A stretch of DNA of 59,143 nucleotides from assembly GCF_041107455.1 (NCBI RefSeq), contig NZ_JBGBPY010000002.1, positions 1 to 59,143 of the forward strand. The letters run 5' to 3'. Each line of letters starts with the position of its first letter. Within the stretch, counting starts at the first letter, position 1. Below the pieces are notes generated by a model. The model was not told the origin of the DNA. It did not search any database and was given only the letters and a program-made list of their open reading frames with translations. Shown in pieces: positions 1 through 59,143 of this stretch. The stretch is from Rhodanobacter humi. Lineage in GTDB: Bacteria; Pseudomonadota; Gammaproteobacteria; Xanthomonadales; Rhodanobacteraceae. The position numbers and the translations under genes were made by a program.

Positions 1-1098
1 CTGATCCCGCTGTTGCTGGTCACGACGTTGGGTGCGGGTCCGGTGGCGATGGGCCTCGTCGATGGCGTGGCGGATGCGGTCGCCAGCGGGTTTCGTTTGT
101 GGGCCGGTCGTCGCTCAGATGTGCGTGGGCGCCGGCGCAAGATCTTCGTCATCATGGGCTATGGTCTGTCGAGCATCGCGCGACCGCTCGTGGGACTGGC
201 GCTCAACTGGCCGATGGTGCTGTTGCTGCGCAGTCTCGACCGCGTCGGCAAGGGGGTGCGTGGTGCCCCCCGCGATGCGTTGGTGGCCGATGCCACGCCG
301 GCGGCATTGCGGGGGTATGCGTACGGCATCAATCGCGCCTTTGATTACGCCGGCGCGGTCGGCGGCAGCCTGATCGCTGCGGCGGCATTGCTGTGGATCA
401 GCCATCGCATCAGCGTGGTCATCATGCTATCGGCCATTCCCGCGGCCCTCGCGCTGGTGGTTTTGATGACTCTCGTCAAGGATGTGCCGGCGAAAACGAT
501 CAAGCCAGGAACGGCGCCAGCGCCTTTGCGCTGGCGTGCGTTGACCGTTCCATCGCGGCGTTTCCTGACCGTCTTCATGCTTTTTGCCTTCGCCAGTGCG
601 TCGGAGAGTTTCATTCTGTTACGTGCTCACGAAATCGGTATGGGCAATGTCCAGGTGCTTCTGCTTTGGGCCGTGTTGTGCGCTGTGCAAGCAGGGGTCG
701 CCTGGCGTGCCGGAAAGGTTTCCGACCGTTTCAACAAAGTCGGGGTCGTGACCTTCACCTGGTTGGCCTACGGCGTGGGCTTGCTGCTGTTCGCGTTCGT
801 GGAAAATATCCTGGGCCTGTGGATCGTCGTGATCGTCTATGCGTTGCTCAGCGGCGTCGGCGAAGGCGCGGAAAAAACGCTGGTCAGCACCTTGGCGACG
901 GAAGCTGACCGCGGTACCGCCTTCGGGTGGTTCACGATGATTTCGGGGTTGGGAGCCATCCCTGCCGGGTTGATGTTCGGCGTCATTTGGCAGCAGTCCA
1001 CCGCAGGTACCGCGTTCGGGGCGTTCGGCGTCCTGGCCATCGTGAGCGCGGTACTGTTGTGGGTGATCTTGCCGACACGGCGTGCGGCAACTATCTGA
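1..1098 (+). CDS. MFS transporter, main part (starts at 59060 across the junction)
   Basis: These 365 codons carry the rest of a 12-helix major facilitator permease. Visible family features are the loop 2-3 signature (RLWAGRRSDVRGRRRK), a positively charged helix 4-5 region (RVGKGVRGAPRDAL) and hydrophobic helices to the end. MFS proteins are proton-coupled inner-membrane transporters. The substrate cannot be read from sequence. Base 1 is not a start: the open frame continues backwards through the window end to 59060. gtrA begins 3 bp after the stop, so the two are probably co-transcribed. The context, with envelope glycosyltransferases and an efflux operon, suggests export of a toxic compound or an envelope precursor. 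That role is inference. Confidence 0.85.
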   Translation: MIPLLLVTTLGAGPVAMGLVDGVADAVASGFRLWAGRRSDVRGRRRKIFVIMGYGLSSIARPLVGLALNWPMVLLLRSLDRVGKGVRGAPRDALVADATPAALRGYAYGINRAFDYAGAVGGSLIAAAALLWISHRISVVIMLSAIPAALALVVLMTLVKDVPAKTIKPGTAPAPLRWRALTVPSRRFLTVFMLFAFASASESFILLRAHEIGMGNVQVLLLWAVLCAVQAGVAWRAGKVSDRFNKVGVVTFTWLAYGVGLLLFAFVENILGLWIVVIVYALLSGVGEGAEKTLVSTLATEADRGTAFGWFTMISGLGAIPAGLMFGVIWQQSTAGTAFGAFGVLAIVSAVLLWVILPTRRAATI

Positions 1099-1101
1099 AG
1101 G

Positions 1102-1590
1102 ATGGACAGCGTGCTTATTCAATCGGCTATCTCCAGCAAACATGCGACTGCTCTCTCGTCGCGTCAACACTCAATGAGTTATTCAAGCATGTCTATCAGA
1201 TCGATCGCCTTGAATGAGGGCGTCCGCCGAACCTTTTTCTTCTTCCTCGCGGGCGGTACTGGATTCCTGCTCTATCTGTGCATTTCGATGGTCTTGCATT
1301 ATGTGTTTCACGTCGGCGAGGTCGTTTCAGCGATCTGCGGAACGTTACTGCCCATTCCGCCGACATTCTGGATGCAGCGCCGGCTTACATTTCAAAGTGA
1401 TGCGCCGAAGCGACAGGCACTCCCACGCTATGCGGCGCTCCAGCTGGGCAATGCGGCACTCGTTTCGGGGCTCACCGCATGGGGGACAACCATGGGATTG
1501 TCGGGAGGTCTGATCTTTCTCATTGCAGGAATCACGGGCGCTTTGATTTCCTATGTCGTCCAGTCAAAGCTGGTGTTTCACAGCCACTGA
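1102..1590 (+). CDS. GtrA-family flippase-like membrane protein
   Basis: The protein is up to 162 aa with four hydrophobic helices and the GtrA-family pattern (FFFLAGGTGFLLYL near the start, then WMQRRLTF after helix 2). GtrA proteins are thought to flip polyprenyl-phosphate-linked sugars across the inner membrane. The upstream ATG at 1102 has no spaced ribosome site. Family alignment favours an internal start, for example ATG 1189, giving about 133 aa, the usual GtrA size. It sits between the MFS gene and an ArnT-like transferase, and a GtrB-like transferase lies elsewhere in the same transposon. That is the classic GtrA/GtrB/sugar-transferase combination. Confidence 0.8.
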   Translation: MDSVLIQSAISSKHATALSSRQHSMSYSSMSIRSIALNEGVRRTFFFFLAGGTGFLLYLCISMVLHYVFHVGEVVSAICGTLLPIPPTFWMQRRLTFQSDAPKRQALPRYAALQLGNAALVSGLTAWGTTMGLSGGLIFLIAGITGALISYVVQSKLVFHSH

Positions 1591-1603
1591 TACGGTAATT
1601 GCA

Positions 1604-1629
1604 TCGACCGAATGCGTTCGGTCGATGTA
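1604..1629. other. Perfect-stem hairpin between gtrA and the IS
   Basis: A short inverted repeat (ATCGACCGAA / TTCGGTCGAT, loop of about 4 bases) lies 14 bp after gtrA. No T-run follows, so it is not a standard terminator. It may be mRNA processing structure or a regulator site in the original gtrA-GT39 spacer, which the IS later split. Confidence 0.4.
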
Positions 1630-1674
1630 GTGCACTTTGGTGCGCATTTTCCGCCGCACCATGTCTCCCATTAG

Positions 1675-2862
1675 GGATGCTCTGATCAATGAAGTTCGAA
1701 ACAGCCGTCCAGACGGCCGTGCCAAAACTTCCGGTCTTGTTACATAGAAAGATGACTTTTGAGCAGTTCCAGCACTGTCACGGTGCCGTTTTGCGCCGAA
1801 TCACCATGATTGGGTGCCTCACGGGCGCACCTCCCCTACGGAAGTCAGCAACGTTCGCCGTGCCATCCAAAGATTTGAGAGTGCGAACAACGTCAGTACC
1901 TGCGCGGTGTTCTTGAATAGTCCCTTGAAACGCACTTTTTGATAGCCGAACTGGCGCTTCACCACCCGGAACGGGTGCTCTACCTTGGAACGAACCGCTG
2001 CCTTCATGTGTTCGGTGTGCTTCACCGCTTCCTTCAACTCACCTTCGGGCATCGCCTTGACGCTGCCGCGTTTGGCAGCGATGTACCAAGTGCGACCGCG
2101 CTTGGCTGCTCGCTTCTCGGCACCCTGGTAACCGGCATCGGCGTACACCGTCTTCTCTTTGCCGTGCAGCAGCTTGTCTACTTCCGTCACGTCACCCACG
2201 TTTGCTGGTGTGGTGGTCACCGTGTGCACCAAGCCCGATTCAACGTCCACTCCGATGTGCGCTTTCATGCCGAAGTACCACTGCTGGCCTTTCTTCGTCT
2301 GATGCATTTCGGGGTCGCGCTGCTTGTCGCGGTTCTTCGTCGACGACGGAGCCTGGATGATCGTGGCATCCACGATAGTGCCCTGACGCAAGAGCAAGCC
2401 CTGTTTACCGAGGTAGGAGTTCACCGTTTCGAGAATCCGAACCGCCAAGCCGTGCTGTTCCAGAAACCGGCGGAATTTGAGAATCGTTGTCTCATCCGGG
2501 ATCGCCTCCTCGTTCAACTCCAACCCAGCGAAGCGCCGCATTGACTCGATCTCATACAGCGCGTCTTCCATCGCAGGATCGCTCAGCGCATACCATTGCT
2601 GCATGAAGTGGATGCGCAGCATGGTCGCTGCTGGCATGGGCGGTCGGCCACGTCGGCCAGACGTCGGATAGGCGGGTGCGATCAACGCCAACAGCGCTTC
2701 CCACGGCACCACCTTGTCCATCTCTCCAAGAAATTTCTCCCGCCGCGTCGGCTTCTTCTTGGACTCGAAACTGAGCGAGGCAAAGGAACGTTGCTTCATC
2801 GACGGGTGCTTCCTGAGGTCTGTCGCTATGATGCCGCAGATCGGGAATAAATCAGAGCATCC
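1675..2862 (-). mobile_element. IS5-family insertion sequence with TTAG target duplication
   Basis: A 1,188-bp element flanked by TTAG at 1671-1674 and 2863-2866. That 4-bp YTAR-type duplication is typical of IS5-group insertions. The ends are inverted repeats starting GGATGCTCTGAT (14 of 16 terminal bases match). It carries one transposase gene on the minus strand. Removing the element and one TTAG rejoins the gtrA-GT39 spacer, so it inserted cleanly inside the larger transposon after the cargo was assembled. Confidence 0.9.
1819..2799 (-). CDS. IS5-family transposase
   Basis: A 326-aa DDE transposase of normal IS5 length. The N-terminal region (QRSFASLSFESKKKPTRRE) and the DUF772-like segment (GRRGRPPMPAATMLRIHFMQ) are typical of the group. 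The catalytic Asp lies in VDATIIQAPSSTKN, the second in YADAGYQG, and the Glu in the RSKVEHPFRVVKRQFGYQKV block. It appears intact. It is the only gene of the element and occupies most of its length. It acts on its own terminal repeats by cut-and-paste. Confidence 0.93.
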   Translation of the reverse strand: MKQRSFASLSFESKKKPTRREKFLGEMDKVVPWEALLALIAPAYPTSGRRGRPPMPAATMLRIHFMQQWYALSDPAMEDALYEIESMRRFAGLELNEEAIPDETTILKFRRFLEQHGLAVRILETVNSYLGKQGLLLRQGTIVDATIIQAPSSTKNRDKQRDPEMHQTKKGQQWYFGMKAHIGVDVESGLVHTVTTTPANVGDVTEVDKLLHGKEKTVYADAGYQGAEKRAAKRGRTWYIAAKRGSVKAMPEGELKEAVKHTEHMKAAVRSKVEHPFRVVKRQFGYQKVRFKGLFKNTAQVLTLFALSNLWMARRTLLTSVGEVRP

Positions 2863-2877
2863 TTAGCTGGTTGTCTT

Positions 2878-4512
2878 ATGTCATTCCGTTCAAACCGTTT
2901 CGACGCGCTGCGCATGCTGTGGCCCTGGCTCCCCCTGTGGATGGCTGTCGCGTTGGTCGCGATCTTCATGCACGGCCCGATGCCGATGTATTCCACCCGT
3001 ACGCTCGCGGTGGCGTGGGACATGTGGCATCGGCACAGCTTCATCGTGCCATCCCTCAACGGCGCGCCTTACAGCGACAAACCGCCCATGCTGTTCTGGC
3101 TGATTCATGTGGGATGGGCTGTCGGAGGCGTGGGCGACGTCTGGCCCCGTGTGCTCGAAGTTTTGATGGGGGCTGTCGAGTTGGTGCTTGCCACCGTGCT
3201 CGCACATCGTTTGTTCCCCGAACGCGCGGCGGTCGCGCGAACGACTCCATGGGTGTTATTCGCCTTCAGCTATGCGTTCTTGTTCGGCCTGCAAACCATG
3301 TACGAAGTGCTGCTTGCCGCCAGTGTTCTTGGTGCCTTGGTCAGTCTTGCCCCGAGCTCGCGTCGTGAAGCGCCTTGTTTCATCGGATTCGCACTGGCGA
3401 TCGGCGTGGGGTTGCTTACCAAAGGCCCGGTGATGCTGTTGCACGTCGCCTTTCCCTGGTTACTGGGTCCACTGTGGAATGACTGGGCGCGGCGTGAATC
3501 ACGGCGGTGGTACGCCGGCGGTCTGCTCGCTGTACTGACCGGATGCGGCATGCTGCTAGCGTGGGCGCTCACGGCCGCCTCGATCGGTGGCCCCACCTAT
3601 CGCGAGCAATTGCTGTTCCACCAGACGGCAGGGCGCGTGGTGGAAGCGTTCGCGCATGCGAAACCGCTCTGGTGGTACCTGCCGCTACTGCCGCTGTTGG
3701 TGTTTCCGTTCGCGCTATGGCCGAGGCTGTGGTTCGCACTAGGGGCCCTGCGGCGTCCGTTCGAACCAGGACTGCGTTTCGTGTTCGCTTGGCTGGGTCC
3801 GGTGTTACTGGTGTTCTCGCTGATCAGCGGCAAGCAGCCGTATTACCTGTTGCCGGAATGTGCGGGTTTCGCCTTGCTGTTCGCCGCCGCCGTGGCTCGG
3901 AAACATGCTCCTCCGGGAAGGAGCCGTTGGCTCGGTCCGTGGCCGTTGGCATTCTTGTCCGTGGGAGCTGGTCTGTCCCTGTTTGCACTTCCGCAGCTCA
4001 TTGCGCGCGGGGTAGTCCGTGATCCGCAGCTCGCCACGCTGGGGGCTTTCAGCAGCGCGTTCGGCGTGTTCTATATTTTGCTCGGTGGCCTGCTTCTGCC
4101 AAGAAGGGGCGAGTTGCACCGCATTGCTTTGGTGGGCCTTGTGGGTGCCGTCGCCGCCAACGGTCTATTCACGCTCACCTGGTGGCCGGCTTTCGATCTC
4201 AAGCCGGCGGCGGTGTTACTGGCACGTGCCGAAGCTCAGGGCAGACCCATCGCCAATGTGGAAACGTACGACGGTCAGTTCGACTTTCTGGGCCGATTGA
4301 CACGGCCCATGACGCAGCTGTCCGAAGGCGAGTCGGTGCAAGTGTGGGCAAAGGCACATCCCCGAGGATGGATCGTGAGCTACCCAGCCACGGTGACATC
4401 TCTCGATCGACGTATAGCTCTTTATGTACAGCCGTTTCGTGGCGTGTGGTTGACCATATGGCCAGCCAGCGAATTGGCCGCCGGCCGCGAAGGCCTGCCG
4501 AAGGCGAACTAA
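2878..4512 (+). CDS. ArnT-like (GT39 family) membrane glycosyltransferase, paralog 1
   Basis: A 544-aa protein with about 12 hydrophobic helices and the GT39/ArnT layout: an N-terminal periplasmic loop with NGAPYSDKPPMLFW and later a QPYYLLP motif matching the family's H/QxYYLLP signature. Such enzymes use undecaprenyl-phosphate sugars to glycosylate lipid A or other envelope acceptors. By eye the acidic DE pair just before the conserved Arg of loop 1 (PDEGR in the second paralog) reads MYSTR here, so the presumed catalytic Asp is absent. The start at 2878 lies 11 bp after the IS target duplication and no strong ribosome site is visible. It probably shared a transcript with gtrA before the IS arrived. 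Confidence 0.75.
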   Translation: MSFRSNRFDALRMLWPWLPLWMAVALVAIFMHGPMPMYSTRTLAVAWDMWHRHSFIVPSLNGAPYSDKPPMLFWLIHVGWAVGGVGDVWPRVLEVLMGAVELVLATVLAHRLFPERAAVARTTPWVLFAFSYAFLFGLQTMYEVLLAASVLGALVSLAPSSRREAPCFIGFALAIGVGLLTKGPVMLLHVAFPWLLGPLWNDWARRESRRWYAGGLLAVLTGCGMLLAWALTAASIGGPTYREQLLFHQTAGRVVEAFAHAKPLWWYLPLLPLLVFPFALWPRLWFALGALRRPFEPGLRFVFAWLGPVLLVFSLISGKQPYYLLPECAGFALLFAAAVARKHAPPGRSRWLGPWPLAFLSVGAGLSLFALPQLIARGVVRDPQLATLGAFSSAFGVFYILLGGLLLPRRGELHRIALVGLVGAVAANGLFTLTWWPAFDLKPAAVLLARAEAQGRPIANVETYDGQFDFLGRLTRPMTQLSEGESVQVWAKAHPRGWIVSYPATVTSLDRRIALYVQPFRGVWLTIWPASELAAGREGLPKAN

Positions 4513-4569
4513 ACAACCGCACCCTTTGGACGAATTTTCCAACTGAACCCGGTTGAAAAAAGCACGCTA

Positions 4570-4878
4570 TCAAATTTTCAAATAATCATCACACGCGGTG
4601 ATGAGTTCTCGCAGTGTCGGCTCATCCGCATCAGGACGGGCCGCCAGCAGGGCGCGAAGTTCCCCAATCTGTTTATTGTCTGGAATCAGTTCGGACGGAC
4701 TTTCCCACATCCAGTCGATCACGATCGGCAAAAGTTGGGTGGCAGACAACGTGGCCACTTCATGCCGGGTGGGTACATACATGCCCGCCCGAAAAACGGG
4801 GCTATCCAGCCCATGACTTTCCCTGGCCGCCTTGAAAGCACTGGCGGGCATGCCGAAACGATCGTCGGGGTCAGTCAT
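4570..4878 (-). CDS. Small conserved-context protein coupled to tnpS
   Basis: A 102-aa protein of unknown family. The sequence is acidic at the N-terminus (MTDPDDRFG), has an Ala/Leu-rich C-terminal half and no membrane segment. Its ATG overlaps the tnpS stop by 4 bp (ATGA), and an AGGAGA ribosome site lies 5-10 bp upstream, so it is translationally coupled to the recombinase. It ends 57 bp from the convergent ArnT-like gene. It could be a recombination accessory factor or simply a passenger. No function can be assigned from sequence. Confidence 0.65.
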   Translation of the reverse strand: MTDPDDRFGMPASAFKAARESHGLDSPVFRAGMYVPTRHEVATLSATQLLPIVIDWMWESPSELIPDNKQIGELRALLAARPDADEPTLRELITACDDYLKI

Positions 4879-6038
4879 GGCAGGTCTCCTTCTCTTTGCT
4901 GCGAGGCGTCGGCTCGCGTTCTCGTTGTGCTTGCATGCCGTGAATCTTCTTCTGCGTGGAGGTAAATCGATGTCGTGCCGATCGAGCTGTGGCGAAGATT
5001 CTGCTGGATGTGGTGGATCGGTGTTCCGTCTTCGGCCTGATGCGTGGCGGCCGTATGCCGTAGCCAATGAGTCGACGCCCGCCGCACTCGGGAGGCTTTG
5101 GCGGCATCTTCCTTTTGGAGCGTATCCGCAACATGCCGGAAGGTGGCCTTGACGATCTGATAGATCGCCGTGGGAGTGAGCGCAGAAGCGCGGCCGGCGA
5201 TCCCCAGAATGGCCGGTATCTTGCCATTGTCGGCCGGCGCGGGCGGCAACCCATGGAAGCCGCGATAGCGCGCGAAATCCTCCATGAGATGGTCGCTGAG
5301 GGGGATCTGACCCTCGACGCCGCCTTTGCCCACGACATGGAGCCACCACCGACCACGAACGCGCTGGAAATCGCTCTCGCAGGCCGCGGCGGCCTCGGAA
5401 GCCCGTAAAGCCGTTTCGTACAGGAAACGCAGTACCCAACGAGCGCGTTCGTAGCGTTGGCAATCCCGGTTCGTCGACCGTGGCCAACCGTCGATGCTGT
5501 GAAGCACGTCGTCCCAAAGGGATCGGTCCAGATAGCGCTCGATAGCACGGGGCATCCCGCGACGCGCCCGTCGCCGCTGCAGCACAAACGGACTGCCGGC
5601 GAGATAGCCGGCGCGTACGAGATAGTTGAACAGCCCTGCGAGGATGCCCAAGGCCTGACGTCGGCTGCGCTCGGCCAATGGTCCCGTGAACAGGCGCCGA
5701 TGCTCACCACGACGGGCCAGACTGTCGTCGCACCAAGTGGCGGGCGGATGGCAGAGAAATGCTTCGTAGGCGATCACATCCTCGCGGGTGAGGCTCGACA
5801 CCGGCTTGCCACGTATTTGCGTGGCCCAGAGCAGCAGCCGTTCTGCCTCCTTGCGGTAGCTGCGAAAGGTATGGGGCGAGTCGTGATATTCCGCCAGCCA
5901 CAGGCCGATCGCCGCCACGTCGTCATTGGCCGCAATCTGTCGGGCCACGTTCGCCGGAGCACGGTTGGTTCCGGCGCATCCCGACAGGACAGGAGGCAGG
6001 GCCTGGGGTACGGCGAGGCTCAAAGGATGTTCAGTCAT
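4875..6038 (-). CDS. tnpS: Tyrosine recombinase, cointegrate resolvase (TnpS type)
   Basis: A 387-aa tyrosine recombinase (starts 30 bp upstream are also open). An N-terminal SAM-like core-binding domain is followed by the catalytic domain with visible residues: Arg in TALRASE, Lys in VGKGGVEG, His/Arg in HWLRHTAAT, then HSSIGTTSIYLH with the nucleophilic Tyr. In Tn4651-type elements TnpS, helped by TnpT, resolves replicative cointegrates at a site between the two divergent genes. The same divergent pair is present here, with a 161-bp AT-rich spacer. All catalytic residues are present, so it is probably active. Confidence 0.88.
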   Translation of the reverse strand: MTEHPLSLAVPQALPPVLSGCAGTNRAPANVARQIAANDDVAAIGLWLAEYHDSPHTFRSYRKEAERLLLWATQIRGKPVSSLTREDVIAYEAFLCHPPATWCDDSLARRGEHRRLFTGPLAERSRRQALGILAGLFNYLVRAGYLAGSPFVLQRRRARRGMPRAIERYLDRSLWDDVLHSIDGWPRSTNRDCQRYERARWVLRFLYETALRASEAAAACESDFQRVRGRWWLHVVGKGGVEGQIPLSDHLMEDFARYRGFHGLPPAPADNGKIPAILGIAGRASALTPTAIYQIVKATFRHVADTLQKEDAAKASRVRRASTHWLRHTAATHQAEDGTPIHHIQQNLRHSSIGTTSIYLHAEEDSRHASTTRTRADASQQREGDLP

Positions 6039-6068
6039 GCTTTCCGATGTCCAATGCCGCGGGACCAC

Positions 6069-6178
6069 CAGCGTACTGCTGAATTACTTTCGATTATAGG
6101 GATTATCATAACTTTCTTGATTTAATCATTACACATATAACGTAATACTATGATATACATGATTCATATCCTGCGAAA
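6069..6178. promoter_or_regulatory. Candidate resolution site (rst) and divergent promoters
   Basis: The spacer between tnpS and tnpT is markedly AT-rich against a GC-rich background. It contains two short spaced inverted repeats: ATTAC-N9-GTAAT at 6128-6146 and GATAT-N9-ATATC at 6152-6170. Tyrosine-recombinase cores have this arm-spacer-arm form, and Tn4651-type elements place the resolution site exactly here. The region must also carry both divergent promoters. Confidence 0.55.
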
Positions 6179-6199
6179 TTGACCCGCCAGCAACTGAGA

Positions 6200-7192
6200 A
6201 TGCCCATGAGCCGTGTCAGTGATACCCGCCAACGTACCCGCGAAGCCGCTGCCCAGCTCGTTGTCGGCGGCAAACGACCCCACGAAATCACGGTCGACCA
6301 GATCTATACGGCCATCCAGCAGGGCAGCCGCACGACGATCAATGACGAGTTGAAGCTGTGGAAGGACGAACGTACAAAAGCGGACGCCCTCGGCGCCGAT
6401 CTCCCGGCCGCTGTGGCCGATGCGATGCGCACCCTGTGGGTGTCCGCTGTCGAGCAGGGCGAAGCGGTATTTGCCGAACAGCGGGGCGCCTTGGAGACCG
6501 CTTTGGCGGAGGCCGAGCAGCAGCGGAATGCAGCCCTGCAAACGCGCGCCGATGCCATGGAGATGGCGACAGCACTGACCGAACAGTGCGAAACACTTCG
6601 ACATGAAGTTGCCGCGCAGCAAGCGCGTGTGGAGACCGAGATGGGTGCGAAGAACCAAGCTCTGCAGGATGGGCAGGCGCTGCAACAAAGGTTCATCACC
6701 TTGCAGACCGAGACGGCTGAACAGATCGAACGTATCCGTCAAGCTCAAACCGAACAGGCCGAGGAATTCCAAGCCGCGATCTCGAGCCGAGATGCGGCTT
6801 TCCAGATCGAACGCGATAAAGCGAATGAGCGACTGGAGATCGCGCAAGCACGCATGCTGCAGGAGATCGACGCCGCACGCGAAGGCCAGCGGCGCGCGGA
6901 AAACCAGCTGACCAAAGCGCGAGAGCGACTGGAACAGCAGCAGGCCAGCTTGGCGGAGTTACGCTTGGATGCAGGGCGCCATCGTCGCGAGTTGGCTGAG
7001 CGTGATATCCGCCTTGAAGCACTGGCCACTACTGTCGCAGAGCGGGATCGGATGGTCATCGAGTTGGCCGCAGTTCGCGGTCAATTGGAAGGGATGGGCA
7101 CGGCGGTGCAGTCGCTCGAAGCCCGGGCGAAAGCCGCAGAGGCTCGGTTAACTCAGACACCTGCACCGCCTCGAAAACGCCGGCAACATTGA
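6200..7192 (+). CDS. tnpT: Coiled-coil DNA-binding resolution cofactor (TnpT type)
   Basis: A 330-aa protein. The first ~110 residues resemble the KfrA_N DNA-binding domain (VSDTRQRTREAAAQLVVGG, then TVDQIYTAIQQGS). The remainder is an uninterrupted Gln/Glu/Ala/Arg-rich coiled coil ending in a basic tail (PPRKRRQH). In Tn4651 TnpT binds the resolution site and stimulates TnpS. I chose ATG 6200; an upstream TTG at 6179 is also in frame. It is the last gene before the right terminal repeat. Confidence 0.82.
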   Translation: MPMSRVSDTRQRTREAAAQLVVGGKRPHEITVDQIYTAIQQGSRTTINDELKLWKDERTKADALGADLPAAVADAMRTLWVSAVEQGEAVFAEQRGALETALAEAEQQRNAALQTRADAMEMATALTEQCETLRHEVAAQQARVETEMGAKNQALQDGQALQQRFITLQTETAEQIERIRQAQTEQAEEFQAAISSRDAAFQIERDKANERLEIAQARMLQEIDAAREGQRRAENQLTKARERLEQQQASLAELRLDAGRHRRELAERDIRLEALATTVAERDRMVIELAAVRGQLEGMGTAVQSLEARAKAAEARLTQTPAPPRKRRQH

Positions 7193-7605
7193 ACATCGAA
7201 AGACGCGCTTTACATTTTTGGGGGTTGGGCAAAATTAGCCATGCGGTCGCTTGAAACTCGGGCTACCGCCGCCGAGTCGCGCCTTACTGCTTAGCTGGCC
7301 GAGCAGGCATCGCCGGCGACGGCTCGAAGTAAGTATCCCCCGGCAAAGCCGGGGGCTTTACGATTGCTGGCCCCTCAAAGGGGCCTATTCGCAATCGGCG
7401 AAGATCAAGAGCACAAAGCAACACAGCGCGGAGCGAAATCCCGGAGCCGTCAAACTTTGAGAGTCCCCCGGCAGAGCCGGGGGTTTTCCATCGACTAATA
7501 AGCGGGGCAAGCAGCGGGATGCGTAAGCCATGTTTGAGGCCTATGACCCAATTTTTCCCATATCCGGGCACGACCCTAAATCCATGACAGACAAAGAATA
7601 TTTAT
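7193..7605. other. Gene-free stretch with three GC hairpins
   Basis: No credible gene is present between tnpT and the right terminal repeat. Three strong hairpins stand out: CCCCCGGC/GCCGGGGG at 7337-7355 followed by CTTT, the same stem at 7465-7483 followed by TTTT, and a nested stem at 7362-7398 (outer GATTGC/GCAATC, inner GCCCCT/AGGGGC). The first and last can act as terminators for tnpT. The cluster looks like a remnant of a structured or mobile sequence. Confidence 0.5.
7465..7487 (+). terminator. Rho-independent terminator-like hairpin after tnpT
   Basis: Stem CCCCCGGC/GCCGGGGG with a 3-base loop, followed immediately by TTTT. It is the strongest terminator candidate downstream of tnpT. 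Confidence 0.55.
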
Positions 7606-7644
7606 CCTTATCCCGGTTTTCCGTTCCATTGCTCCCCAAACCCC
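7606..7644 (-). repeat. Right terminal inverted repeat of the large transposon
   Basis: Read inward (minus strand) it begins GGGGTTTGGGGAGCAATGG and ends GGGATAAGG. It matches the left terminal repeat at 45292-45330 over 39 bp with one mismatch. The GGGG outer end is typical of the Tn3 superfamily. Confidence 0.9.
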
Positions 7645-7854
7645 AAGATCAACCTGGTGGCGGGGTCAACGAACCCGCCTGGAACGGCCACAGGCCGTCG
7701 CCGCGATGGCGCGGCAGGGAAGGGCGCAGCCCTGGGACTGGAACGCTGTAGGGAGCCGCCTCTAGCGGCTCTGGCGGCGGCGCTGACGGTGGTACACGGT
7801 CGGCGCCGCCGCGCCTGTGACCTTGCGGCGGTGGTACACGGCCGCGCTCTGGAT
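7645..7854. repeat. 210-bp exact direct repeat, copy 1, abutting the transposon
   Basis: Identical by eye to 9940-10149. The copy starts at the first base outside the right terminal repeat and stops where the first 40-bp palindrome begins. Internally it holds two partial repeats of GGTGGTACACGG. It is non-coding. Confidence 0.9.
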
Positions 7855-7857
7855 GCT

Positions 7858-7897
7858 GGTGACATTCTTGGCCAGCTCGATGCACCTGGTTGTCACC
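7858..7897. repeat. 40-bp palindrome-ended repeat P1
   Basis: GGTGACA and TGTCACC arms with a 26-bp centre (GGCCAGCTCGATGCACCTGG type, nearly the same as P11). It lies 3 bp after the 210-bp repeat and downstream of the minus-strand gene 7950-8615, which is bracketed by P1 and P2. Confidence 0.85.
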
Positions 7898-7949
7898 AAA
7901 GAAAACGGCCGCTCGATGCGGCCGCTTTCTTTTCCAACCGTATTTGGCA

Positions 7950-8615
7950 TCAGCTCCGGTTGATCCATGCCGGCCGCTTCTCGCCGGGTTCGGCATCGAG
8001 CGGCGCACCATTTCGCCACGCCAGTTCGTGAACATCGCGCAGATGCCGAACGATGCTCTCGGCATCCTGCGGCCGAATCTGTAGATCAGCCCGAAACGGT
8101 GCAGCGCCGCCATGCAGCGGCTTCAGGTCAAACACCAGGTTCGCGTCCCTATAGCCGGGCGCACTGCCGTAGGTCACCAGCGTCGCCAGCATGTCGACCC
8201 TGCCCCGCTCGTCTGTCTGTTGCTTGGCCTTCTCCAAGGCCTTCGCGGCCTCCGGCGACGGATTGACCAGCTCGGGCCGCCACTCGCGTACCAGCGCCTC
8301 GAATTGTTCGCCGTAGCCCAGCGTATCCGGATAGCTGTTCACGCGGGCGATCAGGCCGACTACGGTCACCATGTCCGTTGCAATCGCGGTATCGACAGCC
8401 CATAGATCCGTGAGGTCAAAGCCGCCGCAGCTGCCGGCGTTCCACCACGCCAGCAAGAAGTCTGCAACGCGCCGCGATTGGCCCGTGTCGCTCCTGCCGA
8501 TTTTCAGCAGCCGTTCCAGCGCTGCCCGCTCTTTGTCGCTCATGGGTTCGGGTTCGGAGAACATGGCTTGAAGATCCTCGCGACTGATAACGCTGGTGTT
8601 CATGACGCTGGGCAT
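7950..8615 (-). CDS. Conserved plasmid protein of unknown function (DUF7673-like)
   Basis: A 221-aa soluble protein. Its central segment (LLKIGRSDTGQSRRVADFLL, then a Trp-rich stretch) resembles a family I tentatively recall as DUF7673, common on conjugative plasmids. The name needs a profile search. The start at 8615 has AGAGGA 8 bp upstream; a second ATG 12 bp further in is possible. The gene is bracketed by 40-bp repeats P1 and P2 and followed by a GC hairpin. It lies on the strand whose template is the transferred strand. A leading-region, possibly anti-defence, role is inference. Confidence 0.7.
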   Translation of the reverse strand: MPSVMNTSVISREDLQAMFSEPEPMSDKERAALERLLKIGRSDTGQSRRVADFLLAWWNAGSCGGFDLTDLWAVDTAIATDMVTVVGLIARVNSYPDTLGYGEQFEALVREWRPELVNPSPEAAKALEKAKQQTDERGRVDMLATLVTYGSAPGYRDANLVFDLKPLHGGAAPFRADLQIRPQDAESIVRHLRDVHELAWRNGAPLDAEPGEKRPAWINRS

Positions 8616-8637
8616 GGTGTGTTCCTCTGTGGCTATT

Positions 8638-8677
8638 GGTGACAAGGCCTGCACCTGGCCAGCTCGCAGCTGTCGCC
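8638..8677. repeat. 40-bp palindrome-ended repeat P2
   Basis: GGTGACA and TGTCGCC arms; centre of the CACCTGGCCAGCT type shared with P4, P8, P12 and P13. It fills the gap between two minus-strand genes and sits 22 bp upstream of the ATG at 8615. Confidence 0.85.
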
Positions 8678-8694
8678 AGATTACGGCAGAAGTC

Positions 8695-8976
8695 TTACCC
8701 GCGCTCGATCTCATGGGCGGAGACAGAAACCGGCTCCCGCTCGGGAGTTAGGTGCTTGCGCATCTTTTCGGCAATCTCTGCGGCCGTGGCCTTCCAGGCG
8801 GCGGGGGAAATCAAGCCGCCCTCCATGCTCTTCAGCTCGTCCAGCGAGGCGGCTGCCACGCGTTCGGCGTGCCGGGCTACCGAGTCCATGATGAACAACT
8901 GTGCCAGCGCGCCGCAGCGCGAAAACTCCATGATCTCGGTGATGATCTCGACGTTGGTTTTCGGTGTGTTTCTCAT
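8695..8976 (-). CDS. Small conserved plasmid protein, unknown function
   Basis: A 93-aa protein, mostly helical, with no membrane segment. It begins MRNTPKTNVEIITEIMEFS and contains GALAQLFIMDSV and SPAAWKATAAEIAEKM. Similar small proteins occur on other conjugative plasmids as far as I recall, without known function. AAGGATG lies upstream of the ATG. A 19-bp palindromic operator (9013-9031) lies 37 bp upstream, so this gene starts a plasmid-regulated transcript that probably continues into 7950-8615. Confidence 0.65.
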   Translation of the reverse strand: MRNTPKTNVEIITEIMEFSRCGALAQLFIMDSVARHAERVAAASLDELKSMEGGLISPAAWKATAAEIAEKMRKHLTPEREPVSVSAHEIERG

Positions 8977-9012
8977 GTCTTCATCCTTGCGTTTTGAGTA
9001 GGTGCCGCGTTA

Positions 9013-9031
9013 CCAAAATATACCATCTTGG
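9013..9031. promoter_or_regulatory. 19-bp palindromic operator a (CCAARAT-N5-ATYTTGG)
   Basis: On the minus strand it reads CCAAGAT-GGTAT-ATTTTGG, matching the plasmid-wide consensus exactly. It lies upstream of the 8695-8976 gene. Confidence 0.75.
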
Positions 9032-9048
9032 CAACGCGGAAGGGTTAA

Positions 9049-9621
9049 TTAGGCGTAGCTGCTCCAAGACTTCGGCCGCCCGTCCCACGGCCACGCCGTG
9101 CTGCAGGAGTCGATGCGAACGGTGTTTGCACCCGTGGGGCGCTTGCCGACGATCAGGCCGGCCCGGTATTGACCGGGGAGGGCGCGGCACTCGCCCTGCA
9201 TGCCGATGCCGCTTTCCGTGCGATCCTGCTGCAGCTCGCGCAGGTCGACCACGCTGCCGCGCACCGAAACAACCTCGTAAAACTCCACGTTGGTCTGCTC
9301 GTATCCCCACGACGTGTAAAGCACGTCGCCGACCTTCAGGCTGTGCGGCTTCCGGGCCTCGGCCTTGCGAGCCTTCGTCGCTTCCAAAGCCTGTACCCGG
9401 TCTGCTTGCCACTTCTCGGCGTAGGCGTTGCGCGCTTCCTCGGTTTTGAAGCTGTAGAAAGCTGCCGCCTTGGACCGACGCCCGGCGAATGCCAGGAACA
9501 AAGGCCGCTCGGCCGTGCCGCCCGTGAAGAAAATCGAACCGTCCTCGAACTGTCCCGCGACCGCCAGCCCGTGGGCCTCTGCCTTCCGGCTGCGCAAGGT
9601 CTGAACTTCATCAAAGGTCAT
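9049..9621 (-). CDS. Hypothetical leading-region protein
   Basis: A 190-aa soluble protein of unrecognised family. The N-terminal half is rich in aromatic residues (GSIFFTGGTAERPLFLAF). A middle segment (KVGDVLYTSWGYEQTNVEFY, then a VSVRG turn) suggests a small beta-barrel. A good ribosome site (AGGAGA) precedes ATG 9621. Upstream lie a decayed copy of the leader peptide seen in the next two loci (9622-9710) and palindrome R1. The gene ends 18 bp before operator a. Confidence 0.65.
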   Translation of the reverse strand: MTFDEVQTLRSRKAEAHGLAVAGQFEDGSIFFTGGTAERPLFLAFAGRRSKAAAFYSFKTEEARNAYAEKWQADRVQALEATKARKAEARKPHSLKVGDVLYTSWGYEQTNVEFYEVVSVRGSVVDLRELQQDRTESGIGMQGECRALPGQYRAGLIVGKRPTGANTVRIDSCSTAWPWDGRPKSWSSYA

Positions 9622-9710
9622 TGCTGTTTTCTCCTAAGAACATCGTTTTGCTAGATGCTGAGCCGGCTTTTGCAGTGGCTTGATCGGTGGATCTGACTGG
9701 TGCCGCCGAT
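9622..9710 (-). pseudogene. Decayed leader-peptide segment upstream of the 190-aa gene
   Basis: The stretch around 9648-9672 closely resembles the DNA encoding the EPAQASS leader of the proteins at 11378-11917 and 12291-12887 (shared bases such as GCTAGATGC and GAGCCGGCT). Here it is not in frame with the following gene. It looks like a remnant of the R-element/leader module after a different gene was attached. Confidence 0.5.
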
Positions 9711-9919
9711 CTGTTTGAACATCGTCTCGCTGAGTGCTTCGCCGTGAATCGCGTAGGTCGGCCGGGTGATGAAGCAGACGGGCAAGGGCAGTGACAAAGC
9801 CGCAGCGCCGAAGGCGACCGGGTGCAGGCACTGGCGCAGCGAACCCTTGCCGGGCTGCGCACCCGGCCTACCGTTTAGCGATGGCGAAGCACTTAGCGGG
9901 ACGGCTCTTGTTCAAACAG
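9711..9919. repeat. Long imperfect palindrome R1 (209 bp)
   Basis: Perfect 11-bp terminal arms (CTGTTTGAACA / TGTTCAAACAG) enclose further paired blocks such as AGTGCTTCGCC near each end and GGCAAGGG further in. The centre is related to R2. It lies 89 bp upstream of the minus-strand gene at 9621. The arm sequence differs entirely from R2 and R3 yet stays complementary. Confidence 0.85.
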
Positions 9920-9939
9920 AGCCGCAAGGCGGCACCGGG

Positions 9940-10149
9940 AAGATCAACCTGGTGGCGGGGTCAACGAACCCGCCTGGAACGGCCACAGGCCGTCGCCGCG
10001 ATGGCGCGGCAGGGAAGGGCGCAGCCCTGGGACTGGAACGCTGTAGGGAGCCGCCTCTAGCGGCTCTGGCGGCGGCGCTGACGGTGGTACACGGTCGGCG
10101 CCGCCGCGCCTGTGACCTTGCGGCGGTGGTACACGGCCGCGCTCTGGAT
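9940..10149. repeat. 210-bp exact direct repeat, copy 2
   Basis: Second copy of the 210-bp sequence, lying between palindrome R1 and the HTH/NUMOD3 gene, 17 bp before that gene's ATG. In this setting it could contain the gene's promoter. The direct repeat could also recombine and delete the 2.3 kb between copies. Confidence 0.9.
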
Positions 10150-10165
10150 TTGCGATCATCTGGCG

Positions 10166-10786
10166 ATGGCCACAAACAAAAGATCCCGCGCCAAGCCGAA
10201 AGCTCCGCGCTCGAAGGGCGAGCTGCGGCGCTACCACACGCCGCCCGTGGAAGATGCGCCGCCGTTGTTGTTCGGCCCGTACAAACCGCCTGCCTGTCGC
10301 ATTGGCGACTGGATCAACGATGAGGTGTTGGGCTTGGTTGAGGTCAGCGGCTGGACGGATGGGCCCATGCCGTGGCCGAAGCGCAAGCGGCCAGGCCTGC
10401 CGACGATCATTTTTACCGATGACCTGGTGCGAGCGATCCGGAGCGAGAGCGCTCGCGCCGTGGCGGGCGCGTGGGGCTTCACGCCATCGACCGTCACGAA
10501 CTGGCGGCGTGCGCTCGATGTGGAGCGCTTCACCCCCGGCACCACGCAATTGCTCCAATCGAATTACGACGCCGAGCAAGGATCGGCGGCGCTGGCGAAG
10601 GGCCGGGCCACCATCGCCGCCAATCCCGAAATACGCCAAGGGATTGCCGATAAGAAACGGGGCGTGAAGCATTCGGCCGAAGCGCGGGAGAAGATCAGCG
10701 CGGGCCTGAAGGGCAGGCCGAAAGCGGCCGGATGGGGAGCCAAGGCCAACGCCTGGATGCTTGAGGGGAAGGCGAAGCGTCGATGA
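10166..10786 (+). CDS. HTH/NUMOD3-type DNA-binding protein, unknown role
   Basis: A 206-aa basic protein. The N-terminal third is Lys/Arg/Pro-rich. A central segment (AVAGAWGFTPSTVTNWRRAL, residues ~100-120) reads as a helix-turn-helix, and the C-terminal part (HSAEAREKISAGLKGRPK) matches the NUMOD3 motif found beside homing-nuclease domains. No nuclease domain is visible, so it may be a regulator or the DNA-recognition half of a lost nuclease. It is the only plus-strand gene in the accessory block and reads convergently toward 10912. It starts 17 bp after repeat copy 2. Confidence 0.65.
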   Translation: MATNKRSRAKPKAPRSKGELRRYHTPPVEDAPPLLFGPYKPPACRIGDWINDEVLGLVEVSGWTDGPMPWPKRKRPGLPTIIFTDDLVRAIRSESARAVAGAWGFTPSTVTNWRRALDVERFTPGTTQLLQSNYDAEQGSAALAKGRATIAANPEIRQGIADKKRGVKHSAEAREKISAGLKGRPKAAGWGAKANAWMLEGKAKRR

Positions 10787-10800
10787 CGGCTGCAGTACGT

Positions 10801-10840
10801 GGTGACAGCAGATCCGCCGGCGCCGGCGGGATCTGTCACC
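10801..10840. repeat. 40-bp palindrome-ended repeat P3
   Basis: GGTGACA and TGTCACC arms with an almost perfectly self-complementary centre (GATCCGCCGGCGCCGGCGGG). It lies between convergent genes. Another hairpin (AAGGCGGC...GCCGCCTT) follows within 10 bp, so the pair can act as a bidirectional terminator. Confidence 0.85.
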
Positions 10841-10911
10841 ACCATGAAGGCGGCGGCTCGATGCGGCCGCCTTCATGTTCGCCGGCATCACCTTCGGCTC
10901 TAGTTGCTCGC

Positions 10912-11118
10912 TCATAACCGCGTCTCCTGGGTGACATTCCAGCCGTTGGCGAGGAACACCTGACGATGCCCCCAGCGGTCGACCTCGATAAAGGAGCCGT
11001 CCGAAAACCGGAAGGATTTCGAGCTGCTGAACTCGGAGCTTCGATTGTTCGTGACGTTCCGCGCCGTGGCCTCGATCTGCCACATGGGTTTGTTCGCAAG
11101 CGTCTCTGCAATGCTCAT
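10912..11118 (-). CDS. Small hypothetical protein, third gene of a three-gene operon
   Basis: A 68-aa protein: MSIAETLANKPMWQIEATAR, then a polar segment (SSSKSFRFSDGSFIEVDRWG). No known family. Its ATG overlaps the stop of the upstream gene by 4 bp and GGGAAG lies just before it, so it is translationally coupled. It is probably soluble, and the pattern suggests a small beta-rich domain. Confidence 0.6.
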   Translation of the reverse strand: MSIAETLANKPMWQIEATARNVTNNRSSEFSSSKSFRFSDGSFIEVDRWGHRQVFLANGWNVTQETRL

Positions 11119-11378
11119 GCTTCCCGTCCTTTCTTCCGTTCGGTGGTGTATGTCCAGCCGTCCAGCCGGGCGCGGCAAGCGCCGGCAATGGACGCCTGCA
11201 GGTGAGCGATGAAGCCCTTGTCGCGGATCGTCGTGGTGCTGTGCCCGGCCGCGAGGATCACGGCCTGGGCGTCTGGCTTCGCGAGCTTGCCGACGATGCT
11301 GTAGGCGGTGGCAAGGTTGCCCGCCCGCGTGGCCGCGTTGAGGATTTCGGCGATGGCCTTGGCTTCGGCGTGTGTCAT
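11115..11378 (-). CDS. Small hypothetical protein, second gene of the operon
   Basis: An 87-aa, Ala-rich helical protein (MTHAEAKAIAEILNAATRAG) with a basic C-terminus (TTERKKGREA). Its ATG overlaps the upstream stop by one base (TGATG). No recognised domain. With its neighbours at 11378-11917 and 10912-11118 it forms a tight operon downstream of palindrome R2. Confidence 0.62.
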   Translation of the reverse strand: MTHAEAKAIAEILNAATRAGNLATAYSIVGKLAKPDAQAVILAAGHSTTTIRDKGFIAHLQASIAGACRARLDGWTYTTERKKGREA

Positions 11379-11917
11379 CAGAACAGGCTCGTTTGGATGG
11401 GGTCGGCGGGGAACAAGTCGGCCACGTAAGCGGCGAGGTCGGACGAATCGACCAAAGCCGCGAAGGGCACGAAAAGCGACTGGTACCCGGTTTCGGTGAA
11501 CGGCAGCGGCGACCTGTCGACGCTCATCACCTCGACATGCACGCAATACGCGGCGAGGGCAAACGGGCTGGCCTTCACCAGCAGATCAAACCCACGAATC
11601 TTCAGCCGTTGCGTAGACCACGCATGAAGGGTCAGCGTGTCGGAGCGCGGCACGATGGCCGCAAAGGCATCGGACATGCAGCGGAAACCGAGTGCGGCGT
11701 AGTTCGTCCACGCCAACTGTTGCAGCTCGATCAATGCCGCTGTGGCGTCCGTCGACGGCATCGCGATTGCTTCCGCCACCGCCTGCCTGAAGAGTGGCAC
11801 AGCCTTTGCCTGCAGGTCAGCCAGCAGCGCCCTTGCCTTGTCCTGATCCCATGCTTCGCTAGATGCTTGAGCCGGCTCTTGCTCGATGCTGTTGATGTAG
11901 CTGTTCCGGTATTCCAT
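11378..11917 (-). CDS. Hypothetical leading-region protein with EPAQASS leader
   Basis: A 179-aa protein. The first ~25 residues (MEYRNSYINSIEQEPAQASS) share an EPAQASS-x-AW motif with the RadC-like protein at 12291-12887. The rest is unrelated: a helical segment rich in Ala/Leu, then a beta-rich C-terminal half. No family is recognised. GAGGCA lies upstream of the ATG, and the whole 17-bp space behind it abuts palindrome R2. It is the first gene of a three-gene operon. Confidence 0.65.
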   Translation of the reverse strand: MEYRNSYINSIEQEPAQASSEAWDQDKARALLADLQAKAVPLFRQAVAEAIAMPSTDATAALIELQQLAWTNYAALGFRCMSDAFAAIVPRSDTLTLHAWSTQRLKIRGFDLLVKASPFALAAYCVHVEVMSVDRSPLPFTETGYQSLFVPFAALVDSSDLAAYVADLFPADPIQTSLF

Positions 11918-11933
11918 GTCGGTACTGCCTCTG

Positions 11934-12141
11934 GTGGTGACCATGCTTCGCTGAGTGCCTTTCGCCGTGATCGCGTAGGGCGGCTGGGTGATGAAGCGGG
12001 CAGGCAAGGGCGGAACCGGAAGCCGCAGCGCCGAAGGCGACCGGGTGAGGATTCCGGCGCAGCGAACCCTTGCCTGGACGCGCACCCGGCCTACCGTTAG
12101 CGATGGCGAAAGGTGGTCGGCGAAGCGCTCTTGGTCACCAC
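11934..12141. repeat. Long imperfect palindrome R2 (208 bp)
   Basis: Ten-base terminal arms (GTGGTGACCA / TGGTCACCAC) enclose paired inner blocks CCTTTCGCC and CAGGCAAGGG, with a centre containing GCCGCAGCGCCGAAGGCGAC. It ends 16 bp before the ATG of the gene at 11917, replacing any ordinary promoter spacer. The arms differ from R1 and R3. Confidence 0.87.
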
Positions 12142-12217
12142 TCGCCGCAGGCGGCCGGGCATGAATGGCGTAGCTGCAGCGACTGTCGCTGCAACCGTTT
12201 TGCCAGCTCCTCCCGGT

Positions 12218-12257
12218 GGTGACAGCCTGCAGCTGGCCAGGCGCGATCGCTGTCACC
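12218..12257. repeat. 40-bp palindrome-ended repeat P4
   Basis: GGTGACA and TGTCACC arms. Its reverse complement is nearly P12 (centre CGATCGCGCCTGGCCAGCTG). It lies downstream of radC, between its stop and R2. Confidence 0.85.
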
Positions 12258-12290
12258 AAGGGCGCGGCGAAACCGCCGCGCCCTTCGCTG

Positions 12291-12887
12291 TTAGATCAGC
12301 CCTCGCGCCGCCATGCTCACCGGCTCGCCATCGCCGACAACCAAATGGTCAAGAACCCGCACACCAACCAGCCGCAACGCCTCCTGAAGTTCCCGCGTGA
12401 TTGCCCGATCCGCCGCGCTCGGCTCCGACACGCCAGACGGGTGGTTATGGGCAAAAATGACCGCGCAGGCGTTGACGGCCAGCGCTTCCTTCACTACCTC
12501 GCGAGGGTGAACACTCGCGCCGTCGACCGTGCCCCGGAACATTTCGGTGAAGCACAAAACGCGGTGGCGGTTATCGAGGAAAAGACAGCCGAAAACCTCA
12601 TACGGAAGCCCGAACAGCCGCGCCTTGATGAAATCGCCGGAATCTCGGGGATTGCCAAGCTGACGGCCCCGCGAAGTCAAAACGCGTTCGTAGATCGCTG
12701 CCGCCGCTAGCAACGTCGCACGGTCTGTCTCGGTCAAGATGCTGGACGGCTCCGGGTCGACCTCAATCACGTAAGCGGGCGGTGGTTGGGATGCCACGCC
12801 CTTGTATGCCCCTGCCTCTCCCCATGCTCCGCTAGATGCCTGAGCCGGCTCTTGGTTGGTGTTGTTCTTGATGTACTGGTGATCCAT
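12291..12887 (-). CDS. radC: RadC-family (JAB/MPN) protein with EPAQASS leader
   Basis: A 198-aa protein. The RadC/JAB domain occupies most of it, with the zinc-site motif HNHPSGVSEPSAAD around residue 150 and an upstream conserved Glu region. The usual N-terminal helix-hairpin-helix of chromosomal RadC is missing. Residues 1-22 carry the same leader motif as the protein at 11378-11917. RadC-like proteins are frequent in plasmid leading regions; their biochemical role is unsettled. It lies 17 bp downstream of palindrome R3 and has an AGAGGCAC ribosome site. Confidence 0.85.
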   Translation of the reverse strand: MDHQYIKNNTNQEPAQASSGAWGEAGAYKGVASQPPPAYVIEVDPEPSSILTETDRATLLAAAAIYERVLTSRGRQLGNPRDSGDFIKARLFGLPYEVFGCLFLDNRHRVLCFTEMFRGTVDGASVHPREVVKEALAVNACAVIFAHNHPSGVSEPSAADRAITRELQEALRLVGVRVLDHLVVGDGEPVSMAARGLI

Positions 12888-12904
12888 GTCGCTTTGTGCC
12901 TCTT

Positions 12905-13080
12905 GTGGTTGACCATGCTTCGCTGAGTGCCTTTCGCCGTGGGTCGCGTAGGTCGGCCGGGTGATGAAGCAGGCGGGCAAGGGCGGGAACCGGCGCAGCG
13001 AACCCTTGCCCGCCTGCGCACCTGGCCCACCGTTTAGCGATGGCGGAAGGTGGTCAGCGAAGTTCGCTCTGGTCAGCCAC
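12905..13080. repeat. Long imperfect palindrome R3 (176 bp)
   Basis: Eleven-base arms (GTGGTTGACCA / TGGTCAGCCAC, one mismatch) with inner arms sharing GCAGGCGGGCAAGGG on both sides. It is R2 with the centre deleted. It abuts the radC ribosome site. Confidence 0.85.
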
Positions 13081-13209
13081 CCGCCTGTGGCGGATGGACA
13101 TGGACGCCATAAGGGCAGCGGTACGCTGCATCTGCTGTGTGTCGGCCGAAGGCCGCTGCAGCGATCAGCTGCCGGCGTGATGCGGAATGTCTACGCGGTG
13201 CGCGTGCCT

Positions 13210-13350
13210 GGGCTGTGGATCTGTGGACAGCCGGCACGCCGGTACCTGCCTAGCCGCTGCGCGGCTTCCCGTGGACAAGCCGGGGACAACGGCAAGCCGT
13301 TGCCCCCAACTTGACCACCGGCCGGCAGCTGTCCACCAGCTCCACAGCCC
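13210..13350. repeat. 141-bp nested palindrome
   Basis: Outer arms begin GGGCTGTGGATCTG and end GCTCCACAGCCC. Inside lie further hairpins, including GGGGACAACGGC/GCCGTTGCCCC at about 13283-13305. On single-stranded DNA it would fold into a branched structure. Possible roles are a single-strand initiation site or another Frpo-like element. Confidence 0.6.
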
Positions 13351-13478
13351 CATACCGCTGATGTGTTGAGATAGCTTCAAGAGCAAACGTCAACCGCGGG
13401 GAGGCCGGGAAGTGGCGGCTCGGTTCATTTGGCTCGGTCAAACTAGGCCATTCCGGCAGTCGCCAATGCCATGCCATT

Positions 13479-13518
13479 GGTGACAGAATCGGGCGGAGCC
13501 AGGGATAACGCAGTCACC
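13479..13518. repeat. 40-bp palindrome-ended repeat P5
   Basis: GGTGACA and AGTCACC arms and a divergent centre (GGGCGGAGCC). It is paired with P6, 18 bp away, with no gene between. Confidence 0.75.
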
Positions 13519-13536
13519 ATCGCCTTAACGGGTATT

Positions 13537-13576
13537 GGTGACTGCCGGCACAGCTCGATCGCGCCGGTTTGTCGCC
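13537..13576. repeat. 40-bp palindrome-ended repeat P6
   Basis: GGTGACT and TGTCGCC arms; centre CAGCTCGATCGCGCCGG, a mosaic of the two main centre types. Confidence 0.75.
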
Positions 13577-13813
13577 ATCCACAAATACACGGGTCACGAA
13601 GGGATCAAGTCCATCCCGGAGTAGGCCGGTGTAGTTCGTGGGTGGCTGTTCTGCGTTTGGAGCCGGGACGGCGATACGAAAGCGCTGGAAGCCCGCTGCG
13701 ACCGAAGGAAGCCGGGGCGAGACTCGGCACGAGGCTCGATGCCGAAGGCACGACATAGCGGCCCCGTAGGGGTGAGCTAGACCTATAACGACGAGACGAC
13801 CTCAAGTGAAGCC

Positions 13814-14311
13814 ATGAAGCCAACGCCTCTACCAAGACATATGAATCTGGCAGCGAAATCGGTTACCTTAGAGACCGCCCGAAAGGAACGGAATGAAGCG
13901 CGAATTATGAAGCTGTGGAAAGAGGAAGACAGCATTATCGAAACGGAACTTCAAGGGGAATCCCCGATCCGTAAGCTCGACATTTGGCAAACGGCCGCTG
14001 GGTTCTACATCACGCTCAAGTTCTCCGGTGACCCCGATGAGCGTTTTCTGGCGGTGAGACGCAAACGGAACGGGCCGAGAATCTTCAAGGATGTGAATCG
14101 ACTGGTGGATTTCATGGGAACGGCCATGCCTCGCGTCGACGACGTAGGACTGCATCTGCTCCCCATCGACGAGCGACCCAAGGTGGTTCACCTGGTCAAG
14201 AAGGCACCCAAGAACTCGGGGAAAGCGGCGAAAGTGAGTCGGAAACCGGCCAAGAAAGCCCCCGCGAAGACTGTGACGAAAGCCGCGAAAACGAAAGCCG
14301 TGAGGAAGTGA
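13814..14311 (+). CDS. Hypothetical protein with histone-like basic tail
   Basis: A protein of up to 165 aa. Residues ~30-120 form a soluble domain of unknown family (SPIRKLDIWQTAAGFYITLK, then a VDFMGTAMP segment). The last ~40 residues are a Lys/Ala/Pro repeat (KKAPAKTVTKAAKTKAVRK) like histone H1 or bacterial nucleoid-protein tails, so DNA binding is plausible. The start is uncertain: 13814, 13841 and 13907 are all in frame. It precedes the operator-controlled virB1 transcript by about 40 bp. Confidence 0.55.
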   Translation: MKPTPLPRHMNLAAKSVTLETARKERNEARIMKLWKEEDSIIETELQGESPIRKLDIWQTAAGFYITLKFSGDPDERFLAVRRKRNGPRIFKDVNRLVDFMGTAMPRVDDVGLHLLPIDERPKVVHLVKKAPKNSGKAAKVSRKPAKKAPAKTVTKAAKTKAVRK

Positions 14312-14353
14312 AAATTTCTTAGGCAGGAAGCCCTTAAAGGAACCCATGCGCTA

Positions 14354-14372
14354 CCAAGATATGGTATTCTGG
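14354..14372. promoter_or_regulatory. 19-bp palindromic operator b
   Basis: CCAAGAT-ATGGT-ATTCTGG, one right-arm deviation from consensus, embedded in a longer inverted repeat GCGCTACCA...TGGTAGCGC. It sits 30 bp before virB1. Confidence 0.7.
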
Positions 14373-14401
14373 TAGCGCATAAACGCGATGGAGATGCGAC
14401 G

Positions 14402-15172
14402 ATGCTTGACTTTGCCATGCTTGCGCAGCAATGCGCCCCTCTTGTGGATCACAGAACGCTCGCCGCCGTGGTGAGCGTGGAATCGGGAAGGAACCCCTAC
14501 GCCATCGGCGTGGTCGATGGCCATCTGGTTCGCCAGCCGCGCAACCTGGATGAGGCCGTGGCAACGGCCGAAGCCTTGGAACAAGGCGGCTGGAACTTCT
14601 CGGTCGGAATCGCCCAGGTCAATAAAAAGAACCTAGACAAGAACGGTGTCAGCTACGCGCAAGCATTCGACGCCTGCAAGAATCTCAACCTCGGCGCGCA
14701 GATCCTGAAAGACTGCTACCAACGCGCCCAAGTCCGGTTTCCGGATCAGCAGGCCGCTCTGCAGGCGGCTTTCAGCTGCTACTACTCGGGGAACTTCACG
14801 CGAGGCTTCCGGCCTGACAAGGCGGGTCAGCCAAGCTACGTGGCGAAGGTGCTGGCTCAAGCGACGGGGACGGCGCAGCCGATCCCTGTCGTTCCGGCAG
14901 TTTCAGGTTCGGCGCAGAGCGCGCCCAAGCCGGCGAAGCCGCCGTTACCTCCGGCCGATCATTCGTCGGTGATGATGGATACCACCAGCAAGCCCGAAGA
15001 CAGCGCAGCGCTCGACGCTGAGCCGCCCGATCACGCGCCCGTGCTTTTTCATCGAGCAGCCCCACCGGCTCCAGAGCCGGCCGTCGACAAGGCTCCGGCG
15101 ACACCAGTCAACGATGCCACGACGGCAATCAATCCGACGGACGCTAACGTCCGGCACGTCCGGGTTTATTGA
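14402..15172 (+). CDS. virB1: VirB1-like lytic transglycosylase
   Basis: A 256-aa protein. Residues ~1-160 form a VirB1-type transglycosylase domain, with catalytic Glu in VVSVESGRNPYAIG (near residue 28) and a GIAQVNKKNL motif. A Pro/Ala-rich C-terminal tail of ~90 residues follows. No obvious signal peptide is visible. It opens peptidoglycan for assembly of the transfer channel. It is the first gene under operator b and is followed 10 bp later by a topoisomerase gene, so wall-opening and DNA processing share one transcript. Confidence 0.85.
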   Translation: MLDFAMLAQQCAPLVDHRTLAAVVSVESGRNPYAIGVVDGHLVRQPRNLDEAVATAEALEQGGWNFSVGIAQVNKKNLDKNGVSYAQAFDACKNLNLGAQILKDCYQRAQVRFPDQQAALQAAFSCYYSGNFTRGFRPDKAGQPSYVAKVLAQATGTAQPIPVVPAVSGSAQSAPKPAKPPLPPADHSSVMMDTTSKPEDSAALDAEPPDHAPVLFHRAAPPAPEPAVDKAPATPVNDATTAINPTDANVRHVRVY

Positions 15173-15182
15173 GGGGTACGCG

Positions 15183-17528
15183 ATGAAGTTGATGGTGGTG
15201 GAAAGCCCTAACAAGGTGAAGAAGATCGCCAGCATCCTCGGTGATGGCTGGCAGGTTGAAGCGAGCGCTGGCCACGTCCGCGACTTGCCTAAGCGTGAGC
15301 TGGGCATCGAGGGCGAAGGCTACGAGCTGCAGTACGAGTTCATTCCGCCTGCACCAATTCCCGGATCACCAGGGCGGTTCTTTCCGGGCGGTGAGGCCCG
15401 CGTCGGCAGGATCGCGCAGAAAGCGCGGCAGGCCGACACGGTGTATCTGGCGACCGACCCGGATCGCGAAGGGGAAGCTATCGCGTGGCACCTGAAAGAC
15501 GCTCTCGACCTGCAGGAGTCGGAGTATCAACGGGTGACGTTCAATGAAATCACGGCTGAAGGCGTCCGTAAGGCCGTGGCGAGCCCGCGCCGGATCGACA
15601 TGCAACTTGTCCACGCGCAGGAAGCACGTCGGGCACTGGATCGGATTGTTGGCTACATGGTGTCGCCTCTGCTGTCCGATCAGCTAGGGATGCCTGTATC
15701 TGCTGGGCGGGTGCAGAGCCCCGCCGTTCGGTTGGTGGTGGATCGCGAACGCGAGATTCAGGCCTTCTGCGAGACGAACCACTTCGGTGCGCGAGTGAGC
15801 TTCGACGGCGGCGCATGGACGGCGGACTGGAACACTAAGCCGTTTCTGGAAGCCGATCAGAAGTACCTGCTCGATGAGGCATTGGCCGCCCGGGCGGCAG
15901 CTTGTCGCGATTTCAGGGTGGTGGCGAGCGAGACGACAGCGCAGGCAGAAGCGCCACCGTCGCCGTTCTCAACGGCATTGCTGCTGCAGGCGGCGAGCGT
16001 AACCTTGAAGTTCGACCCGGAAGCGACGGCGAAGCTCGCGCAAAAGCTGTTCGAGCAGGGTGTCATCACGTACATCCGCACGGATAGCGTGAACTTCAGC
16101 GAGGAAGCTATTGCGGAGCTGCGCGCCTACGGCCAAGCCAAAGGCTGGGCGCTGCCGGCGTCGCCGCGCCGGTTCAAGGCCAAGGGCGACGCGCAAGAGG
16201 CGCATGAGGCCATTCGCCCGACTCATATCGAAGCGGTTGAAGCGGGCGAGACGGCAGACGAACAAGCGCTTTACCGCTTGATCTGGCTACGCTCAATGGC
16301 GTCCCAACTGGCGGACGCCCGCTATTCGGTGAACACGGTCGACCTGCAGGCGCAGAGCGGTAGCGAAACCTTTGACTTCCGGGCGAAGGGCCGGGTCATG
16401 GTGGATCAGGGATGGCGTGTATTGACGGCCATCGACGCTGCTGAAGATCCGGACGCCGGCAACGACGACGACGACGATGTTGCAGCAGGCGGCGGCAAGG
16501 TTCCGAAGCTGGACGCCGGCAGCGCGAAGCAAGCTGACGGTGGCCAACTGCTGAAGAAACGGACAAAGCCGCCAACGCGTTACACGAAAGCGAGCTTGAT
16601 TAAAAAGCTCGAAGCGTGCGGCATCGGCCGCCCGGCGACGTACCCGGCGATCATGGGCAATGTCATGGCGAAGGGGTACCTGGCGGAAGCGAAACGCTTC
16701 CTGTCGCCGACGAAGATCGGCGGCGAACTGGTCGATACCCTGGTCAAAGGACAGTTCGGTTTCATCGAGCTGCCCTTTACGAAAGGCCTGGAAGAGGATC
16801 TTGACCAGATCGCCGAAGGCAGGCGCACTTATACCGCGGTCGTGGGCGAAGCCTACGGCCAGCTTCAGCGCGAAATGGCGGGCGTTGCGGCGAGCGGTGC
16901 GCTCGCTCCGCGCCACCCTTGTCCTAAGTGCGGCAAACCACTTCGCCGCGCATCCAAGGACGGCCGCAACTACTGGTATTGCACGGCGTACAAGGATGGC
17001 TGCAATACCTTCATGGACGATGCAGACGGGGAGCCGGTGGCCCGCAAGGAATACGCGTGCCCGGAGTGCAGCGCGGCGCTACGCCGCTATCAACGCAAGG
17101 ACGCGGCAGGGAAGCCAATGAAGGCGTTCGGCTGGTTCTGCACGAATGACGAGTGCAAGACGTTCATGGACGACGACAACGGCAAGCCTGTCGAAAAGAC
17201 CGTGCATCTCTGCGACAAGTGCCAAGGTGAGCTGCGGCGCTACCAGAAGAAAGACAAGGTGACCGGGAACCCGGTGAATGCGTTCGGCTGGTTCTGCACC
17301 ACGGAAGGGTGCAAAACGTACTGCGACGATGCGGGCGGAAAGCCCGTCAAGAGTCAATCGTGCCCGGCGTGCAAGTCGGAGCTTCGCCGCTACCAAAAGA
17401 AGGACAAGGCCACCGGGAAGCCTCTGAAGGCGTTCGGCTGGTTCTGTACGAATACAGGGTGCAAGACCTTCATGGACGACAAAGGGGGGCGGCCTGTAAA
17501 GGCGGCTAAAAAGGGGAAACGGGGCTAG
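15183..17528 (+). CDS. Type IA DNA topoisomerase with four zinc-ribbon repeats
   Basis: A 781-aa enzyme. The N-terminal Toprim domain (MKLMVVESPNKVKKI, and later DPDREGEAIAWHL with the metal-binding acids) and the active site GVITYIRTDSV (Tyr about residue 297) are intact. Residues ~580-775 hold four tandem Cys4 zinc ribbons with a repeated FGWFCT motif. It relaxes or decatenates DNA and is typical of PromA/IncP-like plasmids, where a topoisomerase sits with transfer genes. ATG 15183 is preceded by GAGGGG. The acidic run NDDDDDV near residue 435 is a linker. Confidence 0.9.
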   Translation: MKLMVVESPNKVKKIASILGDGWQVEASAGHVRDLPKRELGIEGEGYELQYEFIPPAPIPGSPGRFFPGGEARVGRIAQKARQADTVYLATDPDREGEAIAWHLKDALDLQESEYQRVTFNEITAEGVRKAVASPRRIDMQLVHAQEARRALDRIVGYMVSPLLSDQLGMPVSAGRVQSPAVRLVVDREREIQAFCETNHFGARVSFDGGAWTADWNTKPFLEADQKYLLDEALAARAAACRDFRVVASETTAQAEAPPSPFSTALLLQAASVTLKFDPEATAKLAQKLFEQGVITYIRTDSVNFSEEAIAELRAYGQAKGWALPASPRRFKAKGDAQEAHEAIRPTHIEAVEAGETADEQALYRLIWLRSMASQLADARYSVNTVDLQAQSGSETFDFRAKGRVMVDQGWRVLTAIDAAEDPDAGNDDDDDVAAGGGKVPKLDAGSAKQADGGQLLKKRTKPPTRYTKASLIKKLEACGIGRPATYPAIMGNVMAKGYLAEAKRFLSPTKIGGELVDTLVKGQFGFIELPFTKGLEEDLDQIAEGRRTYTAVVGEAYGQLQREMAGVAASGALAPRHPCPKCGKPLRRASKDGRNYWYCTAYKDGCNTFMDDADGEPVARKEYACPECSAALRRYQRKDAAGKPMKAFGWFCTNDECKTFMDDDNGKPVEKTVHLCDKCQGELRRYQKKDKVTGNPVNAFGWFCTTEGCKTYCDDAGGKPVKSQSCPACKSELRRYQKKDKATGKPLKAFGWFCTNTGCKTFMDDKGGRPVKAAKKGKRG

Positions 17529-17539
17529 TTCCGCATCTA

Positions 17540-17558
17540 CCAAAATACTATATTTTGG
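17540..17558. promoter_or_regulatory. 19-bp palindromic operator c
   Basis: CCAAAAT-ACTAT-ATTTTGG, perfectly symmetric outer arms. It starts 11 bp after the topoisomerase stop and about 120 bp before virB2, so it should control the virB2-virB6 operon. Confidence 0.8.
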
Positions 17559-17681
17559 TATACGATGCAGGGGCATCCGGAACCGTTTGAACAAGGGGGA
17601 TCGCGATGCGGATTGACTGACTGGAAGCTACAGGCGAACGGGTGTTCGTCTCTCACTCTTAGAACCGAATAGGAGCAACAA

Positions 17682-17975
17682 ATGGAAACTGTGAAGAAGC
17701 ATGGCGTCTCTACCCTGGTGATGTTCGCGCTGCTGTGCCTGTGCGTCGTCGAACCGGCGTTCGCACAAGGCGGCTTGGACAAGGTGAATACCTTCGCCCA
17801 GAACATCCAATCCATCCTGACGGGTGTCAGCATCACGGTGGTGACCATCGCGATCATCTGGGCGGGCTACAAGTTCCTCTTCGCCCATGCCCAGCTCGGC
17901 GAGATCATCAAGATCGTGGCCGGTGGCTTGCTGATCGGCGGCGCTTCCGCGCTCGCTGGCTACCTGTTGAGCTAA
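17682..17975 (+). CDS. virB2: VirB2 major pilin
   Basis: A 97-aa prepilin. It has a long signal peptide ending near AFAQGG (about residue 29), then two hydrophobic helices separated by a short polar loop (FLFAHAQLGE), the VirB2/TrbC layout. It forms the conjugative pilus. A ribosome site (AGGAG) lies 6-10 bp upstream. First gene of the virB2-3-4-5-eexN-virB6 operon. Confidence 0.9.
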   Translation: METVKKHGVSTLVMFALLCLCVVEPAFAQGGLDKVNTFAQNIQSILTGVSITVVTIAIIWAGYKFLFAHAQLGEIIKIVAGGLLIGGASALAGYLLS

Positions 17976-17988
17976 GGGAGCAATCGCG

Positions 17989-18297
17989 ATGATCCGACGA
18001 GACCCGCTGTTTAAGGGATGCACTCGGCCGGCGATGGTGTTCGGTGTCCCTCTGACGCCGCTGGTTCTCGTCGCCCTTCCCGTGATCCTGCTCGCGATTT
18101 GGGTCAATTTCCTGTTGGCCCTAGCGCTCATTCCCATCGTGATCGCGATGAAGGTGTTCGCAAAAGCTGACCCCAACAAGTTCCGACTGCATGCGTTGCG
18201 GTTGTGGTGCCGGTTCCTCCCGCACCGCAACCGCAACGGCTTGTTCTGGAAAGCCAGCACCTACAGCCCCATCGCCTTCCAAAAGAGAAAGGGATAG
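17989..18297 (+). CDS. virB3: VirB3 inner-membrane channel protein
   Basis: A 102-aa protein with one double-span hydrophobic region (residues ~25-55) and the VirB3 N-terminal signature (RDPLFKGCTRPAMVFGVPLT). It works with VirB4 in pilus assembly. GGGAG precedes the ATG. virB4 starts 4 bp after its stop. Confidence 0.9.
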   Translation: MIRRDPLFKGCTRPAMVFGVPLTPLVLVALPVILLAIWVNFLLALALIPIVIAMKVFAKADPNKFRLHALRLWCRFLPHRNRNGLFWKASTYSPIAFQKRKG

Positions 18298-18301
18298 CCG
18301 C

Positions 18302-20809
18302 ATGTCTGCACTGCCGAAGTATTTCAACCAAGTGAACGGGGAAAGGGCGTCCGCGCCCTTTATCCCGTTTTCGGCGCATGTGTCGCCGAATACGATCATC
18401 ACCAAGGATGGTGATTTCATGCGTATCTGGAAGGTGGGCGGGGTCACGCACGAAAGCGCCGATCCGGCCGACGTGCAGCTGCGCATGGATGGCCTGAACA
18501 CGATGCTGCGAAGCATCGGAAAGGATGGCGACCACGTTGCCATCTGGACGCATCAGGTGCGCCGGAAAACATCGGATCGCCTGGTCGCGGCGTTCGAGAA
18601 CGCGTTTTGCAAGGGGCTCGATGACAAGTATTACGACTCGCTGGCCGGCTACCGCATGATGGCCAACGAGCTGTATTTGACGCTGGTGTACCGGCCCGCC
18701 CCTTCGCGGGCGGAGCGGTCGCTGGTGAAGGCTTCTCGCCGGTCGCTCGATCAGATCCTTCAGGATCAGCGCGTGGCGCTACGGAAGCTCGATGACCTGG
18801 CATTTCAGGTCGAGGCGCAGATGCGCAAATACGATCTGAACGAGCTGACGTGCTACGACGATCCGAAAGCCGGCACCTGCTCGGAAATGCTGACGTTCCT
18901 GCATTTCCTGCTGACTGGTCAGTGGCAGAAGGTTCGCCTGCCACGCGTACCGCTCGATGAATACCTGGGCAACGCACAGATTTTCGCCGGTACCGAAACC
19001 ATCGAGCTGCGCACGCCAGTGCGCAGCCGTTACGCGCAAGGCATGGACTTTCTGGACTACACGGCGGGCACGGAGCCGGGGTTCCTCAACGACTTGATGT
19101 ATCAGGACTACGAGTACGTCCTGACACAATCCTTCAGTTTCAAGAGCAAGGTCGACGCCCAAAAGGCGCTCGAAAAGCAGCAAAAACAGCTGCAGAACAC
19201 TGAAGACGGTTCGGCGCAGCAGATGATGGAAATTTCTGTCGCGGTCGATCAGTTGATCCAGGGCGAGTTCGTCATGGGTGAGTACCACTTCACCCTGCTG
19301 GTGTTCGGTGACACGGTGGATGAAGTTCGCGAGAACATCACCTCGGCGATGGCGATCTGCTCGGAGCGGGGCTTTACGCCCGCACTGGTCAACATCGCCA
19401 CGGAAGCCGCCTTTTGGGCGCAGCTGCCGTGCAACTGGTTCTATCGCCCGCGCGTTCCGCTGATTACCAGCAAGAACTTCGCTGGGCTATCGAGCTTCCA
19501 TAACTTCCTAAGCGGCAAGCGCGACGGAAATCCGTGGGGGCAGGCGGTGTCGCTGCTGAAAACGCCGTCCGGCCAGCCGCTCTACATGAATTTCCACTAT
19601 GCGAAGGGCGACGAAGACGCCTTCGACAAGAAGCTGCTGGGTAACACGCGGATCATCGGCCAGTCCGGTGCTGGCAAGACGGTGTTGATGAACTTCCTGC
19701 TCTGCCAAGCGCAGAAGTTCAAATACAAGGCTCCGAAGGGCTACACGGACGTGTTCTTCGACAAGGATCGCGGCGCGGAGCTTGCCGTGAGGGCCATTGG
19801 TGGCAAGTACCTGGCTATCAAGAATGGCGAGCCTACCGGCTTCAATCCGTTCCAGATGGAGTCAACGCCGGAGAACCTTGGCTTTCTTGAGGAACTGGTG
19901 AAGTTCCTCGTTACGCGTGACGGCAGCCGCATCAGCGCGGTCGACGATCAGCGGATCTCTGAAGCGGTAAAGACGGTGATGGCGATGCCGAAGTCCCTGC
20001 GCCGGCTGTCCATCGTTCTGCAGAACATCACCGAAGGCACAAGCAAGGAAGAGCGCGAGAACAGCGTGGTGCGCCGGCTGGCGAAGTGGTGCGTCGACGA
20101 TGGTTACGGGAAGCGTGGGGCGCTCTGGTGGGTGCTGGACAACGTGGAGGACAAGATCGACTTCACTACGCACACCAGCTACGGATTCGACGGTACCGAC
20201 TTCCTGGACAATGCTGACGTCCGCACGCCGATTTCCATGTACCTGCTGCATCGCATGGAAACGGTGATCGACGGCCGCCGCTTCATCTACTTCATGGATG
20301 AGGCTTGGAAGTGGGTCGACGATCCGGCCTTCTCGGAGTTCGCGGGCAACAAGCAGTTGACTATCCGTAAGCAGAACGGCCTTGGCGTGTTCGCCACGCA
20401 GATGCCCAGCAGCTTGCTCAAGTCGCCGATTGCGGCGCAGTTGGTGCAGCAGGTGGCTACGGAAATCTACCTTCCAAATCCGAAGGCGGATTTCCACGAA
20501 TACACCGAAGGCTTCAAGGTGACGGAAGCGGAATTTGAGATTATCAAAAGCCTCGGCGAGGAAAGCCGCATGTTCCTCGTAAAGCAGGGCCACAATTCCG
20601 CCCTGGCACACCTCGACCTGTCCCCGACTCGCGATGAAGACGGGAAGGTGATCGTCGATTTCGACGATGAGCTTTCGATCCTTTCCGGCAGTAGCGACAA
20701 CATTGAAATGCTCGACCAGATTCTTAGCGAAGTCGGGGAAGACCCGGATCGCTGGGTTCCCGTGTTCCACGAACGGCGCAAGGCTCGACGCGCCAATTCC
20801 AAGTCCTGA
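18302..20809 (+). CDS. virB4: VirB4 transfer ATPase
   Basis: An 835-aa ATPase of usual VirB4/TrbE length. Walker A GQSGAGKT lies near residue 455 and Walker B FIYFMDEAW near residue 660. It powers pilin extraction and substrate transfer at the base of the channel. ATG 18302 follows virB3 closely. It appears full length without odd features. Confidence 0.95.
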   Translation: MSALPKYFNQVNGERASAPFIPFSAHVSPNTIITKDGDFMRIWKVGGVTHESADPADVQLRMDGLNTMLRSIGKDGDHVAIWTHQVRRKTSDRLVAAFENAFCKGLDDKYYDSLAGYRMMANELYLTLVYRPAPSRAERSLVKASRRSLDQILQDQRVALRKLDDLAFQVEAQMRKYDLNELTCYDDPKAGTCSEMLTFLHFLLTGQWQKVRLPRVPLDEYLGNAQIFAGTETIELRTPVRSRYAQGMDFLDYTAGTEPGFLNDLMYQDYEYVLTQSFSFKSKVDAQKALEKQQKQLQNTEDGSAQQMMEISVAVDQLIQGEFVMGEYHFTLLVFGDTVDEVRENITSAMAICSERGFTPALVNIATEAAFWAQLPCNWFYRPRVPLITSKNFAGLSSFHNFLSGKRDGNPWGQAVSLLKTPSGQPLYMNFHYAKGDEDAFDKKLLGNTRIIGQSGAGKTVLMNFLLCQAQKFKYKAPKGYTDVFFDKDRGAELAVRAIGGKYLAIKNGEPTGFNPFQMESTPENLGFLEELVKFLVTRDGSRISAVDDQRISEAVKTVMAMPKSLRRLSIVLQNITEGTSKEERENSVVRRLAKWCVDDGYGKRGALWWVLDNVEDKIDFTTHTSYGFDGTDFLDNADVRTPISMYLLHRMETVIDGRRFIYFMDEAWKWVDDPAFSEFAGNKQLTIRKQNGLGVFATQMPSSLLKSPIAAQLVQQVATEIYLPNPKADFHEYTEGFKVTEAEFEIIKSLGEESRMFLVKQGHNSALAHLDLSPTRDEDGKVIVDFDDELSILSGSSDNIEMLDQILSEVGEDPDRWVPVFHERRKARRANSKS

Positions 20810-20829
20810 AGCGCAGAAGGAGTTCGCAT

Positions 20830-21552
20830 ATGAAAAGGGTAGCTCTATCGTCGTTCGTCGCGCTGGCAGTCGGCTTTTCGGCCGGTGCATTTGCTCAAAT
20901 CCCGGTCACCGACGTGGCCAACATCACGCAAGACGCAATGAACCAAGCAGCCAACATCGCGCAGTACATTGCGCAAGTTGAGCAACTGAAGATGCAGGTT
21001 CAGCAGCAGATTCAGCAGTACAAGGCGCTGACCGGCAGCCGGAACCTAGGCGACATTTTCAACGATCCGAAGTACCGCCAGTACCTCCCGGCAGATTGGC
21101 AACAGGTCTACGACAAGGTGAAGACCGGGGGCTATGCCGGCCTCACGGGAAGCGCGCAGTCGATCTACGAACAGAACCACATCTACGACGCCTGCGCGTC
21201 GATCCAGATCAGCGACCAGCGGAGCGTTTGCGAGCAGCAGGCGACGAAGCCGGCCATCGACCAGGGCATGGCAATGGACGCCTACGACACGGCCACCAGC
21301 CGCCTTGACCAAATCGAACAGCTGAGCAAGCAGATCAACTCGACGGACGATCCGAAAGCCATTGCGGAGCTGCAAGGGCGCATCGCGACCGAACAGGCCG
21401 CTATCAACAACGAGCAAACCAAGTTGCAGCTGTACCAGATGGTGGCCGATGCGCAGGACAAGATTCAGGAGCAGCGCGAGAACGAAATCAATGCGCGTAC
21501 CTGGGCGGCGCGTGGCGGCATCAAGGCAACTGCCCCGACGTTTGGCAATTGA
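20830..21552 (+). CDS. virB5: VirB5 minor pilin
   Basis: A 240-aa exported protein. The signal peptide ends at AGAFAQIP (about residue 23). A long helical, Gln-rich region (QVEQLKMQVQQQIQQYKAL) follows, as in VirB5/TraC pilus-tip proteins. It is preceded by AAGGAG. It lies in the expected virB4-virB5 order. Confidence 0.88.
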   Translation: MKRVALSSFVALAVGFSAGAFAQIPVTDVANITQDAMNQAANIAQYIAQVEQLKMQVQQQIQQYKALTGSRNLGDIFNDPKYRQYLPADWQQVYDKVKTGGYAGLTGSAQSIYEQNHIYDACASIQISDQRSVCEQQATKPAIDQGMAMDAYDTATSRLDQIEQLSKQINSTDDPKAIAELQGRIATEQAAINNEQTKLQLYQMVADAQDKIQEQRENEINARTWAARGGIKATAPTFGN

Positions 21553-21596
21553 GTCCACCGGCTACGGCCATAACCCGATTTTGGAAGGAACGAGTG

Positions 21597-21881
21597 ATGA
21601 AGAACACGAACCGAGTGCTGTTGGTTATGGCCGTAGTGGTGGGCTTGTCAGCGTGCGGGCCGAAAGAGCCCGTCCAGACCGTGGACTGGTACAAGGCGCA
21701 CGACGTGGAGCGCAAGGCGATGGTCGATCGCTGCAAGGCCAATCCGGGGGAACTGGAGAACACCCCGAACTGCGTCAACGCCACCGATGCCGCTAATGCC
21801 CTGGTGTGGTCGTCGAAGGGCGGCATCAGCGGCGTGAAGGCTCCCACGTTCGGCCAGAAGCCGAAGCCGACGAAGGAGTAG
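21597..21881 (+). CDS. eexN: EexN-family entry-exclusion lipoprotein
   Basis: A 94-aa lipoprotein: the signal peptide ends in a lipobox (VGLSACG), followed by a short soluble domain with two more Cys (DRCKANPGELENTPNCVNA) typical of EexN proteins. These reduce redundant DNA entry into cells already carrying the plasmid. It sits between virB5 and virB6, the usual place in IncN/PromA-like systems. GGAAGGA precedes the ATG. Confidence 0.85.
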   Translation: MKNTNRVLLVMAVVVGLSACGPKEPVQTVDWYKAHDVERKAMVDRCKANPGELENTPNCVNATDAANALVWSSKGGISGVKAPTFGQKPKPTKE

Positions 21882-21884
21882 GTC

Positions 21885-22988
21885 ATGGCAGACCCTATGG
21901 TGATTTTCCAATTCATCGGCGAGACGGTACAAAACGCAACGGATGCGTTTGTGTCGCCGGCAGCGGCGCAGCTTATCTATGCCCTGAAACTGACGGCTAT
22001 TGCGGGCATGGGCCTGTACTTCACCCTCATGGGCTACATGATCTCGACCGGAGCGGTGCAGGAATCGTTTTACACGTTCCTCAAGACGTGCCTAAAAACG
22101 ATTGTGGTGGCCGCCTTCGCGCTGAACGTCGATACCTATACGACGTGGGTAATGGGCGGCTTCCACGGCCTGCAGAGCGGCCTTGCGCAAGCGATGGATA
22201 CATCCGGGTCGGTCACCTCCGATCCGCAGACGATTTACAAGACACTGGATGATTCGTTCAACAAGGGCATGGATCTGGTCGGCGCGGCGTTCCAGAATTC
22301 CGATGCCGCGGGCTGGCGTCACATGGGAACGTGCCTTGCCTGGATGATCGCGGGACTTGTGATCGCGATTGGTGTCGTGGTCATGCTGTTGCTTGGCGGT
22401 GCCGTGGTCATCATGGCGCAGTTTGGGCTTGCGATCATGCTCGCCATCGGCCCGCTCTTCATCATGTGCCTGCTCTGGCCGATGACAGCTCGCTTCTTCG
22501 ATACCTGGTTCGGGCAATGCCTGAATTACGTCCTGACGGTGGTATTCATTTCCATCGTCATGTCGTTCGCGATGGTGGCTTTCAACACCTTCATTGCGGG
22601 CGCGGATTTCGGCAACCCCGGCGATCAGAACCCCATGTTTGCGGCGCTTCAGATCGGGGCGCTGACCGGCGTCTTCTGCTGGATCATCCTGCAGGTACCC
22701 GCCAAGGCATCGGCGCTGGCCGGTGGCATGTCGATGGCTGCAATGGGTCTTCGGCACCTTGCGTCGCCGGTTGCTGCAGGCACCCGGATGACCAAGGGTG
22801 TCGGCAACCTGGTCAACCCGGTCAGCACTCGCCGGGATCTGCAGTCGGGAATGATGGCCAGCGGCACGCGACTGGATCACCTGGCGGCCGGCAATACCGT
22901 CCTGAACCCAGCGTACCGGCAGGCGCTACGGGAAAACCTAGGCCGCAATTGGGCACCGAAGCGCGGCGGTAAGGTGTCCAGGTCGTAA
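21885..22988 (+). CDS. virB6: VirB6 polytopic channel protein
   Basis: A 367-aa inner-membrane protein with at least six hydrophobic segments (for example VVMLLLGGAVVIMAQFGLAI) and the conserved WF-containing loop after LLWPMTARFFDTW, as in VirB6/TrbL. It forms part of the inner-membrane translocation pore. It starts 3 bp after eexN, ends the operon and is followed by a strong terminator. Confidence 0.92.
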   Translation: MADPMVIFQFIGETVQNATDAFVSPAAAQLIYALKLTAIAGMGLYFTLMGYMISTGAVQESFYTFLKTCLKTIVVAAFALNVDTYTTWVMGGFHGLQSGLAQAMDTSGSVTSDPQTIYKTLDDSFNKGMDLVGAAFQNSDAAGWRHMGTCLAWMIAGLVIAIGVVVMLLLGGAVVIMAQFGLAIMLAIGPLFIMCLLWPMTARFFDTWFGQCLNYVLTVVFISIVMSFAMVAFNTFIAGADFGNPGDQNPMFAALQIGALTGVFCWIILQVPAKASALAGGMSMAAMGLRHLASPVAAGTRMTKGVGNLVNPVSTRRDLQSGMMASGTRLDHLAAGNTVLNPAYRQALRENLGRNWAPKRGGKVSRS

Positions 22989-22994
22989 GACAGA

Positions 22995-23030
22995 AGCCGC
23001 CTCGATCCTCGGGTCGTGGCGGCTTTTTTT
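22995..23030 (+). terminator. Rho-independent terminator after virB6
   Basis: Stem AGCCGCC/GGCGGCT with a 16-base loop, followed by seven T. It separates the virB2-virB6 transcript from the virB7-virB11 transcript. Confidence 0.8.
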
Positions 23031-23044
23031 GTGCCGATGCTTGA

Positions 23045-23063
23045 CCAAGATTGTATATTTTGG
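23045..23063. promoter_or_regulatory. 19-bp palindromic operator d
   Basis: CCAAGAT-TGTAT-ATTTTGG. First of a tandem pair with only 3 bp between the two sites. Confidence 0.8.
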
Positions 23064-23066
23064 TTT

Positions 23067-23085
23067 CCAAGATGCTATATTTTGG
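23067..23085. promoter_or_regulatory. 19-bp palindromic operator e
   Basis: CCAAGAT-GCTAT-ATTTTGG. Second of the tandem pair, 24 bp before virB7. Centre-to-centre spacing with site d is 22 bp, about two helical turns, which would allow cooperative binding. Confidence 0.8.
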
Positions 23086-23109
23086 TCGTGCCAAAAACGG
23101 GATTTTCCA

Positions 23110-23274
23110 ATGAAGCGTTCCGCCGTGATTCTTCTGCTCTTGAGCCTTACCGCGTGCAGCCATGCGCCGCCTCGCGTGCCGATGCCACGCGGCCCGCGAG
23201 TGCCGATCAACGCACCTGCACCCGCGACCAGCACCGCCACACCCGCCACCCACTTTCACAAGCAAGGGGATTGA
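23110..23274 (+). CDS. virB7: VirB7-like lipoprotein
   Basis: A 54-aa lipoprotein: hydrophobic leader, lipobox LTACSH, then a Pro/Ala/Thr-rich tail. VirB7 anchors the outer-membrane core with VirB9. It was identified by size, lipobox and position directly before virB8. The sequence itself is poorly conserved in this family. Confidence 0.75.
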   Translation: MKRSAVILLLLSLTACSHAPPRVPMPRGPRVPINAPAPATSTATPATHFHKQGD

Positions 23275-23276
23275 CC

Positions 23277-23990
23277 ATGAAGTCGAACAAAAAGCCGCAG
23301 GATGCGAACCCTGCGAGCGAAAAGGATGTATTCGCGGGAGCCATGAATTGGGAAGCGTCGCGTATCCGGCAAATCGAGAAGTCGGAGCGTCGCGCTTGGC
23401 AAGTGGCGTTGACCTCGGTGGTCATCACGGGCCTGCTGGTTGCGGGGTTCGTCATGCTGATCCCGCTCAAGGAAACCGTGCCGTATCTGGTTCGGGTCGA
23501 CAGCGTTACCGGGGCCACGGACATTGTGAATGTCCTTGATACCCGGAAGGTGGAGTTCACCGAAGCCCTGCAGAAGGCCAACGTCGTCGACTACCTGCGC
23601 AGCCGGGAGACGTATGACTGGTTCACGCTGACGCCGAATTACAACAAGACGATGCTCATGTCCTCGCCTAGCGTAGGCAAGGATTTCGCCAACATGTTCG
23701 AGGGCAAGGACGCGGTGCAGAAGAAGTACGGCGCCTCTGTCCGGGTCAACGTCAACATCATCAGCGTGGTGCTTAGCGGGCACCAAAGCGCGACGATCCG
23801 GTTCACGAAGAACATCAAGCGAGTGGACGACGACGGCGACGGTCAGACCTCGCATTGGGTCGCCACCGTCGCCTACGAATACCGGCAAATCTCCCGCCTG
23901 AAAGAGGCGCAGACCTGGGACAACCCGACAGGGTTTGTCGTCACCAGCTATCGCGTGGATTCGGAAGTGTTTAACGGGGGTGCGCAATGA
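23277..23990 (+). CDS. virB8: VirB8 inner-membrane assembly protein
   Basis: A 237-aa protein with a short cytoplasmic N-terminus, one membrane segment (ALTSVVITGLLVAGFVMLIP, residues ~42-62) and a periplasmic NTF2-like domain. It nucleates the channel by contacting VirB9 and VirB10. It overlaps virB9 by 4 bp and starts 2 bp after virB7. Confidence 0.92.
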   Translation: MKSNKKPQDANPASEKDVFAGAMNWEASRIRQIEKSERRAWQVALTSVVITGLLVAGFVMLIPLKETVPYLVRVDSVTGATDIVNVLDTRKVEFTEALQKANVVDYLRSRETYDWFTLTPNYNKTMLMSSPSVGKDFANMFEGKDAVQKKYGASVRVNVNIISVVLSGHQSATIRFTKNIKRVDDDGDGQTSHWVATVAYEYRQISRLKEAQTWDNPTGFVVTSYRVDSEVFNGGAQ

Positions 23991-24874
23991 GCCGCCTAGC
24001 TATCCTTCTGGCCCTGTTGGTGGCCACCGTGCCCGCTTTCGCGATGGATCAACCGAAGGGTACGGCCTACGACACGCGCATCCAGTACGTCAATTACAAC
24101 CAAGATGACGTGGTGGAAGTGAACAGCTATCCCGGCATAGCAACGCAGATCGTGTTCGCGCCCGGTGAGGTAGTGCAGGACATGAGTTCCGGGTTCTCGC
24201 AGGGCTGGCAGGCCAGCACCAGCGCGAACAGCGTCTACCTCAAGCCGCAGTCGGTGAAGCTGTCGGACAACACCATCGCGGAGCCGACTGCCGGCAAGTG
24301 GAACACGAACCTCATGGTGACCACGAACCGGCACGTCTATTCCTTCCTGCTCGTGCTGCATACCGCTCCCGCTTCCGGCAAGCTCGTTTACAACCCGAAG
24401 GTCGCTTTCCGCATCACGTTCCGCTATCCCGGCGACGAAGCCGCGGCGGCGAAGCTGGCAGCGGCCAAGGCCGCGACGCAAGCAAAGCTCGATACCGCCA
24501 GCAAGCCGGTGCCGGCAAACTGGAAGTATTCGATGCAGGTCGGCAAAAAGTCCGAGAGCATCGCGCCCACGATGGCCTACGACGACGGCCGATTCACCTA
24601 TCTGCGATTCCCTGGCAACCGGGACTTTCCGGCCGCGTTTGTGGCGGCGGACGATGGCTCGGAGAGCATCGTCAACAGCCATATAGACCCGGCGCATCCG
24701 GACGTCCTGGTCGTGCATCGCGTGGCGCGTGAACTGGTGCTGCGCCTGGGCAATGAAGTCGTCGGCGTGTTTAACGACGCCTTCGACCCTTACGGCAAGC
24801 CGGCAACGACTGGAACCACGATCAAAGGCGTGACTCGCGTCATCAGGGGTCAGGACACAGGAGCTGAGCAATGA
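23987..24874 (+). CDS. virB9: VirB9 outer-membrane core protein
   Basis: A 295-aa exported protein. The signal peptide ends near PAFAMDQ (residue ~18). The C-terminal domain with FTYLRFPGNRDFPAAF is the VirB7-contact region of VirB9/TrbG proteins. Start and stop overlap virB8 and virB10 by 4 bp each, indicating strict co-translation. Confidence 0.93.
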   Translation: MSRLAILLALLVATVPAFAMDQPKGTAYDTRIQYVNYNQDDVVEVNSYPGIATQIVFAPGEVVQDMSSGFSQGWQASTSANSVYLKPQSVKLSDNTIAEPTAGKWNTNLMVTTNRHVYSFLLVLHTAPASGKLVYNPKVAFRITFRYPGDEAAAAKLAAAKAATQAKLDTASKPVPANWKYSMQVGKKSESIAPTMAYDDGRFTYLRFPGNRDFPAAFVAADDGSESIVNSHIDPAHPDVLVVHRVARELVLRLGNEVVGVFNDAFDPYGKPATTGTTIKGVTRVIRGQDTGAEQ

Positions 24875-26019
24875 GCAAGGAAAACAACGTCACTGCGGAC
24901 GAACTCGAAGGCGAGCGTGGCATGCCCAGCGTCAACGCCGAGAAGCGGGGTTCGCCGAAGAAGGCTTTCGCCTTCATCATGGTCGTGGTGATTCTTTTCA
25001 TCACGGCAGCTCTGCTTTACCGGACGTTCGTCAAACATCAGCGCGAGGCCCAAGAGGCGGCATCGGCGACGAACAAGGAACTGGCTGCACCCAGCACACC
25101 GAAGTCGTTCGGCATGCCGCCGCCGCCCATGCCAGAACAGCCCGTTTCCGGTGCCGCCGCTCCTGTGGCGGTTGTGCCGGCGCCGAACGCCCCGGAGCGG
25201 CCACCGCAGCTCGGCGCATCGAGTGGCGGCACAAACGGAACGGGTAGGCCACCGGCGACGCTGGATAAGTCCGGGTCGGCCTTGATGATGGTGGGAAGTG
25301 GCACGCAGAACGGCTCTGGAAGCCCTGCTGCTGCGCCCGCAAGCCCTGCCATCCCTTCGCTGCTGGGCAGCGGCGGCGGCGCTACTGGCGCACTGAGCGA
25401 GCTGCTGAAGCCGACGACGGCCGAACCCCGTTCGGCAAGCGTGCTGTCGGATCGGGACTACCTGCTCACGAAGGGCACGATGATTGACTGCGCCCTGCAG
25501 ACCAAGCTGGACACCACCGTGCCGGGGATGACCAGCTGCGTCGTGACGCAGCCGATCTACAGCGACAACGGTAGGGTGTTGCTCATTGATCGTGGATCGG
25601 TCGTGACCGGCGAATACCAGTCGAACATGCGGCAGGGCATGGCCCGCATCTTCGTCCTATGGGATCGAGTCAAGACGCCGAACGGTGTCGTGGTCAGCTT
25701 CGATTCCCCTGGTACGGATGCGTTGGGCGGCGGCGGTGTTCCCGGCTACGTGAACAACCACTTCTGGAAGCGCTTCGGCGGAGCCATCTTGCTGTCGCTG
25801 ATTCAGGACACGACGGCCGCCCTCGTTGCGAACCAGCAAAGCGGGCAGACCATCCAGTTCGGCAATACGTCGAGCGCGAGCGACCAGATGGCCGCCGAAG
25901 CCCTGAAGAACACGATCAACATTCCGCCGACCCTGATTAAAAATCAGGGTGAGCGCGTGGGCATCTACGTTGCCCGCGACCTGGATTTCCGGAGCGTGTA
26001 TGAACTCCGCAGCAACTGA
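24871..26019 (+). CDS. virB10: VirB10 core-complex protein
   Basis: A 382-aa protein: cytoplasmic N-terminus, a single membrane helix (FAFIMVVVILFITAALLY, residues ~33-50), a Pro-rich periplasmic linker (~70-150), and the conserved VirB10/TrbI beta-barrel with the outer-membrane antenna (GGVPGYVNNHFWKRFGGAI). It spans both membranes. The virB11 start overlaps its end by 20 bp. Confidence 0.94.
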   Translation: MSKENNVTADELEGERGMPSVNAEKRGSPKKAFAFIMVVVILFITAALLYRTFVKHQREAQEAASATNKELAAPSTPKSFGMPPPPMPEQPVSGAAAPVAVVPAPNAPERPPQLGASSGGTNGTGRPPATLDKSGSALMMVGSGTQNGSGSPAAAPASPAIPSLLGSGGGATGALSELLKPTTAEPRSASVLSDRDYLLTKGTMIDCALQTKLDTTVPGMTSCVVTQPIYSDNGRVLLIDRGSVVTGEYQSNMRQGMARIFVLWDRVKTPNGVVVSFDSPGTDALGGGGVPGYVNNHFWKRFGGAILLSLIQDTTAALVANQQSGQTIQFGNTSSASDQMAAEALKNTINIPPTLIKNQGERVGIYVARDLDFRSVYELRSN

Positions 26020-27145
26020 CCATCAGGGCGTTGACCGGAAGACTTCGGTCAACTGGCTCCTGAGTCCGCTTCGGCACTTCATGCAGGATCGGGAAATCAC
26101 CGAAATCTGCATCAACCGACCCGGAGAAGTGTTCACCGAAGCGAACAGCGTGTGGACGCGGCACGAGGTTCCCGACCTGACGTTGGAACTACTGTCGTCT
26201 CTGGCGACGGCTATCGCCCGATACGCCTCGAACGACATTCAGGACACGACGCCGGTTCTCTCGGCGATCATGCCGGGTGGCGAGCGAGTGCAGATCGTCC
26301 GCGCCCCGGCGTGTGAACAGGGAACGGTATCGGTCACGATTCGCAAGCCGTCGCATCAGATCCGCACGCTCGCCGACTATGACCAGCAGGGGTTTTTCGC
26401 GCACATCAAGCCGTTGACTGACGCGCTGACGGTCCAGGAACGCGAGCTGCTGCAGCTGAAGGAAGCCGGCAACTACATGGGCTTCCTGAAACGCGCCGTT
26501 GAGCTGGAAAAGGTGATCGTCGTTGCCGGTGAAACCGGCAGCGGCAAGACCACCTTCATGAAGGGACTCATGCAGGAGATTCCCAAAGCGCAGCGCATCA
26601 TCACCATCGAGGACGTGCCCGAACTGTTCCTGCCGAACCATCCCAACCACGTCCACCTGTTCTATCCAAGCGAAGCGAAGGAAGAAGAGAACGCGCCCGT
26701 AACCGCGGCGTCGCTTCTGAAGAGCTGCCTGCGCATGAAGCCTAACCGCATCTTGCTCGCCGAGCTTCGCGGTGGCGAGACGTTCGATTTCATCAACGTC
26801 TGCGCCTCGGGGCATGGTGGCAGCATCACCAGCTGCCATGCCGGTTCGGCCGAACTCACTTTCGAGCGCCTGGCGCTTATGGTGCTGCAAAACCGGCAGG
26901 GCCGAACGCTGCCTTACGAGGTTATCCGCCGTCTGTTGTACTTGGTCGTCGACGTGGTGATCCACGTCCACAACGACACCAGCGGCTTCGACGGCCGGCA
27001 CATCACCGGGCTCTGGTTCGATCCGATGACCAAGCGCGAAAAGACCGGCGTGAATACCGACTTTCTCATGCAAACCGTCATGCAGCTTCAAAGCCGCGTG
27101 GGCGAGCTGGAAGGCCGCCTAAGCGCGCTGCAGCTGCCACGGTAG
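26000..27145 (+). CDS. virB11: VirB11 traffic ATPase
   Basis: A 381-aa hexameric ATPase of normal size. Walker A GETGSGKTTF lies near residue 178, followed by the Asp box (ITIEDVPELFLP) and the His box with GHGGSITSCHAGSA. It switches the apparatus between pilus assembly and DNA export. The start inside virB10 is the first Met consistent with family length. A hairpin terminator follows at 27183. Confidence 0.94.
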   Translation: MNSAATDHQGVDRKTSVNWLLSPLRHFMQDREITEICINRPGEVFTEANSVWTRHEVPDLTLELLSSLATAIARYASNDIQDTTPVLSAIMPGGERVQIVRAPACEQGTVSVTIRKPSHQIRTLADYDQQGFFAHIKPLTDALTVQERELLQLKEAGNYMGFLKRAVELEKVIVVAGETGSGKTTFMKGLMQEIPKAQRIITIEDVPELFLPNHPNHVHLFYPSEAKEEENAPVTAASLLKSCLRMKPNRILLAELRGGETFDFINVCASGHGGSITSCHAGSAELTFERLALMVLQNRQGRTLPYEVIRRLLYLVVDVVIHVHNDTSGFDGRHITGLWFDPMTKREKTGVNTDFLMQTVMQLQSRVGELEGRLSALQLPR

Positions 27146-27182
27146 GACGGTGGCATGGACAGGGCAGGGGGTACGCGACCAC

Positions 27183-27210
27183 AGGGGCATGGAAGCCCCT
27201 GTTTTCGCTT
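27183..27210 (+). terminator. Terminator-like hairpin after virB11
   Basis: Stem CAGGGGC/GCCCCTG with a 6-base loop, followed by TTTT. It ends the virB7-virB11 transcript. Confidence 0.6.
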
Positions 27211-27253
27211 TGAGGCCGGCCACGCCGGCACCGTGACAGTCATCGAGGACGCT

Positions 27254-27505
27254 ATGACGAACGCAACGGTACAGCCCAAGCACGATTCACCCAGCCGCGC
27301 TCAAAGTGCTGCTGCGGTACAGGAAATCTTCGATTACCTGGAAGACTTTTTCATCTTTTGTGACGCCTTCGCGGTTCAGCTTACGCCACTGCAGCAGCTC
27401 GTGTACCAGCGCTACCGGGAGACGACGCAGAGCTTTCGCCACGACATGGCCCTTGCCACGCGAGGCGTGCCCAGCGCGTCCGATTTGACCGGGAGCCTCC
27501 GGTGA
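27254..27505 (+). CDS. Small hypothetical protein between virB11 and virD4
   Basis: An 83-aa soluble helical protein (FDYLEDFFIFCDAFAVQLTP is the most conserved-looking part). No recognised family. GAGGACG precedes the ATG. The position between channel genes and the coupling protein suggests a transfer accessory role, but that is only context. Confidence 0.55.
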   Translation: MTNATVQPKHDSPSRAQSAAAVQEIFDYLEDFFIFCDAFAVQLTPLQQLVYQRYRETTQSFRHDMALATRGVPSASDLTGSLR

Positions 27506-27589
27506 ACAGCCTTTGCCCTCGCCGGGCGGCAGGGATGCAGGGGGTAGAGCGCCCTGCATCCCTGCGAGAAGGGTGGGGTCGTCCAGCAG

Positions 27590-27660
27590 CATCAAGGCTT
27601 CGCTACGCCGTAATCCTCACCCGGTCGCCTTCGGCGCTGCGGCTTCCGGTTTCGCCCTTG
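27590..27660. repeat. R4: isolated core of the long palindrome family, inverted
   Basis: Reverse complement of the R2 centre (contains GTCGCCTTCGGCGCTGCGGC and flanking TCCTCACCC/GGTTTCGCCC) without the outer arms. It lies in the gene-free stretch 27506-27811, which holds only this and repeats P7 and P8. Confidence 0.75.
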
Positions 27661-27677
27661 ACCCTGCTTCCCTCATT

Positions 27678-27717
27678 GGTGACACCTGGCGCGCTCGATC
27701 GCGCCGGATCTGTCACC
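27678..27717. repeat. 40-bp palindrome-ended repeat P7
   Basis: GGTGACA and TGTCACC arms; centre GCGCGCTCGATCGCGCC. It is separated from P8 by 31 bp. Confidence 0.85.
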
Positions 27718-27748
27718 ACCAAAATCTCCGTGTTTCCTTTTCGTCTTT

Positions 27749-27788
27749 GGCGACAGACTGCAGCTGGCCAGGTGCGGTCGGTGTCGCC
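27749..27788. repeat. 40-bp palindrome-ended repeat P8
   Basis: GGCGACA and TGTCGCC arms, a compensated pair change relative to the usual arms. The centre is the reverse complement of the CCTGGCCAGCTGCAG type. It is the upstream bracket of the small membrane-protein gene 27812-28168. Confidence 0.85.
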
Positions 27789-27811
27789 ATCACTTTCTGA
27801 GGATGCCTGAC

Positions 27812-28168
27812 ATGAAGTTTCTACTGGTATTTGCGTTCCTGGCGTTGGTGTTGTGCATCCTCGCCTGCTTGTGGCTTCTGAAGCGATTCTCCGAACAGAA
27901 CCGGGACTGCCTGCAGCTCATCAAAGGGTTGGTGGAAGAACTGAAGGAGCGGCTTCCCCCGGCTCCCGAAGGGTCGCCCGAACCCGATGCCACCGACACC
28001 GAAGTTCAAGCACTGGTGGGCGATTTCTACAACGAAGTGCTTGAAGCGGTTTTCGTCATGCCTGACGACATCGACGCCGATGGTTCGTATCCGCCACCGA
28101 CGCCGGAAGAACTCGCGCAGCTGGAAGCGGCCATCGCCAATGAGCGGTTCCAGCCACCGCAAGCATGA
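27812..28168 (+). CDS. Small single-span membrane protein bracketed by 40-bp repeats
   Basis: A 118-aa protein: one N-terminal membrane helix (FAFLALVLCILACLWLL), then a soluble acidic, Pro-rich tail with DATDTEVQALVGDFYNEVLE. No known family. GAGG lies 9 bp before ATG 27812; an ATG 9 bp earlier is also in frame but has no spacing. Repeats P8 and P9 flank it closely, so it looks like an inserted single-gene module in front of virD4. The acidic tail resembles virD4's own acidic C-terminus. Confidence 0.6.
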   Translation: MKFLLVFAFLALVLCILACLWLLKRFSEQNRDCLQLIKGLVEELKERLPPAPEGSPEPDATDTEVQALVGDFYNEVLEAVFVMPDDIDADGSYPPPTPEELAQLEAAIANERFQPPQA

Positions 28169-28169
28169 T

Positions 28170-28209
28170 GGTGACAAGTGGATCTCGCCGGCGGCGTGGA
28201 TCTGTCACC
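28170..28209. repeat. 40-bp palindrome-ended repeat P9
   Basis: GGTGACA and TGTCACC arms; centre GGATCTCGCCGGCGGCGTGG. It begins 2 bp after the stop of the preceding gene and lies 31 bp before virD4. Confidence 0.85.
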
Positions 28210-28239
28210 ACGAATTGAACGGATGAAGAGGGAAGGGCG

Positions 28240-30492
28240 ATGAAGGTTCCTGTTTGGATCAAAGTGTTTCTGTGGCTACTGGTGTTCGCGTTGGCGTCCG
28301 TGGCAGCCGTCTACCTGGCGGGCGGGTTGTTCTTGCTGCTGAGCAAGACGAACCCGATGAAGGCGACCTTCGGAACCTTCTATCAATACTGGTTCTACTA
28401 CCACACCGATCCGGCGTATCAGAAACATTTGAACGTGGCGGCGATCATCGCGGCGGTGCTGGCCTACGGCACTCCCCTGGTGCTTTACGCCTTGGCCGTG
28501 CAGAAGCATCGCTCGCTGCACGGCGACGCCCGCTTTGCCCGCCCTGACGAGATTCAGCAGTCGGGATTGCTCGGTACGAAAGGCGTGATCGTCGGCAAAT
28601 GGCGTGGCCGGTTCCTCATGTTCGGTGGTCAGCAATTCGTTCTGCTTGCTGCGCCGACCCGAAGCGGCAAAGGCGTCGGCGTCATCATTCCGAACCTGCT
28701 CAATTACCCTGATTCCGTCGTGGTGCTGGACATTAAGCAGGAGAACTACAACCTGACTGCCGGCTTCCGAGCCAAGCATGGCCAGAAGGTGTACTTGTTC
28801 AACCCGTTTGCCGAAGACTTCCGCACGGCGCGCTACAACCCGTTGGGTTACGTGCGTGATGGTGAGTTCCGCGTGGGCGACCTGATTGCTATCGGCGAGG
28901 TCTTCTTTCCATCGGGTGGCCGCGATTCGTTCTTTGACGATCAGGCACGCAATTTGTTTGTCGGCCTCGGGCTCTATCTGTGCGAGACGCCGGACTTGCC
29001 CCGGACGGTTGGCGAAATGTTGCGGCAATCGTCGGGCAAGGGCCAGCCTGTCAAGGATTACCTGCAGGGAATCATCAAGGCACGGAATCACGAGGTCGAC
29101 GAAGAAGGCGAGGTGATCGGCGAGAAGGTTTGGGACGGGAAGGGGCCGAAACCGCTGTCACCAGAGTGTGTCGACGCAATCAATCGCTTCACCAGCACCT
29201 CGGACAACACGCTTTCCAGCATCTTGGCGTCGTTCAACGCGCCGCTCGGCATTTGGGCAAATCCGATTGTCGATGCCGCCACATCGACCAACGATTTCGA
29301 CTTGCGGGAAGTACGCAAACAGCGCATGTCGATCTACGTCGGTATCACGCCGGATCACCTGGCCGAAGCGGGCCGCCTGGTGAACCTGCTTTTCTCGCAG
29401 CTCATCAACCTCAATACCAAGGAACTCCCACAAGACAATCCGGCACTGAAGTATCAATGCCTGCTGCTTATGGACGAATTTACGTCTATCGGCCGGGTAG
29501 GGATCATCGCCAAGGCGGTGTCCTACATGGCCGGTTACAACATGCGCTTGCTGACGATCATCCAGACGCCTTCACAGGTGGAAGACGATGCGCCGGCCGG
29601 TTATGGCCGGCAAGGTGCAAGGACGCTCATCACGAACCACGCTTGCCAAGTGCTCTACGCGCCTCGCGACCAGAAAGACGCGAACGAGTATTCGGAAATG
29701 CTTGGCTACGAAACGGTCAAAGCGAAAAGCACGTCCCGCCAAGCCGGCCGATCTGGCGAAGGTCAGTCGCTTTCCGATCAGCGCCGCGCCCTCTTGCTCC
29801 CGCAGGAGATCAAGGAAATTGGCCAGTGGAAGGAAATCATCATCATCGAGAACACGAAGCCGATTCTCTGCGAGAAAATCAAATACTTTGAAGATCCGGT
29901 GTTCAAGCCTCGTCTCTTGCCGGCCCCTGAAGTGGCGATGCTGGACATGGAGACGTATCGCGCCCGCCTGCAGGTTTGCATCCGGCCGCTGACGGTGAAG
30001 GACGTTGCGAAAGGGATCGACCTGGGCAAGCTCGCTATCGACACGTCGAAGCTCCAGGTGCCGGATACGGCAAAGCTGGCCCCGGAAGAGGTGGCGGCGT
30101 TCGTCGACGACTTCTTCAGCCAGATCGACGCCGGCAGCGATGCCCTGGGCGACGTGGATGAGGACGGCTCAAGCGAGTCGCCCTCCGATGACGAGCTGGC
30201 CGATCTGGAAGCCGCAAGCGGCGAACCCTTCGACCCGGCATCGCTCGCGGACGAAGAGGACAGCATCGAGCAGGAAGGGCCGAACCAGATCGAGGCGGTA
30301 GCCGAAGTCGATGAAGAGCCTGCGCCGCCAGGCATTGAAGATTTCGAGTATCCAACGGATGGGATGGAAGAGCCCGACTTGACCTTCGAATATGTACCGG
30401 ACGATGCACCGCCGTCGCCCGACGATGATGCGCCGCTACTGGATTTAAGTGTGCTTGACAGGCCGCTTCATGCCGAGAAGAATTCGGTTTGA
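28240..30492 (+). CDS. virD4: VirD4/TraG coupling protein
   Basis: A 750-aa coupling ATPase. Two N-terminal membrane helices (residues ~7-32 and ~65-88) precede Walker A APTRSGKGVGVI (near residue 140) and Walker B LLLMDEFTSIG. It links the relaxosome and protein substrates to the channel. The last ~130 residues are an unusually long acidic extension rich in Asp/Glu (for example DEDGSSESPSDDELADLEA), a likely docking surface for basic substrate tails. GAAGG precedes the ATG. Confidence 0.95.
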   Translation: MKVPVWIKVFLWLLVFALASVAAVYLAGGLFLLLSKTNPMKATFGTFYQYWFYYHTDPAYQKHLNVAAIIAAVLAYGTPLVLYALAVQKHRSLHGDARFARPDEIQQSGLLGTKGVIVGKWRGRFLMFGGQQFVLLAAPTRSGKGVGVIIPNLLNYPDSVVVLDIKQENYNLTAGFRAKHGQKVYLFNPFAEDFRTARYNPLGYVRDGEFRVGDLIAIGEVFFPSGGRDSFFDDQARNLFVGLGLYLCETPDLPRTVGEMLRQSSGKGQPVKDYLQGIIKARNHEVDEEGEVIGEKVWDGKGPKPLSPECVDAINRFTSTSDNTLSSILASFNAPLGIWANPIVDAATSTNDFDLREVRKQRMSIYVGITPDHLAEAGRLVNLLFSQLINLNTKELPQDNPALKYQCLLLMDEFTSIGRVGIIAKAVSYMAGYNMRLLTIIQTPSQVEDDAPAGYGRQGARTLITNHACQVLYAPRDQKDANEYSEMLGYETVKAKSTSRQAGRSGEGQSLSDQRRALLLPQEIKEIGQWKEIIIIENTKPILCEKIKYFEDPVFKPRLLPAPEVAMLDMETYRARLQVCIRPLTVKDVAKGIDLGKLAIDTSKLQVPDTAKLAPEEVAAFVDDFFSQIDAGSDALGDVDEDGSSESPSDDELADLEAASGEPFDPASLADEEDSIEQEGPNQIEAVAEVDEEPAPPGIEDFEYPTDGMEEPDLTFEYVPDDAPPSPDDDAPLLDLSVLDRPLHAEKNSV

Positions 30493-30503
30493 GGCTAATT
30501 TTT

Positions 30504-30553
30504 TGGATGCCGTTATAACGCATCCATTTAGGCGCGATTCCTGGGTGAATCGC
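30504..30553 (+). other. Two short hairpins between virD4 and the KfrB-like gene
   Basis: GGATGC/GCATCC at 30504-30524 and GCGATT/AATCGC at 30534-30553. Neither has a T-run in terminator position; they may attenuate or process the transcript. Confidence 0.4.
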
Positions 30554-30583
30554 TTAACGCTGAGCTAGAAACTGGAGCCAAAT

Positions 30584-31237
30584 ATGTCTCAAGAACGAGT
30601 GGCCGAGCAGGCCAAGTCGCAGCCTTCGCATTCCACCGAGAAGGCATCATCGCCCGCGAAGAAACCGGGCGAATACCTCATCAAGCACGAAGACATTCCG
30701 CCCGCCGTGAGCAAGCTCATGCGCGACAAAATGGGCGAAGGTTCGGAAGTGCACCCCGCGAAAGAAAACGGCACCTACAAGGGAAAGGTGATCTTCACGA
30801 ACGAACAGTTCGTGGGGCAGCAGGTGGGCCGTGAAGGGAAGATGGCCATTGTCCATCGCAAATCCGACGTTGAAATGCAGGGGAACGAATTGAAGTGGCG
30901 GCTGGAAAACAACCGCCTCAACAATGCCGGCGTGCAAGTGTTCTACAACGGCGACAAGGGCAAGGCATATCCGTTCAACCTGGAAAAGCAGCAGGCCGCA
31001 TCGAGCGGCCGCGAACAGCCCGCCAGCGCGCCGGAAAAGCCGGTCGGCATCACGCCCGAGAAGTTGATGGAACAGGCGACGAAGTACGCCGCCGAGAACA
31101 TCAAGAACGCCAAGCAGCGCGAGGCATTCTTGAAGCACCTGGGCGCGGCGACGGAACAGGTCAAAGCACCAAAGGAAGCAGAGAAGATCGCCAAGTCGAC
31201 TCCCGCCAAAGCCGCAGATCGCGGCATCGAACGCTAA
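30584..31237 (+). CDS. KfrB-domain protein
   Basis: A 217-aa soluble, Lys/Glu-rich protein. The central block (GTYKGKVIFTNEQFVGQQVG, then a MAIVHRKSDVE strand) matches the KfrB-type domain that on many plasmids is fused to relaxases or large polyvalent proteins. Here it stands alone. The ends are Ala/Pro/Lys-rich and probably disordered. It starts the block of large accessory proteins after virD4, with GGAG before the ATG. Confidence 0.65.
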   Translation: MSQERVAEQAKSQPSHSTEKASSPAKKPGEYLIKHEDIPPAVSKLMRDKMGEGSEVHPAKENGTYKGKVIFTNEQFVGQQVGREGKMAIVHRKSDVEMQGNELKWRLENNRLNNAGVQVFYNGDKGKAYPFNLEKQQAASSGREQPASAPEKPVGITPEKLMEQATKYAAENIKNAKQREAFLKHLGAATEQVKAPKEAEKIAKSTPAKAADRGIER

Positions 31238-31249
31238 GGAACAGCCGCC

Positions 31250-32581
31250 ATGAAAGAAATCATTGGAAACGACGCCCTGCTGCTGTCGGAGAAACTGGAA
31301 CGGGTCGACCGGGCGCTAGCCGACAAGGCTGCCGCTGGCGAGAAGTTGACGAAGGAAGACCGGGATGCCGTGGTCGGCCTGGTCGAGCAGGGCATGGCCC
31401 GCCGTGAAAAGGAGTTCGGTGGCACCGATCCCCTTGCCCGCGATCTGAACCGCATGCTGGAACCGCATCAGCGGGTCGCGATGAGCGCCGCCCGCAACCT
31501 CGCGCAGCACGACAGGGATGACCACGAAAACCCGTTCCAGCATGACCAGCTGCAACGGGCGTACAACAGTGAAAAGACGTTCCTGAAGAGCATCGAGCGG
31601 CCGGATCGGGATGCCAAGGAAGCCGATGCTCCCGGTCGATCTGCTCCGGTGCTGGAAGGCGAAGAAAACGTCATGGAAGAGGTCAAGGAGCGTGTGATCG
31701 ACATAGATCCGAAGGACGTTGCTGACCGCACCGCCGAGAATCGCGCCCGTGATCGCCAGGAGCGTGAGCGCGTCGAGGCGGAGCGGGCCGAGGTCGACCG
31801 CCTAGCCGGCCGAGCTGAAGGCAAGCGCATCAACATCGAGAACCTGCAGGAAGCCGCAGAAGAACGCGATAACGCGAACCGGACGGCCATGCACGCGGGC
31901 CAGCCGGTTGAGGTGAAGCCCCAACGGGACGCCGAACGTGAGAAGAACCGGCAAGCCGAGCTGCTTGACGGTATCCACCGGCAATACCGGGCAGCTGGCA
32001 ACGCCTTCATGTTCAAGGATCGACCGGAGAAGGTCGCCTTCCGCGACCGTGGGACGAAGCTGACCACGGGGGTCAACGACGAACGCGTTGCCTTCGCGAT
32101 GGCGACGATGGCGGAAGCCAAAGGCTGGAAGACCATCAACGTGAGCGGGCACGTCGATTTCAAACGGGAAGTGTGGATGGAAGCCAGCTTGCGGGGAATC
32201 AAGGTCAAAGGCTTCGAGCCGAAGGAGCAAGACCTGAAGGAACTGCGGGAGCGACAGGAACGCGGCGAACGCAATGCTATCGAGCCTGTTCCTGAACGCA
32301 CCCGGCAAAAAGCTGGCCCGGACAGAACGCCGCCAGCTGCGGAGAAGAGCGACAAGACGAAAGTGGTTGAAGCGGTGGCCGCTGCCGTGGTCGATGCGAA
32401 GGTGAAAGATCCGGCGCAGCGAGCCGAGATCAAGGCGGCCATCGACACGCGCCTGGCGGAGCGCGCCAAGGCGGGTAAGGTGCCCTCCGTGCCTGTGTAC
32501 GACAAGGATGCGCCGGCCAAAACCAAACAGGTCGACCGTGATCGCCCGCAGGTGGAACGGAACGCTGAACGAACTCGGTAA
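31250..32581 (+). CDS. LPD7-domain protein with C-terminal shared tail
   Basis: A 443-aa protein. An N-terminal helical region and a charged coiled-coil segment (RQERERVEAERAEVDRLAG) lead to an LPD7 domain at ~residues 235-330 (FKDRPEKVAFRDRGTKLTTG, then NVSGHVDFKREVW). Residues 368-443 form a tail 74% identical, with no gaps, to the last 76 residues of the lipase encoded next. LPD7 is usually fused to relaxases or effectors carried by conjugative elements. No catalytic residues are evident. AAGGA precedes the ATG. Confidence 0.8.
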   Translation: MKEIIGNDALLLSEKLERVDRALADKAAAGEKLTKEDRDAVVGLVEQGMARREKEFGGTDPLARDLNRMLEPHQRVAMSAARNLAQHDRDDHENPFQHDQLQRAYNSEKTFLKSIERPDRDAKEADAPGRSAPVLEGEENVMEEVKERVIDIDPKDVADRTAENRARDRQERERVEAERAEVDRLAGRAEGKRINIENLQEAAEERDNANRTAMHAGQPVEVKPQRDAEREKNRQAELLDGIHRQYRAAGNAFMFKDRPEKVAFRDRGTKLTTGVNDERVAFAMATMAEAKGWKTINVSGHVDFKREVWMEASLRGIKVKGFEPKEQDLKELRERQERGERNAIEPVPERTRQKAGPDRTPPAAEKSDKTKVVEAVAAAVVDAKVKDPAQRAEIKAAIDTRLAERAKAGKVPSVPVYDKDAPAKTKQVDRDRPQVERNAERTR

Positions 32582-32596
32582 GTTTCAGCGATGCGG

Positions 32597-32625
32597 ATGC
32601 CGGCACCGATCAGGTGCCGGCATTG
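32597..32625 (+). terminator. Strong hairpin after the LPD7 gene
   Basis: Stem ATGCCGGCACC/GGTGCCGGCAT with a 5-base loop (11 bp perfect). A short T-rich stretch follows. It separates the LPD7 gene from the lipase gene. Confidence 0.55.
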
Positions 32626-32665
32626 TCGATTTTGGGATACGCCATCGAGAACATAGGAGCGTTTC

Positions 32666-33946
32666 ATGAGCGACAACACGGCCGCACCTGGAAGCAATGG
32701 CCGCGAGCGCGAGGGCGGCGACAGCACGATCAACTTCGGTGCGGCCAGCACAGAAACCACGCTTCGCTCGCCACTGGCGCGCAGCGATGATCCATCGCTA
32801 GTGCACGTGGCTGCTGCCGTCTACGATCCCAGCCAGTCGCTCATAGGTCGCTGGTCGCGGCTTACCGACGATCAGGTGACGGCCATCGGCATTGACCCAA
32901 CGCGCCTCAAGAACGATCGTTCGGGCTTTGAAGCGGGCATCTACAAAGACGATCAGCGGCACGCCTTGGCATTCGCCGGCACCGACATGACCAGCTTCAA
33001 GGATTGGACAACCAACCTGGCTCAAGGAGCCGGTTTGCAGACCGAGCAGTATGCGGAAGCGGTCGCTCTGGCCAAGGACGCGGCGAAGGCCTTCCACAAG
33101 ACCGCGGTCATTCTCACGGGTCATTCCCTGGGCGGCGGACTGGCGACGGCCGCCGCTGCTGCCACGGGCCTGCAGGCCGTGGTGTTCAACCCGGCCGGAG
33201 TGAACAACCACACGCTGAAGCGCGAAGGGCTCGACCCGGAGAAGGTCAAGGTCGCTGCAGATGCGGGCCAGATTCGCAACTACATCGTGGCCGGTGAAAT
33301 CCTCAACCAGGTGCAAACGTGGCTGCCCATTCCGAAGCCAATCGGACAACGCACCCAGCTGCCCGAGCCAGCACCTCTACGGCCGACACTTGCATGGATT
33401 CCGGGAGCCAGAACCATTCATGGCATCGGCGACCACGGCATGGAATCGGTGGCGGCCGGCATGCGCCAGTTCGAGGAACGGCACAAGGCATTTTTTACGG
33501 AGCCAGCGCTACGCGCTAGCGCGGGCAGGCTCTATGAAGGCGAGCTGTTGAGCGTGCCTTCCGGGCGAACAGGTGACGTGACGCAACAGGTCGGCGACCA
33601 GGTGGTGACGCATGATCGGGCAAAGCTGGCCACCAACGCCCGTACGCTCAAAGCCGGCAACCAGGTGTCGATCCAATACAACGAACAAGGCACCATGGGC
33701 GCGGTCAGCTCGCAGCAGGACAGGAAGGTCGTCGAAGCCCTCGCGGCGGCTGTGATCGACGCGAAGGTTAAAGACCCGGCCCAGCGTGCGGAGCTGAAGG
33801 CTGCCATCGAGGCCCGGCTGGCGGAACGCGCTAAGGCGGGGACGATTCCTTCGATTCCGGTCTACGACAAGCAAGCTCCCGTGAAGGGCCAACAACCCGA
33901 CCGTGATCGCCCGCAAGGTAAGAACAACACCGAGCGCACTCGGTAG
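32666..33946 (+). CDS. Lipase-like alpha/beta hydrolase with the shared C-terminal tail; candidate secreted effector
   Basis: A 426-aa protein. Residues ~45-260 form a class-3-lipase-like domain: oxyanion-type motif FAGTDM near 104 and nucleophile elbow TGHSLGGGLA with Ser at ~154; a His in HGIGDHGME (~255) may complete the triad. No signal peptide is visible. Residues 351-426 repeat the 76-residue tail of the LPD7 protein, ending in a basic stretch (DRDRPQ...ERTR). Enzyme plus C-terminal appended domain next to virD4 fits a type IV secretion substrate, analogous in layout to Xanthomonadales antibacterial lipase effectors. Export is inferred. Confidence 0.75.
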   Translation: MSDNTAAPGSNGREREGGDSTINFGAASTETTLRSPLARSDDPSLVHVAAAVYDPSQSLIGRWSRLTDDQVTAIGIDPTRLKNDRSGFEAGIYKDDQRHALAFAGTDMTSFKDWTTNLAQGAGLQTEQYAEAVALAKDAAKAFHKTAVILTGHSLGGGLATAAAAATGLQAVVFNPAGVNNHTLKREGLDPEKVKVAADAGQIRNYIVAGEILNQVQTWLPIPKPIGQRTQLPEPAPLRPTLAWIPGARTIHGIGDHGMESVAAGMRQFEERHKAFFTEPALRASAGRLYEGELLSVPSGRTGDVTQQVGDQVVTHDRAKLATNARTLKAGNQVSIQYNEQGTMGAVSSQQDRKVVEALAAAVIDAKVKDPAQRAELKAAIEARLAERAKAGTIPSIPVYDKQAPVKGQQPDRDRPQGKNNTERTR

Positions 33947-34032
33947 CTCGCCATCAGTCGACAGCTAGAGACGCGGCTTGTCCACGCCTCCCTTCTGTAG
34001 GACGCTTCAATCCACTGGACAGGAATCAGCCC

Positions 34033-34224
34033 ATGAACGCACAAGAGAAGCTGCGCAAGGCGTACCACCAAGCAAACAGCATTGTCGCCCTGGAAGGTTG
34101 GACGCCAACGGACGATGCCTTGGCGATTCAAGAGCGCGTGATACGTGGCGAGCTGACGCACGACGAGGCCGTGAGGGCGCATATAGCGGCCGTGAACGGC
34201 GACGAGGCGAAGCCGGGCGCATGA
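34033..34224 (+). CDS. vbhA: VbhA-like antitoxin of the Fic protein
   Basis: A 63-aa helical protein. By eye it aligns without gaps to the Bartonella antitoxin VbhA: LEGWTPTDDALAIQERVIRG corresponds to the inhibitory-helix region and the RVxxGEL segment. The key inhibitory Glu (residue 21) and the following Gly are present. The Ser of the (S/T)xxxE(G/N) motif is displaced by one position (Ser16 rather than 17). Its stop overlaps the Fic start by 4 bp, the classic antitoxin-toxin arrangement. Confidence 0.85.
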   Translation: MNAQEKLRKAYHQANSIVALEGWTPTDDALAIQERVIRGELTHDEAVRAHIAAVNGDEAKPGA

Positions 34225-34901
34225 GTGGGGACAATCCGTACATCGACCAGCAGACCGGCACGTTCAAAAACAAGCTGGGCATCACCGATCCCGGCAAGAT
34301 GTTGCAGACTGAATACCGCGTATCGGCCGAGCGAATCGCCCAGCTCGATGCCAGTCCGATCCGGGGCGACTTCGGCCTGAAGCACATGCAACAGGTGCAT
34401 GCCCATATCTTCGGGGATCTCTACGGCTGGGCCGGAAAGATCCGAACGGTGAACATCAGCAAGACGGAGCCGGGACAATCGTGGAAGTCGCGATTTGCCG
34501 ACGTGGATCGCCTGGAAGATGCGGGTCGAATCATCGCAGCCGACGTTAAGGCAATGAACGGGTTGAAGGGGCTCGATAAGGCCGACGTGGTGAAGGGCAT
34601 GACGGCCATTTTCTCGAAGATGAATTACATGCACGCGTTCCCTGAAGGGAACGGCCGTACCACGCAGACGATGATGAAGCTGCTGGCCCGCGATGCCGGC
34701 TACGAACTGGACTTCAGCAAGGTGTCGAGGCAGGAATGGAACAACGCATCGGCTCGAACAATGCCGCAGTCGAACATCAAGGAGCCGGGTTACGTGCGGC
34801 GTCCTGATTTCCAGCCCATGCTCGAAGTGTTCAACAAGATCACGTCCCGACTGGAACGCGACAAAACAGCTACCAGAGAACAGCCCGGCCGAGAGCGTTA
34901 G
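34221..34901 (+). CDS. fic: Fic-domain AMP-transferase toxin
   Basis: A 226-aa Fic protein. The active-site motif HAFPEGNGR (His about residue 138, the Ala replacing the usual Pro) and the flap upstream (GWAGKIRTVNISK) are intact, so it can probably transfer AMP from ATP to a target protein. The C-terminus is basic (TATREQPGRER). In VbhT-type systems the Fic toxin of a conjugative plasmid is itself a type IV substrate. No BID domain is visible here. Co-translated with its antitoxin. Confidence 0.9.
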   Translation: MSGDNPYIDQQTGTFKNKLGITDPGKMLQTEYRVSAERIAQLDASPIRGDFGLKHMQQVHAHIFGDLYGWAGKIRTVNISKTEPGQSWKSRFADVDRLEDAGRIIAADVKAMNGLKGLDKADVVKGMTAIFSKMNYMHAFPEGNGRTTQTMMKLLARDAGYELDFSKVSRQEWNNASARTMPQSNIKEPGYVRRPDFQPMLEVFNKITSRLERDKTATREQPGRER

Positions 34902-35009
34902 ACGATTGCCAAGCTAGGGGTTAGTTGCAATCGACCTGCAAATCGCGGAAAATGTAAGCTATTGATTTTATTCGCATAATATACATTATGTAAAGTTTCC
35001 TTTACATAC

Positions 35010-35036
35010 GGCCGGAGGTTCACTCCGGCTTTTTTG
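35010..35036 (+). terminator. Rho-independent terminator after fic
   Basis: Stem GCCGGAG/CTCCGGC with a 5-base loop followed by TTTTTT. It ends the lipase-vbhA-fic transcript. Confidence 0.8.
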
Positions 35037-35038
35037 TT

Positions 35039-35078
35039 GGTGACGGATCTCGCCGGCGATCGCGGCCTGGTTGTCACC
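35039..35078. repeat. 40-bp palindrome-ended repeat P10
   Basis: GGTGACG and TGTCACC arms; centre GATCTCGCCGGCGATCGCGG, nearly identical to P14. First of three tandem copies. Confidence 0.85.
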
Positions 35079-35090
35079 ACCGCCTAGGTT

Positions 35091-35130
35091 GGAGACAGAC
35101 GGGGCCAGCTCGATGCACCTGGTTGTCGCC
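35091..35130. repeat. 40-bp palindrome-ended repeat P11
   Basis: GGAGACA and TGTCGCC arms; centre GGCCAGCTCGATGCACCTGG, shared with P1 at the transposon edge. Confidence 0.8.
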
Positions 35131-35141
35131 AGTCGTTCCTT

Positions 35142-35181
35142 GGTGACAACGATCGCGCCTGGCCAGCTGCAGTCTGTCGCC
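35142..35181. repeat. 40-bp palindrome-ended repeat P12
   Basis: GGTGACA and TGTCGCC arms; centre CGATCGCGCCTGGCCAGCTG, the inverse of P4. Confidence 0.85.
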
Positions 35182-35206
35182 ACGCCCGAATTGCCATCGT
35201 CGCCGT

Positions 35207-35234
35207 TTGCTATACCTACGCCAAAATATATAAT
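35207..35234 (+). promoter_or_regulatory. Promoter of the OmpA-like/trbM operon
   Basis: TTGCTA (35207) and TATAAT (35229) with 16-bp spacing. The -10 box lies inside operator f, so binding there should block RNA polymerase. Confidence 0.7.
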
Positions 35235-35239
35235 CTTGG
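35221..35239. promoter_or_regulatory. 19-bp palindromic operator f
   Basis: CCAAAAT-ATATA-ATCTTGG. It overlaps the -10 box, the clearest case showing that the palindrome family acts at promoters. Confidence 0.82.
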
Positions 35240-35285
35240 CGCAAGCCGTCATTTATCGAACATCCACCGGATAAGGAGATTCGCA

Positions 35286-35876
35286 GTGCGTAAGCCTCTT
35301 GTGATTTTTTGCTGTGTTGCACTTTCGGCCTGTGCCAGCGTGCCCAAACCGCCGACCGTAAACGGCAAGCACCGCTCGCAGATCAACGATGCGGAAACCA
35401 CTGAACTGTTGAAGCTGCGCGCCGAGTCTGCCGAGTGGCACGGGCAGTCCCACGCATCGCCCACGTCTACGGCCGGCGTGGCAGCCACGACACGGCCGCT
35501 GCAGTCTTCGCCCGCACCGATGGCCCGCCCTGCCCTTGCCTCGCATACGTACACCGTTCACTTCGGCTACGGCAGCGCTGCCTTTGAGGTTCCGGCGTCG
35601 CTTCGAGCCGTCCTCGTGCCGCTCGCCCGCACCGCCAAGCGCATCGAGGTTCGCGGTCGCACTGACGGTCAACAGTTCTCGGTGGGCGACGAACTCGTTG
35701 CCTTCCATCGTGCCCGCGCAGTCCGGCAGTTTTTGATCCACAACGGGGTCGCCCCCGAGAAGGTCGACCTGAACTACGTGTCAGCGGGGGACTACGCCGC
35801 CGACAACTCAACACCAGCCGGACGGACGCAGAACCGGCGTGTGGAAATCGAAGTGTTTTCTGCGTCTCTCAACTGA
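35286..35876 (+). CDS. OmpA-family lipoprotein
   Basis: A 196-aa lipoprotein: short leader with lipobox LSACAS, a disordered Ala/Ser/Pro linker, then an OmpA-like peptidoglycan-binding domain (HFGYGSAAFEVP, IEVRGRTDG, and NRRVEIEV at the end). It starts with GTG preceded by AAGGAG. It probably anchors the transfer channel to the wall. It lies in an operator-f transcript with trbM. Confidence 0.8.
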   Translation: MRKPLVIFCCVALSACASVPKPPTVNGKHRSQINDAETTELLKLRAESAEWHGQSHASPTSTAGVAATTRPLQSSPAPMARPALASHTYTVHFGYGSAAFEVPASLRAVLVPLARTAKRIEVRGRTDGQQFSVGDELVAFHRARAVRQFLIHNGVAPEKVDLNYVSAGDYAADNSTPAGRTQNRRVEIEVFSASLN

Positions 35877-35890
35877 CAGGGAATTGCGAT

Positions 35891-36322
35891 ATGACAATCA
35901 AGACAGTCGTGCTTAGTCTGCTGGTGGCAGGATCTTTCATCAGCACCGCCGCCTTCGCTGCACGCCAGTGCCCGAATCCGGGCGACATTGCGCACCCGGC
36001 ACCGACGAACGGCGTGAACCGCGGTGAAGATCCTTGCGAGCGAAACCCGCCACAACCTGGTAACGGTGGCACGAACAACAGCAACGAGGACGCATGTGGG
36101 GCCGTCCTCTGCCTGGCCGGCGCTGCAATGAGCGGAAAGGCACCGACCTCCTGCGACAAGTACATCCGGAAGTATTTCGAGCAACAGGTGTTCAGCCACG
36201 GCAGCCTCGATCCGAGCAAGACGTTCAAGGCTCGCCGCAAGTTCCTTGACCAGTGCAAGAGCAGCGACGACAAGACCCGTGGAGATGTAAACAACAAGTA
36301 CGGGAAGTCCAGCGGGATCTAA
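35891..36322 (+). CDS. trbM: TrbM/KikA-family exported protein
   Basis: A 143-aa exported protein. The signal peptide ends near AAFAARQ (residue ~24). The conserved Cys-rich core (CGAVLCLAGAAM, then SCDKYIRKYF and FLDQCK) is the TrbM/KikA pattern. Members are encoded beside conjugation genes and support mating; the exact role is unclear. A terminator follows. Confidence 0.85.
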   Translation: MTIKTVVLSLLVAGSFISTAAFAARQCPNPGDIAHPAPTNGVNRGEDPCERNPPQPGNGGTNNSNEDACGAVLCLAGAAMSGKAPTSCDKYIRKYFEQQVFSHGSLDPSKTFKARRKFLDQCKSSDDKTRGDVNNKYGKSSGI

Positions 36323-36346
36323 GCAAGCGGCACCGACGCAAAAAAG

Positions 36347-36371
36347 ACGCGGCCTCGGCCGCGTTTTTTTT
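36347..36371. terminator. Bidirectional terminator between trbM and the minus-strand operon
   Basis: Stem CGCGGC/GCCGCG with an A-run before and eight T after. It serves both the plus-strand trbM transcript and the minus-strand operon ending at 36380. Confidence 0.8.
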
Positions 36372-36379
36372 GATCCGCT

Positions 36380-37054
36380 CTACCGTTCTGGCCCTGCCCG
36401 GCCGTCGCCCTGCTCTACCAATCCCCGTACTGCTCCTGGTGCTGGTCGTGCCGGCGCGAGAGCGACGTTCTTCTCGCGCCCGGTATCGACCGTCCTCATC
36501 GGCTCGCCCCGCTCCCGGATCTCCGGAAGCAACTCGTCGACCGATTGCACCTTGCTACCTGGTACACCCGCATATTTGCGGAGAAGTTCCGCCGAAGCAC
36601 GATTGGAACACTCAACCGGAAAGGATTTGACGCCGTTGGCCAGAAGCCACTTCGTGCGCGTGATGCCGTTGATGAGTGAGGCGTCGGCCCGTGTGCTTTC
36701 CTCGGTGCCAACCTGCTTACGGAACACCAGCAGGTGCTTTGCGTAGACGGGCGACGTGGACGTGCGCTCCTGGCACTCGACGTCTGCAAGCGGAACTGGA
36801 CTGGCCGAACCGTGGCTGAAACCTGCCTCGGCGTGGGCGAACTTGTAGTCATCGCGCCAAGCCTGCGCCTTGTTGCTCACGTCGCTGCAGATCGCCACGA
36901 ACTTAGCCGCGTCCACCTCAACCACGCTACGTTCCTCGTTGAGCGCGTTCGTGCGTGAAACGCTCATGTAGGCAAAATCGCCGCCCGCTGTGTCCAGCCT
37001 GAAAACGGCTTTGGCGAATCGCCCCGGTTCATCCCTGCGCTCGTGAATCTTCAT
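36380..37054 (-). CDS. Conserved plasmid protein, possibly fertility-inhibition family
   Basis: A 224-aa soluble protein (MKIHERRDEPGRFAKAVFRL; later a block TRTKWLLANGVKSFPVECSN). I tentatively recall this block from proteins annotated as plasmid fertility-inhibition factors, which block transfer of co-resident plasmids; a profile search is needed. It is the third gene of a coupled operon, with its ATG 1 bp from the upstream stop. The end is Pro/Arg/Gly-rich. Confidence 0.55.
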   Translation of the reverse strand: MKIHERRDEPGRFAKAVFRLDTAGGDFAYMSVSRTNALNEERSVVEVDAAKFVAICSDVSNKAQAWRDDYKFAHAEAGFSHGSASPVPLADVECQERTSTSPVYAKHLLVFRKQVGTEESTRADASLINGITRTKWLLANGVKSFPVECSNRASAELLRKYAGVPGSKVQSVDELLPEIRERGEPMRTVDTGREKNVALAPARPAPGAVRGLVEQGDGRAGPER

Positions 37055-37055
37055 G

Positions 37056-37256
37056 TCAGCCCTCGCCTGGTGGAAGAGCGCGGCGAGCGATAGCTGGACG
37101 CACAAAGTCAACGAATGTTTCAAGACGAACCAACCGTTCGGCGTGATCGCGCTCCCGAGCTTCCAACTGGTCGACCTTCTTGGCGAGCTGTTCGACCCGA
37201 TCATTCAGGACGATCGTTTCGCGAATGCCTTTGAGGACGTCGCCCATCGTGGTCAT
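37056..37256 (-). CDS. Small coiled-coil protein
   Basis: A 66-aa protein, nearly all one predicted coiled coil (RVEQLAKKVDQLEARERDHA). ATG 37256 overlaps the upstream stop by 4 bp; an internal Met four codons in is also possible. Similar short coiled-coil genes sit in mobilization regions. Function unknown. Confidence 0.6.
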   Translation of the reverse strand: MTTMGDVLKGIRETIVLNDRVEQLAKKVDQLEARERDHAERLVRLETFVDFVRPAIARRALPPGEG

Positions 37257-37585
37257 GCTGCAAGCTCCGGCTGAAGCAACCGCCCGAACAGTTCCGGGTC
37301 AAGCGCCGCAAATTCGGCCAGCGCCCGCTCACGCGCCGCCGCCTCGATCTCGGGCATCCGCCGCTCCGATTCATCCAATCGCGCCAAAGTTCGGTCAAGC
37401 GCCATCCTCGCCTTCTCGGTAGATGCCGCCAGCTCTTCCACCAGCGCCGCTAGAAGCTCGTCGTCGCCCAGCGCTTGCCGGCGCATGTAGTCGCCCAGCG
37501 AAAGCCTCTCTGCGGACGCTCGTTGCGTCACATCGCGTTTCTGCTCGGGGGTCATCAACACCACAACTCGTTCGGTCGCTGCCAT
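37253..37585 (-). CDS. Ribbon-helix-helix mobilization/regulatory protein
   Basis: A 110-aa protein. Residues 1-45 form a ribbon-helix-helix of the MobC/Arc type (ATERVVVLMTPEQKRDVTQR, then SLGDYMRRQAL). A Glu/Ala/Arg-rich helix follows. It may bind oriT as an accessory factor or repress its own operon: a perfect palindrome overlaps its -35 box. GGAG lies 9 bp before the ATG. First of a three-gene operon. Confidence 0.72.
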   Translation of the reverse strand: MAATERVVVLMTPEQKRDVTQRASAERLSLGDYMRRQALGDDELLAALVEELAASTEKARMALDRTLARLDESERRMPEIEAAARERALAEFAALDPELFGRLLQPELAA

Positions 37586-37614
37586 GATATGTACTCCTGT
37601 GCATGTGCATGTGC

Positions 37615-37649
37615 ATACTACGCCAGTCGTATCGCTGGTCAAGTGACCA
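37615..37649 (-). promoter_or_regulatory. Promoter and overlapping palindrome of the RHH operon
   Basis: On the minus strand, TTGACC (37637-37642) and TAGTAT (37615-37620) are 16 bp apart. The perfect palindrome TGGTCAAGTGACCA (37636-37649) covers the -35. It is likely the operator for the ribbon-helix-helix protein. A GCATGT triplet repeat lies just downstream. Confidence 0.7.
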
Positions 37650-37660
37650 ACCGCGCCGGG

Positions 37661-38728
37661 CTACCGCTTTCGGCCTTGATCTTGATCTTCGCCGCTTCGC
37701 TCTCGTCCCTCGGTACCTCGCTCCTGTCCGCCCTTGCCCGCGATCCGTGCCCTCACTGCCTCCACGGCCAATTGATGGGCTGTTTTCAGCGGCGGCATTG
37801 CCTGGACAAACTGCACAACCTCCACGGCCAGCGCCCGGTCTTCAGCATCGCCCGCCGCCAGTGCTTTCGCCACTTGGCCGTAAGCCTGGACAGTTTCCTT
37901 TCGCGCCGCCTCGATGCGTTGTTGTGCTGGATTTAGGACTGGCTTCTCGCCGCGCACTTCGGCGACGACAGCGGCCTTCTGCGCCGCTTTCACGGCCGGC
38001 TCCACGCCGCGCCGCTGCATCTGAATGAGTTCTTGCTTCTCGGCCTTTCTGACCTGTCCTCGCGCCCTGCGTGGCGTGGCATTCGCTGCGACGCCCTGCT
38101 CTCGCAACGTCTCGGCGAAATGCTCGCGCCACTGCTGTAGATCGGCCTTTCGCGGGTTCAAGCGAACCCCGTTCTTGTCGACGGCCTTGACCGCAAGATG
38201 CACATGCGGGTGTTTCTCATCATCGTGAGCGGCGAACACGTACTGATGGTTGCCGAAGCGCTCTGCCGCAAAGGCACGAGCGGCATCCTTCACCGCCTGC
38301 CTGGACGTGCCTGGCGGCATGGACAGAACAATGTTGAAGGCCTCACGTCGCGTACCTTCTTCGGCCGGAATCCGCGCTTTCCCGTGCGCCCACGAATCAC
38401 GCACATCGCGCACATCCTCCTTCCCTAAATGCAGATTCCCGTTCTCGTCCTCGATTTCGACAGTACCGTTCCGGGAGATGTAATCCATGTGCGCTTTGAT
38501 GTGCCGCATGCTCTTGCCACCACCTGAAATCTTGACCATGACTTCAGGAGCCTTCTGCATCGTCAGCTTCAGCCGTGTGCGCGGTTCACTACGCTTGACC
38601 ATCGGCGGCGCTTTTCCGAAGTCCAGCTTGCCTCCCCGGATATTGCGCTGCTTCTTGCCACGCTTGACCTTGCCGTAGCCAACCCGGTCGCCCCAGTCCT
38701 TGATGATGCCGTCAACTACCTTGCTCAT
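37661..38728 (-). CDS. MOBP-type relaxase (VirD2/MobA-like)
   Basis: A 355-aa relaxase. The presumed catalytic Tyr is in KAHMDYISRNG (residue ~85), and the metal-binding triad is in HDDEKHPHVHLAVKAV. The C-terminal ~130 residues are basic and Ala/Glu/Arg-rich with no helicase or primase domain. It nicks oriT and leads the strand through the channel. ATG 38728 overlaps mobC by 4 bp. It is smaller than relaxases fused to LPD7/KfrB domains; those domains are separate genes here. Confidence 0.9.
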   Translation of the reverse strand: MSKVVDGIIKDWGDRVGYGKVKRGKKQRNIRGGKLDFGKAPPMVKRSEPRTRLKLTMQKAPEVMVKISGGGKSMRHIKAHMDYISRNGTVEIEDENGNLHLGKEDVRDVRDSWAHGKARIPAEEGTRREAFNIVLSMPPGTSRQAVKDAARAFAAERFGNHQYVFAAHDDEKHPHVHLAVKAVDKNGVRLNPRKADLQQWREHFAETLREQGVAANATPRRARGQVRKAEKQELIQMQRRGVEPAVKAAQKAAVVAEVRGEKPVLNPAQQRIEAARKETVQAYGQVAKALAAGDAEDRALAVEVVQFVQAMPPLKTAHQLAVEAVRARIAGKGGQERGTEGRERSGEDQDQGRKR

Positions 38729-39261
38729 TTCAGGCTCCACCGCTCGATGCTCGCACCCATGACCTTGCTGACCTTCTCGGCGTGGGCACGGATTTCGTTG
38801 CGAAGGCGTTCGATGTAGTCAACCGTGATCGTGTCCGGGTGACCTTCGTTCAGACGCTTCGCGATCTGATTCAGGTTTCGGCCGATGGCAAGCAGTTGGT
38901 AGTTCGATTCGCCCAGCGATTCAATCTCGCGCATACCGGCCTGCGGTTGCTTGGTGAGCGTGCCCCTGACCACGTTCACCAACCACGACTGCCTTGAGCA
39001 GCCCTCGCCCCGTGCCCTGGCATCGACCGCCGCCAGCTCCGATTTCGTGAGCCGAATCTCGACGCGCTTTTTCTCCCCGGTATCTGGCCGCTCGTCCACC
39101 TGCTTCGCGGGCTCGATAGCCCCCTGTTCCACGCGCTCCATTTCGCGTTGGATTGAAGCTCTCAACGCAGCTCCCGGCCCGATCTGCCGCTTTTGGCAAT
39201 ACAGCTCCCAAGCCTCTTTCAGCTTCTCGCCTAGATAGACCTTTAAGTGAGCTTTTGACAT
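38725..39261 (-). CDS. mobC: MobC-like relaxosome accessory protein
   Basis: A 178-aa protein. The N-terminal half has a charged linker with a ribbon-helix-helix-like segment (KKRVEIRLTKSELAAVDARA). The C-terminal half has the MobC signature (LLAIGRNLNQIAKRLNEG). It helps melt oriT for the relaxase. No ribosome site precedes ATG 39261 (the upstream bases are a C-run); an in-frame ATG at 39297 is an alternative start. oriT lies directly upstream. Confidence 0.82.
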   Translation of the reverse strand: MSKAHLKVYLGEKLKEAWELYCQKRQIGPGAALRASIQREMERVEQGAIEPAKQVDERPDTGEKKRVEIRLTKSELAAVDARARGEGCSRQSWLVNVVRGTLTKQPQAGMREIESLGESNYQLLAIGRNLNQIAKRLNEGHPDTITVDYIERLRNEIRAHAEKVSKVMGASIERWSLK

Positions 39262-39299
39262 AGGGGGGGCAACAATCCGGACACCGTAGGGGGCCATTC

Positions 39300-39361
39300 T
39301 ACCGGCGTTAGCCTATCCTGCAATAGCCCACACCCCCCCTAACTTTTTTGAGATTCTCAAA
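39300..39361 (+). other. Origin of transfer (oriT) with RP4-type nic motif
   Basis: TATCCTG|C at 39314-39321 matches the IncP/MOBP nic consensus YATCCTG|Y. It is flanked by an inverted repeat (GGCGTTAGCC and GGCTATTGC on opposite strands). A 15-bp perfect palindrome TTTGAGATTCTCAAA follows at 39347-39361. Cleavage after 39320 makes the plus strand the transferred strand, with the par/ssb/rep side entering first. Confidence 0.75.
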
Positions 39362-39382
39362 TCTTCCGCCCCTAGAAAAGCG

Positions 39383-39408
39383 AAAGCCGCCCATACAGGC
39401 GGCTTTTC
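39383..39408. terminator. Terminator of the par operon
   Basis: Stem AAAGCCGCC/GGCGGCTTT with a 6-base loop, A and T runs on both sides, so it works in both directions. It closes the ssb-parA-parB-DUF192 transcript before oriT. Confidence 0.75.
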
Positions 39409-39428
39409 AATCGGCGACGCGAAGCTGG

Positions 39429-39884
39429 TCAGAAGTTCGTGCAGTTCTCGACCTTCATCGCCACGCCCGGTTTGACCTGGTGCGCTTGATACGATCCTTT
39501 CGGAAGCTCCAATGCGAAGCGTGCTGGATCAAGGGACAGGTGGTAGTGCTCGCTGTCGGCCTCCATGTCCTCGCTGCGAATCAACCTGCCCTGCCCGTCG
39601 AAGAAACCGATGCTTAGCGGGAAATGCGTGTCCTTCATCCAGAAGGCCAACCGCTCCGGCTGCCCGAAATCGAAGAGCATCCCCTTCCCTGGTGACGCCC
39701 TCCCCGAAAGGCCGTGCGCCTGCTGCGCCTTCGTGGTGGCTACCGGGACTCTTTCGAGCCGGTAGCCATTGGAAAAGGCCAACGAACAAACCTTCTCCGG
39801 AGAACTGCCGCCCTTCATTGCCCAAGCCACGCCCCAGCTAACAGCGAGGGCAATGGCAATCCAGCACATCGCCCGCCCGTTCAT
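39429..39884 (-). CDS. DUF192-family exported protein
   Basis: A 151-aa protein with an N-terminal hydrophobic segment (CWIAIALAVSWGVAWAM) and a DUF192 domain (QAHGLSGRASPGKGMLFDFG, then LAFWMKDTHFPLSIGFFD). Function of the family is unknown. Its ATG overlaps the parB stop by 4 bp, so it is translated with the partition genes, an unexpected partner for an exported protein. Confidence 0.85.
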   Translation of the reverse strand: MNGRAMCWIAIALAVSWGVAWAMKGGSSPEKVCSLAFSNGYRLERVPVATTKAQQAHGLSGRASPGKGMLFDFGQPERLAFWMKDTHFPLSIGFFDGQGRLIRSEDMEADSEHYHLSLDPARFALELPKGSYQAHQVKPGVAMKVENCTNF

Positions 39885-41014
39885 GCCGATTCCTTCGACA
39901 GGTAATTGATCTTGACCCTCCCTGCATCCACCTCGTCATCCCCGCTGCCGTCCTCGTAGCGGATTCGCAACAGCCCGGCCGCCGAAGGCATCCGGAAGAC
40001 CACCATCGCCGCCCTACCCTCGAACTCAACCAGCATCAACGGCTTCTTCAACTTGTCGGACTCGGGCGCGTCGTCGGGGTCTTTTTCCAGGTCGGGGTTA
40101 TGCGCTGGGATACGCTGCACCTGCACGCTGCCTCGACCTTCACCAGGTTCCGATCCTGCCCCGGCATGTCCATCCTCGCCACCACCCTTTCCAGCTTTCT
40201 GCGTAGCGTCCCGATCCTTCGTACTGCCCGCCCGGTCAGCACTTGAGCCACCCTCCCCGCCCTTCGCGACGCTCTGCCCGGCCGTGGGGTCTTTGCCCTT
40301 GCCCTGGCCACCTTCAGCATCGCCTGCCGCCCCGGCAATGCCACCCTTCTTGCCTTTCAGAGCGTCGCCGAGTGCGGCGATCGTTTTGCGAGTGACTTCC
40401 TCGGTTGTGGCGCACCAGTCCTGCACCTGCTCCGGGTACTTGTCGTGGAGCTTCACCAGGTCATGCAGATACTGCGCCGACGTACAGCGGCCAGTGCTGT
40501 ACAGGTCTTCAATGCAGACGGGCGCGTCGATCAGTGCAGAATGCCAAGTGATGACGGCATTGTCCTTTCCCAGCTTCTTCGCGATCTCGCTCTTCTTCGC
40601 GCCCTCGGCCAGCTTCTTCTTGATGAACATCGCCAATTCCATTGGCTTCAGGTCTGCGCGCTGGATGTTCTCGACCACTTGGTCATAGTCGTCATGTGCG
40701 TTGTCGACGAACGCTGGAATGTCGGCCAGCCCAAGCGCCTTGGATGCGCGATAGCGCCGCGCCCCATAGTTCAGCAGCCAGCGCCCGGAAACGTCCGGGT
40801 TCGGGCGTACAGAAACCGGCGTCTTGACGCCGCTGCGGGCGATGCTCGCCTGAAGCGCCTGCATTTCGTCCTCGGGAAACTCCGTGCGCGGCTGGTGCGG
40901 ATCTTCGTCAATGTCAGCCAGCGCGATCCGTGGCGCTTCGCGTGGCGTGCCATCGTCAATAGCGGCAGCAACCGGCGTAGCCGGCGCATTCAGTGCAGAC
41001 AGGTCTAGTGCCAT
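39881..41014 (-). CDS. parB: ParB/KorB-like partition protein
   Basis: A 377-aa protein. The N-terminal ParB nuclease-fold motifs (DEDPHQPRTEFPEDEMQALQ, then NYGARRYRASKALG) precede a KorB-type helix-turn-helix region (KKSEIAKKLGKDNAVITWHS). A Gly/Glu-rich linker (~235-310) leads to a C-terminal SH3-like dimer domain (LVEFEGRAAMVVFRMPS). It binds centromere sites with ParA and may repress backbone promoters as KorB does. GGGAG precedes ATG 41014, which overlaps the parA stop by one base. Confidence 0.9.
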   Translation of the reverse strand: MALDLSALNAPATPVAAAIDDGTPREAPRIALADIDEDPHQPRTEFPEDEMQALQASIARSGVKTPVSVRPNPDVSGRWLLNYGARRYRASKALGLADIPAFVDNAHDDYDQVVENIQRADLKPMELAMFIKKKLAEGAKKSEIAKKLGKDNAVITWHSALIDAPVCIEDLYSTGRCTSAQYLHDLVKLHDKYPEQVQDWCATTEEVTRKTIAALGDALKGKKGGIAGAAGDAEGGQGKGKDPTAGQSVAKGGEGGSSADRAGSTKDRDATQKAGKGGGEDGHAGAGSEPGEGRGSVQVQRIPAHNPDLEKDPDDAPESDKLKKPLMLVEFEGRAAMVVFRMPSAAGLLRIRYEDGSGDDEVDAGRVKINYLSKESA

Positions 41015-42198
41015 TACAGGACTCCCATAGTCGAAGCGATTTTCTCGAAGGTCGGTTTGATCTGGGCCCATGCCTCCCGGCCGCTTGTCTTGCCGAGCTT
41101 CCACACCGGAATCCCGGCCGCCTGGGCTTCCGGTATCGCCGTGGACTTCTTGATGGCGGCGTAACCATTCCCGGTCGCGATCATCAAGCTGGCAAACGCC
41201 GCCGCGAGATCCTTTAGGTTCTCGCGCTGGAACGGCGTGGGCTCAACCAGATTCGGAAGAATCCCGATCAGCTTCAGCTTCGGGTTGATCGTCGCTTGAA
41301 TCTTCCGAATGCCAATGCTGTCGTGGTTGAGCAAATCACCGATACCGTCAATCGCTTCCTGATTAAGCTGGATCGGCGACAAGACGAAATCAGCCACGAC
41401 CAAAGAGGCGAGTTGGCGAATGTCGGGGTTGGGATTGGTGTCGATGATGCAGACGTCAAAATCCGCGTCCACGGCCTTCAAGAAAGCCTGCAGGTTGCTC
41501 GCGAAGAGGTTGTGCGCCTGCTTGCCTTGAACCTCCATGCCGAGCAATTCAGCGTTGTCCGCAGCCAGCAGCACGAACGGTTCATCTTCGACGCCTTTCA
41601 CCTTGGCGGTCAGCACACGGCTGGCTGGAATCTGTGAGACGGTCGCGATGCCGCCAGTGCGCAGCGCCTTCGATGAATTGCGCTGGTGATCGAAGTCGAT
41701 CACCAGGACGCGCTTACCGACGATCAGCTGCAGGTAGTACGCCAGCTGGACGGCGACGGCAGACTTGCCCACACCTCCTTTCTGGTTTGCCATGACGATA
41801 GTTTTCATGCCGGGTCGACCCTCTAAGTAGTTGCGCAACGTGGATTCGGAAACAGCAGCGCCGCCTTCCATGAGGTAGGTAAGGATCTGCTCTACGGAAT
41901 AACCCTTGGCCTGGAGCGTGCGGATCTCGGTGTCGCGTTCGCGCAGGGCGAGGATGGAAGAGGGCGGCTCGCTGCGAATAAACTCAGCCAACCGATCCTT
42001 CTCGACCTTCTTGATGAACCGCGAACGTAAGGTGTTGGCGTTCTGTGGTCGCATGTCGAAAGCAGCTGCCACTTCGGCCAGCTGCCGCCCCTCGACAAGC
42101 AACGCGTGGACAACACCTAAAGAACGCTCCGACCACTGGCACCGGGATGCGACGCGCTGAAAGCGCGCCTCATCTATGCGGGTCAGGGTAGGGCGCAT
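41014..42198 (-). CDS. parA: ParA ATPase with in-frame KorA-like N-terminal domain
   Basis: A 394-aa protein. Residues ~5-70 resemble the RP4 KorA/TrfB repressor (HALLVEGRQLAEVAAAFDMR aligns with its recognition region). A helical linker (~90-130) follows, then a ParA ATPase starting MKTIVMANQKGGVGKS at Met133 with deviant Walker A and a VCIIDTNPN Walker B region. Met133 (41808) has AGAGGG upstream and could start a short ParA of 264 aa, paralleling the IncC1/IncC2 pair of IncP. It probably represses its own operon and drives partition. Confidence 0.88.
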   Translation of the reverse strand: MRPTLTRIDEARFQRVASRCQWSERSLGVVHALLVEGRQLAEVAAAFDMRPQNANTLRSRFIKKVEKDRLAEFIRSEPPSSILALRERDTEIRTLQAKGYSVEQILTYLMEGGAAVSESTLRNYLEGRPGMKTIVMANQKGGVGKSAVAVQLAYYLQLIVGKRVLVIDFDHQRNSSKALRTGGIATVSQIPASRVLTAKVKGVEDEPFVLLAADNAELLGMEVQGKQAHNLFASNLQAFLKAVDADFDVCIIDTNPNPDIRQLASLVVADFVLSPIQLNQEAIDGIGDLLNHDSIGIRKIQATINPKLKLIGILPNLVEPTPFQRENLKDLAAAFASLMIATGNGYAAIKKSTAIPEAQAAGIPVWKLGKTSGREAWAQIKPTFEKIASTMGVL

Positions 42199-42201
42199 GG
42201 G

Positions 42202-42558
42202 TTACCGTGCCGCCTGGGCGAACTGCTCCCGCTTCTCTTTGCCGGGTGCCCCGAACTGGAAATCCTCGACGAGGAAGTTGAAGTCGTACACGTCCTCGCC
42301 GTTCCTCTGGTAGTTGTTGTTCTCGATCCTGGCGAACACCACCAGCTGATCGCCCTTCATCGCGTTCTTGGCGATGGCTTCAGCCTTCCCGCGAAAAGCC
42401 GTGAACTGGATCGCCACCGACCGCTCTTTCGCCTCACCGCTGGCATCCTTGCCGGCATACTCGTTTGCAATCAGCGTGAACTTGGCCACGGCACGATCAC
42501 CAGCGCCGGTCAGAGACGCGGCCTTGGCGAGATTCCCGACGAACATAAGCTGCTGCAT
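42202..42558 (-). CDS. ssb: Plasmid single-stranded DNA-binding protein
   Basis: A 118-aa OB-fold protein (KFTLIANEYAG, then RSVAIQFTAFRGKAEAIAKN and YDFNFLVEDFQFG). It lacks the acidic tail of chromosomal SSB. It protects incoming or replicating single strands. CAGGAG precedes ATG 42558. First gene of the ssb-parA-parB-DUF192 operon and located in the leading region, as on many conjugative plasmids. Confidence 0.88.
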   Translation of the reverse strand: MQQLMFVGNLAKAASLTGAGDRAVAKFTLIANEYAGKDASGEAKERSVAIQFTAFRGKAEAIAKNAMKGDQLVVFARIENNNYQRNGEDVYDFNFLVEDFQFGAPGKEKREQFAQAAR

Positions 42559-42664
42559 GTGCTGAACTCCTGTAGTGGTAGCAGTCACCGCGACTGCAGT
42601 TGCAGTATATAACACAACATAACACAACATGCGCGGGACACTGCTAACGGTGCTGGCCGTTATA

Positions 42665-42683
42665 CCAAGATTCATAATCTTGG
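42665..42683. promoter_or_regulatory. 19-bp palindromic operator g
   Basis: CCAAGAT-TCATA-ATCTTGG with perfectly symmetric arms, extended to GATACCAAG on the minus strand. It lies about 107 bp upstream of ssb. The space between holds a direct repeat TAACACAACA (twice). Confidence 0.8.
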
Positions 42684-43500
42684 TATCGACCGCGCCGACC
42701 TGGCACACCTCGGCCGGACGGCCACGGCTAGGCTCGCGTGCTTCGCACGCTCGGGCCTCCCTTGCTCGCTGACGCTCGCTCTCGGCCCCGCCTGTGCGGC
42801 CTCTACGCCGTGACCGCCGTGGAAATTTCGACGGAACGTGCAAGTGACGAAAAGCGGTTTGCCGTGGAGAAAAGCAGGGCAGGCCTGCCGCGATGCTCAT
42901 GCCGCTGTCAGCGGCCCGTGGGGCTCGACTCGCGCCGACCCATCAGACGGCTACGCCTTTGGCCTGGGCGAGCCTGTACGCGCCACTGGAACGCCCCTAA
43001 CACCCGAAGATTTCCGGCTCGTCGACCTTCTTCCGCTGACCCGCTTTTTGAGGAGGGGGAGCCGCCCGCCGTAGGCGGGTGGGGGAGGGCGGTACGCCCT
43101 CCCCAGGGGGTCGAAGTTGCGACCGTAGCGCCGTAGGCGCGTAGGGAGGACAGGGGGGCGCAGCCCCCGCAACTGCTGTTGTTCTTGCTCTGGGACTTTG
43201 ATGCAGTTGCCGGCAGGAAGCCGGCTCCTTTTTGTTCTTGATCTGCCTTTCGATCCGCGTGGTGCTTGATCGGAGCGAAGGGCGGGCAGGACGCCCGACC
43301 AAGGCCGCAGCCGCAGGCTGCGGGGCGAAGCCAAGGATGGCGAAGGGTCGGCGGTGAGCCGCCCGTTTGCGAGTTATCCCCGATTTGCGCCGCGCAACTA
43401 CAGGTGCTTTTTTAGAACAGGAAAAGCATAAAGGCTTAACTACAGGGGGGCGCTGTGAAAACGGCCGCAAACCGTTGCTGCGCAAGGCTTTGGGGGCGTT
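42684..43500. other. Gene-free GC-rich region upstream of ssb and beside the origin
   Basis: No reliable gene is seen. Several hairpins occur (for example CGCCCGCCGTAGGCGGGTG near 43065 and GGGAGGGCGGTACGCCCTCCC near 43085). The last part becomes A/T-richer, with a DnaA-box-like TTATCCCCG at 43374. It forms the spacer between the par operon and the replication origin. Confidence 0.55.
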
Positions 43501-43516
43501 TTGCTGCCTCGACGGC

Positions 43517-43723
43517 GGGAGTTGTTCAGCGCACTCGCGGGAGTTGTTCAGCGCATCAGCGGGAGTTCTTCAGCGCGCTTTCTGTGGACAAGTCGAGCGA
43601 AGTTGTTGTTTTCACGCAACTTTGACTGCCGGGAGTTCTTCAGCGTGGATAAGTTGGCGAATCCACCGCCTTATCCACCGCTCGCGGGAGTTCTTCAGCG
43701 CACCTTGCGGGAGTTCTTCAGCG
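43517..43723. other. Replication origin oriV with six iterons and DnaA boxes
   Basis: Six 15-bp iterons GGGAGTTSTTCAGCG start at 43517, 43539, 43561, 43631, 43686 and 43709. The close pairs are 22-23 bp apart, two helical turns. Between them lie DnaA-box-like sequences (TGTGGACAA at 43583 and TTATCCACC at 43671). They sit directly after the repA stop and should bind RepA for initiation and copy control. Confidence 0.85.
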
Positions 43724-43738
43724 GGCTGCGGCATACCG

Positions 43739-44794
43739 CTAGAACAAGTCCGCCTGACGGGTGATGTGGGGCGGCGAGGGCGCAAGAATCAGCCCGCTGT
43801 CGGTCACTTCGACGTTGGCCTTGCTGTAGACGGTCGTGACGGCCTTCAACGCTGTAATGAAGGCCTTTTTGAAGTCGCGCACGGCCGAGGCTGTGGAGTA
43901 GGTGCTACCGAACTGGTGCATGAGGGCTTCCCACGGAATCGGCCGCGAACGCCGCTGCAGGTAGCTCATGCGGTAGGTCAGCCAGGTGTAGACGTCCATC
44001 GCCAGCGGCGAGCCGCGCAGGGCGCGGTAGGCACGCAAATCAATCGGTACTGGACGGGTGATGCACTCGCGGAAAAAACTTTCGGACAAGGAAACTTCGC
44101 TCTTCCAGGAGCCCGCCAACTCTCGCACCTGGGGAACCCAAAGTTTGTCTTCCTTGCCCTTCTGCAGATCCGTGTCGGGTACGGTTTCATCAAGCCCGAG
44201 TGCGTCTGCAAAGTCGTCCGCGAGCTGCAAGCCGTCAGCGATCATCACGTTGCGCAACCGGAAGCCTCGTCCTTCCAGCCCGCCGCTGTACTGCGCCGTG
44301 ATGAGCGAGCCGAAGAGGCGCTTCATTTGCTCGGTAACGCGTGTGGCGGTGCCACGCGCCCCGCCGCTGCTGCTGCGCACTTCCAGCACGTCGCGCAAGA
44401 ACTGCGATAGCGAGTCGCCCAGCTCGATCACGGGCGACTTTGTTCGTACCGCCTCGGTGGCCACCCACGACATGAGCAACCGCGGATAGATGCCGAACGG
44501 AATGCCGCCCTCGTAACCGGCCACGATACGTAACGCGAAATCACCGTTCTGCCGCTTGAAAACGTCCGCCTTCGGATCTTTGTAAGGCATCGTCGCCAGC
44601 ACCAGGGCGCGGGCCATAAAGCCCACGGAACCGGCGCTCTTCGCGTCCTCATTCTCGATGTGGAACTGTTCTTCGATGGCATCCTTGACCCACTGAGGCA
44701 TCTTGCCTGAGCGGTAATCAATTTCCGTTGGCGCAATCGCCTTCGCGGCTGGCTTTTTGGCCTTTGTGCCGCTGGGCTTTTTGTGTGCCGGCAT
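43739..44794 (-). CDS. repA: RepA replication initiator
   Basis: A 351-aa protein of the plasmid-encoded RepA family (PF04796-like): a Lys/Pro/Ala-rich N-terminus, then conserved blocks such as ARALVLATMPYKDPKADVFK, FALRIVAGYEGGIPFGIYPR and GTATRVTEQMKRLFGSLITA. A winged-helix region binds the iterons just downstream of the gene. ATG 44794 is chosen because AAGGA lies 8 bp upstream; an ATG 24 bp earlier is in frame. Related RepA proteins are typical of pXF51/PromA-like plasmids. Confidence 0.85.
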   Translation of the reverse strand: MPAHKKPSGTKAKKPAAKAIAPTEIDYRSGKMPQWVKDAIEEQFHIENEDAKSAGSVGFMARALVLATMPYKDPKADVFKRQNGDFALRIVAGYEGGIPFGIYPRLLMSWVATEAVRTKSPVIELGDSLSQFLRDVLEVRSSSGGARGTATRVTEQMKRLFGSLITAQYSGGLEGRGFRLRNVMIADGLQLADDFADALGLDETVPDTDLQKGKEDKLWVPQVRELAGSWKSEVSLSESFFRECITRPVPIDLRAYRALRGSPLAMDVYTWLTYRMSYLQRRSRPIPWEALMHQFGSTYSTASAVRDFKKAFITALKAVTTVYSKANVEVTDSGLILAPSPPHITRQADLF

Positions 44795-44827
44795 TGGTCT
44801 GTCCTTGCTTTCGTTCATGGTCGATGT

Positions 44828-44867
44828 GGTGACACGTTCGGCGCCTGGCCAGCTGCAAACTGTCACC
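44828..44867. repeat. 40-bp palindrome-ended repeat P13
   Basis: GGTGACA and TGTCACC arms; centre GGCGCCTGGCCAGCTGCAAA. It lies between csrA and repA and is one bracket of the csrA module. Confidence 0.85.
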
Positions 44868-44875
44868 ATTGCGAA

Positions 44876-45073
44876 TCACCGCCGCTGCGGTGCCTGCAGC
44901 TGATGCGCGTCGCCTTCGTGGATGCGCCTGTAAATCTCTTCGCGATGCACTTCAACATTGGCCGGTGCTGCAATCCCGATCCTGACCTGTGTTCCTTTGA
45001 CGCCTAAAACGGTCACCGTAATGTCGTTGCCGATGTTGAGGGTTTCGCCTACGCGACGAGTGAGAATAAGCAT
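44876..45073 (-). CDS. csrA: Plasmid-encoded CsrA/RsmA translational regulator
   Basis: A 65-aa protein with the full CsrA sequence pattern: [20 protein letters not shown] at the start and the RNA-binding [10 protein letters not shown] segment with the key Arg. CsrA dimers bind GGA motifs in mRNA leaders and repress or stabilise them. On a plasmid it could retune host mRNAs or plasmid transfer genes. AAGGAG lies upstream. The gene is tightly bracketed by repeats P13 and P14. Confidence 0.93.
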
Positions 45074-45113
45074 GGGTACGGCTCCTTGTGTGTGACTTCC
45101 GCTGGGTAATGAT

Positions 45114-45153
45114 GGTGACGGATCTCGCCGGCGATCGCGCCGATTCTGTCACC
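45114..45153. repeat. 40-bp palindrome-ended repeat P14
   Basis: GGTGACG and TGTCACC arms; centre GATCTCGCCGGCGATCGCGC. It contains the stop codon of the truncated gene next to it and is the second bracket of csrA. Confidence 0.85.
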
Positions 45154-45291
45154 ATCGCTCGGTCAGCAGGCCTTGCGCCCGCTTCAAAGTGTTGTGCGCC
45201 TCATGCAAGTTCGACTGCATGAGCTTGTGCTGTCGGTTCAGATCATCGAACTCTTTGCCACGCTGGATACCGTCACGGGCCGCTTGAATCT
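45149..45291 (-). pseudogene. 3' remnant of a gene cut by the transposon
   Basis: About 46 codons remain in frame up to the left terminal repeat (GKEFDDLNRQHKLMQSNLHE, coiled-coil-like, ending LLTERW). The reading frame runs on into the terminal repeat with unrelated residues. The matching 5' part is not found on the other side of the transposon at 7645, so flanking DNA was lost or rearranged. Confidence 0.7.
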
Positions 45292-45330
45292 GGGGTTCGG
45301 GGAGCAATGGAACGGAAAACCGGGATAAGG
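45292..45330 (+). repeat. Left terminal inverted repeat of the large transposon
   Basis: Begins GGGGTTCGGGGAGCAATGG and ends GGGATAAGG; pairs with 7606-7644 over 39 bp with one mismatch. It lies 58 bp beyond the tnpA stop, the usual Tn3-family position. Confidence 0.9.
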
Positions 45331-45388
45331 GAAAATTACCACTTAAAAACATTGATTTAGATGTTTTTCGGATGATGACATCTCCCCG

Positions 45389-48382
45389 TCAGTCATCCTC
45401 GCCATCGTCCGGATTCCGTAACGGACGCAACTCCCCGCGGGCTACGGCCTCGGGCACGGCAAAGGAATACCGTCCAAGCATGTTGATGTGGTCGTGGGTT
45501 AGCGGCGAGAGTCGTGCGACATCCTCATCGCGTACGGGAAAGCCTTCTTGACGTAACTGGTCCAATGCCGCCTCCATGTAGATGGTGTTCCACAAGACAA
45601 CCATGTTGAGTACCAGACCCAGCGCCCCTAGCTGGTCCTCCTGACCTTCTTGGTAGCGCTGCCGAAGTTCGCCGCGTTTTCCATGAAAGATCGCACGCGC
45701 AACGCTGTGGCGTCCTTCACCGCGATTGAGCTGAGTCAGTGTTCCGCGTCGTTTCGCTTCGTCGTCGATATAGGTCAGCGTATGTAGCGTTTTTTCAATC
45801 CTTCCAAACTCCGCCAATGCTTGTGCCAGGCGAGTGGGACGGTCGCCAATCTGCAAGGTCCGCATGATGCCGTTTGCCGATACGCACCCCAGTTTCAACG
45901 AGCCCACGAGCCGCAGAATGTCATCCCACTGCTGCTCGATCAATGGCATGTTCACACGCTGGCGTGCCACGGCGTTGAGATCACCATAGTCCGCCTGCGC
46001 ATCAATACGCCAAAACCGCGTGCCGCCGACATCGGCCAAGCGCGGACAGAATCGATACCCCAATAGACGGAATAATCCAAACACCACATCGCTGTAGGCG
46101 CCGGTGTCGGTCATGATCTGGGTCGGTTGCAATTCGGTCGGCTGTTCCAGCACGACGCCCAGCAAGATCAAGCTGTCGCGTAACGTGCCCGGCACGGTGA
46201 TGTCATTGAGGCCGCTGAACTGATCAGAGATCAGGTTGTACCAAGTCACGCCGCGCTCTCGACCAAAATACTTCGGGTTGGCGGCGGCATGGACGGTGCG
46301 CACGGGAACGACGAAGCGCATGCCGTCGGCCGAAGCCACCTCTCCCCCTCCCCACTGCTGGGCGAGTACCAAGCGGTTCTGGGCCGCCACCAAGATGGCA
46401 TTGGCCGGTGTGATGGTGTCGTTGCGGAAGTAATTCTGGTCGACCCACGACAGACGCGACCGCTTCAGGGCGGCCATATCCGAGCGAATGAGTGGTTCGA
46501 ATCCGGTATTGCTCGCTTCGGCCAGCAAGACGGCGCAGATACTGATCGGGAGATCCGCGGCGCGAGCGGAGCGTTCAGTGAGATGCGTGAAGGCATCGGT
46601 GAAACCGGTACGCGCGGCGATCTCCAGCAAAATTTCCTCGATGTCCACACGCGGAAGACGCGCATTGACCGCGGTGCGCAATGCCAGAAGGGACGCGGGT
46701 TCTTCGAGCTTGTCGAGGGAACTGACGACCAATTCGTTCGTTCCTTCGAAGCGCACGGCTGGGTTGTCCGGCAGTCGGGAAGCGACTGCTCGATAGGTGT
46801 CATCCAGTTCTTTGGTGATCGCGAGGAGCGTCGGCGAGGGTGTCGGTGATAGACCCAGCGTGCGGCAAATGATGGGACGCGCGGTTTCCCATTCATTGCC
46901 GTTGAGCAAGCCTGCGCGCGGATCGGCATACTTCCAGCTGGGAGCGACGAACACGTCACGTCGGCGCAATGACGTGTACAGTTCATCGAGCACGCAGAAG
47001 GTATAGGCCCGGTGATCGATACTGCCGTCCTCGCGTACTGCATAGCGCTGCCAGCGTTTGCGAATCACCTCGCGAGGGACATCGTCATCGACCTTGAATC
47101 GTCCGGGGTGCGTACGAAGCCACTCATAGGCAGCAACAACCGCCTCACCCGCCGGACTTGCTCCGAAACGAAGGTTCTCCAAGACGAAGGGCAGAAAGCG
47201 GCGAATGCGTCGGTAGCGCTCACTCAGTTCGCTATAAAACACATCGTCGGGTGGCCGCACCAAGTTGCTCACTTCCTGAAGCGCCCGTGCAAGGATGTCA
47301 CGAGGCACCTTGGCGAACAGCGTCTTGCGCAACGTCTTGTCAGGGAGTGTGGTGTCCAACACCACTTGGCAGGCATCGGCCAATAGGGTGGCAGCCCGAT
47401 CAAGGTCTTTCAGCGTGCGCAAACGCGTCTTTCGATCCTCTTTCCGTGCCGTGGCAAATACGTCCCGCAGTAGCATTTCCAAGACTTCGACGGCATCGTC
47501 GTGCGCGGTGGCTTCCAGGCAGTGCACGAAAGCTACCAGGGTGGCCAAGCGCCGAATATCGGGCAAACGGCTAACCGCGCTGGCTTTGGCAGCTCCCGCA
47601 AAGCGGGCCAGTGCCGTGACTCGACTGGCCGGAAGATGGGCTACGGTAGGTAGCTCGATGCCGAGTTCGCGGACCACCTGCAGCCGGGTCAGCGCTTGGA
47701 TGAGTGACGGGCCACTGACTCGGACGGGACCTGATCGCAGCTGATCCAGATGCGAATTTCGGCTGCCGGCCGGCACGGTCAGCAAGCGCTCCAGTCGTTC
47801 GCGCTGCTCATCGGAGAGGCTGGTTCCCAATCGCCGCCATAGGTGCTCTTCGACGCGACTCTTTACACGGGCGACAAACCGTTCGAGCGTGCTGCGACCG
47901 GGCAGCAGCACCTTATGTGTCAAGAGCCATGCCGTTGCCCGCTCAAACAGAACGCTGGGTCGCTCCGTTCCCGTCCAGCACAACGCATACAGCCAACGCC
48001 CCAATCGAAAGCCGACGGACGGTTCGGTGATTTCGACAAAGCCGCAATGACGACGAATATCACTCTGATGATCCCATCGTAGCTCCCCCGTGCGATAGCC
48101 ATGGAGGGAGGGATCGGTGTCCGTAATCCCCAACTGTTTGGCAACGGTGGACAGCACCAGCGAAGGAAGATCCAGTGGGTCATCGAGGAACGCGCCAAGG
48201 TAACGGAGTGTCGTGAGCTGTAACGCGATACCTAGACGATTCGCGTGGCCGCGCCTGCGAGCGATATACACACGATCTGCATCGTCGAGATGGAAATAGC
48301 GCGCCAAATCATCGCTGGAAGGTGGGCCGTTGTATCGACCATAGCTCTCACGTTGTTCCTCGGTGACGTAGCTCACAGGCAT
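45389..48382 (-). CDS. tnpA: Tn3-family transposase
   Basis: A 997-aa transposase of full family length. The N-terminal DUF4158-like domain (residues ~1-170, VYIARRRGHANRLGIALQLT) is followed by the DDE catalytic core: Asp in SADGMRFVVP, Asp in IMTDTGAYSD, and Glu in YQEGQEDQLGALGLVLN. It carries out replicative transposition, with cointegrates resolved by TnpS/TnpT. ATG 48382 is chosen for its GGAAGAAG site; 25 further codons upstream are open. Appears intact. Confidence 0.94.
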   Translation of the reverse strand: MPVSYVTEEQRESYGRYNGPPSSDDLARYFHLDDADRVYIARRRGHANRLGIALQLTTLRYLGAFLDDPLDLPSLVLSTVAKQLGITDTDPSLHGYRTGELRWDHQSDIRRHCGFVEITEPSVGFRLGRWLYALCWTGTERPSVLFERATAWLLTHKVLLPGRSTLERFVARVKSRVEEHLWRRLGTSLSDEQRERLERLLTVPAGSRNSHLDQLRSGPVRVSGPSLIQALTRLQVVRELGIELPTVAHLPASRVTALARFAGAAKASAVSRLPDIRRLATLVAFVHCLEATAHDDAVEVLEMLLRDVFATARKEDRKTRLRTLKDLDRAATLLADACQVVLDTTLPDKTLRKTLFAKVPRDILARALQEVSNLVRPPDDVFYSELSERYRRIRRFLPFVLENLRFGASPAGEAVVAAYEWLRTHPGRFKVDDDVPREVIRKRWQRYAVREDGSIDHRAYTFCVLDELYTSLRRRDVFVAPSWKYADPRAGLLNGNEWETARPIICRTLGLSPTPSPTLLAITKELDDTYRAVASRLPDNPAVRFEGTNELVVSSLDKLEEPASLLALRTAVNARLPRVDIEEILLEIAARTGFTDAFTHLTERSARAADLPISICAVLLAEASNTGFEPLIRSDMAALKRSRLSWVDQNYFRNDTITPANAILVAAQNRLVLAQQWGGGEVASADGMRFVVPVRTVHAAANPKYFGRERGVTWYNLISDQFSGLNDITVPGTLRDSLILLGVVLEQPTELQPTQIMTDTGAYSDVVFGLFRLLGYRFCPRLADVGGTRFWRIDAQADYGDLNAVARQRVNMPLIEQQWDDILRLVGSLKLGCVSANGIMRTLQIGDRPTRLAQALAEFGRIEKTLHTLTYIDDEAKRRGTLTQLNRGEGRHSVARAIFHGKRGELRQRYQEGQEDQLGALGLVLNMVVLWNTIYMEAALDQLRQEGFPVRDEDVARLSPLTHDHINMLGRYSFAVPEAVARGELRPLRNPDDGEDD

Positions 48383-48625
48383 CAGGGCTTCTTCCATAGA
48401 AAGTCGATGCGGGTATGCCATCACAGAAAAATGTGTCTGACCAGAGTGTGCTGCCATCTACCCCGTTCACTCACTCGGCAAGGCCTTATTCCCAGCGACA
48501 ATCGTTCGCAGTGTTGCGAATCGACGCATCGAGTGTGTCTTAACGAACAGTTGAGAAATGGTTGAGGGGCAGCACGAGCCTCGCTCGCTACTGTGCCGCG
48601 GATGTCATAGCGCGCAGGGATATTC

Positions 48626-49651
48626 GTGGCCCCGATCCGCCTCACCGTTGTGGTGCCCGCGTACAACGAAGCGGAAGTGCTCCCCCTGTTTCATGCGCGT
48701 CTTGTCGGCGTGCTCGATGGGATGGCGCTCGATGCGCGGGTGATCTATGTCGATGACGGAAGTCGCGATGGCACATGGCTCGTACTCAACCGGCTGATGG
48801 GCCAAGACCCGCGCATCGGCACGCTGCGCTTGAGCCGCAACTTCGGCAAGGAAGCCGCACTGACCGCGGGTCTCGACGCCGTGACGGATGAGGCCGATGC
48901 CATCGTCATCATTGATGCCGATCTGCAAGATCCCCCCGAACTCATTCCGGACCTGCTGACACGCTGGCGCGATGGCTACGACGTGGTTTACGCCACTCGC
49001 GAACACCGTGAAGGCGAGAGCTGGTTCAAGCGAGCGACGGCACATCTCTTCTATCGATTGATGGCGCGCATGGCGGCGTTCAACGTGCCGCACGATACCG
49101 GTGATTTCCGCCTGATGTCGGCGCGTGCGGTGGCCGCGCTGCGCCAGTTGCGCGAGCGCCAACGTTTCATGAAGGGCCTGTTCGGCTGGATCGGCTATCC
49201 CCATACGGCGGTCATGTATCAGCGCAGCCCGCGCCAGGCGGGTCGCACCAAATGGAACTACTGGCGGCTGTTCAATCTGGCAGTGGAAGGCATCACTTCG
49301 TTTTCCATTTTGCCACTGCGACTGGCCACGGCAGTGGGTGTGGCCACATCGGTGTGCGCTTTCAGCTACGGCGCAGGGGCCTTCATCAAGGCCGTGCTGT
49401 GGGGTGATCCGGTCAAAGGGTATCCCTCGCTGATGGTCGTGGTCCTGGTGCTGGGCGGTCTACAACTGCTGGCATTGGGCGTGGTCGGCGAATACCTCGG
49501 CCGTGTGTACGCCGAGGTCAAACAGCGGCCGATCTATCTGATCGAAACGGCGTGTCAGGTGCCGATGATGCCCCCGCTACACAGCACGGCACGCGCCGAC
49601 GCGCCGCCATCGGTGGCCGTCGCATCGCTTCCCACCAAGGACCCTCGATGA
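48626..49651 (+). CDS. GtrB/DPM1-like family 2 glycosyltransferase
   Basis: A 341-aa protein. The GT2 domain carries DDGSRDGT (near residue 45) and DADLQDPPE (near 92). Two C-terminal membrane helices follow (~235-255 and ~270-295), then QRPIYLIE, as in bactoprenol-phosphate glucosyltransferases. It should charge undecaprenyl phosphate with a sugar for the ArnT-like enzymes, with GtrA as flippase. It starts with GTG preceded by AGGGA. Its stop overlaps the next gene by 4 bp. Confidence 0.87.
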   Translation: MAPIRLTVVVPAYNEAEVLPLFHARLVGVLDGMALDARVIYVDDGSRDGTWLVLNRLMGQDPRIGTLRLSRNFGKEAALTAGLDAVTDEADAIVIIDADLQDPPELIPDLLTRWRDGYDVVYATREHREGESWFKRATAHLFYRLMARMAAFNVPHDTGDFRLMSARAVAALRQLRERQRFMKGLFGWIGYPHTAVMYQRSPRQAGRTKWNYWRLFNLAVEGITSFSILPLRLATAVGVATSVCAFSYGAGAFIKAVLWGDPVKGYPSLMVVVLVLGGLQLLALGVVGEYLGRVYAEVKQRPIYLIETACQVPMMPPLHSTARADAPPSVAVASLPTKDPR

Positions 49652-51363
49652 GCGTCAAGCACATGGCTCAGAACGATGTTCGTCCAGCGGGTGCGTGGCA
49701 CGCGCGATTCAGCGCAGCCGCCGTGCTACTGGGGATCGGATGGCTCGCGGCCTGGTTCTACGGATTGGCTGGCCGTGCGCTCGCCGAACCCGACGAGGGA
49801 CGGTATGCGGAAGTGGCCCACGAGATGTTCACGAGCGGCGATTGGATCACGCCCCGCCTGGATGGCTTCAATTTCTTCGACAAGCCGCCCTTGCATTACT
49901 GGGCCAGCGCGACGGCCTATGCGCTCTTCGGTGCGCATCCGTGGAGCGCACGCCTGTGGTGCGCGCTTACCGGTTTGCTGGCGATCGTGGCGATCGGCTG
50001 GGCCGGGGCGCGGCTTTTCGGTCGTGAGGCGGGCGGCTACGCGGCCGTCATCCTCGGCAGCTCGTTACTGTTCGTCTTTGCCGCGCATATCAATACGCTG
50101 GATATAGGGGTTGCGGCGTTTCTCGCCGTGGGCATGGCGTGTTTTCTGGTCGCGCAATTCGATCCGACCGCACGGCATCTGCGCACGCGACTGAATCTGC
50201 TGATGTGGGCAGCGCTGGCCTTGGCGGTGCTGTCCAAAGGGCTCATCGGCGTGGTGTTGCCCGGCATGATCCTGGGCATCTTCATGCTGTGGCAGCGTGA
50301 CTGGGGGGTACTGCGGCGCGTGTCCCTCGTGCCCGGTGTACTGGTGCTGCTGGTGCTGTGCGCGCCTTGGTTCATTTTGATATGCCGCCTGCATCCGGAT
50401 TTCTTCGACTATTTCTTCATCCGGGAGCATTTCACGCGGTTCTTGACCTCGGCCGACGGTCGCTCCAAGGTCTTTGGGTTCTTTCTCCCCGTCGTGCTCC
50501 TCGGCCTGTTTCCCTGGACGTTGCTGTTGCCGTGGAGCAAAACCAGTTGGCGTGCCATTGGTGCCGGTGGTCCCGCACAACGCTTCCTGCTGGTATGGGT
50601 GGGCGTGGTCTTCGTGTTCTTTTCGTTCTCGCATTCCCAGCTGCCGTTCTACATTTTGCCGGTGTTTCCTGCTTTGGCGCTGCTGCTGGGTCGTGCAGCC
50701 ACGGTGCTGTCGCTGCAGGCCTTGGTGCGCCGTTTTTGGTGGGTCGCCACGCTCACGACCCTGGGTGCCGCCACCGCCACGGCAATCGCGCTCGCCGCGC
50801 GCACGGCGATCCCGAAAGCCGTGTTGCAGGATGTGTTGAGCGGCTTGTCTTTGGCCTTGGTGCTGATGGCGCTCGCCGCGATGGTGGGCACCTGGGCGTT
50901 GCATCGCGGCCGGCGCCGTACGGCCATCCATGGGCTTGCCCTGGCCACCTTGATCGCGTGGCAGCTCACGCTAGTGTCATCGCAGCCCTTGAACGACATG
51001 CGTTCCGCGGATCCGGTCGCTCGCCTCATCCAACCGGAGCTCGGACCGCACACCGAAGTATTCACGGTGCATGCCTATTTGCGGGCGTTGCCGTTCTACC
51101 TCGGGCGGCCAGTTACCGTGGTCGACCAGGATTCCGATGATCTGACGCCCGGCTTGGCGTCGCGGCCTGATGGCTACATCGCCGACCTCGCCACGTTCGA
51201 GCAGCGCTGGCGCGCCAGCCACGATGCGATCGCGTTGGTCGCGGACGACCTGGTGGGACAGCTGCGCAGCGAAGGGCTGCCGTTTCGTGAGCTGGGCCGG
51301 GAAGCCACCGGTGTCATTATCACGCGACACGAAACGGCGCCGCCCTTGCGGTCGACGCCATGA
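49648..51363 (+). CDS. ArnT-like (GT39) glycosyltransferase, paralog 2
   Basis: A 571-aa polytopic protein with the complete GT39 loop-1 motif (LAEPDEGRYAEVAHEM, then FNFFDKPPLHYW) and a later QLPFYILPVFPALALLLG segment. It probably transfers a sugar from an undecaprenyl carrier to lipid A or another envelope acceptor. Translationally coupled to the GtrB-like gene. Unlike paralog 1 it keeps the acidic pair, so it is the likelier active enzyme. The acceptor is unknown. Confidence 0.85.
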   Translation: MSVKHMAQNDVRPAGAWHARFSAAAVLLGIGWLAAWFYGLAGRALAEPDEGRYAEVAHEMFTSGDWITPRLDGFNFFDKPPLHYWASATAYALFGAHPWSARLWCALTGLLAIVAIGWAGARLFGREAGGYAAVILGSSLLFVFAAHINTLDIGVAAFLAVGMACFLVAQFDPTARHLRTRLNLLMWAALALAVLSKGLIGVVLPGMILGIFMLWQRDWGVLRRVSLVPGVLVLLVLCAPWFILICRLHPDFFDYFFIREHFTRFLTSADGRSKVFGFFLPVVLLGLFPWTLLLPWSKTSWRAIGAGGPAQRFLLVWVGVVFVFFSFSHSQLPFYILPVFPALALLLGRAATVLSLQALVRRFWWVATLTTLGAATATAIALAARTAIPKAVLQDVLSGLSLALVLMALAAMVGTWALHRGRRRTAIHGLALATLIAWQLTLVSSQPLNDMRSADPVARLIQPELGPHTEVFTVHAYLRALPFYLGRPVTVVDQDSDDLTPGLASRPDGYIADLATFEQRWRASHDAIALVADDLVGQLRSEGLPFRELGREATGVIITRHETAPPLRSTP

Positions 51364-51462
51364 CGGGGCGCCGATGATGCGTGATGACACTGACGGGAAG
51401 GCAGGGTTCGCACGATGCCCTTTCCCTCGAAGGAACCGACTGATCTCCTGCGCGGAAGATTC

Positions 51463-52878
51463 ATGAATAAGCACGCTACACGCCTCCTGGTCATCGGACT
51501 GACGCTCGGTTTGACCGCCTGCGCAAGCTATCGGCCACGACCGCTGGAACCGGCCACCACCGTCGCTGCCTTCGAGCAACGGTCGCTGCGCGATCCGGGG
51601 CTGCAGGTGTTTCTGCAACGCCATGACGCCACGCCGACCACGACCACGACGCCATCCTCCTGGGATCTGCGCTCCCTCACGTGGGTGGCTTTGTACTATC
51701 AGCCGGATCTTGATGTGGCGCGCGCGAAATGGCGCGTTGCCGAGGCGGCGGTGATCACGGCCGGCGCCCGTCCGAATCCGACGTTGGATTTCACCAATCA
51801 GTACAACGTCGATGCACCCGCTGGCGTCGGGCCCTGGACGGTGGGCCCGACGCTCAATGTGCCGATCGAGACGGCAGGTAAGCGCGGCGACCGGATTCGA
51901 CAGGCGCAGCAACTGGCCGAAGCGGCACGCTTGAATATCGCGGAGACCGCGTGGCAGGTACGCCGTCGCGTGCGCAGCAGCTTGCTTGGCGTGTATCCCA
52001 CCGTGCCCTTGCTGCGTCGACAACAGGAGCGACAAGCGGAGCTGGTCAGGTTGATCGAACGGCGCACGGCAACCGGGGAGGCATCGCAACCGGAGCTCAC
52101 CCAGGCACGCATCACGCTCAACCAGCTCAGCTTGAATCTGCAGGAGGCGCAGAAGCGTCTCGCAGAAAACCGGGTGCAGTTGGCCTCGGCCCTGGGCCTG
52201 CCCGTGAGTGCGCTTGATGGCATCACGCTGTCGCTGACGGCGTTCGAGCAGGTACCACCCCTGAGCGCGCTGCCGTCGCATGACGTGCGACGGCAAGCGC
52301 TGCGGGATCGACCCGACGTCCGCGCGGCACTGGCGGACTACGAAGCCAGTCAGGCCGCGTTGCAAGGCGAAGTGGCGAAACAATATCCCGACATCACGCT
52401 CGGTCCGGGCTTTCTGTGGGATGCCGCACAGGCCAAGTGGTCGTTGGGGTTGTCACTGGTACTGCCGTTGCTCAACCACAATCAGGGCCCGATCGCCGAA
52501 GCCCGAGCGCGTCGTCAGCAAGCGGCCGCCAACTTTCTTGCCGTGCAAGCGCAGGCGATCGGCGAAGTCGATCAGGCGCTGGCCGGTTATCGCCAGGTCG
52601 TCCGCAAACTCGCCACGGCCGATGCCTTGCTGGCGGCCCAACGCAAGGCATCCCTTTCCGCCGAAGCGCTGTACCGGGCGGGCGAAACGGATCGGTTGAG
52701 TCTGATCGGCGCCCAGGTGGAATTGGCCGCGGCCGAACTGGCCCGTCTCGATACCCTCCTGCAGGCCCAGCAATCGCTGGGCGCGCTCGAAGATGCCATG
52801 CGGCACCCCTTGGGTGCACTTGCGACCGACATTCATACCCTTGAAAACGCGCCCCGCATGCAGGATTCCCAGCCATGA
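51463..52878 (+). CDS. TolC/CzcC-type outer-membrane efflux lipoprotein
   Basis: A 471-aa protein. Signal peptide with lipobox LTACAS, then two repeated OEP domains rich in coiled coil (for example AEAARLNIAETAWQVRRRVR). It forms the outer-membrane duct of a tripartite pump. GGAAGA precedes ATG 51463. The stop overlaps the membrane-fusion gene by 4 bp. Confidence 0.87.
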   Translation: MNKHATRLLVIGLTLGLTACASYRPRPLEPATTVAAFEQRSLRDPGLQVFLQRHDATPTTTTTPSSWDLRSLTWVALYYQPDLDVARAKWRVAEAAVITAGARPNPTLDFTNQYNVDAPAGVGPWTVGPTLNVPIETAGKRGDRIRQAQQLAEAARLNIAETAWQVRRRVRSSLLGVYPTVPLLRRQQERQAELVRLIERRTATGEASQPELTQARITLNQLSLNLQEAQKRLAENRVQLASALGLPVSALDGITLSLTAFEQVPPLSALPSHDVRRQALRDRPDVRAALADYEASQAALQGEVAKQYPDITLGPGFLWDAAQAKWSLGLSLVLPLLNHNQGPIAEARARRQQAAANFLAVQAQAIGEVDQALAGYRQVVRKLATADALLAAQRKASLSAEALYRAGETDRLSLIGAQVELAAAELARLDTLLQAQQSLGALEDAMRHPLGALATDIHTLENAPRMQDSQP

Positions 52879-53924
52879 ACAAGAAATCCATTCTCGCGGC
52901 CCTTCTGGGTGCCATCGTGCTGGCGCTAGCGGTCTGGGGATTCCTGGCCGGCCAGAAGGAGCGTGCTACGGAGGCCCAGCGCGAGACACCGGTGAAGGCG
53001 CCGTCGCGCGTCTCGCAAGTGCAGGATCTGACGGCGGTCACGCTGGATGCCGCGGATCAAAAGCAGAGTGGGATCGTCGTGGTCACGCCACAGTCCATGG
53101 CCCATCGTCCGATGCTGCAGACGTTCGGTACGGTGCTGGATGTGGCGGATCTGATCGCGTTGCGCAACGCCGACGTCGCCGCCCAGGCCCAGGCGGACAA
53201 AGCCGACGCCGCGCTGCAGGCTTCCCACGCCGAATACCAGCGACTGCAGTCGTTGCATCGTGACGAACGGAACATTTCCGACAAGGCCTTGCAGGCGGCC
53301 GCCGCGGTGTGGCATGCCGACCAAGCCGCGTCGCGGGCAGCGCAAGCCGCGCTGACCGCCGCGCAACAGACCGCGAGCCAGCAATGGGGCGACGTCCTGG
53401 CGAAGGCGGCGGCCGCGAATACGTCGTTGTTTACGCGTCTGGCCACCCGCCAGCAAGTCCTCGTCCAGGTGGTGCTGCCCGCGGTCACCGCACTCGCCCC
53501 CCCTGTCCAGGCGCGCGTGCAGACCGTCAACGGGGACTTTCACGCCGCCACCTTGATCTCGCCCGCGCCACGCACGGACCCCCGTTTGCAAGGGCTCAGT
53601 TTCTTCTATGCCGTGTCCGCTGAGGGTCTCCTGCCTGGCATGGCGATCACCGCGTATCTACCCTCGGGCACGGTGGTCCAGGGAACGATGATTCCCGGCT
53701 CGGCGGTGGTGTGGTGGCAGGGTCGCTCGTGGGTCTATAGCCGCAACCAGCCCGATCGTTTTGTGCGCCATGCGCTGCCGGTCGACAACCCGGTGGACGG
53801 TGGCTGGTTCGTGGCCCAGGGATTTGCGCGGGGCGAACCGATCGTGGCGACGGGCGCGCAACTGCTGCTGTCGGAAGAGCAGCGTTCACGCATTGCCGTC
53901 GGTGAAGACGGAGACAAGCAATGA
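52875..53924 (+). CDS. Membrane-fusion protein of the RND pump
   Basis: A 349-aa protein. The N-terminal helix (AALLGAIVLALAVWGFLAG) anchors it; the periplasmic part has a short helical hairpin (~95-170, Ala/Gln-rich) and beta domains (TVVQGTMIPGSAVVWWQGRS). It bridges the outer-membrane duct and the RND pump. The hairpin is compact and no extra metal-binding N-terminal domain is visible. Four-base overlaps on both sides. Confidence 0.85.
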   Translation: MNKKSILAALLGAIVLALAVWGFLAGQKERATEAQRETPVKAPSRVSQVQDLTAVTLDAADQKQSGIVVVTPQSMAHRPMLQTFGTVLDVADLIALRNADVAAQAQADKADAALQASHAEYQRLQSLHRDERNISDKALQAAAAVWHADQAASRAAQAALTAAQQTASQQWGDVLAKAAAANTSLFTRLATRQQVLVQVVLPAVTALAPPVQARVQTVNGDFHAATLISPAPRTDPRLQGLSFFYAVSAEGLLPGMAITAYLPSGTVVQGTMIPGSAVVWWQGRSWVYSRNQPDRFVRHALPVDNPVDGGWFVAQGFARGEPIVATGAQLLLSEEQRSRIAVGEDGDKQ

Positions 53925-56900
53925 GGCAGGACGCACCGGGTCTGCTGGCGGCGATCGTCCGCTTCTCGTTGCGGTTTCGCGGCGTGGTGCTGGTGCTGGC
54001 GGGCATCCTGATCGTCTATGGCGCGCTCACGCTGTCGCGCAGCAAGTACGACGTGTTTCCTGAATTTGCCCCGCCGCAGGTGTCGATTCAGACCGAAGCC
54101 CCGGGGTTGGCGCCTGAACAGGTGGAGGTATTGGCGACCCAGCCGATCGAGAACGCGATCAACGGTCTGCCGGGACTGCAGGCGCTGCGCTCGCAATCGA
54201 TCCAGGGCTTGTCGGTGATCACTATCACCTTCAATCCGGGCAGCGACATCTATCGGGATCGGCAGAATCTCGGGGAACGTCTCGGCGCGCTCGCCACCCA
54301 GCTGCCGCAAGGCGTGCAGGTGCCCGTGATGTCGCCGCTGACCTCTTCCACCAGTGTGGTGCTGGATATCGGTCTGACCTCCGACAAGCGATCACTGATG
54401 GAGCTGCGCACGCTGGCCGACTGGACGCTGAAACCGGCGTTGCTGGCGGTACCGGGCGTCGCGAAGGTCGCGGTGTTCGGCGGTGACACCAAGGAATACC
54501 AGGTCCAGATCCGCCCGGAGCAATTGCTCAAATACAATCTCGCGGTTGACGACGTCCTGACGGCGGCGCGGCGGGCCACGGGGGTGCGTGGTGCCGGTTT
54601 CATCGACACGCCCAATCAGCGCATCGTCCTGCAGAGCGACGGTCAGGCGCTCGCCGTGCAGGAGATCGCCGGTACCATCGTGCGGCATCAGGCGGGCGGC
54701 AATGTCACCTTGGGCGATGTCGCGCAGGTGGTCGTCGCGCCGGAGCCGCCCATCGGAGCGTCCTCGGTCATGGGCCATCCGGCTGTGCAACTGGTGATTT
54801 CCGAGCAATACGGCGCCAATACGCTTGTCGTGACTCAGAGCGTGGAAAAGGCGTTGGCCAGCATGAAGTCCGGTCTGACCGCGCAGGGCATCACCCTGCA
54901 TGCCGATCTGTTTCGTCCGGCCAATTTCATCACGACCGCAACCGGCAACATCAAGTCCTCGCTGCTGATCGGCGGCGTGCTGGTCGTGATCGTGCTGATG
55001 CTGTTCCTTTACAACCTGCGCACGGCCGCGATCTCGCTGGTGGCGATCCCGTTGTCGCTGCTCGCCGCCGTGACGGTGCTGGAATACTTCGGCTTCAGCC
55101 TCAACACTATGACCTTGGGTGGATTGGCCATCGCCATCGGTTTGCTGGTGGACGATGCGGTGATCGTGGTGGAGAACATCTACCGCCGACTGCGCGAGAA
55201 TCGCCATGCCGAGGTACCGCGTCCCGTCTTCGCGGTGCTGCTGGACGCCTCGCTGGAAGTGCGCAGCGCGGTGGTCTATGCGACGCTGGCGATCGCGCTG
55301 GTATTCATTCCCGTGCTGACCATGTCGGGCATCGCCGGCCGTCTGTTCGCGCCGTTGGGCATTGCCTATGTGCTGGCGACACTCGCCTCGCTGCTGGTGG
55401 CCATGACGGTCACCCCAGCCTTGTGCTACTTGCTGTTGGCCAACCGCCCGTTGCCGGAACGCGAGGCTCCCTTGGTGCGTTGGACCAAGGACCGGTATCG
55501 CGGCGTGCTGTTGCGGGTAGAGACCAGCTACCGTGCGGTCATGACCGTGGTCCTCGTGCTGACGCTGATGGCGGTGGCGGCGCTGCCGTTCTTCGGGGGC
55601 GGCTTTCTGCCGGAGCTGCGTGAGGGCCATTTCATCGTCCACATGTCGGCGGTGCCGGGAACCTCGCTGCAGGAGTCGATCCGTATCGGCAACCATGTGA
55701 CTGCCGCGCTGCTGAAGCTGCCCTTCGTTCGTTCGGTGGCGCAGAACGCGGGACGTGCCGAAAAGGCGGATGACACGTGGGGCACGCAATACAGCGAATT
55801 CAACGTCGATCTCAAACCTCTCAGCGGCGATGCCGCCGAAGCGGCCGTCTCGGATATTCGCAAGGCGCTGGCACCGTTTCCCGGCGTCAACTTTGCGGTC
55901 AAGACCTTCCTGACGGAACGTGTCGAAGAAACCCTGTCGGGCTTTACCGCCGCCGTGGCGGTCAATATCTACGGCAACGACCTGGACACACTCGACACCA
56001 AGGCGGCGGACGTCGCGAAAATTCTGGGGCAGCTGCCTGGCGCAGCGGATGTCCAGGTGCAGTCACCGCCGGGGACGCCGCAGTTGGTGGTGCGCCTGCG
56101 CAAACAAGCGTTGGCCCGCTGGGGGTTCGATGCCGTGACAGTGCTCGATGCCATCCGCACCGCGTATCAAGGCGACCAGGTCGGTCAGGTCTACGACGGT
56201 AACCGCGTGTTCAATGTCTCAGTCATCCTCGCGCCTCAACAACGCGGAAAGGTGGCCGAAGTGGGGGCATTGCCGATACGCAACGCCGCCGGCACGTATG
56301 TCCCGCTGAAGGAACTGGCCGACATCTACGAAGATGCGGGGCGCTACGTCGTGTTGCACGACGGCGCCCGACGCGTGCAGACCGTGACCGCCAATGTGAG
56401 CGGGGGCAACGTGTCGGCCTTTGTCGCCGCCGCCAAACAACAGATTGCCGCCAAGGTCGCGCTGCCGCCCGGCAGCTACGTGGAGTTTGGTGGTGCAGCG
56501 GCGGCGCAGAGCCAGTCCACGCATGATCTGCTGATCAACTCACTGATCGCCGGTGTCGCCATCGTCTTGTTGTTGTTCATGGTGCTCGGCAGCATGCGCA
56601 GTTTGTTGCTGGTGCTGGCCAACCTGCCGTTCGCGCTGGTCGGCGGCGTGCTGGCGGTGTTCGCCACCGGCGGCGGCCTTTCCATCGGCTCGATGGTGGG
56701 CTTCGTCACCCTGTTTGGCATCACCTTGCGCAACTCGATCATGCTGCTGTCGCACTACGACCATCTGGTCAACGTCGAAGGCATGACCTGGGGGCCGGAG
56801 GCCGCCCTGCGCGGCGCGCAAGAACGCCTCTCGCCCATTTTGATGACGGCGCTGGTCACCGCCTTGGGGCTGCTTCCACTGGCGATTGGCAGTGGTGCTC

Positions 56901-57055
56901 CGGGTCGCGAGATCGAGGGACCGATGGCGCTGGTCATTCTCGGCGGGCTGGTTACCAGCACGGCGCTCAATCTGCTGGTGCTGCCCACGCTGGCCCTGCG
57001 TTACGGTCGTTTCCAGCGCGATACGCCGGAAGACGCCAACCCCGCGGTGGCCTAA
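53921..57055 (+). CDS. RND efflux transporter
   Basis: A 1,044-aa pump with two six-helix halves and two large periplasmic loops. It is close to the CzcA/CusA group by overall layout (KYDVFPEFAPPQVSIQTEAP near the start). However, helix 4 carries GLLVDDAVIVVENI with an Asp pair (about residues 410-411), the proton relay of hydrophobic-compound pumps, where metal pumps usually have DG. The substrate is therefore open: metal or amphiphile. The last 5 bp before the response-regulator gene are non-coding. Confidence 0.88.
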   Translation: MRQDAPGLLAAIVRFSLRFRGVVLVLAGILIVYGALTLSRSKYDVFPEFAPPQVSIQTEAPGLAPEQVEVLATQPIENAINGLPGLQALRSQSIQGLSVITITFNPGSDIYRDRQNLGERLGALATQLPQGVQVPVMSPLTSSTSVVLDIGLTSDKRSLMELRTLADWTLKPALLAVPGVAKVAVFGGDTKEYQVQIRPEQLLKYNLAVDDVLTAARRATGVRGAGFIDTPNQRIVLQSDGQALAVQEIAGTIVRHQAGGNVTLGDVAQVVVAPEPPIGASSVMGHPAVQLVISEQYGANTLVVTQSVEKALASMKSGLTAQGITLHADLFRPANFITTATGNIKSSLLIGGVLVVIVLMLFLYNLRTAAISLVAIPLSLLAAVTVLEYFGFSLNTMTLGGLAIAIGLLVDDAVIVVENIYRRLRENRHAEVPRPVFAVLLDASLEVRSAVVYATLAIALVFIPVLTMSGIAGRLFAPLGIAYVLATLASLLVAMTVTPALCYLLLANRPLPEREAPLVRWTKDRYRGVLLRVETSYRAVMTVVLVLTLMAVAALPFFGGGFLPELREGHFIVHMSAVPGTSLQESIRIGNHVTAALLKLPFVRSVAQNAGRAEKADDTWGTQYSEFNVDLKPLSGDAAEAAVSDIRKALAPFPGVNFAVKTFLTERVEETLSGFTAAVAVNIYGNDLDTLDTKAADVAKILGQLPGAADVQVQSPPGTPQLVVRLRKQALARWGFDAVTVLDAIRTAYQGDQVGQVYDGNRVFNVSVILAPQQRGKVAEVGALPIRNAAGTYVPLKELADIYEDAGRYVVLHDGARRVQTVTANVSGGNVSAFVAAAKQQIAAKVALPPGSYVEFGGAAAAQSQSTHDLLINSLIAGVAIVLLLFMVLGSMRSLLLVLANLPFALVGGVLAVFATGGGLSIGSMVGFVTLFGITLRNSIMLLSHYDHLVNVEGMTWGPEAALRGAQERLSPILMTALVTALGLLPLAIGSGAPGREIEGPMALVILGGLVTSTALNLLVLPTLALRYGRFQRDTPEDANPAVA

Positions 57056-57060
57056 CGATC

Positions 57061-57741
57061 ATGTTGCGCGTGCTGCTCATCGAAGACAATCGCGACTTGG
57101 CCACCACTCTGTGGGATTACCTGGAGTTGCATGGTTTCGCGGTGGATCATGCCTACGACGGCATGACCGGGTTGCGTCTGGCGTTGACGGGCACGCACGA
57201 TCTGATCGTGCTGGATCTGGGGCTGCCACGTCTGGATGGCCTGGAGGTCTGCCGTCATCTGCGCGCTGCCCAGCACGACATGCCGGTGTTGATGTTGACG
57301 GCCCGCGAGACCCTGGACGACAAGCTGCGCGGTTTCGCCGAGGGTGCGGACGATTACCTGGTCAAACCGTTCGCTATGAAGGAACTGGTGGCGCGGCTGC
57401 ATGCGCTGCATCGACGCGTGCAGCCCCTGCTCGGTGCGCCCCTGCAGGTCGCTGATCTCGAATACGATGCCGCTCGTTTTCGGGTTCGCCGTGGGGGTGT
57501 TTCCGTCACGGTGACCCGTGCCGGCCTGCGCCTGCTGGAGGTGTTGATGCGTCGCTCGCCGCTCGTGGTGAGCCATGCGGATTTGGCACGGGCGCTGTGG
57601 GGCGAGGCGGTGGGTGACCCCAATGCCATGCGCACGCACCTGCATGCCCTGCGGCAAGCGATCGACAAACCCTTCGAGAAACCCCTACTGCACAGCGTGC
57701 ATGGTATCGGCTACCGTTTGGCGGATGACGATGCGTCCTAG
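57061..57741 (+). CDS. OmpR-family response regulator
   Basis: A 226-aa regulator. The receiver domain has LIEDNRD, phospho-acceptor Asp52 (LDLGLP) and LVKPF; the C-terminal winged helix ends in HSVHGIGYRL. It likely activates the efflux and glycosyltransferase genes. It starts 5 bp after the RND stop and overlaps the kinase gene. Confidence 0.9.
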   Translation: MLRVLLIEDNRDLATTLWDYLELHGFAVDHAYDGMTGLRLALTGTHDLIVLDLGLPRLDGLEVCRHLRAAQHDMPVLMLTARETLDDKLRGFAEGADDYLVKPFAMKELVARLHALHRRVQPLLGAPLQVADLEYDAARFRVRRGGVSVTVTRAGLRLLEVLMRRSPLVVSHADLARALWGEAVGDPNAMRTHLHALRQAIDKPFEKPLLHSVHGIGYRLADDDAS

Positions 57742-58975
57742 ATTCACTCTCCGCACCCGGATTATCTTGGCGTTCCTCGCCTTCGGCGTGGTGTTGTCCA
57801 GCTTGTTCGCCGCCGTGGCCCTCACCTCGATGGCCGACTTCGAACGCATCCTGATGACGGAGTTGCTGCAGGTCGAAACCAGCAACCTGATCGCACACCT
57901 TCACATTCAACCCAGTACGCCCCTACCAGCCTCGCAGCGGATCTATGCGTATGTGAGCCGAGTGAGCGATCGCCATGATGTACCCGCAGAAATGGCCGGC
58001 CTGCCACCGGGGACACACATACTGGATCGCGAAGGGAATCGGGAAACCTATGTCGCCGTCTCGGACGACGGCGCACAGCGGCTGTACTTCGTCATCGATC
58101 TGAGCGACATCGCCCAGCGCGAAGTTTTCCTGCGCTGGTTGATGGCCGGTGTCATCCTGATCGGCACGCTAGTCTCAGGCGCGCTGGGCCTTCTCCTGGC
58201 CGGTCGGCTGATTGCCCCGGTTCAGCGACTGGCGCAATGGGTCGAGGCATCGGCGCCGCCCCGTCGTGATAACCGGCTTCGTACCCACTTCGCCAATGAC
58301 GAGGTCGGTGCATTGGCGGTCGCCTTCGAGCACTACCAGGCACGTTTGGATGCGTTCCTGACGCGCGAACGGGAGTTCACCGCAGACACCAGTCATGAAT
58401 TGCGTTCACCGCTGTCGGTGATACAGGCAAGCGTCGATCTACTGGCGGAAGACCCCACGGTAAGCCTTCCCGGCCAACGTGCCATCGAGCGGGTGCGGCG
58501 GCGTACCACTGAATTGACCGATCTGCTCGATGCACTGCTTTACTTGGCCCGTCACGAGACGGACATGGCGATCGTTGCCGAACCTGTTCCGGTGTGGGCC
58601 ATATGGCAACACCTCGTCGACGAGCAGATGCAGGCCACGTCGACGTCGGTGAAATTGCACGGCGATGCCAGCGTCACCGTGCTGGCTCCCCCACGTGCCG
58701 CATCGTTGGTGTTTGGGCAATTGCTACGCCGAGCGGTCGAACTTTCGAATGGGGCCGCGGTATCCGTTGCCATTACCTCCGCGGGCATCGAACTCAGCCC
58801 CTGGCCGGAGGCTGGTGAGAAGACGCCGCCGAATGTCGACCAACAGCGGTCCGACAATGGCTTCGGGTTGACCTTGATCAGTCGTCTATGCGAACGGTTG
58901 GGATGGACGGTGCGCTGGCCACAGCAGCCCGGTGAGCCGTTGACGCTCACCTTTGCGGACTCCAACCATGCATGA
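57725..58975 (+). CDS. Sensor histidine kinase with degenerate ATP-binding domain
   Basis: A 416-aa kinase: helix 1 (~10-35), a ~100-residue periplasmic sensor, helix 2 (~138-160), HAMP, and an intact H-box (DTSHELRSPLSVIQAS). The ATPase domain is shortened: the N-box Asn pair is replaced (FGQLLRRAVELS), the DxGxG motif is absent and only a GFGLTLISRLCERLGW block remains. It may act mainly as a phosphatase or need a partner kinase. ATG 57731 is an alternative start. Confidence 0.82.
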   Translation: MTMRPRFTLRTRIILAFLAFGVVLSSLFAAVALTSMADFERILMTELLQVETSNLIAHLHIQPSTPLPASQRIYAYVSRVSDRHDVPAEMAGLPPGTHILDREGNRETYVAVSDDGAQRLYFVIDLSDIAQREVFLRWLMAGVILIGTLVSGALGLLLAGRLIAPVQRLAQWVEASAPPRRDNRLRTHFANDEVGALAVAFEHYQARLDAFLTREREFTADTSHELRSPLSVIQASVDLLAEDPTVSLPGQRAIERVRRRTTELTDLLDALLYLARHETDMAIVAEPVPVWAIWQHLVDEQMQATSTSVKLHGDASVTVLAPPRAASLVFGQLLRRAVELSNGAAVSVAITSAGIELSPWPEAGEKTPPNVDQQRSDNGFGLTLISRLCERLGWTVRWPQQPGEPLTLTFADSNHA

Positions 58976-59059
58976 CGGCCGCCCCGATACGTCACAGACC
59001 GCCGCTGACTCGGGAAAGAGGGACCCATGGGACCCCATCCCGTTCGTTGAACGCGAACG

Positions 59060-59143
59060 ATGAGGCCAACCGTTTCCAAGACCGTCATCGTGCTCGGCGT
59101 CGTGAGCTTTCTCAACGAACTGTCGTCGCAGATCGTTGCACCG
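59060..59143 (+). CDS. MFS transporter, N-terminal 28 codons (continues at base 1)
   Basis: This ATG is the first start after an in-frame stop at 59048. It opens 28 codons that run to the last base of the window. They encode a typical MFS N-terminus with the motif FLNELSSQIVAP. Base 1 continues in the same frame, giving a 393-aa protein. The gene follows the sensor kinase by 84 bp and precedes gtrA, so it lies within the transposon cargo. The perfect in-frame join is the main evidence that the molecule is circular. Confidence 0.9.
   Translation, partial: MRPTVSKTVIVLGVVSFLNELSSQIVAP

Follow-up and report, generated by a model that had tools for sequence, protein, structure and literature searches.

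The window, i.e., the whole stretch of 59,143 nt analysed here, is a PromA-like conjugative plasmid carrying three genuine palindromes of about 200 nt (R1–R3) upstream of minus-strand genes. Judging from sequence and predicted folds, the three hairpins most likely allow an incoming single strand to be read before it becomes double-stranded. That they do so as single-stranded-DNA (ssDNA) promoters of leading-half genes, working like Frpo, appears probable, if by no means assured. R1–R3 belong to a widespread family of such hairpins, which is often located ahead of genes protecting incoming plasmids.

9711..9919, plus strand: R1 hairpin, folding on the transferred plus strand and reading toward the minus-strand gene at its left; homologues found
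11934..12141, plus strand: R2 hairpin, fold z-score –6.6; plasmid homologues
12905..13080, plus strand: R3 hairpin, largely devoid of the apical module seen in R1 and R2; relatives found
9049..9621, minus strand: gene downstream of R1, 190 aa (reading frame)
11378..11917, minus strand: gene downstream of R2, 179 aa (reading frame)
12291..12887, minus strand: gene downstream of R3, RadC-like JAB-domain protein (PF04002, E 2e-41; TIGR00608)

Folding and promoter-like boxes of R1–R3

The coordinates given for the three palindromes in the first-pass annotation were correct, and the three indeed have an inner sequence in common (repeat families D1, D2, D4, and D6) and outer arms of their own. The claim that every outer arm complements its partner holds fully for R1 and R2, whereas the R3 arm (GTGGTTGACCA/TGGTCAGCCAC) contains one T-G wobble; inner blocks are complementary in R2 (CAGGCAAGGG/CCCTTGCCTG) as well as in R3 (AGGCGGGCAAGGG/CCCTTGCCCGCCT), as had been described. 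Likewise, an ATG follows the end of R2 after 16 nt (first base 11917) and that of R3 after 17 nt (first base 12887), and R1 ends 89 nt before the ATG of its own gene (9621). When the suggested folding of the plus strand was carried out, all three were predicted to fold stably as ssDNA, with energies including short flanks of –75.9 (R1), –73.7 (R2), and –62.4 kcal/mol (R3), z-scores against dinucleotide shuffles of –8.9, –6.6, and –6.9, and none of 200 shuffles equally stable in any of the three cases. When the window was scanned in 220-nt pieces (step 55) with GC correction, R2 ranked first, R1 second, and R3 seventh of the 40 lowest pieces listed, which places them among the strongest predicted folds in the window; their G+C content is 64% (R1) and 67% (R2 and R3). 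A long stem-loop of the transferred strand, as in elements of the Frpo/ssi kind, was hence found in predicted folds and by co-variation. Within the 4.15-Mb genome, an R3 query (E ≤ 0.001) matched only the places of R1, R2, and R3.

9847..9874, plus strand: R1 right arm, putative –35-like TTGCCG, 16-nt spacer, and –10-like TACCGT
12070..12097, plus strand: R2 right arm, putative box pair TTGCCT-N16-TACCGT
13006..13033, plus strand: R3 right arm, putative box pair TTGCCC-N16-CACCGT, the first –10 base not being T

The search for –35/–10 boxes across the stems, proposed in the first-pass annotation, revealed promoter-like boxes in the folded geometry only, with a weak –10. A strict TTG-N15-17-TAnnnT pair occurs in the right arm of 12 of 18 PromA-type hairpins (0.21 expected from shuffles) and of all 15 Klebsiella/F-type hairpins (0.34 expected), where the boxes were proposed after sequence inspection and the scored hairpins are related, several being near-identical. 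The box-bearing right arm is the non-template strand only when folded, and the left-arm complement, which would be the gene-directed reading in duplex DNA, carries the strict pair in none of 33 hairpins; a gene-directed duplex sigma-70 box pair was therefore rejected. The –10-like TACCGT is a weak box (3/6; CACCGT in R3). The second base of the –10-like hexamer is unpaired in 11/18 and 13/14 predicted folds and paired in the minimum-energy folds of R1 and R3. Using the same script, a –10 was found in all 21 matched hairpins vs. none of 19 solo apical elements; the latter keep CCCTTG, which may consequently be conserved for another reason. As a positive control, the same box search was run on the known promoters Frpo1 and Frpo2 and gave no strict TTG...TAnnnT pair, so that the known case does not validate the box model. 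By eye, a sigma-54-type site was also considered for the left arm and dropped, its GG-GC spacing being 11 instead of the consensus 10.

Upon entry of the plus strand into a recipient, each palindrome would fold, as prediction and co-variation suggest, and its right arm, lying opposite the left one, would serve as an artificial non-template strand. The apical stem would then present a TTG –35-like box and, 16 nt nearer the base, a TAnnnT-like –10 at an internal loop, both of putative function. Host RNA polymerase would bind here, melt the weak loop and, with the left arm as template, transcribe outward into the minus-strand gene 16–89 nt away. Second-strand synthesis would abolish the fold, and expression would presumably cease in the duplex because the gene-directed strand has no box pair and the plus-strand pair points away from the gene. 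The products would aid establishment, e.g., the RadC-like protein here and ArdC/DUF3560, ArdA, anti-restriction, and methylase proteins in relatives. The R1 and R2 gene products (190 and 179 aa) had no match in Pfam, NCBIfam, or PADLOC, and a PADLOC and NCBIfam search of the genes adjoining R1–R3 gave no anti-defence match.

Transfer direction and relatives on other plasmids

39314..39321, plus strand: candidate nic site TATCCTG|C, 16 nt upstream of the mobC start (distance taken from window coordinates)
37661..38740, minus strand: MobP1-like relaxase (PF03432, E 1e-18; NF041450 MobP1, E 1e-39, below the NF041450 cut-off)
38725..39297, minus strand: MobC/NikA-like relaxosome protein (PF21983, PF05713)

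From this site, the transferred strand would begin at 39321 and run upward. The nic motif GCCTATCCTGCA lies upstream of mobC, or of the gene in its place, in 10/10 plasmids, and in all of them only on the strand opposite mobC. This conservation supports the earlier proposal that the plus strand is transferred and serves as template of the R1–R3 genes. All 20 scorable motif-matched hairpins (10 plasmids with mobC/relaxase) have the transferred-strand orientation; as for elements of the Frpo/ssi kind, the hairpins were found in the leading region, upstream of genes templated by the transferred strand. In the window, R1–R3 are restricted to the leading half and, with the contig taken as circular, enter at 29.5–32.9 of 59 kb, i.e., behind the kor/ssb/rep block and transposon DNA, and they are therefore not the first DNA to enter. 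Of the Frpo-type setting suggested for them, the template orientation stands and the early entry does not; their arrival in mid-transfer counts against the ssDNA-promoter reading.

A search for further co-varying copies, as recommended in the first-pass annotation, returned 17 plasmid records covering at least 80% of the R2 query. On PromA, Xanthomonas, and Pseudomonas plasmids, relatives are located ahead of leading-half genes, among them DUF3560/ArdC-type ones, and a diverged branch in enterobacterial plasmids precedes ArdA, anti-restriction, or methylase genes, including ardA of ColIb-P9. Phage sequences searched for the hairpin gave no match and whole-genome searches few. The apical module also occurs solo at numerous intergenic positions; four PromA plasmids have it near oriT, and in two records it lies upstream of mobV.

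Across 18 relatives, 85.2% of cells are paired vs. 80.5% after shuffling and at most 49% when slid. Pairs changed on both sides number 20 (shuffled mean 13.5; reached by 1 of 500 shuffles), and the covariation score is 0.148 as compared to 0.096, with 0/500 shuffles reaching 0.148. The co-varying arms noted before thus reflect conserved folding across these relatives. Selection, which had been deduced from them, is not a needed conclusion, since template switching between quasi-palindromic arms, an established mutation process, also keeps arms matched. In the left arm, GAGTG is identical in 18/18 relatives and faces at least seven right-arm versions; such constancy is not accounted for by pairing alone and counts against the promoter reading. 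In 29 of 31 elements, an ATG lies 31–44 nt away from the left-arm motif, the exceptions being R1 (106 nt) and one relative (L026) without an open frame.

The leader box and rival explanations

9638..9673, minus strand: leader box of R1 (core GCATCTAGC), located in non-coding DNA ahead of ATG 9621
11848..11882, minus strand: leader box of R2, within codons of the gene at 11378–11917
12821..12855, minus strand: leader box of R3, within codons of the radC-like gene

A leader box accompanies the hairpins: 32 of its 34 occurrences adjoin one. Its sequence nearly repeats the base of the left arm, and it varies together with the hairpin arm. A protein-selected peptide tag was set aside, because the box is conserved at wobble positions too and survives out of frame, namely outside the gene frame at R1 and in a shifted frame at one relative (L016). 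Tentatively, the unit could be a portable early-expression cassette consisting of hairpin promoter, 5′ leader, ribosome-binding site and fixed first codons ending in the leader box, although we consider this description clearly less probable than promoter function as such. Such a cassette would have been copied ahead of unrelated establishment genes, giving their products the common N-terminal stretch PAQASSKA. Since the box resembles and co-varies with the left-arm base, the right arm could pair with either of them, and the two pairings could form a built-in switch on the incoming strand between a promoter fold and a fold burying the start codon. Alternatively, leader box and arm could be a recombination site for the capture of new genes.

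Conservation on the mRNA side could also point to regulation at the RNA level, where a long 5′ leader hairpin, ending shortly ahead of the ribosome-binding site, and the leader box in the first codons would control how transcripts initiated at an ordinary double-stranded promoter further upstream are translated, or how stable they are. Left arm and leader box, both on the mRNA side, are conserved in sequence (the box also at wobble positions) and co-vary, and the hairpins of R2 and R3 end 16–17 nt before the ATG. We nevertheless regard this explanation as unlikely: placement is tied to conjugative plasmids and the transferred strand (20/20), the right-arm box pair would need a separate explanation, and no Rfam family reached its gathering score in the window or the scanned hairpins of relatives. 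Searches of the window at gathering score and of 9000–13600 at E ≤ 10 gave at the hairpins only microRNA-type matches far below gathering scores, and at twelve relatives' loci the only hits were known plasmid RNAs and one group II intron, all of them away from the hairpins. The radC RNA motif (RF01754), which is located upstream of radC and anti-restriction genes, stayed below cut-off in the genome (seven weak matches listed, all on the other contig), with no match in 9000–13600 at E ≤ 10.

Slightly less likely still are single-strand initiation sites priming second-strand synthesis via RNA polymerase, primase, or primosome, with neighbour-gene expression being secondary. Frpo is described as both promoter and primer-synthesis site, and the dispersed solo apical modules, including those near oriT and mobV, would fit this role. 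Priming alone calls for neither a set distance and direction relative to a start codon, as seen in 29/31 elements, nor the –10-like boxes, which the solo modules lack. We consider it improbable that R1–R3 are mobile or recombining repeats (MITE-like or gene-conversion-homogenised modules) whose arms were matched by template switching rather than by selection, even though in plasmids such as relatives L007, L015, and L017 the two copies remain identical as far as the leader box and differ beyond it, and solo apical copies are dispersed. MITEs would lie at random relative to genes, whereas orientation is fixed here (20/20) and start-codon distance nearly so (29/31), and the same boxes recur in two branches whose arms can no longer be aligned.

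Comparison with known leading-region elements

In favour of ssDNA promoters, R1–R3 share their setting with Frpo1/Frpo2 of F (ssiD) and the ssi sites of ColIb-P9: all are hairpins of the leading region that lie on the transferred strand, directly ahead of establishment genes. PMC9849209 describes Frpo single-strand promoter function as shown in vitro and by deletion in vivo, and putative Frpo sequences, which may include the Klebsiella/F branch, are given in PMC11541004. By sequence, R1–R3 do not join the Frpo family, having no match to the Frpo1/Frpo2 regions of F (E ≤ 1e-3). They measure about 200 nt in contrast to 328 nt for Frpo (PMC8744291), are G+C-rich without the A+T-rich apex of Frpo, and differ in arms and boxes. 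The RA3 repeats DR1/DR2, which are r1/r2/r3 repeat units, are alike by name only.

The occurrence of this class of ssDNA-promoter-like hairpins on broad-host-range plasmids appears to be new, as does a coding leader box that co-varies with a hairpin arm. If the promoter reading is true, incoming single strands would be read early not only from Frpo-like sequences, and a second, G+C-rich class would be common to IncF/IncI1 and broad-host-range PromA-type plasmids, the latter with hosts such as Xanthomonas, Pseudomonas, Agrobacterium, and environmental bacteria. Such a class would provide a signature by which early establishment genes can be searched for, among them those of the uncharacterised proteins adjoining R1 and R2. 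It would likewise serve to test how RNA polymerase starts on folded ssDNA outside E. coli. The leader box would be an unusual link between promoter fold and coding start.

Other hairpins of F and ColIb-P9 are matched by the R2 query. Two F hairpins (56470–56739 and 52650–52799 of the record) share with R1–R3 their orientation, the apical core and a right arm of the form CTTG...CCGG.TAnnnT, and so do the ColIb-P9 hairpins upstream of ardA, an anti-restriction gene and a DUF1281 gene; these hairpins differ from R1–R3 in their outer arms (GCCGTGCC/GGCACGGC) and a spacer of 15. The ardA gene is reported to be expressed rapidly in recipients and by a Frpo-like promoter (PMC9849209 and PMC8744291). 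In ColIb-P9, a sequence matching the F member stops 14 nt short of ardA.

Structure and kinship of the hairpins

The palindromes R1 (9711-9919), R2 (11934-12141) and R3 (12905-13080) are as the first-pass annotation described them and give stable predicted folds: as single-stranded DNA they reach z values of -8.9, -6.6 and -6.9, with 0 of 200 shuffles equally stable for each, and of the 40 lowest segments listed by a GC-corrected fold scan of the window, R1 holds rank 2, R2 rank 1 and R3 rank 7. Covariation was assessed in an alignment of 18 PromA-type hairpins with the fold of one member, itself a row of that alignment, in which most of the apical module (the sequence at the hairpin tip) of R1 and R2 is missing from R3. 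Pairing was found in 85.2% of 1,199 cells vs. 80.5% with partners shuffled and 31-49% slid, 20 pairs were changed on both sides (13.5 expected, with 1/500 shuffles reaching that number), and none of 500 shuffles attained the covariation score, 0.148 against 0.096. For the same hairpins, the measure of further pair types was unexceptional (79/500 shuffles), and RNAalifold retained just 42 pairs, its covariation term being small. Template switching could likewise keep hairpin arms matched, so that of the earlier claim of co-varying arms selected for folding, the folding is supported by pairing and covariation score, while the selection is unproven.

With R3 as query, 133 plasmid records matched, and with R2 2,395, the latter mostly via a 37-nt piece of the apical module, as judged from 60 rows across the ranking. 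None of 50,697 phage records matched; matches occurred in 4/233 family genomes (one of the four in the apical part only) and 2/369 class genomes, the own genome included in both. PromA-type hairpins precede DUF3560 or ArdC genes and also a second operon adjoining the tra block. Three of them, two being identical in sequence, occur at 7665-7862, 14103-14300 and 1484-1637 of L013, a P. aeruginosa plasmid that also bears the anti-CRISPR genes acrE1 and acrF3; the genes they precede are one of DUF3560 type, one ParB-like and one unknown, and each hairpin has the leader box described below. Two of the twelve loci from a pattern scan (L025 and L033 among L023-L034) resemble chance matches by their folds.

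The apical core also joins hairpins of IncF-type Klebsiella and Enterobacter plasmids, a Serratia plasmid, F and ColIb-P9; a Klebsiella copy as query matched 4,466 plasmid records and the F copy at least 5,000. Of the 15 folded hairpins of this branch, 13 have an annotated gene that begins on the side and in the direction expected; it encodes ArdA, an anti-restriction protein, a DNA methylase or an unknown product. The other two are L008, where other DNA severs the gene start, and the second F copy, which lacks an annotated neighbour.

Leading-region hairpins of the family in F and ColIb-P9
F (L022): 11481-11726
F (L022): 7664-7786
ColIb-P9 (L046): 17363-17512
ColIb-P9 (L046): 21184-21451
ColIb-P9 (L046): 28823-29090

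The F hairpins are distinct from Frpo1 (upstream of ygeA) and Frpo2 (upstream of ssb), which we located in F by mutual similarity and the description in PMC9849209. ColIb-P9 has a match to the F hairpin region (97% identical) that stops 14 nt before ardA; a 99% match precedes an anti-restriction gene and a match to the second F copy precedes a DUF1281 gene, with Frpo1/2-like sequences at other sites. The hairpin before ardA may already have been named in primary papers.

Plasmid backbone and transferred strand

The window, 59,143 bp long, makes up the complete second contig of a genome of 4.15 Mb and is taken here as a circular plasmid. Its backbone is PromA/pSB102-like, and the same layout occurs in pSB102, pTer331 and other plasmids.

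Backbone features and foreign DNA markers
37661-38740: MobP1-like relaxase
38725-39297: MobC/NikA-like protein
39.9-44.9 kb, minus strand: KorB, ParA, SSB, RepA
plus strand: tra block with coupling protein and transglycosylase
45389-48457: Tn3-family transposase, foreign DNA marker within the leading half
4875-6068: tyrosine recombinase, foreign DNA marker within the leading half

All ten plasmids compared (the window and nine relatives) carry the nic motif GCCTATCCTG|CA directly upstream of mobC or its positional counterpart, confined to the strand opposite mobC within the 430-nt stretch searched. We take this motif to be of the RP4/VirD2 type, for which relaxase polarity and hence the direction of the transferred strand are established. 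Judged from motif position and this polarity, the transferred strand would begin at 39321 and run upward; it would be the plus strand, serving the minus-strand genes as template, as proposed earlier. Of the 59.1 kb, R1 would start to enter after 29.5 kb and R3 be complete at 32.9 kb; the two hairpins of pTer331 (40 kb) lie ~8 and 16.5 kb from nic. All 20 hairpins located by their left-arm motif, within the stretches covered of ten plasmids with mobC/relaxase, have the transferred-strand orientation, a count that leaves out L013 and a Nitrosomonas copy (L016), with no relaxase annotated in the stretch, and the pattern-scan loci. PMC7314908 describes the general 5'-to-3' polarity of transfer in its introduction.

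Promoter-like boxes

Once the strand is folded, its right arm would serve as the non-template strand. A strict TTG-N15-17-TAnnnT pair is present there in 12/18 PromA-type and 15/15 Klebsiella/F-type hairpins (0.21 and 0.34 expected from dinucleotide-shuffled right halves), counts that describe conservation rather than independent events, since these are related hairpins, some of them almost the same in sequence, and the boxes were picked after inspection. The left-arm complement, i.e., a gene-directed duplex reading, held no strict pair in either set (0/18 and 0/15); the left arm itself had none either, and the right-arm complement had one, in the Klebsiella/F-type set. When the rule is relaxed (TTG or TGG; first -10 base T, C or A; spacer 14-19), it covers 18/18 and 14/15 hairpins, the fifteenth, which has a strict pair, being missed by the script's -35 pattern. 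The -10 of the G+C-rich branch is mostly TACCGT, and part of the Klebsiella/F branch has better ones (TATAGT, TACAGT, TAAAGT, TAAGAT). The second -10 base is unpaired in 11/18 PromA-type and 13/14 Klebsiella/F-type predicted folds, R1 and R3 not among them.

A single-stranded-DNA promoter gives the best coverage of fold, strand, gene class and boxes and is therefore our preferred reading. We hold it with moderate confidence, slightly lowered because Frpo1 and Frpo2, the positive control, yielded no strict pair in the same box search. Of the Frpo-type promoter first suggested, a Frpo-like working is favoured, outside the Frpo sequence family. Among titles and abstract openings, with few subscription papers covered, PromA hairpins were not found described as such promoters. 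PMC11541004 reports 13,089 Frpo-homologous promoters and further leading-region candidates, and 13 of its putative sequences are reused in PMC12826799. For the kfr/kor leading region of RP4, PMC7314908 describes zygotic induction, its authors having identified no such promoters there.

Leader box and solitary apical modules

Genes of different families downstream of the hairpins have a common stretch near codons 10-20, CCGGCTCAAGCATCTAGCAAAGCA (PAQASSKA).

Leader boxes of the window, in the first codons (at R1, upstream of the gene)
9638-9673: leader box
11848-11882: leader box
12821-12855: leader box

Rows were chosen by the core GCATCTAGC, which in part builds in its conservation; beyond the core, column values across 27 distinct sequences are 85-100% for CCGGCT, 88-100% for AAAGCA and 37-88% for the flanks, and conservation extends to wobble positions. 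The constraint acts at least partly on nucleic acid, because the box is kept even where it is not read in frame: at R1 it lies outside the gene's reading frame, and in the Nitrosomonas copy the frame is shifted. Of 34 core occurrences in the loci searched, 32 have a hairpin no more than 260 nt away on the side expected. The box resembles the base of the left arm: 30 of 31 elements have both (L026 is without a leader box), and in 25 of these the three letters that follow the common AGCRAAGC or equivalent agree; in five only one or two do. The box co-varies with the left arm, the own partner agreeing in 17/20 distinct arm-box pairs vs. 52/362 cross pairings.

Solitary copies of a 75-nt apical module of the hairpins are present in intergenic DNA in either orientation, with outer arms varying between them.

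Apical modules apart from the hairpins
window: 27593-27670, solitary
L005: 6670, 11078, solitary
L006: 4437, 24897, 35219, 35614, 41447, solitary
L010: 10396, 10798, 16633, solitary
L011: 16584, 20154, 31656, 32049, 37954, 49447, solitary
L009: 5001-5082, upstream of mobV relaxase gene
L021: 5001-5077, upstream of mobV relaxase gene
L019: 2264-2345, on a 3.1-kb Providencia plasmid

A correctly spaced -10 was found in 0/19 solitary modules vs. 21/21 hairpins by the same script, which mislabelled L006 24970 among the former, included a probable chance match (L017 10715) and is blind to hairpins with diverged apices. In each of L005, L006, L010 and L011, one solitary copy lies in the gap immediately before mobC/oriT. 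Given its place upstream of mobV and on the Providencia plasmid, the module may be a priming or transfer-related site.

Near the hairpins, a 210-bp direct repeat (7645-7854 and 9940-10149) is 100% identical, its second copy abutting R1 on the right. By eye, extra inverted repeats with TGGTGACAG/CTGTCACCA-like half-sites, perhaps operators of a plasmid regulator, were seen at 10801-10845, 12215-12259 and 13453-13548.
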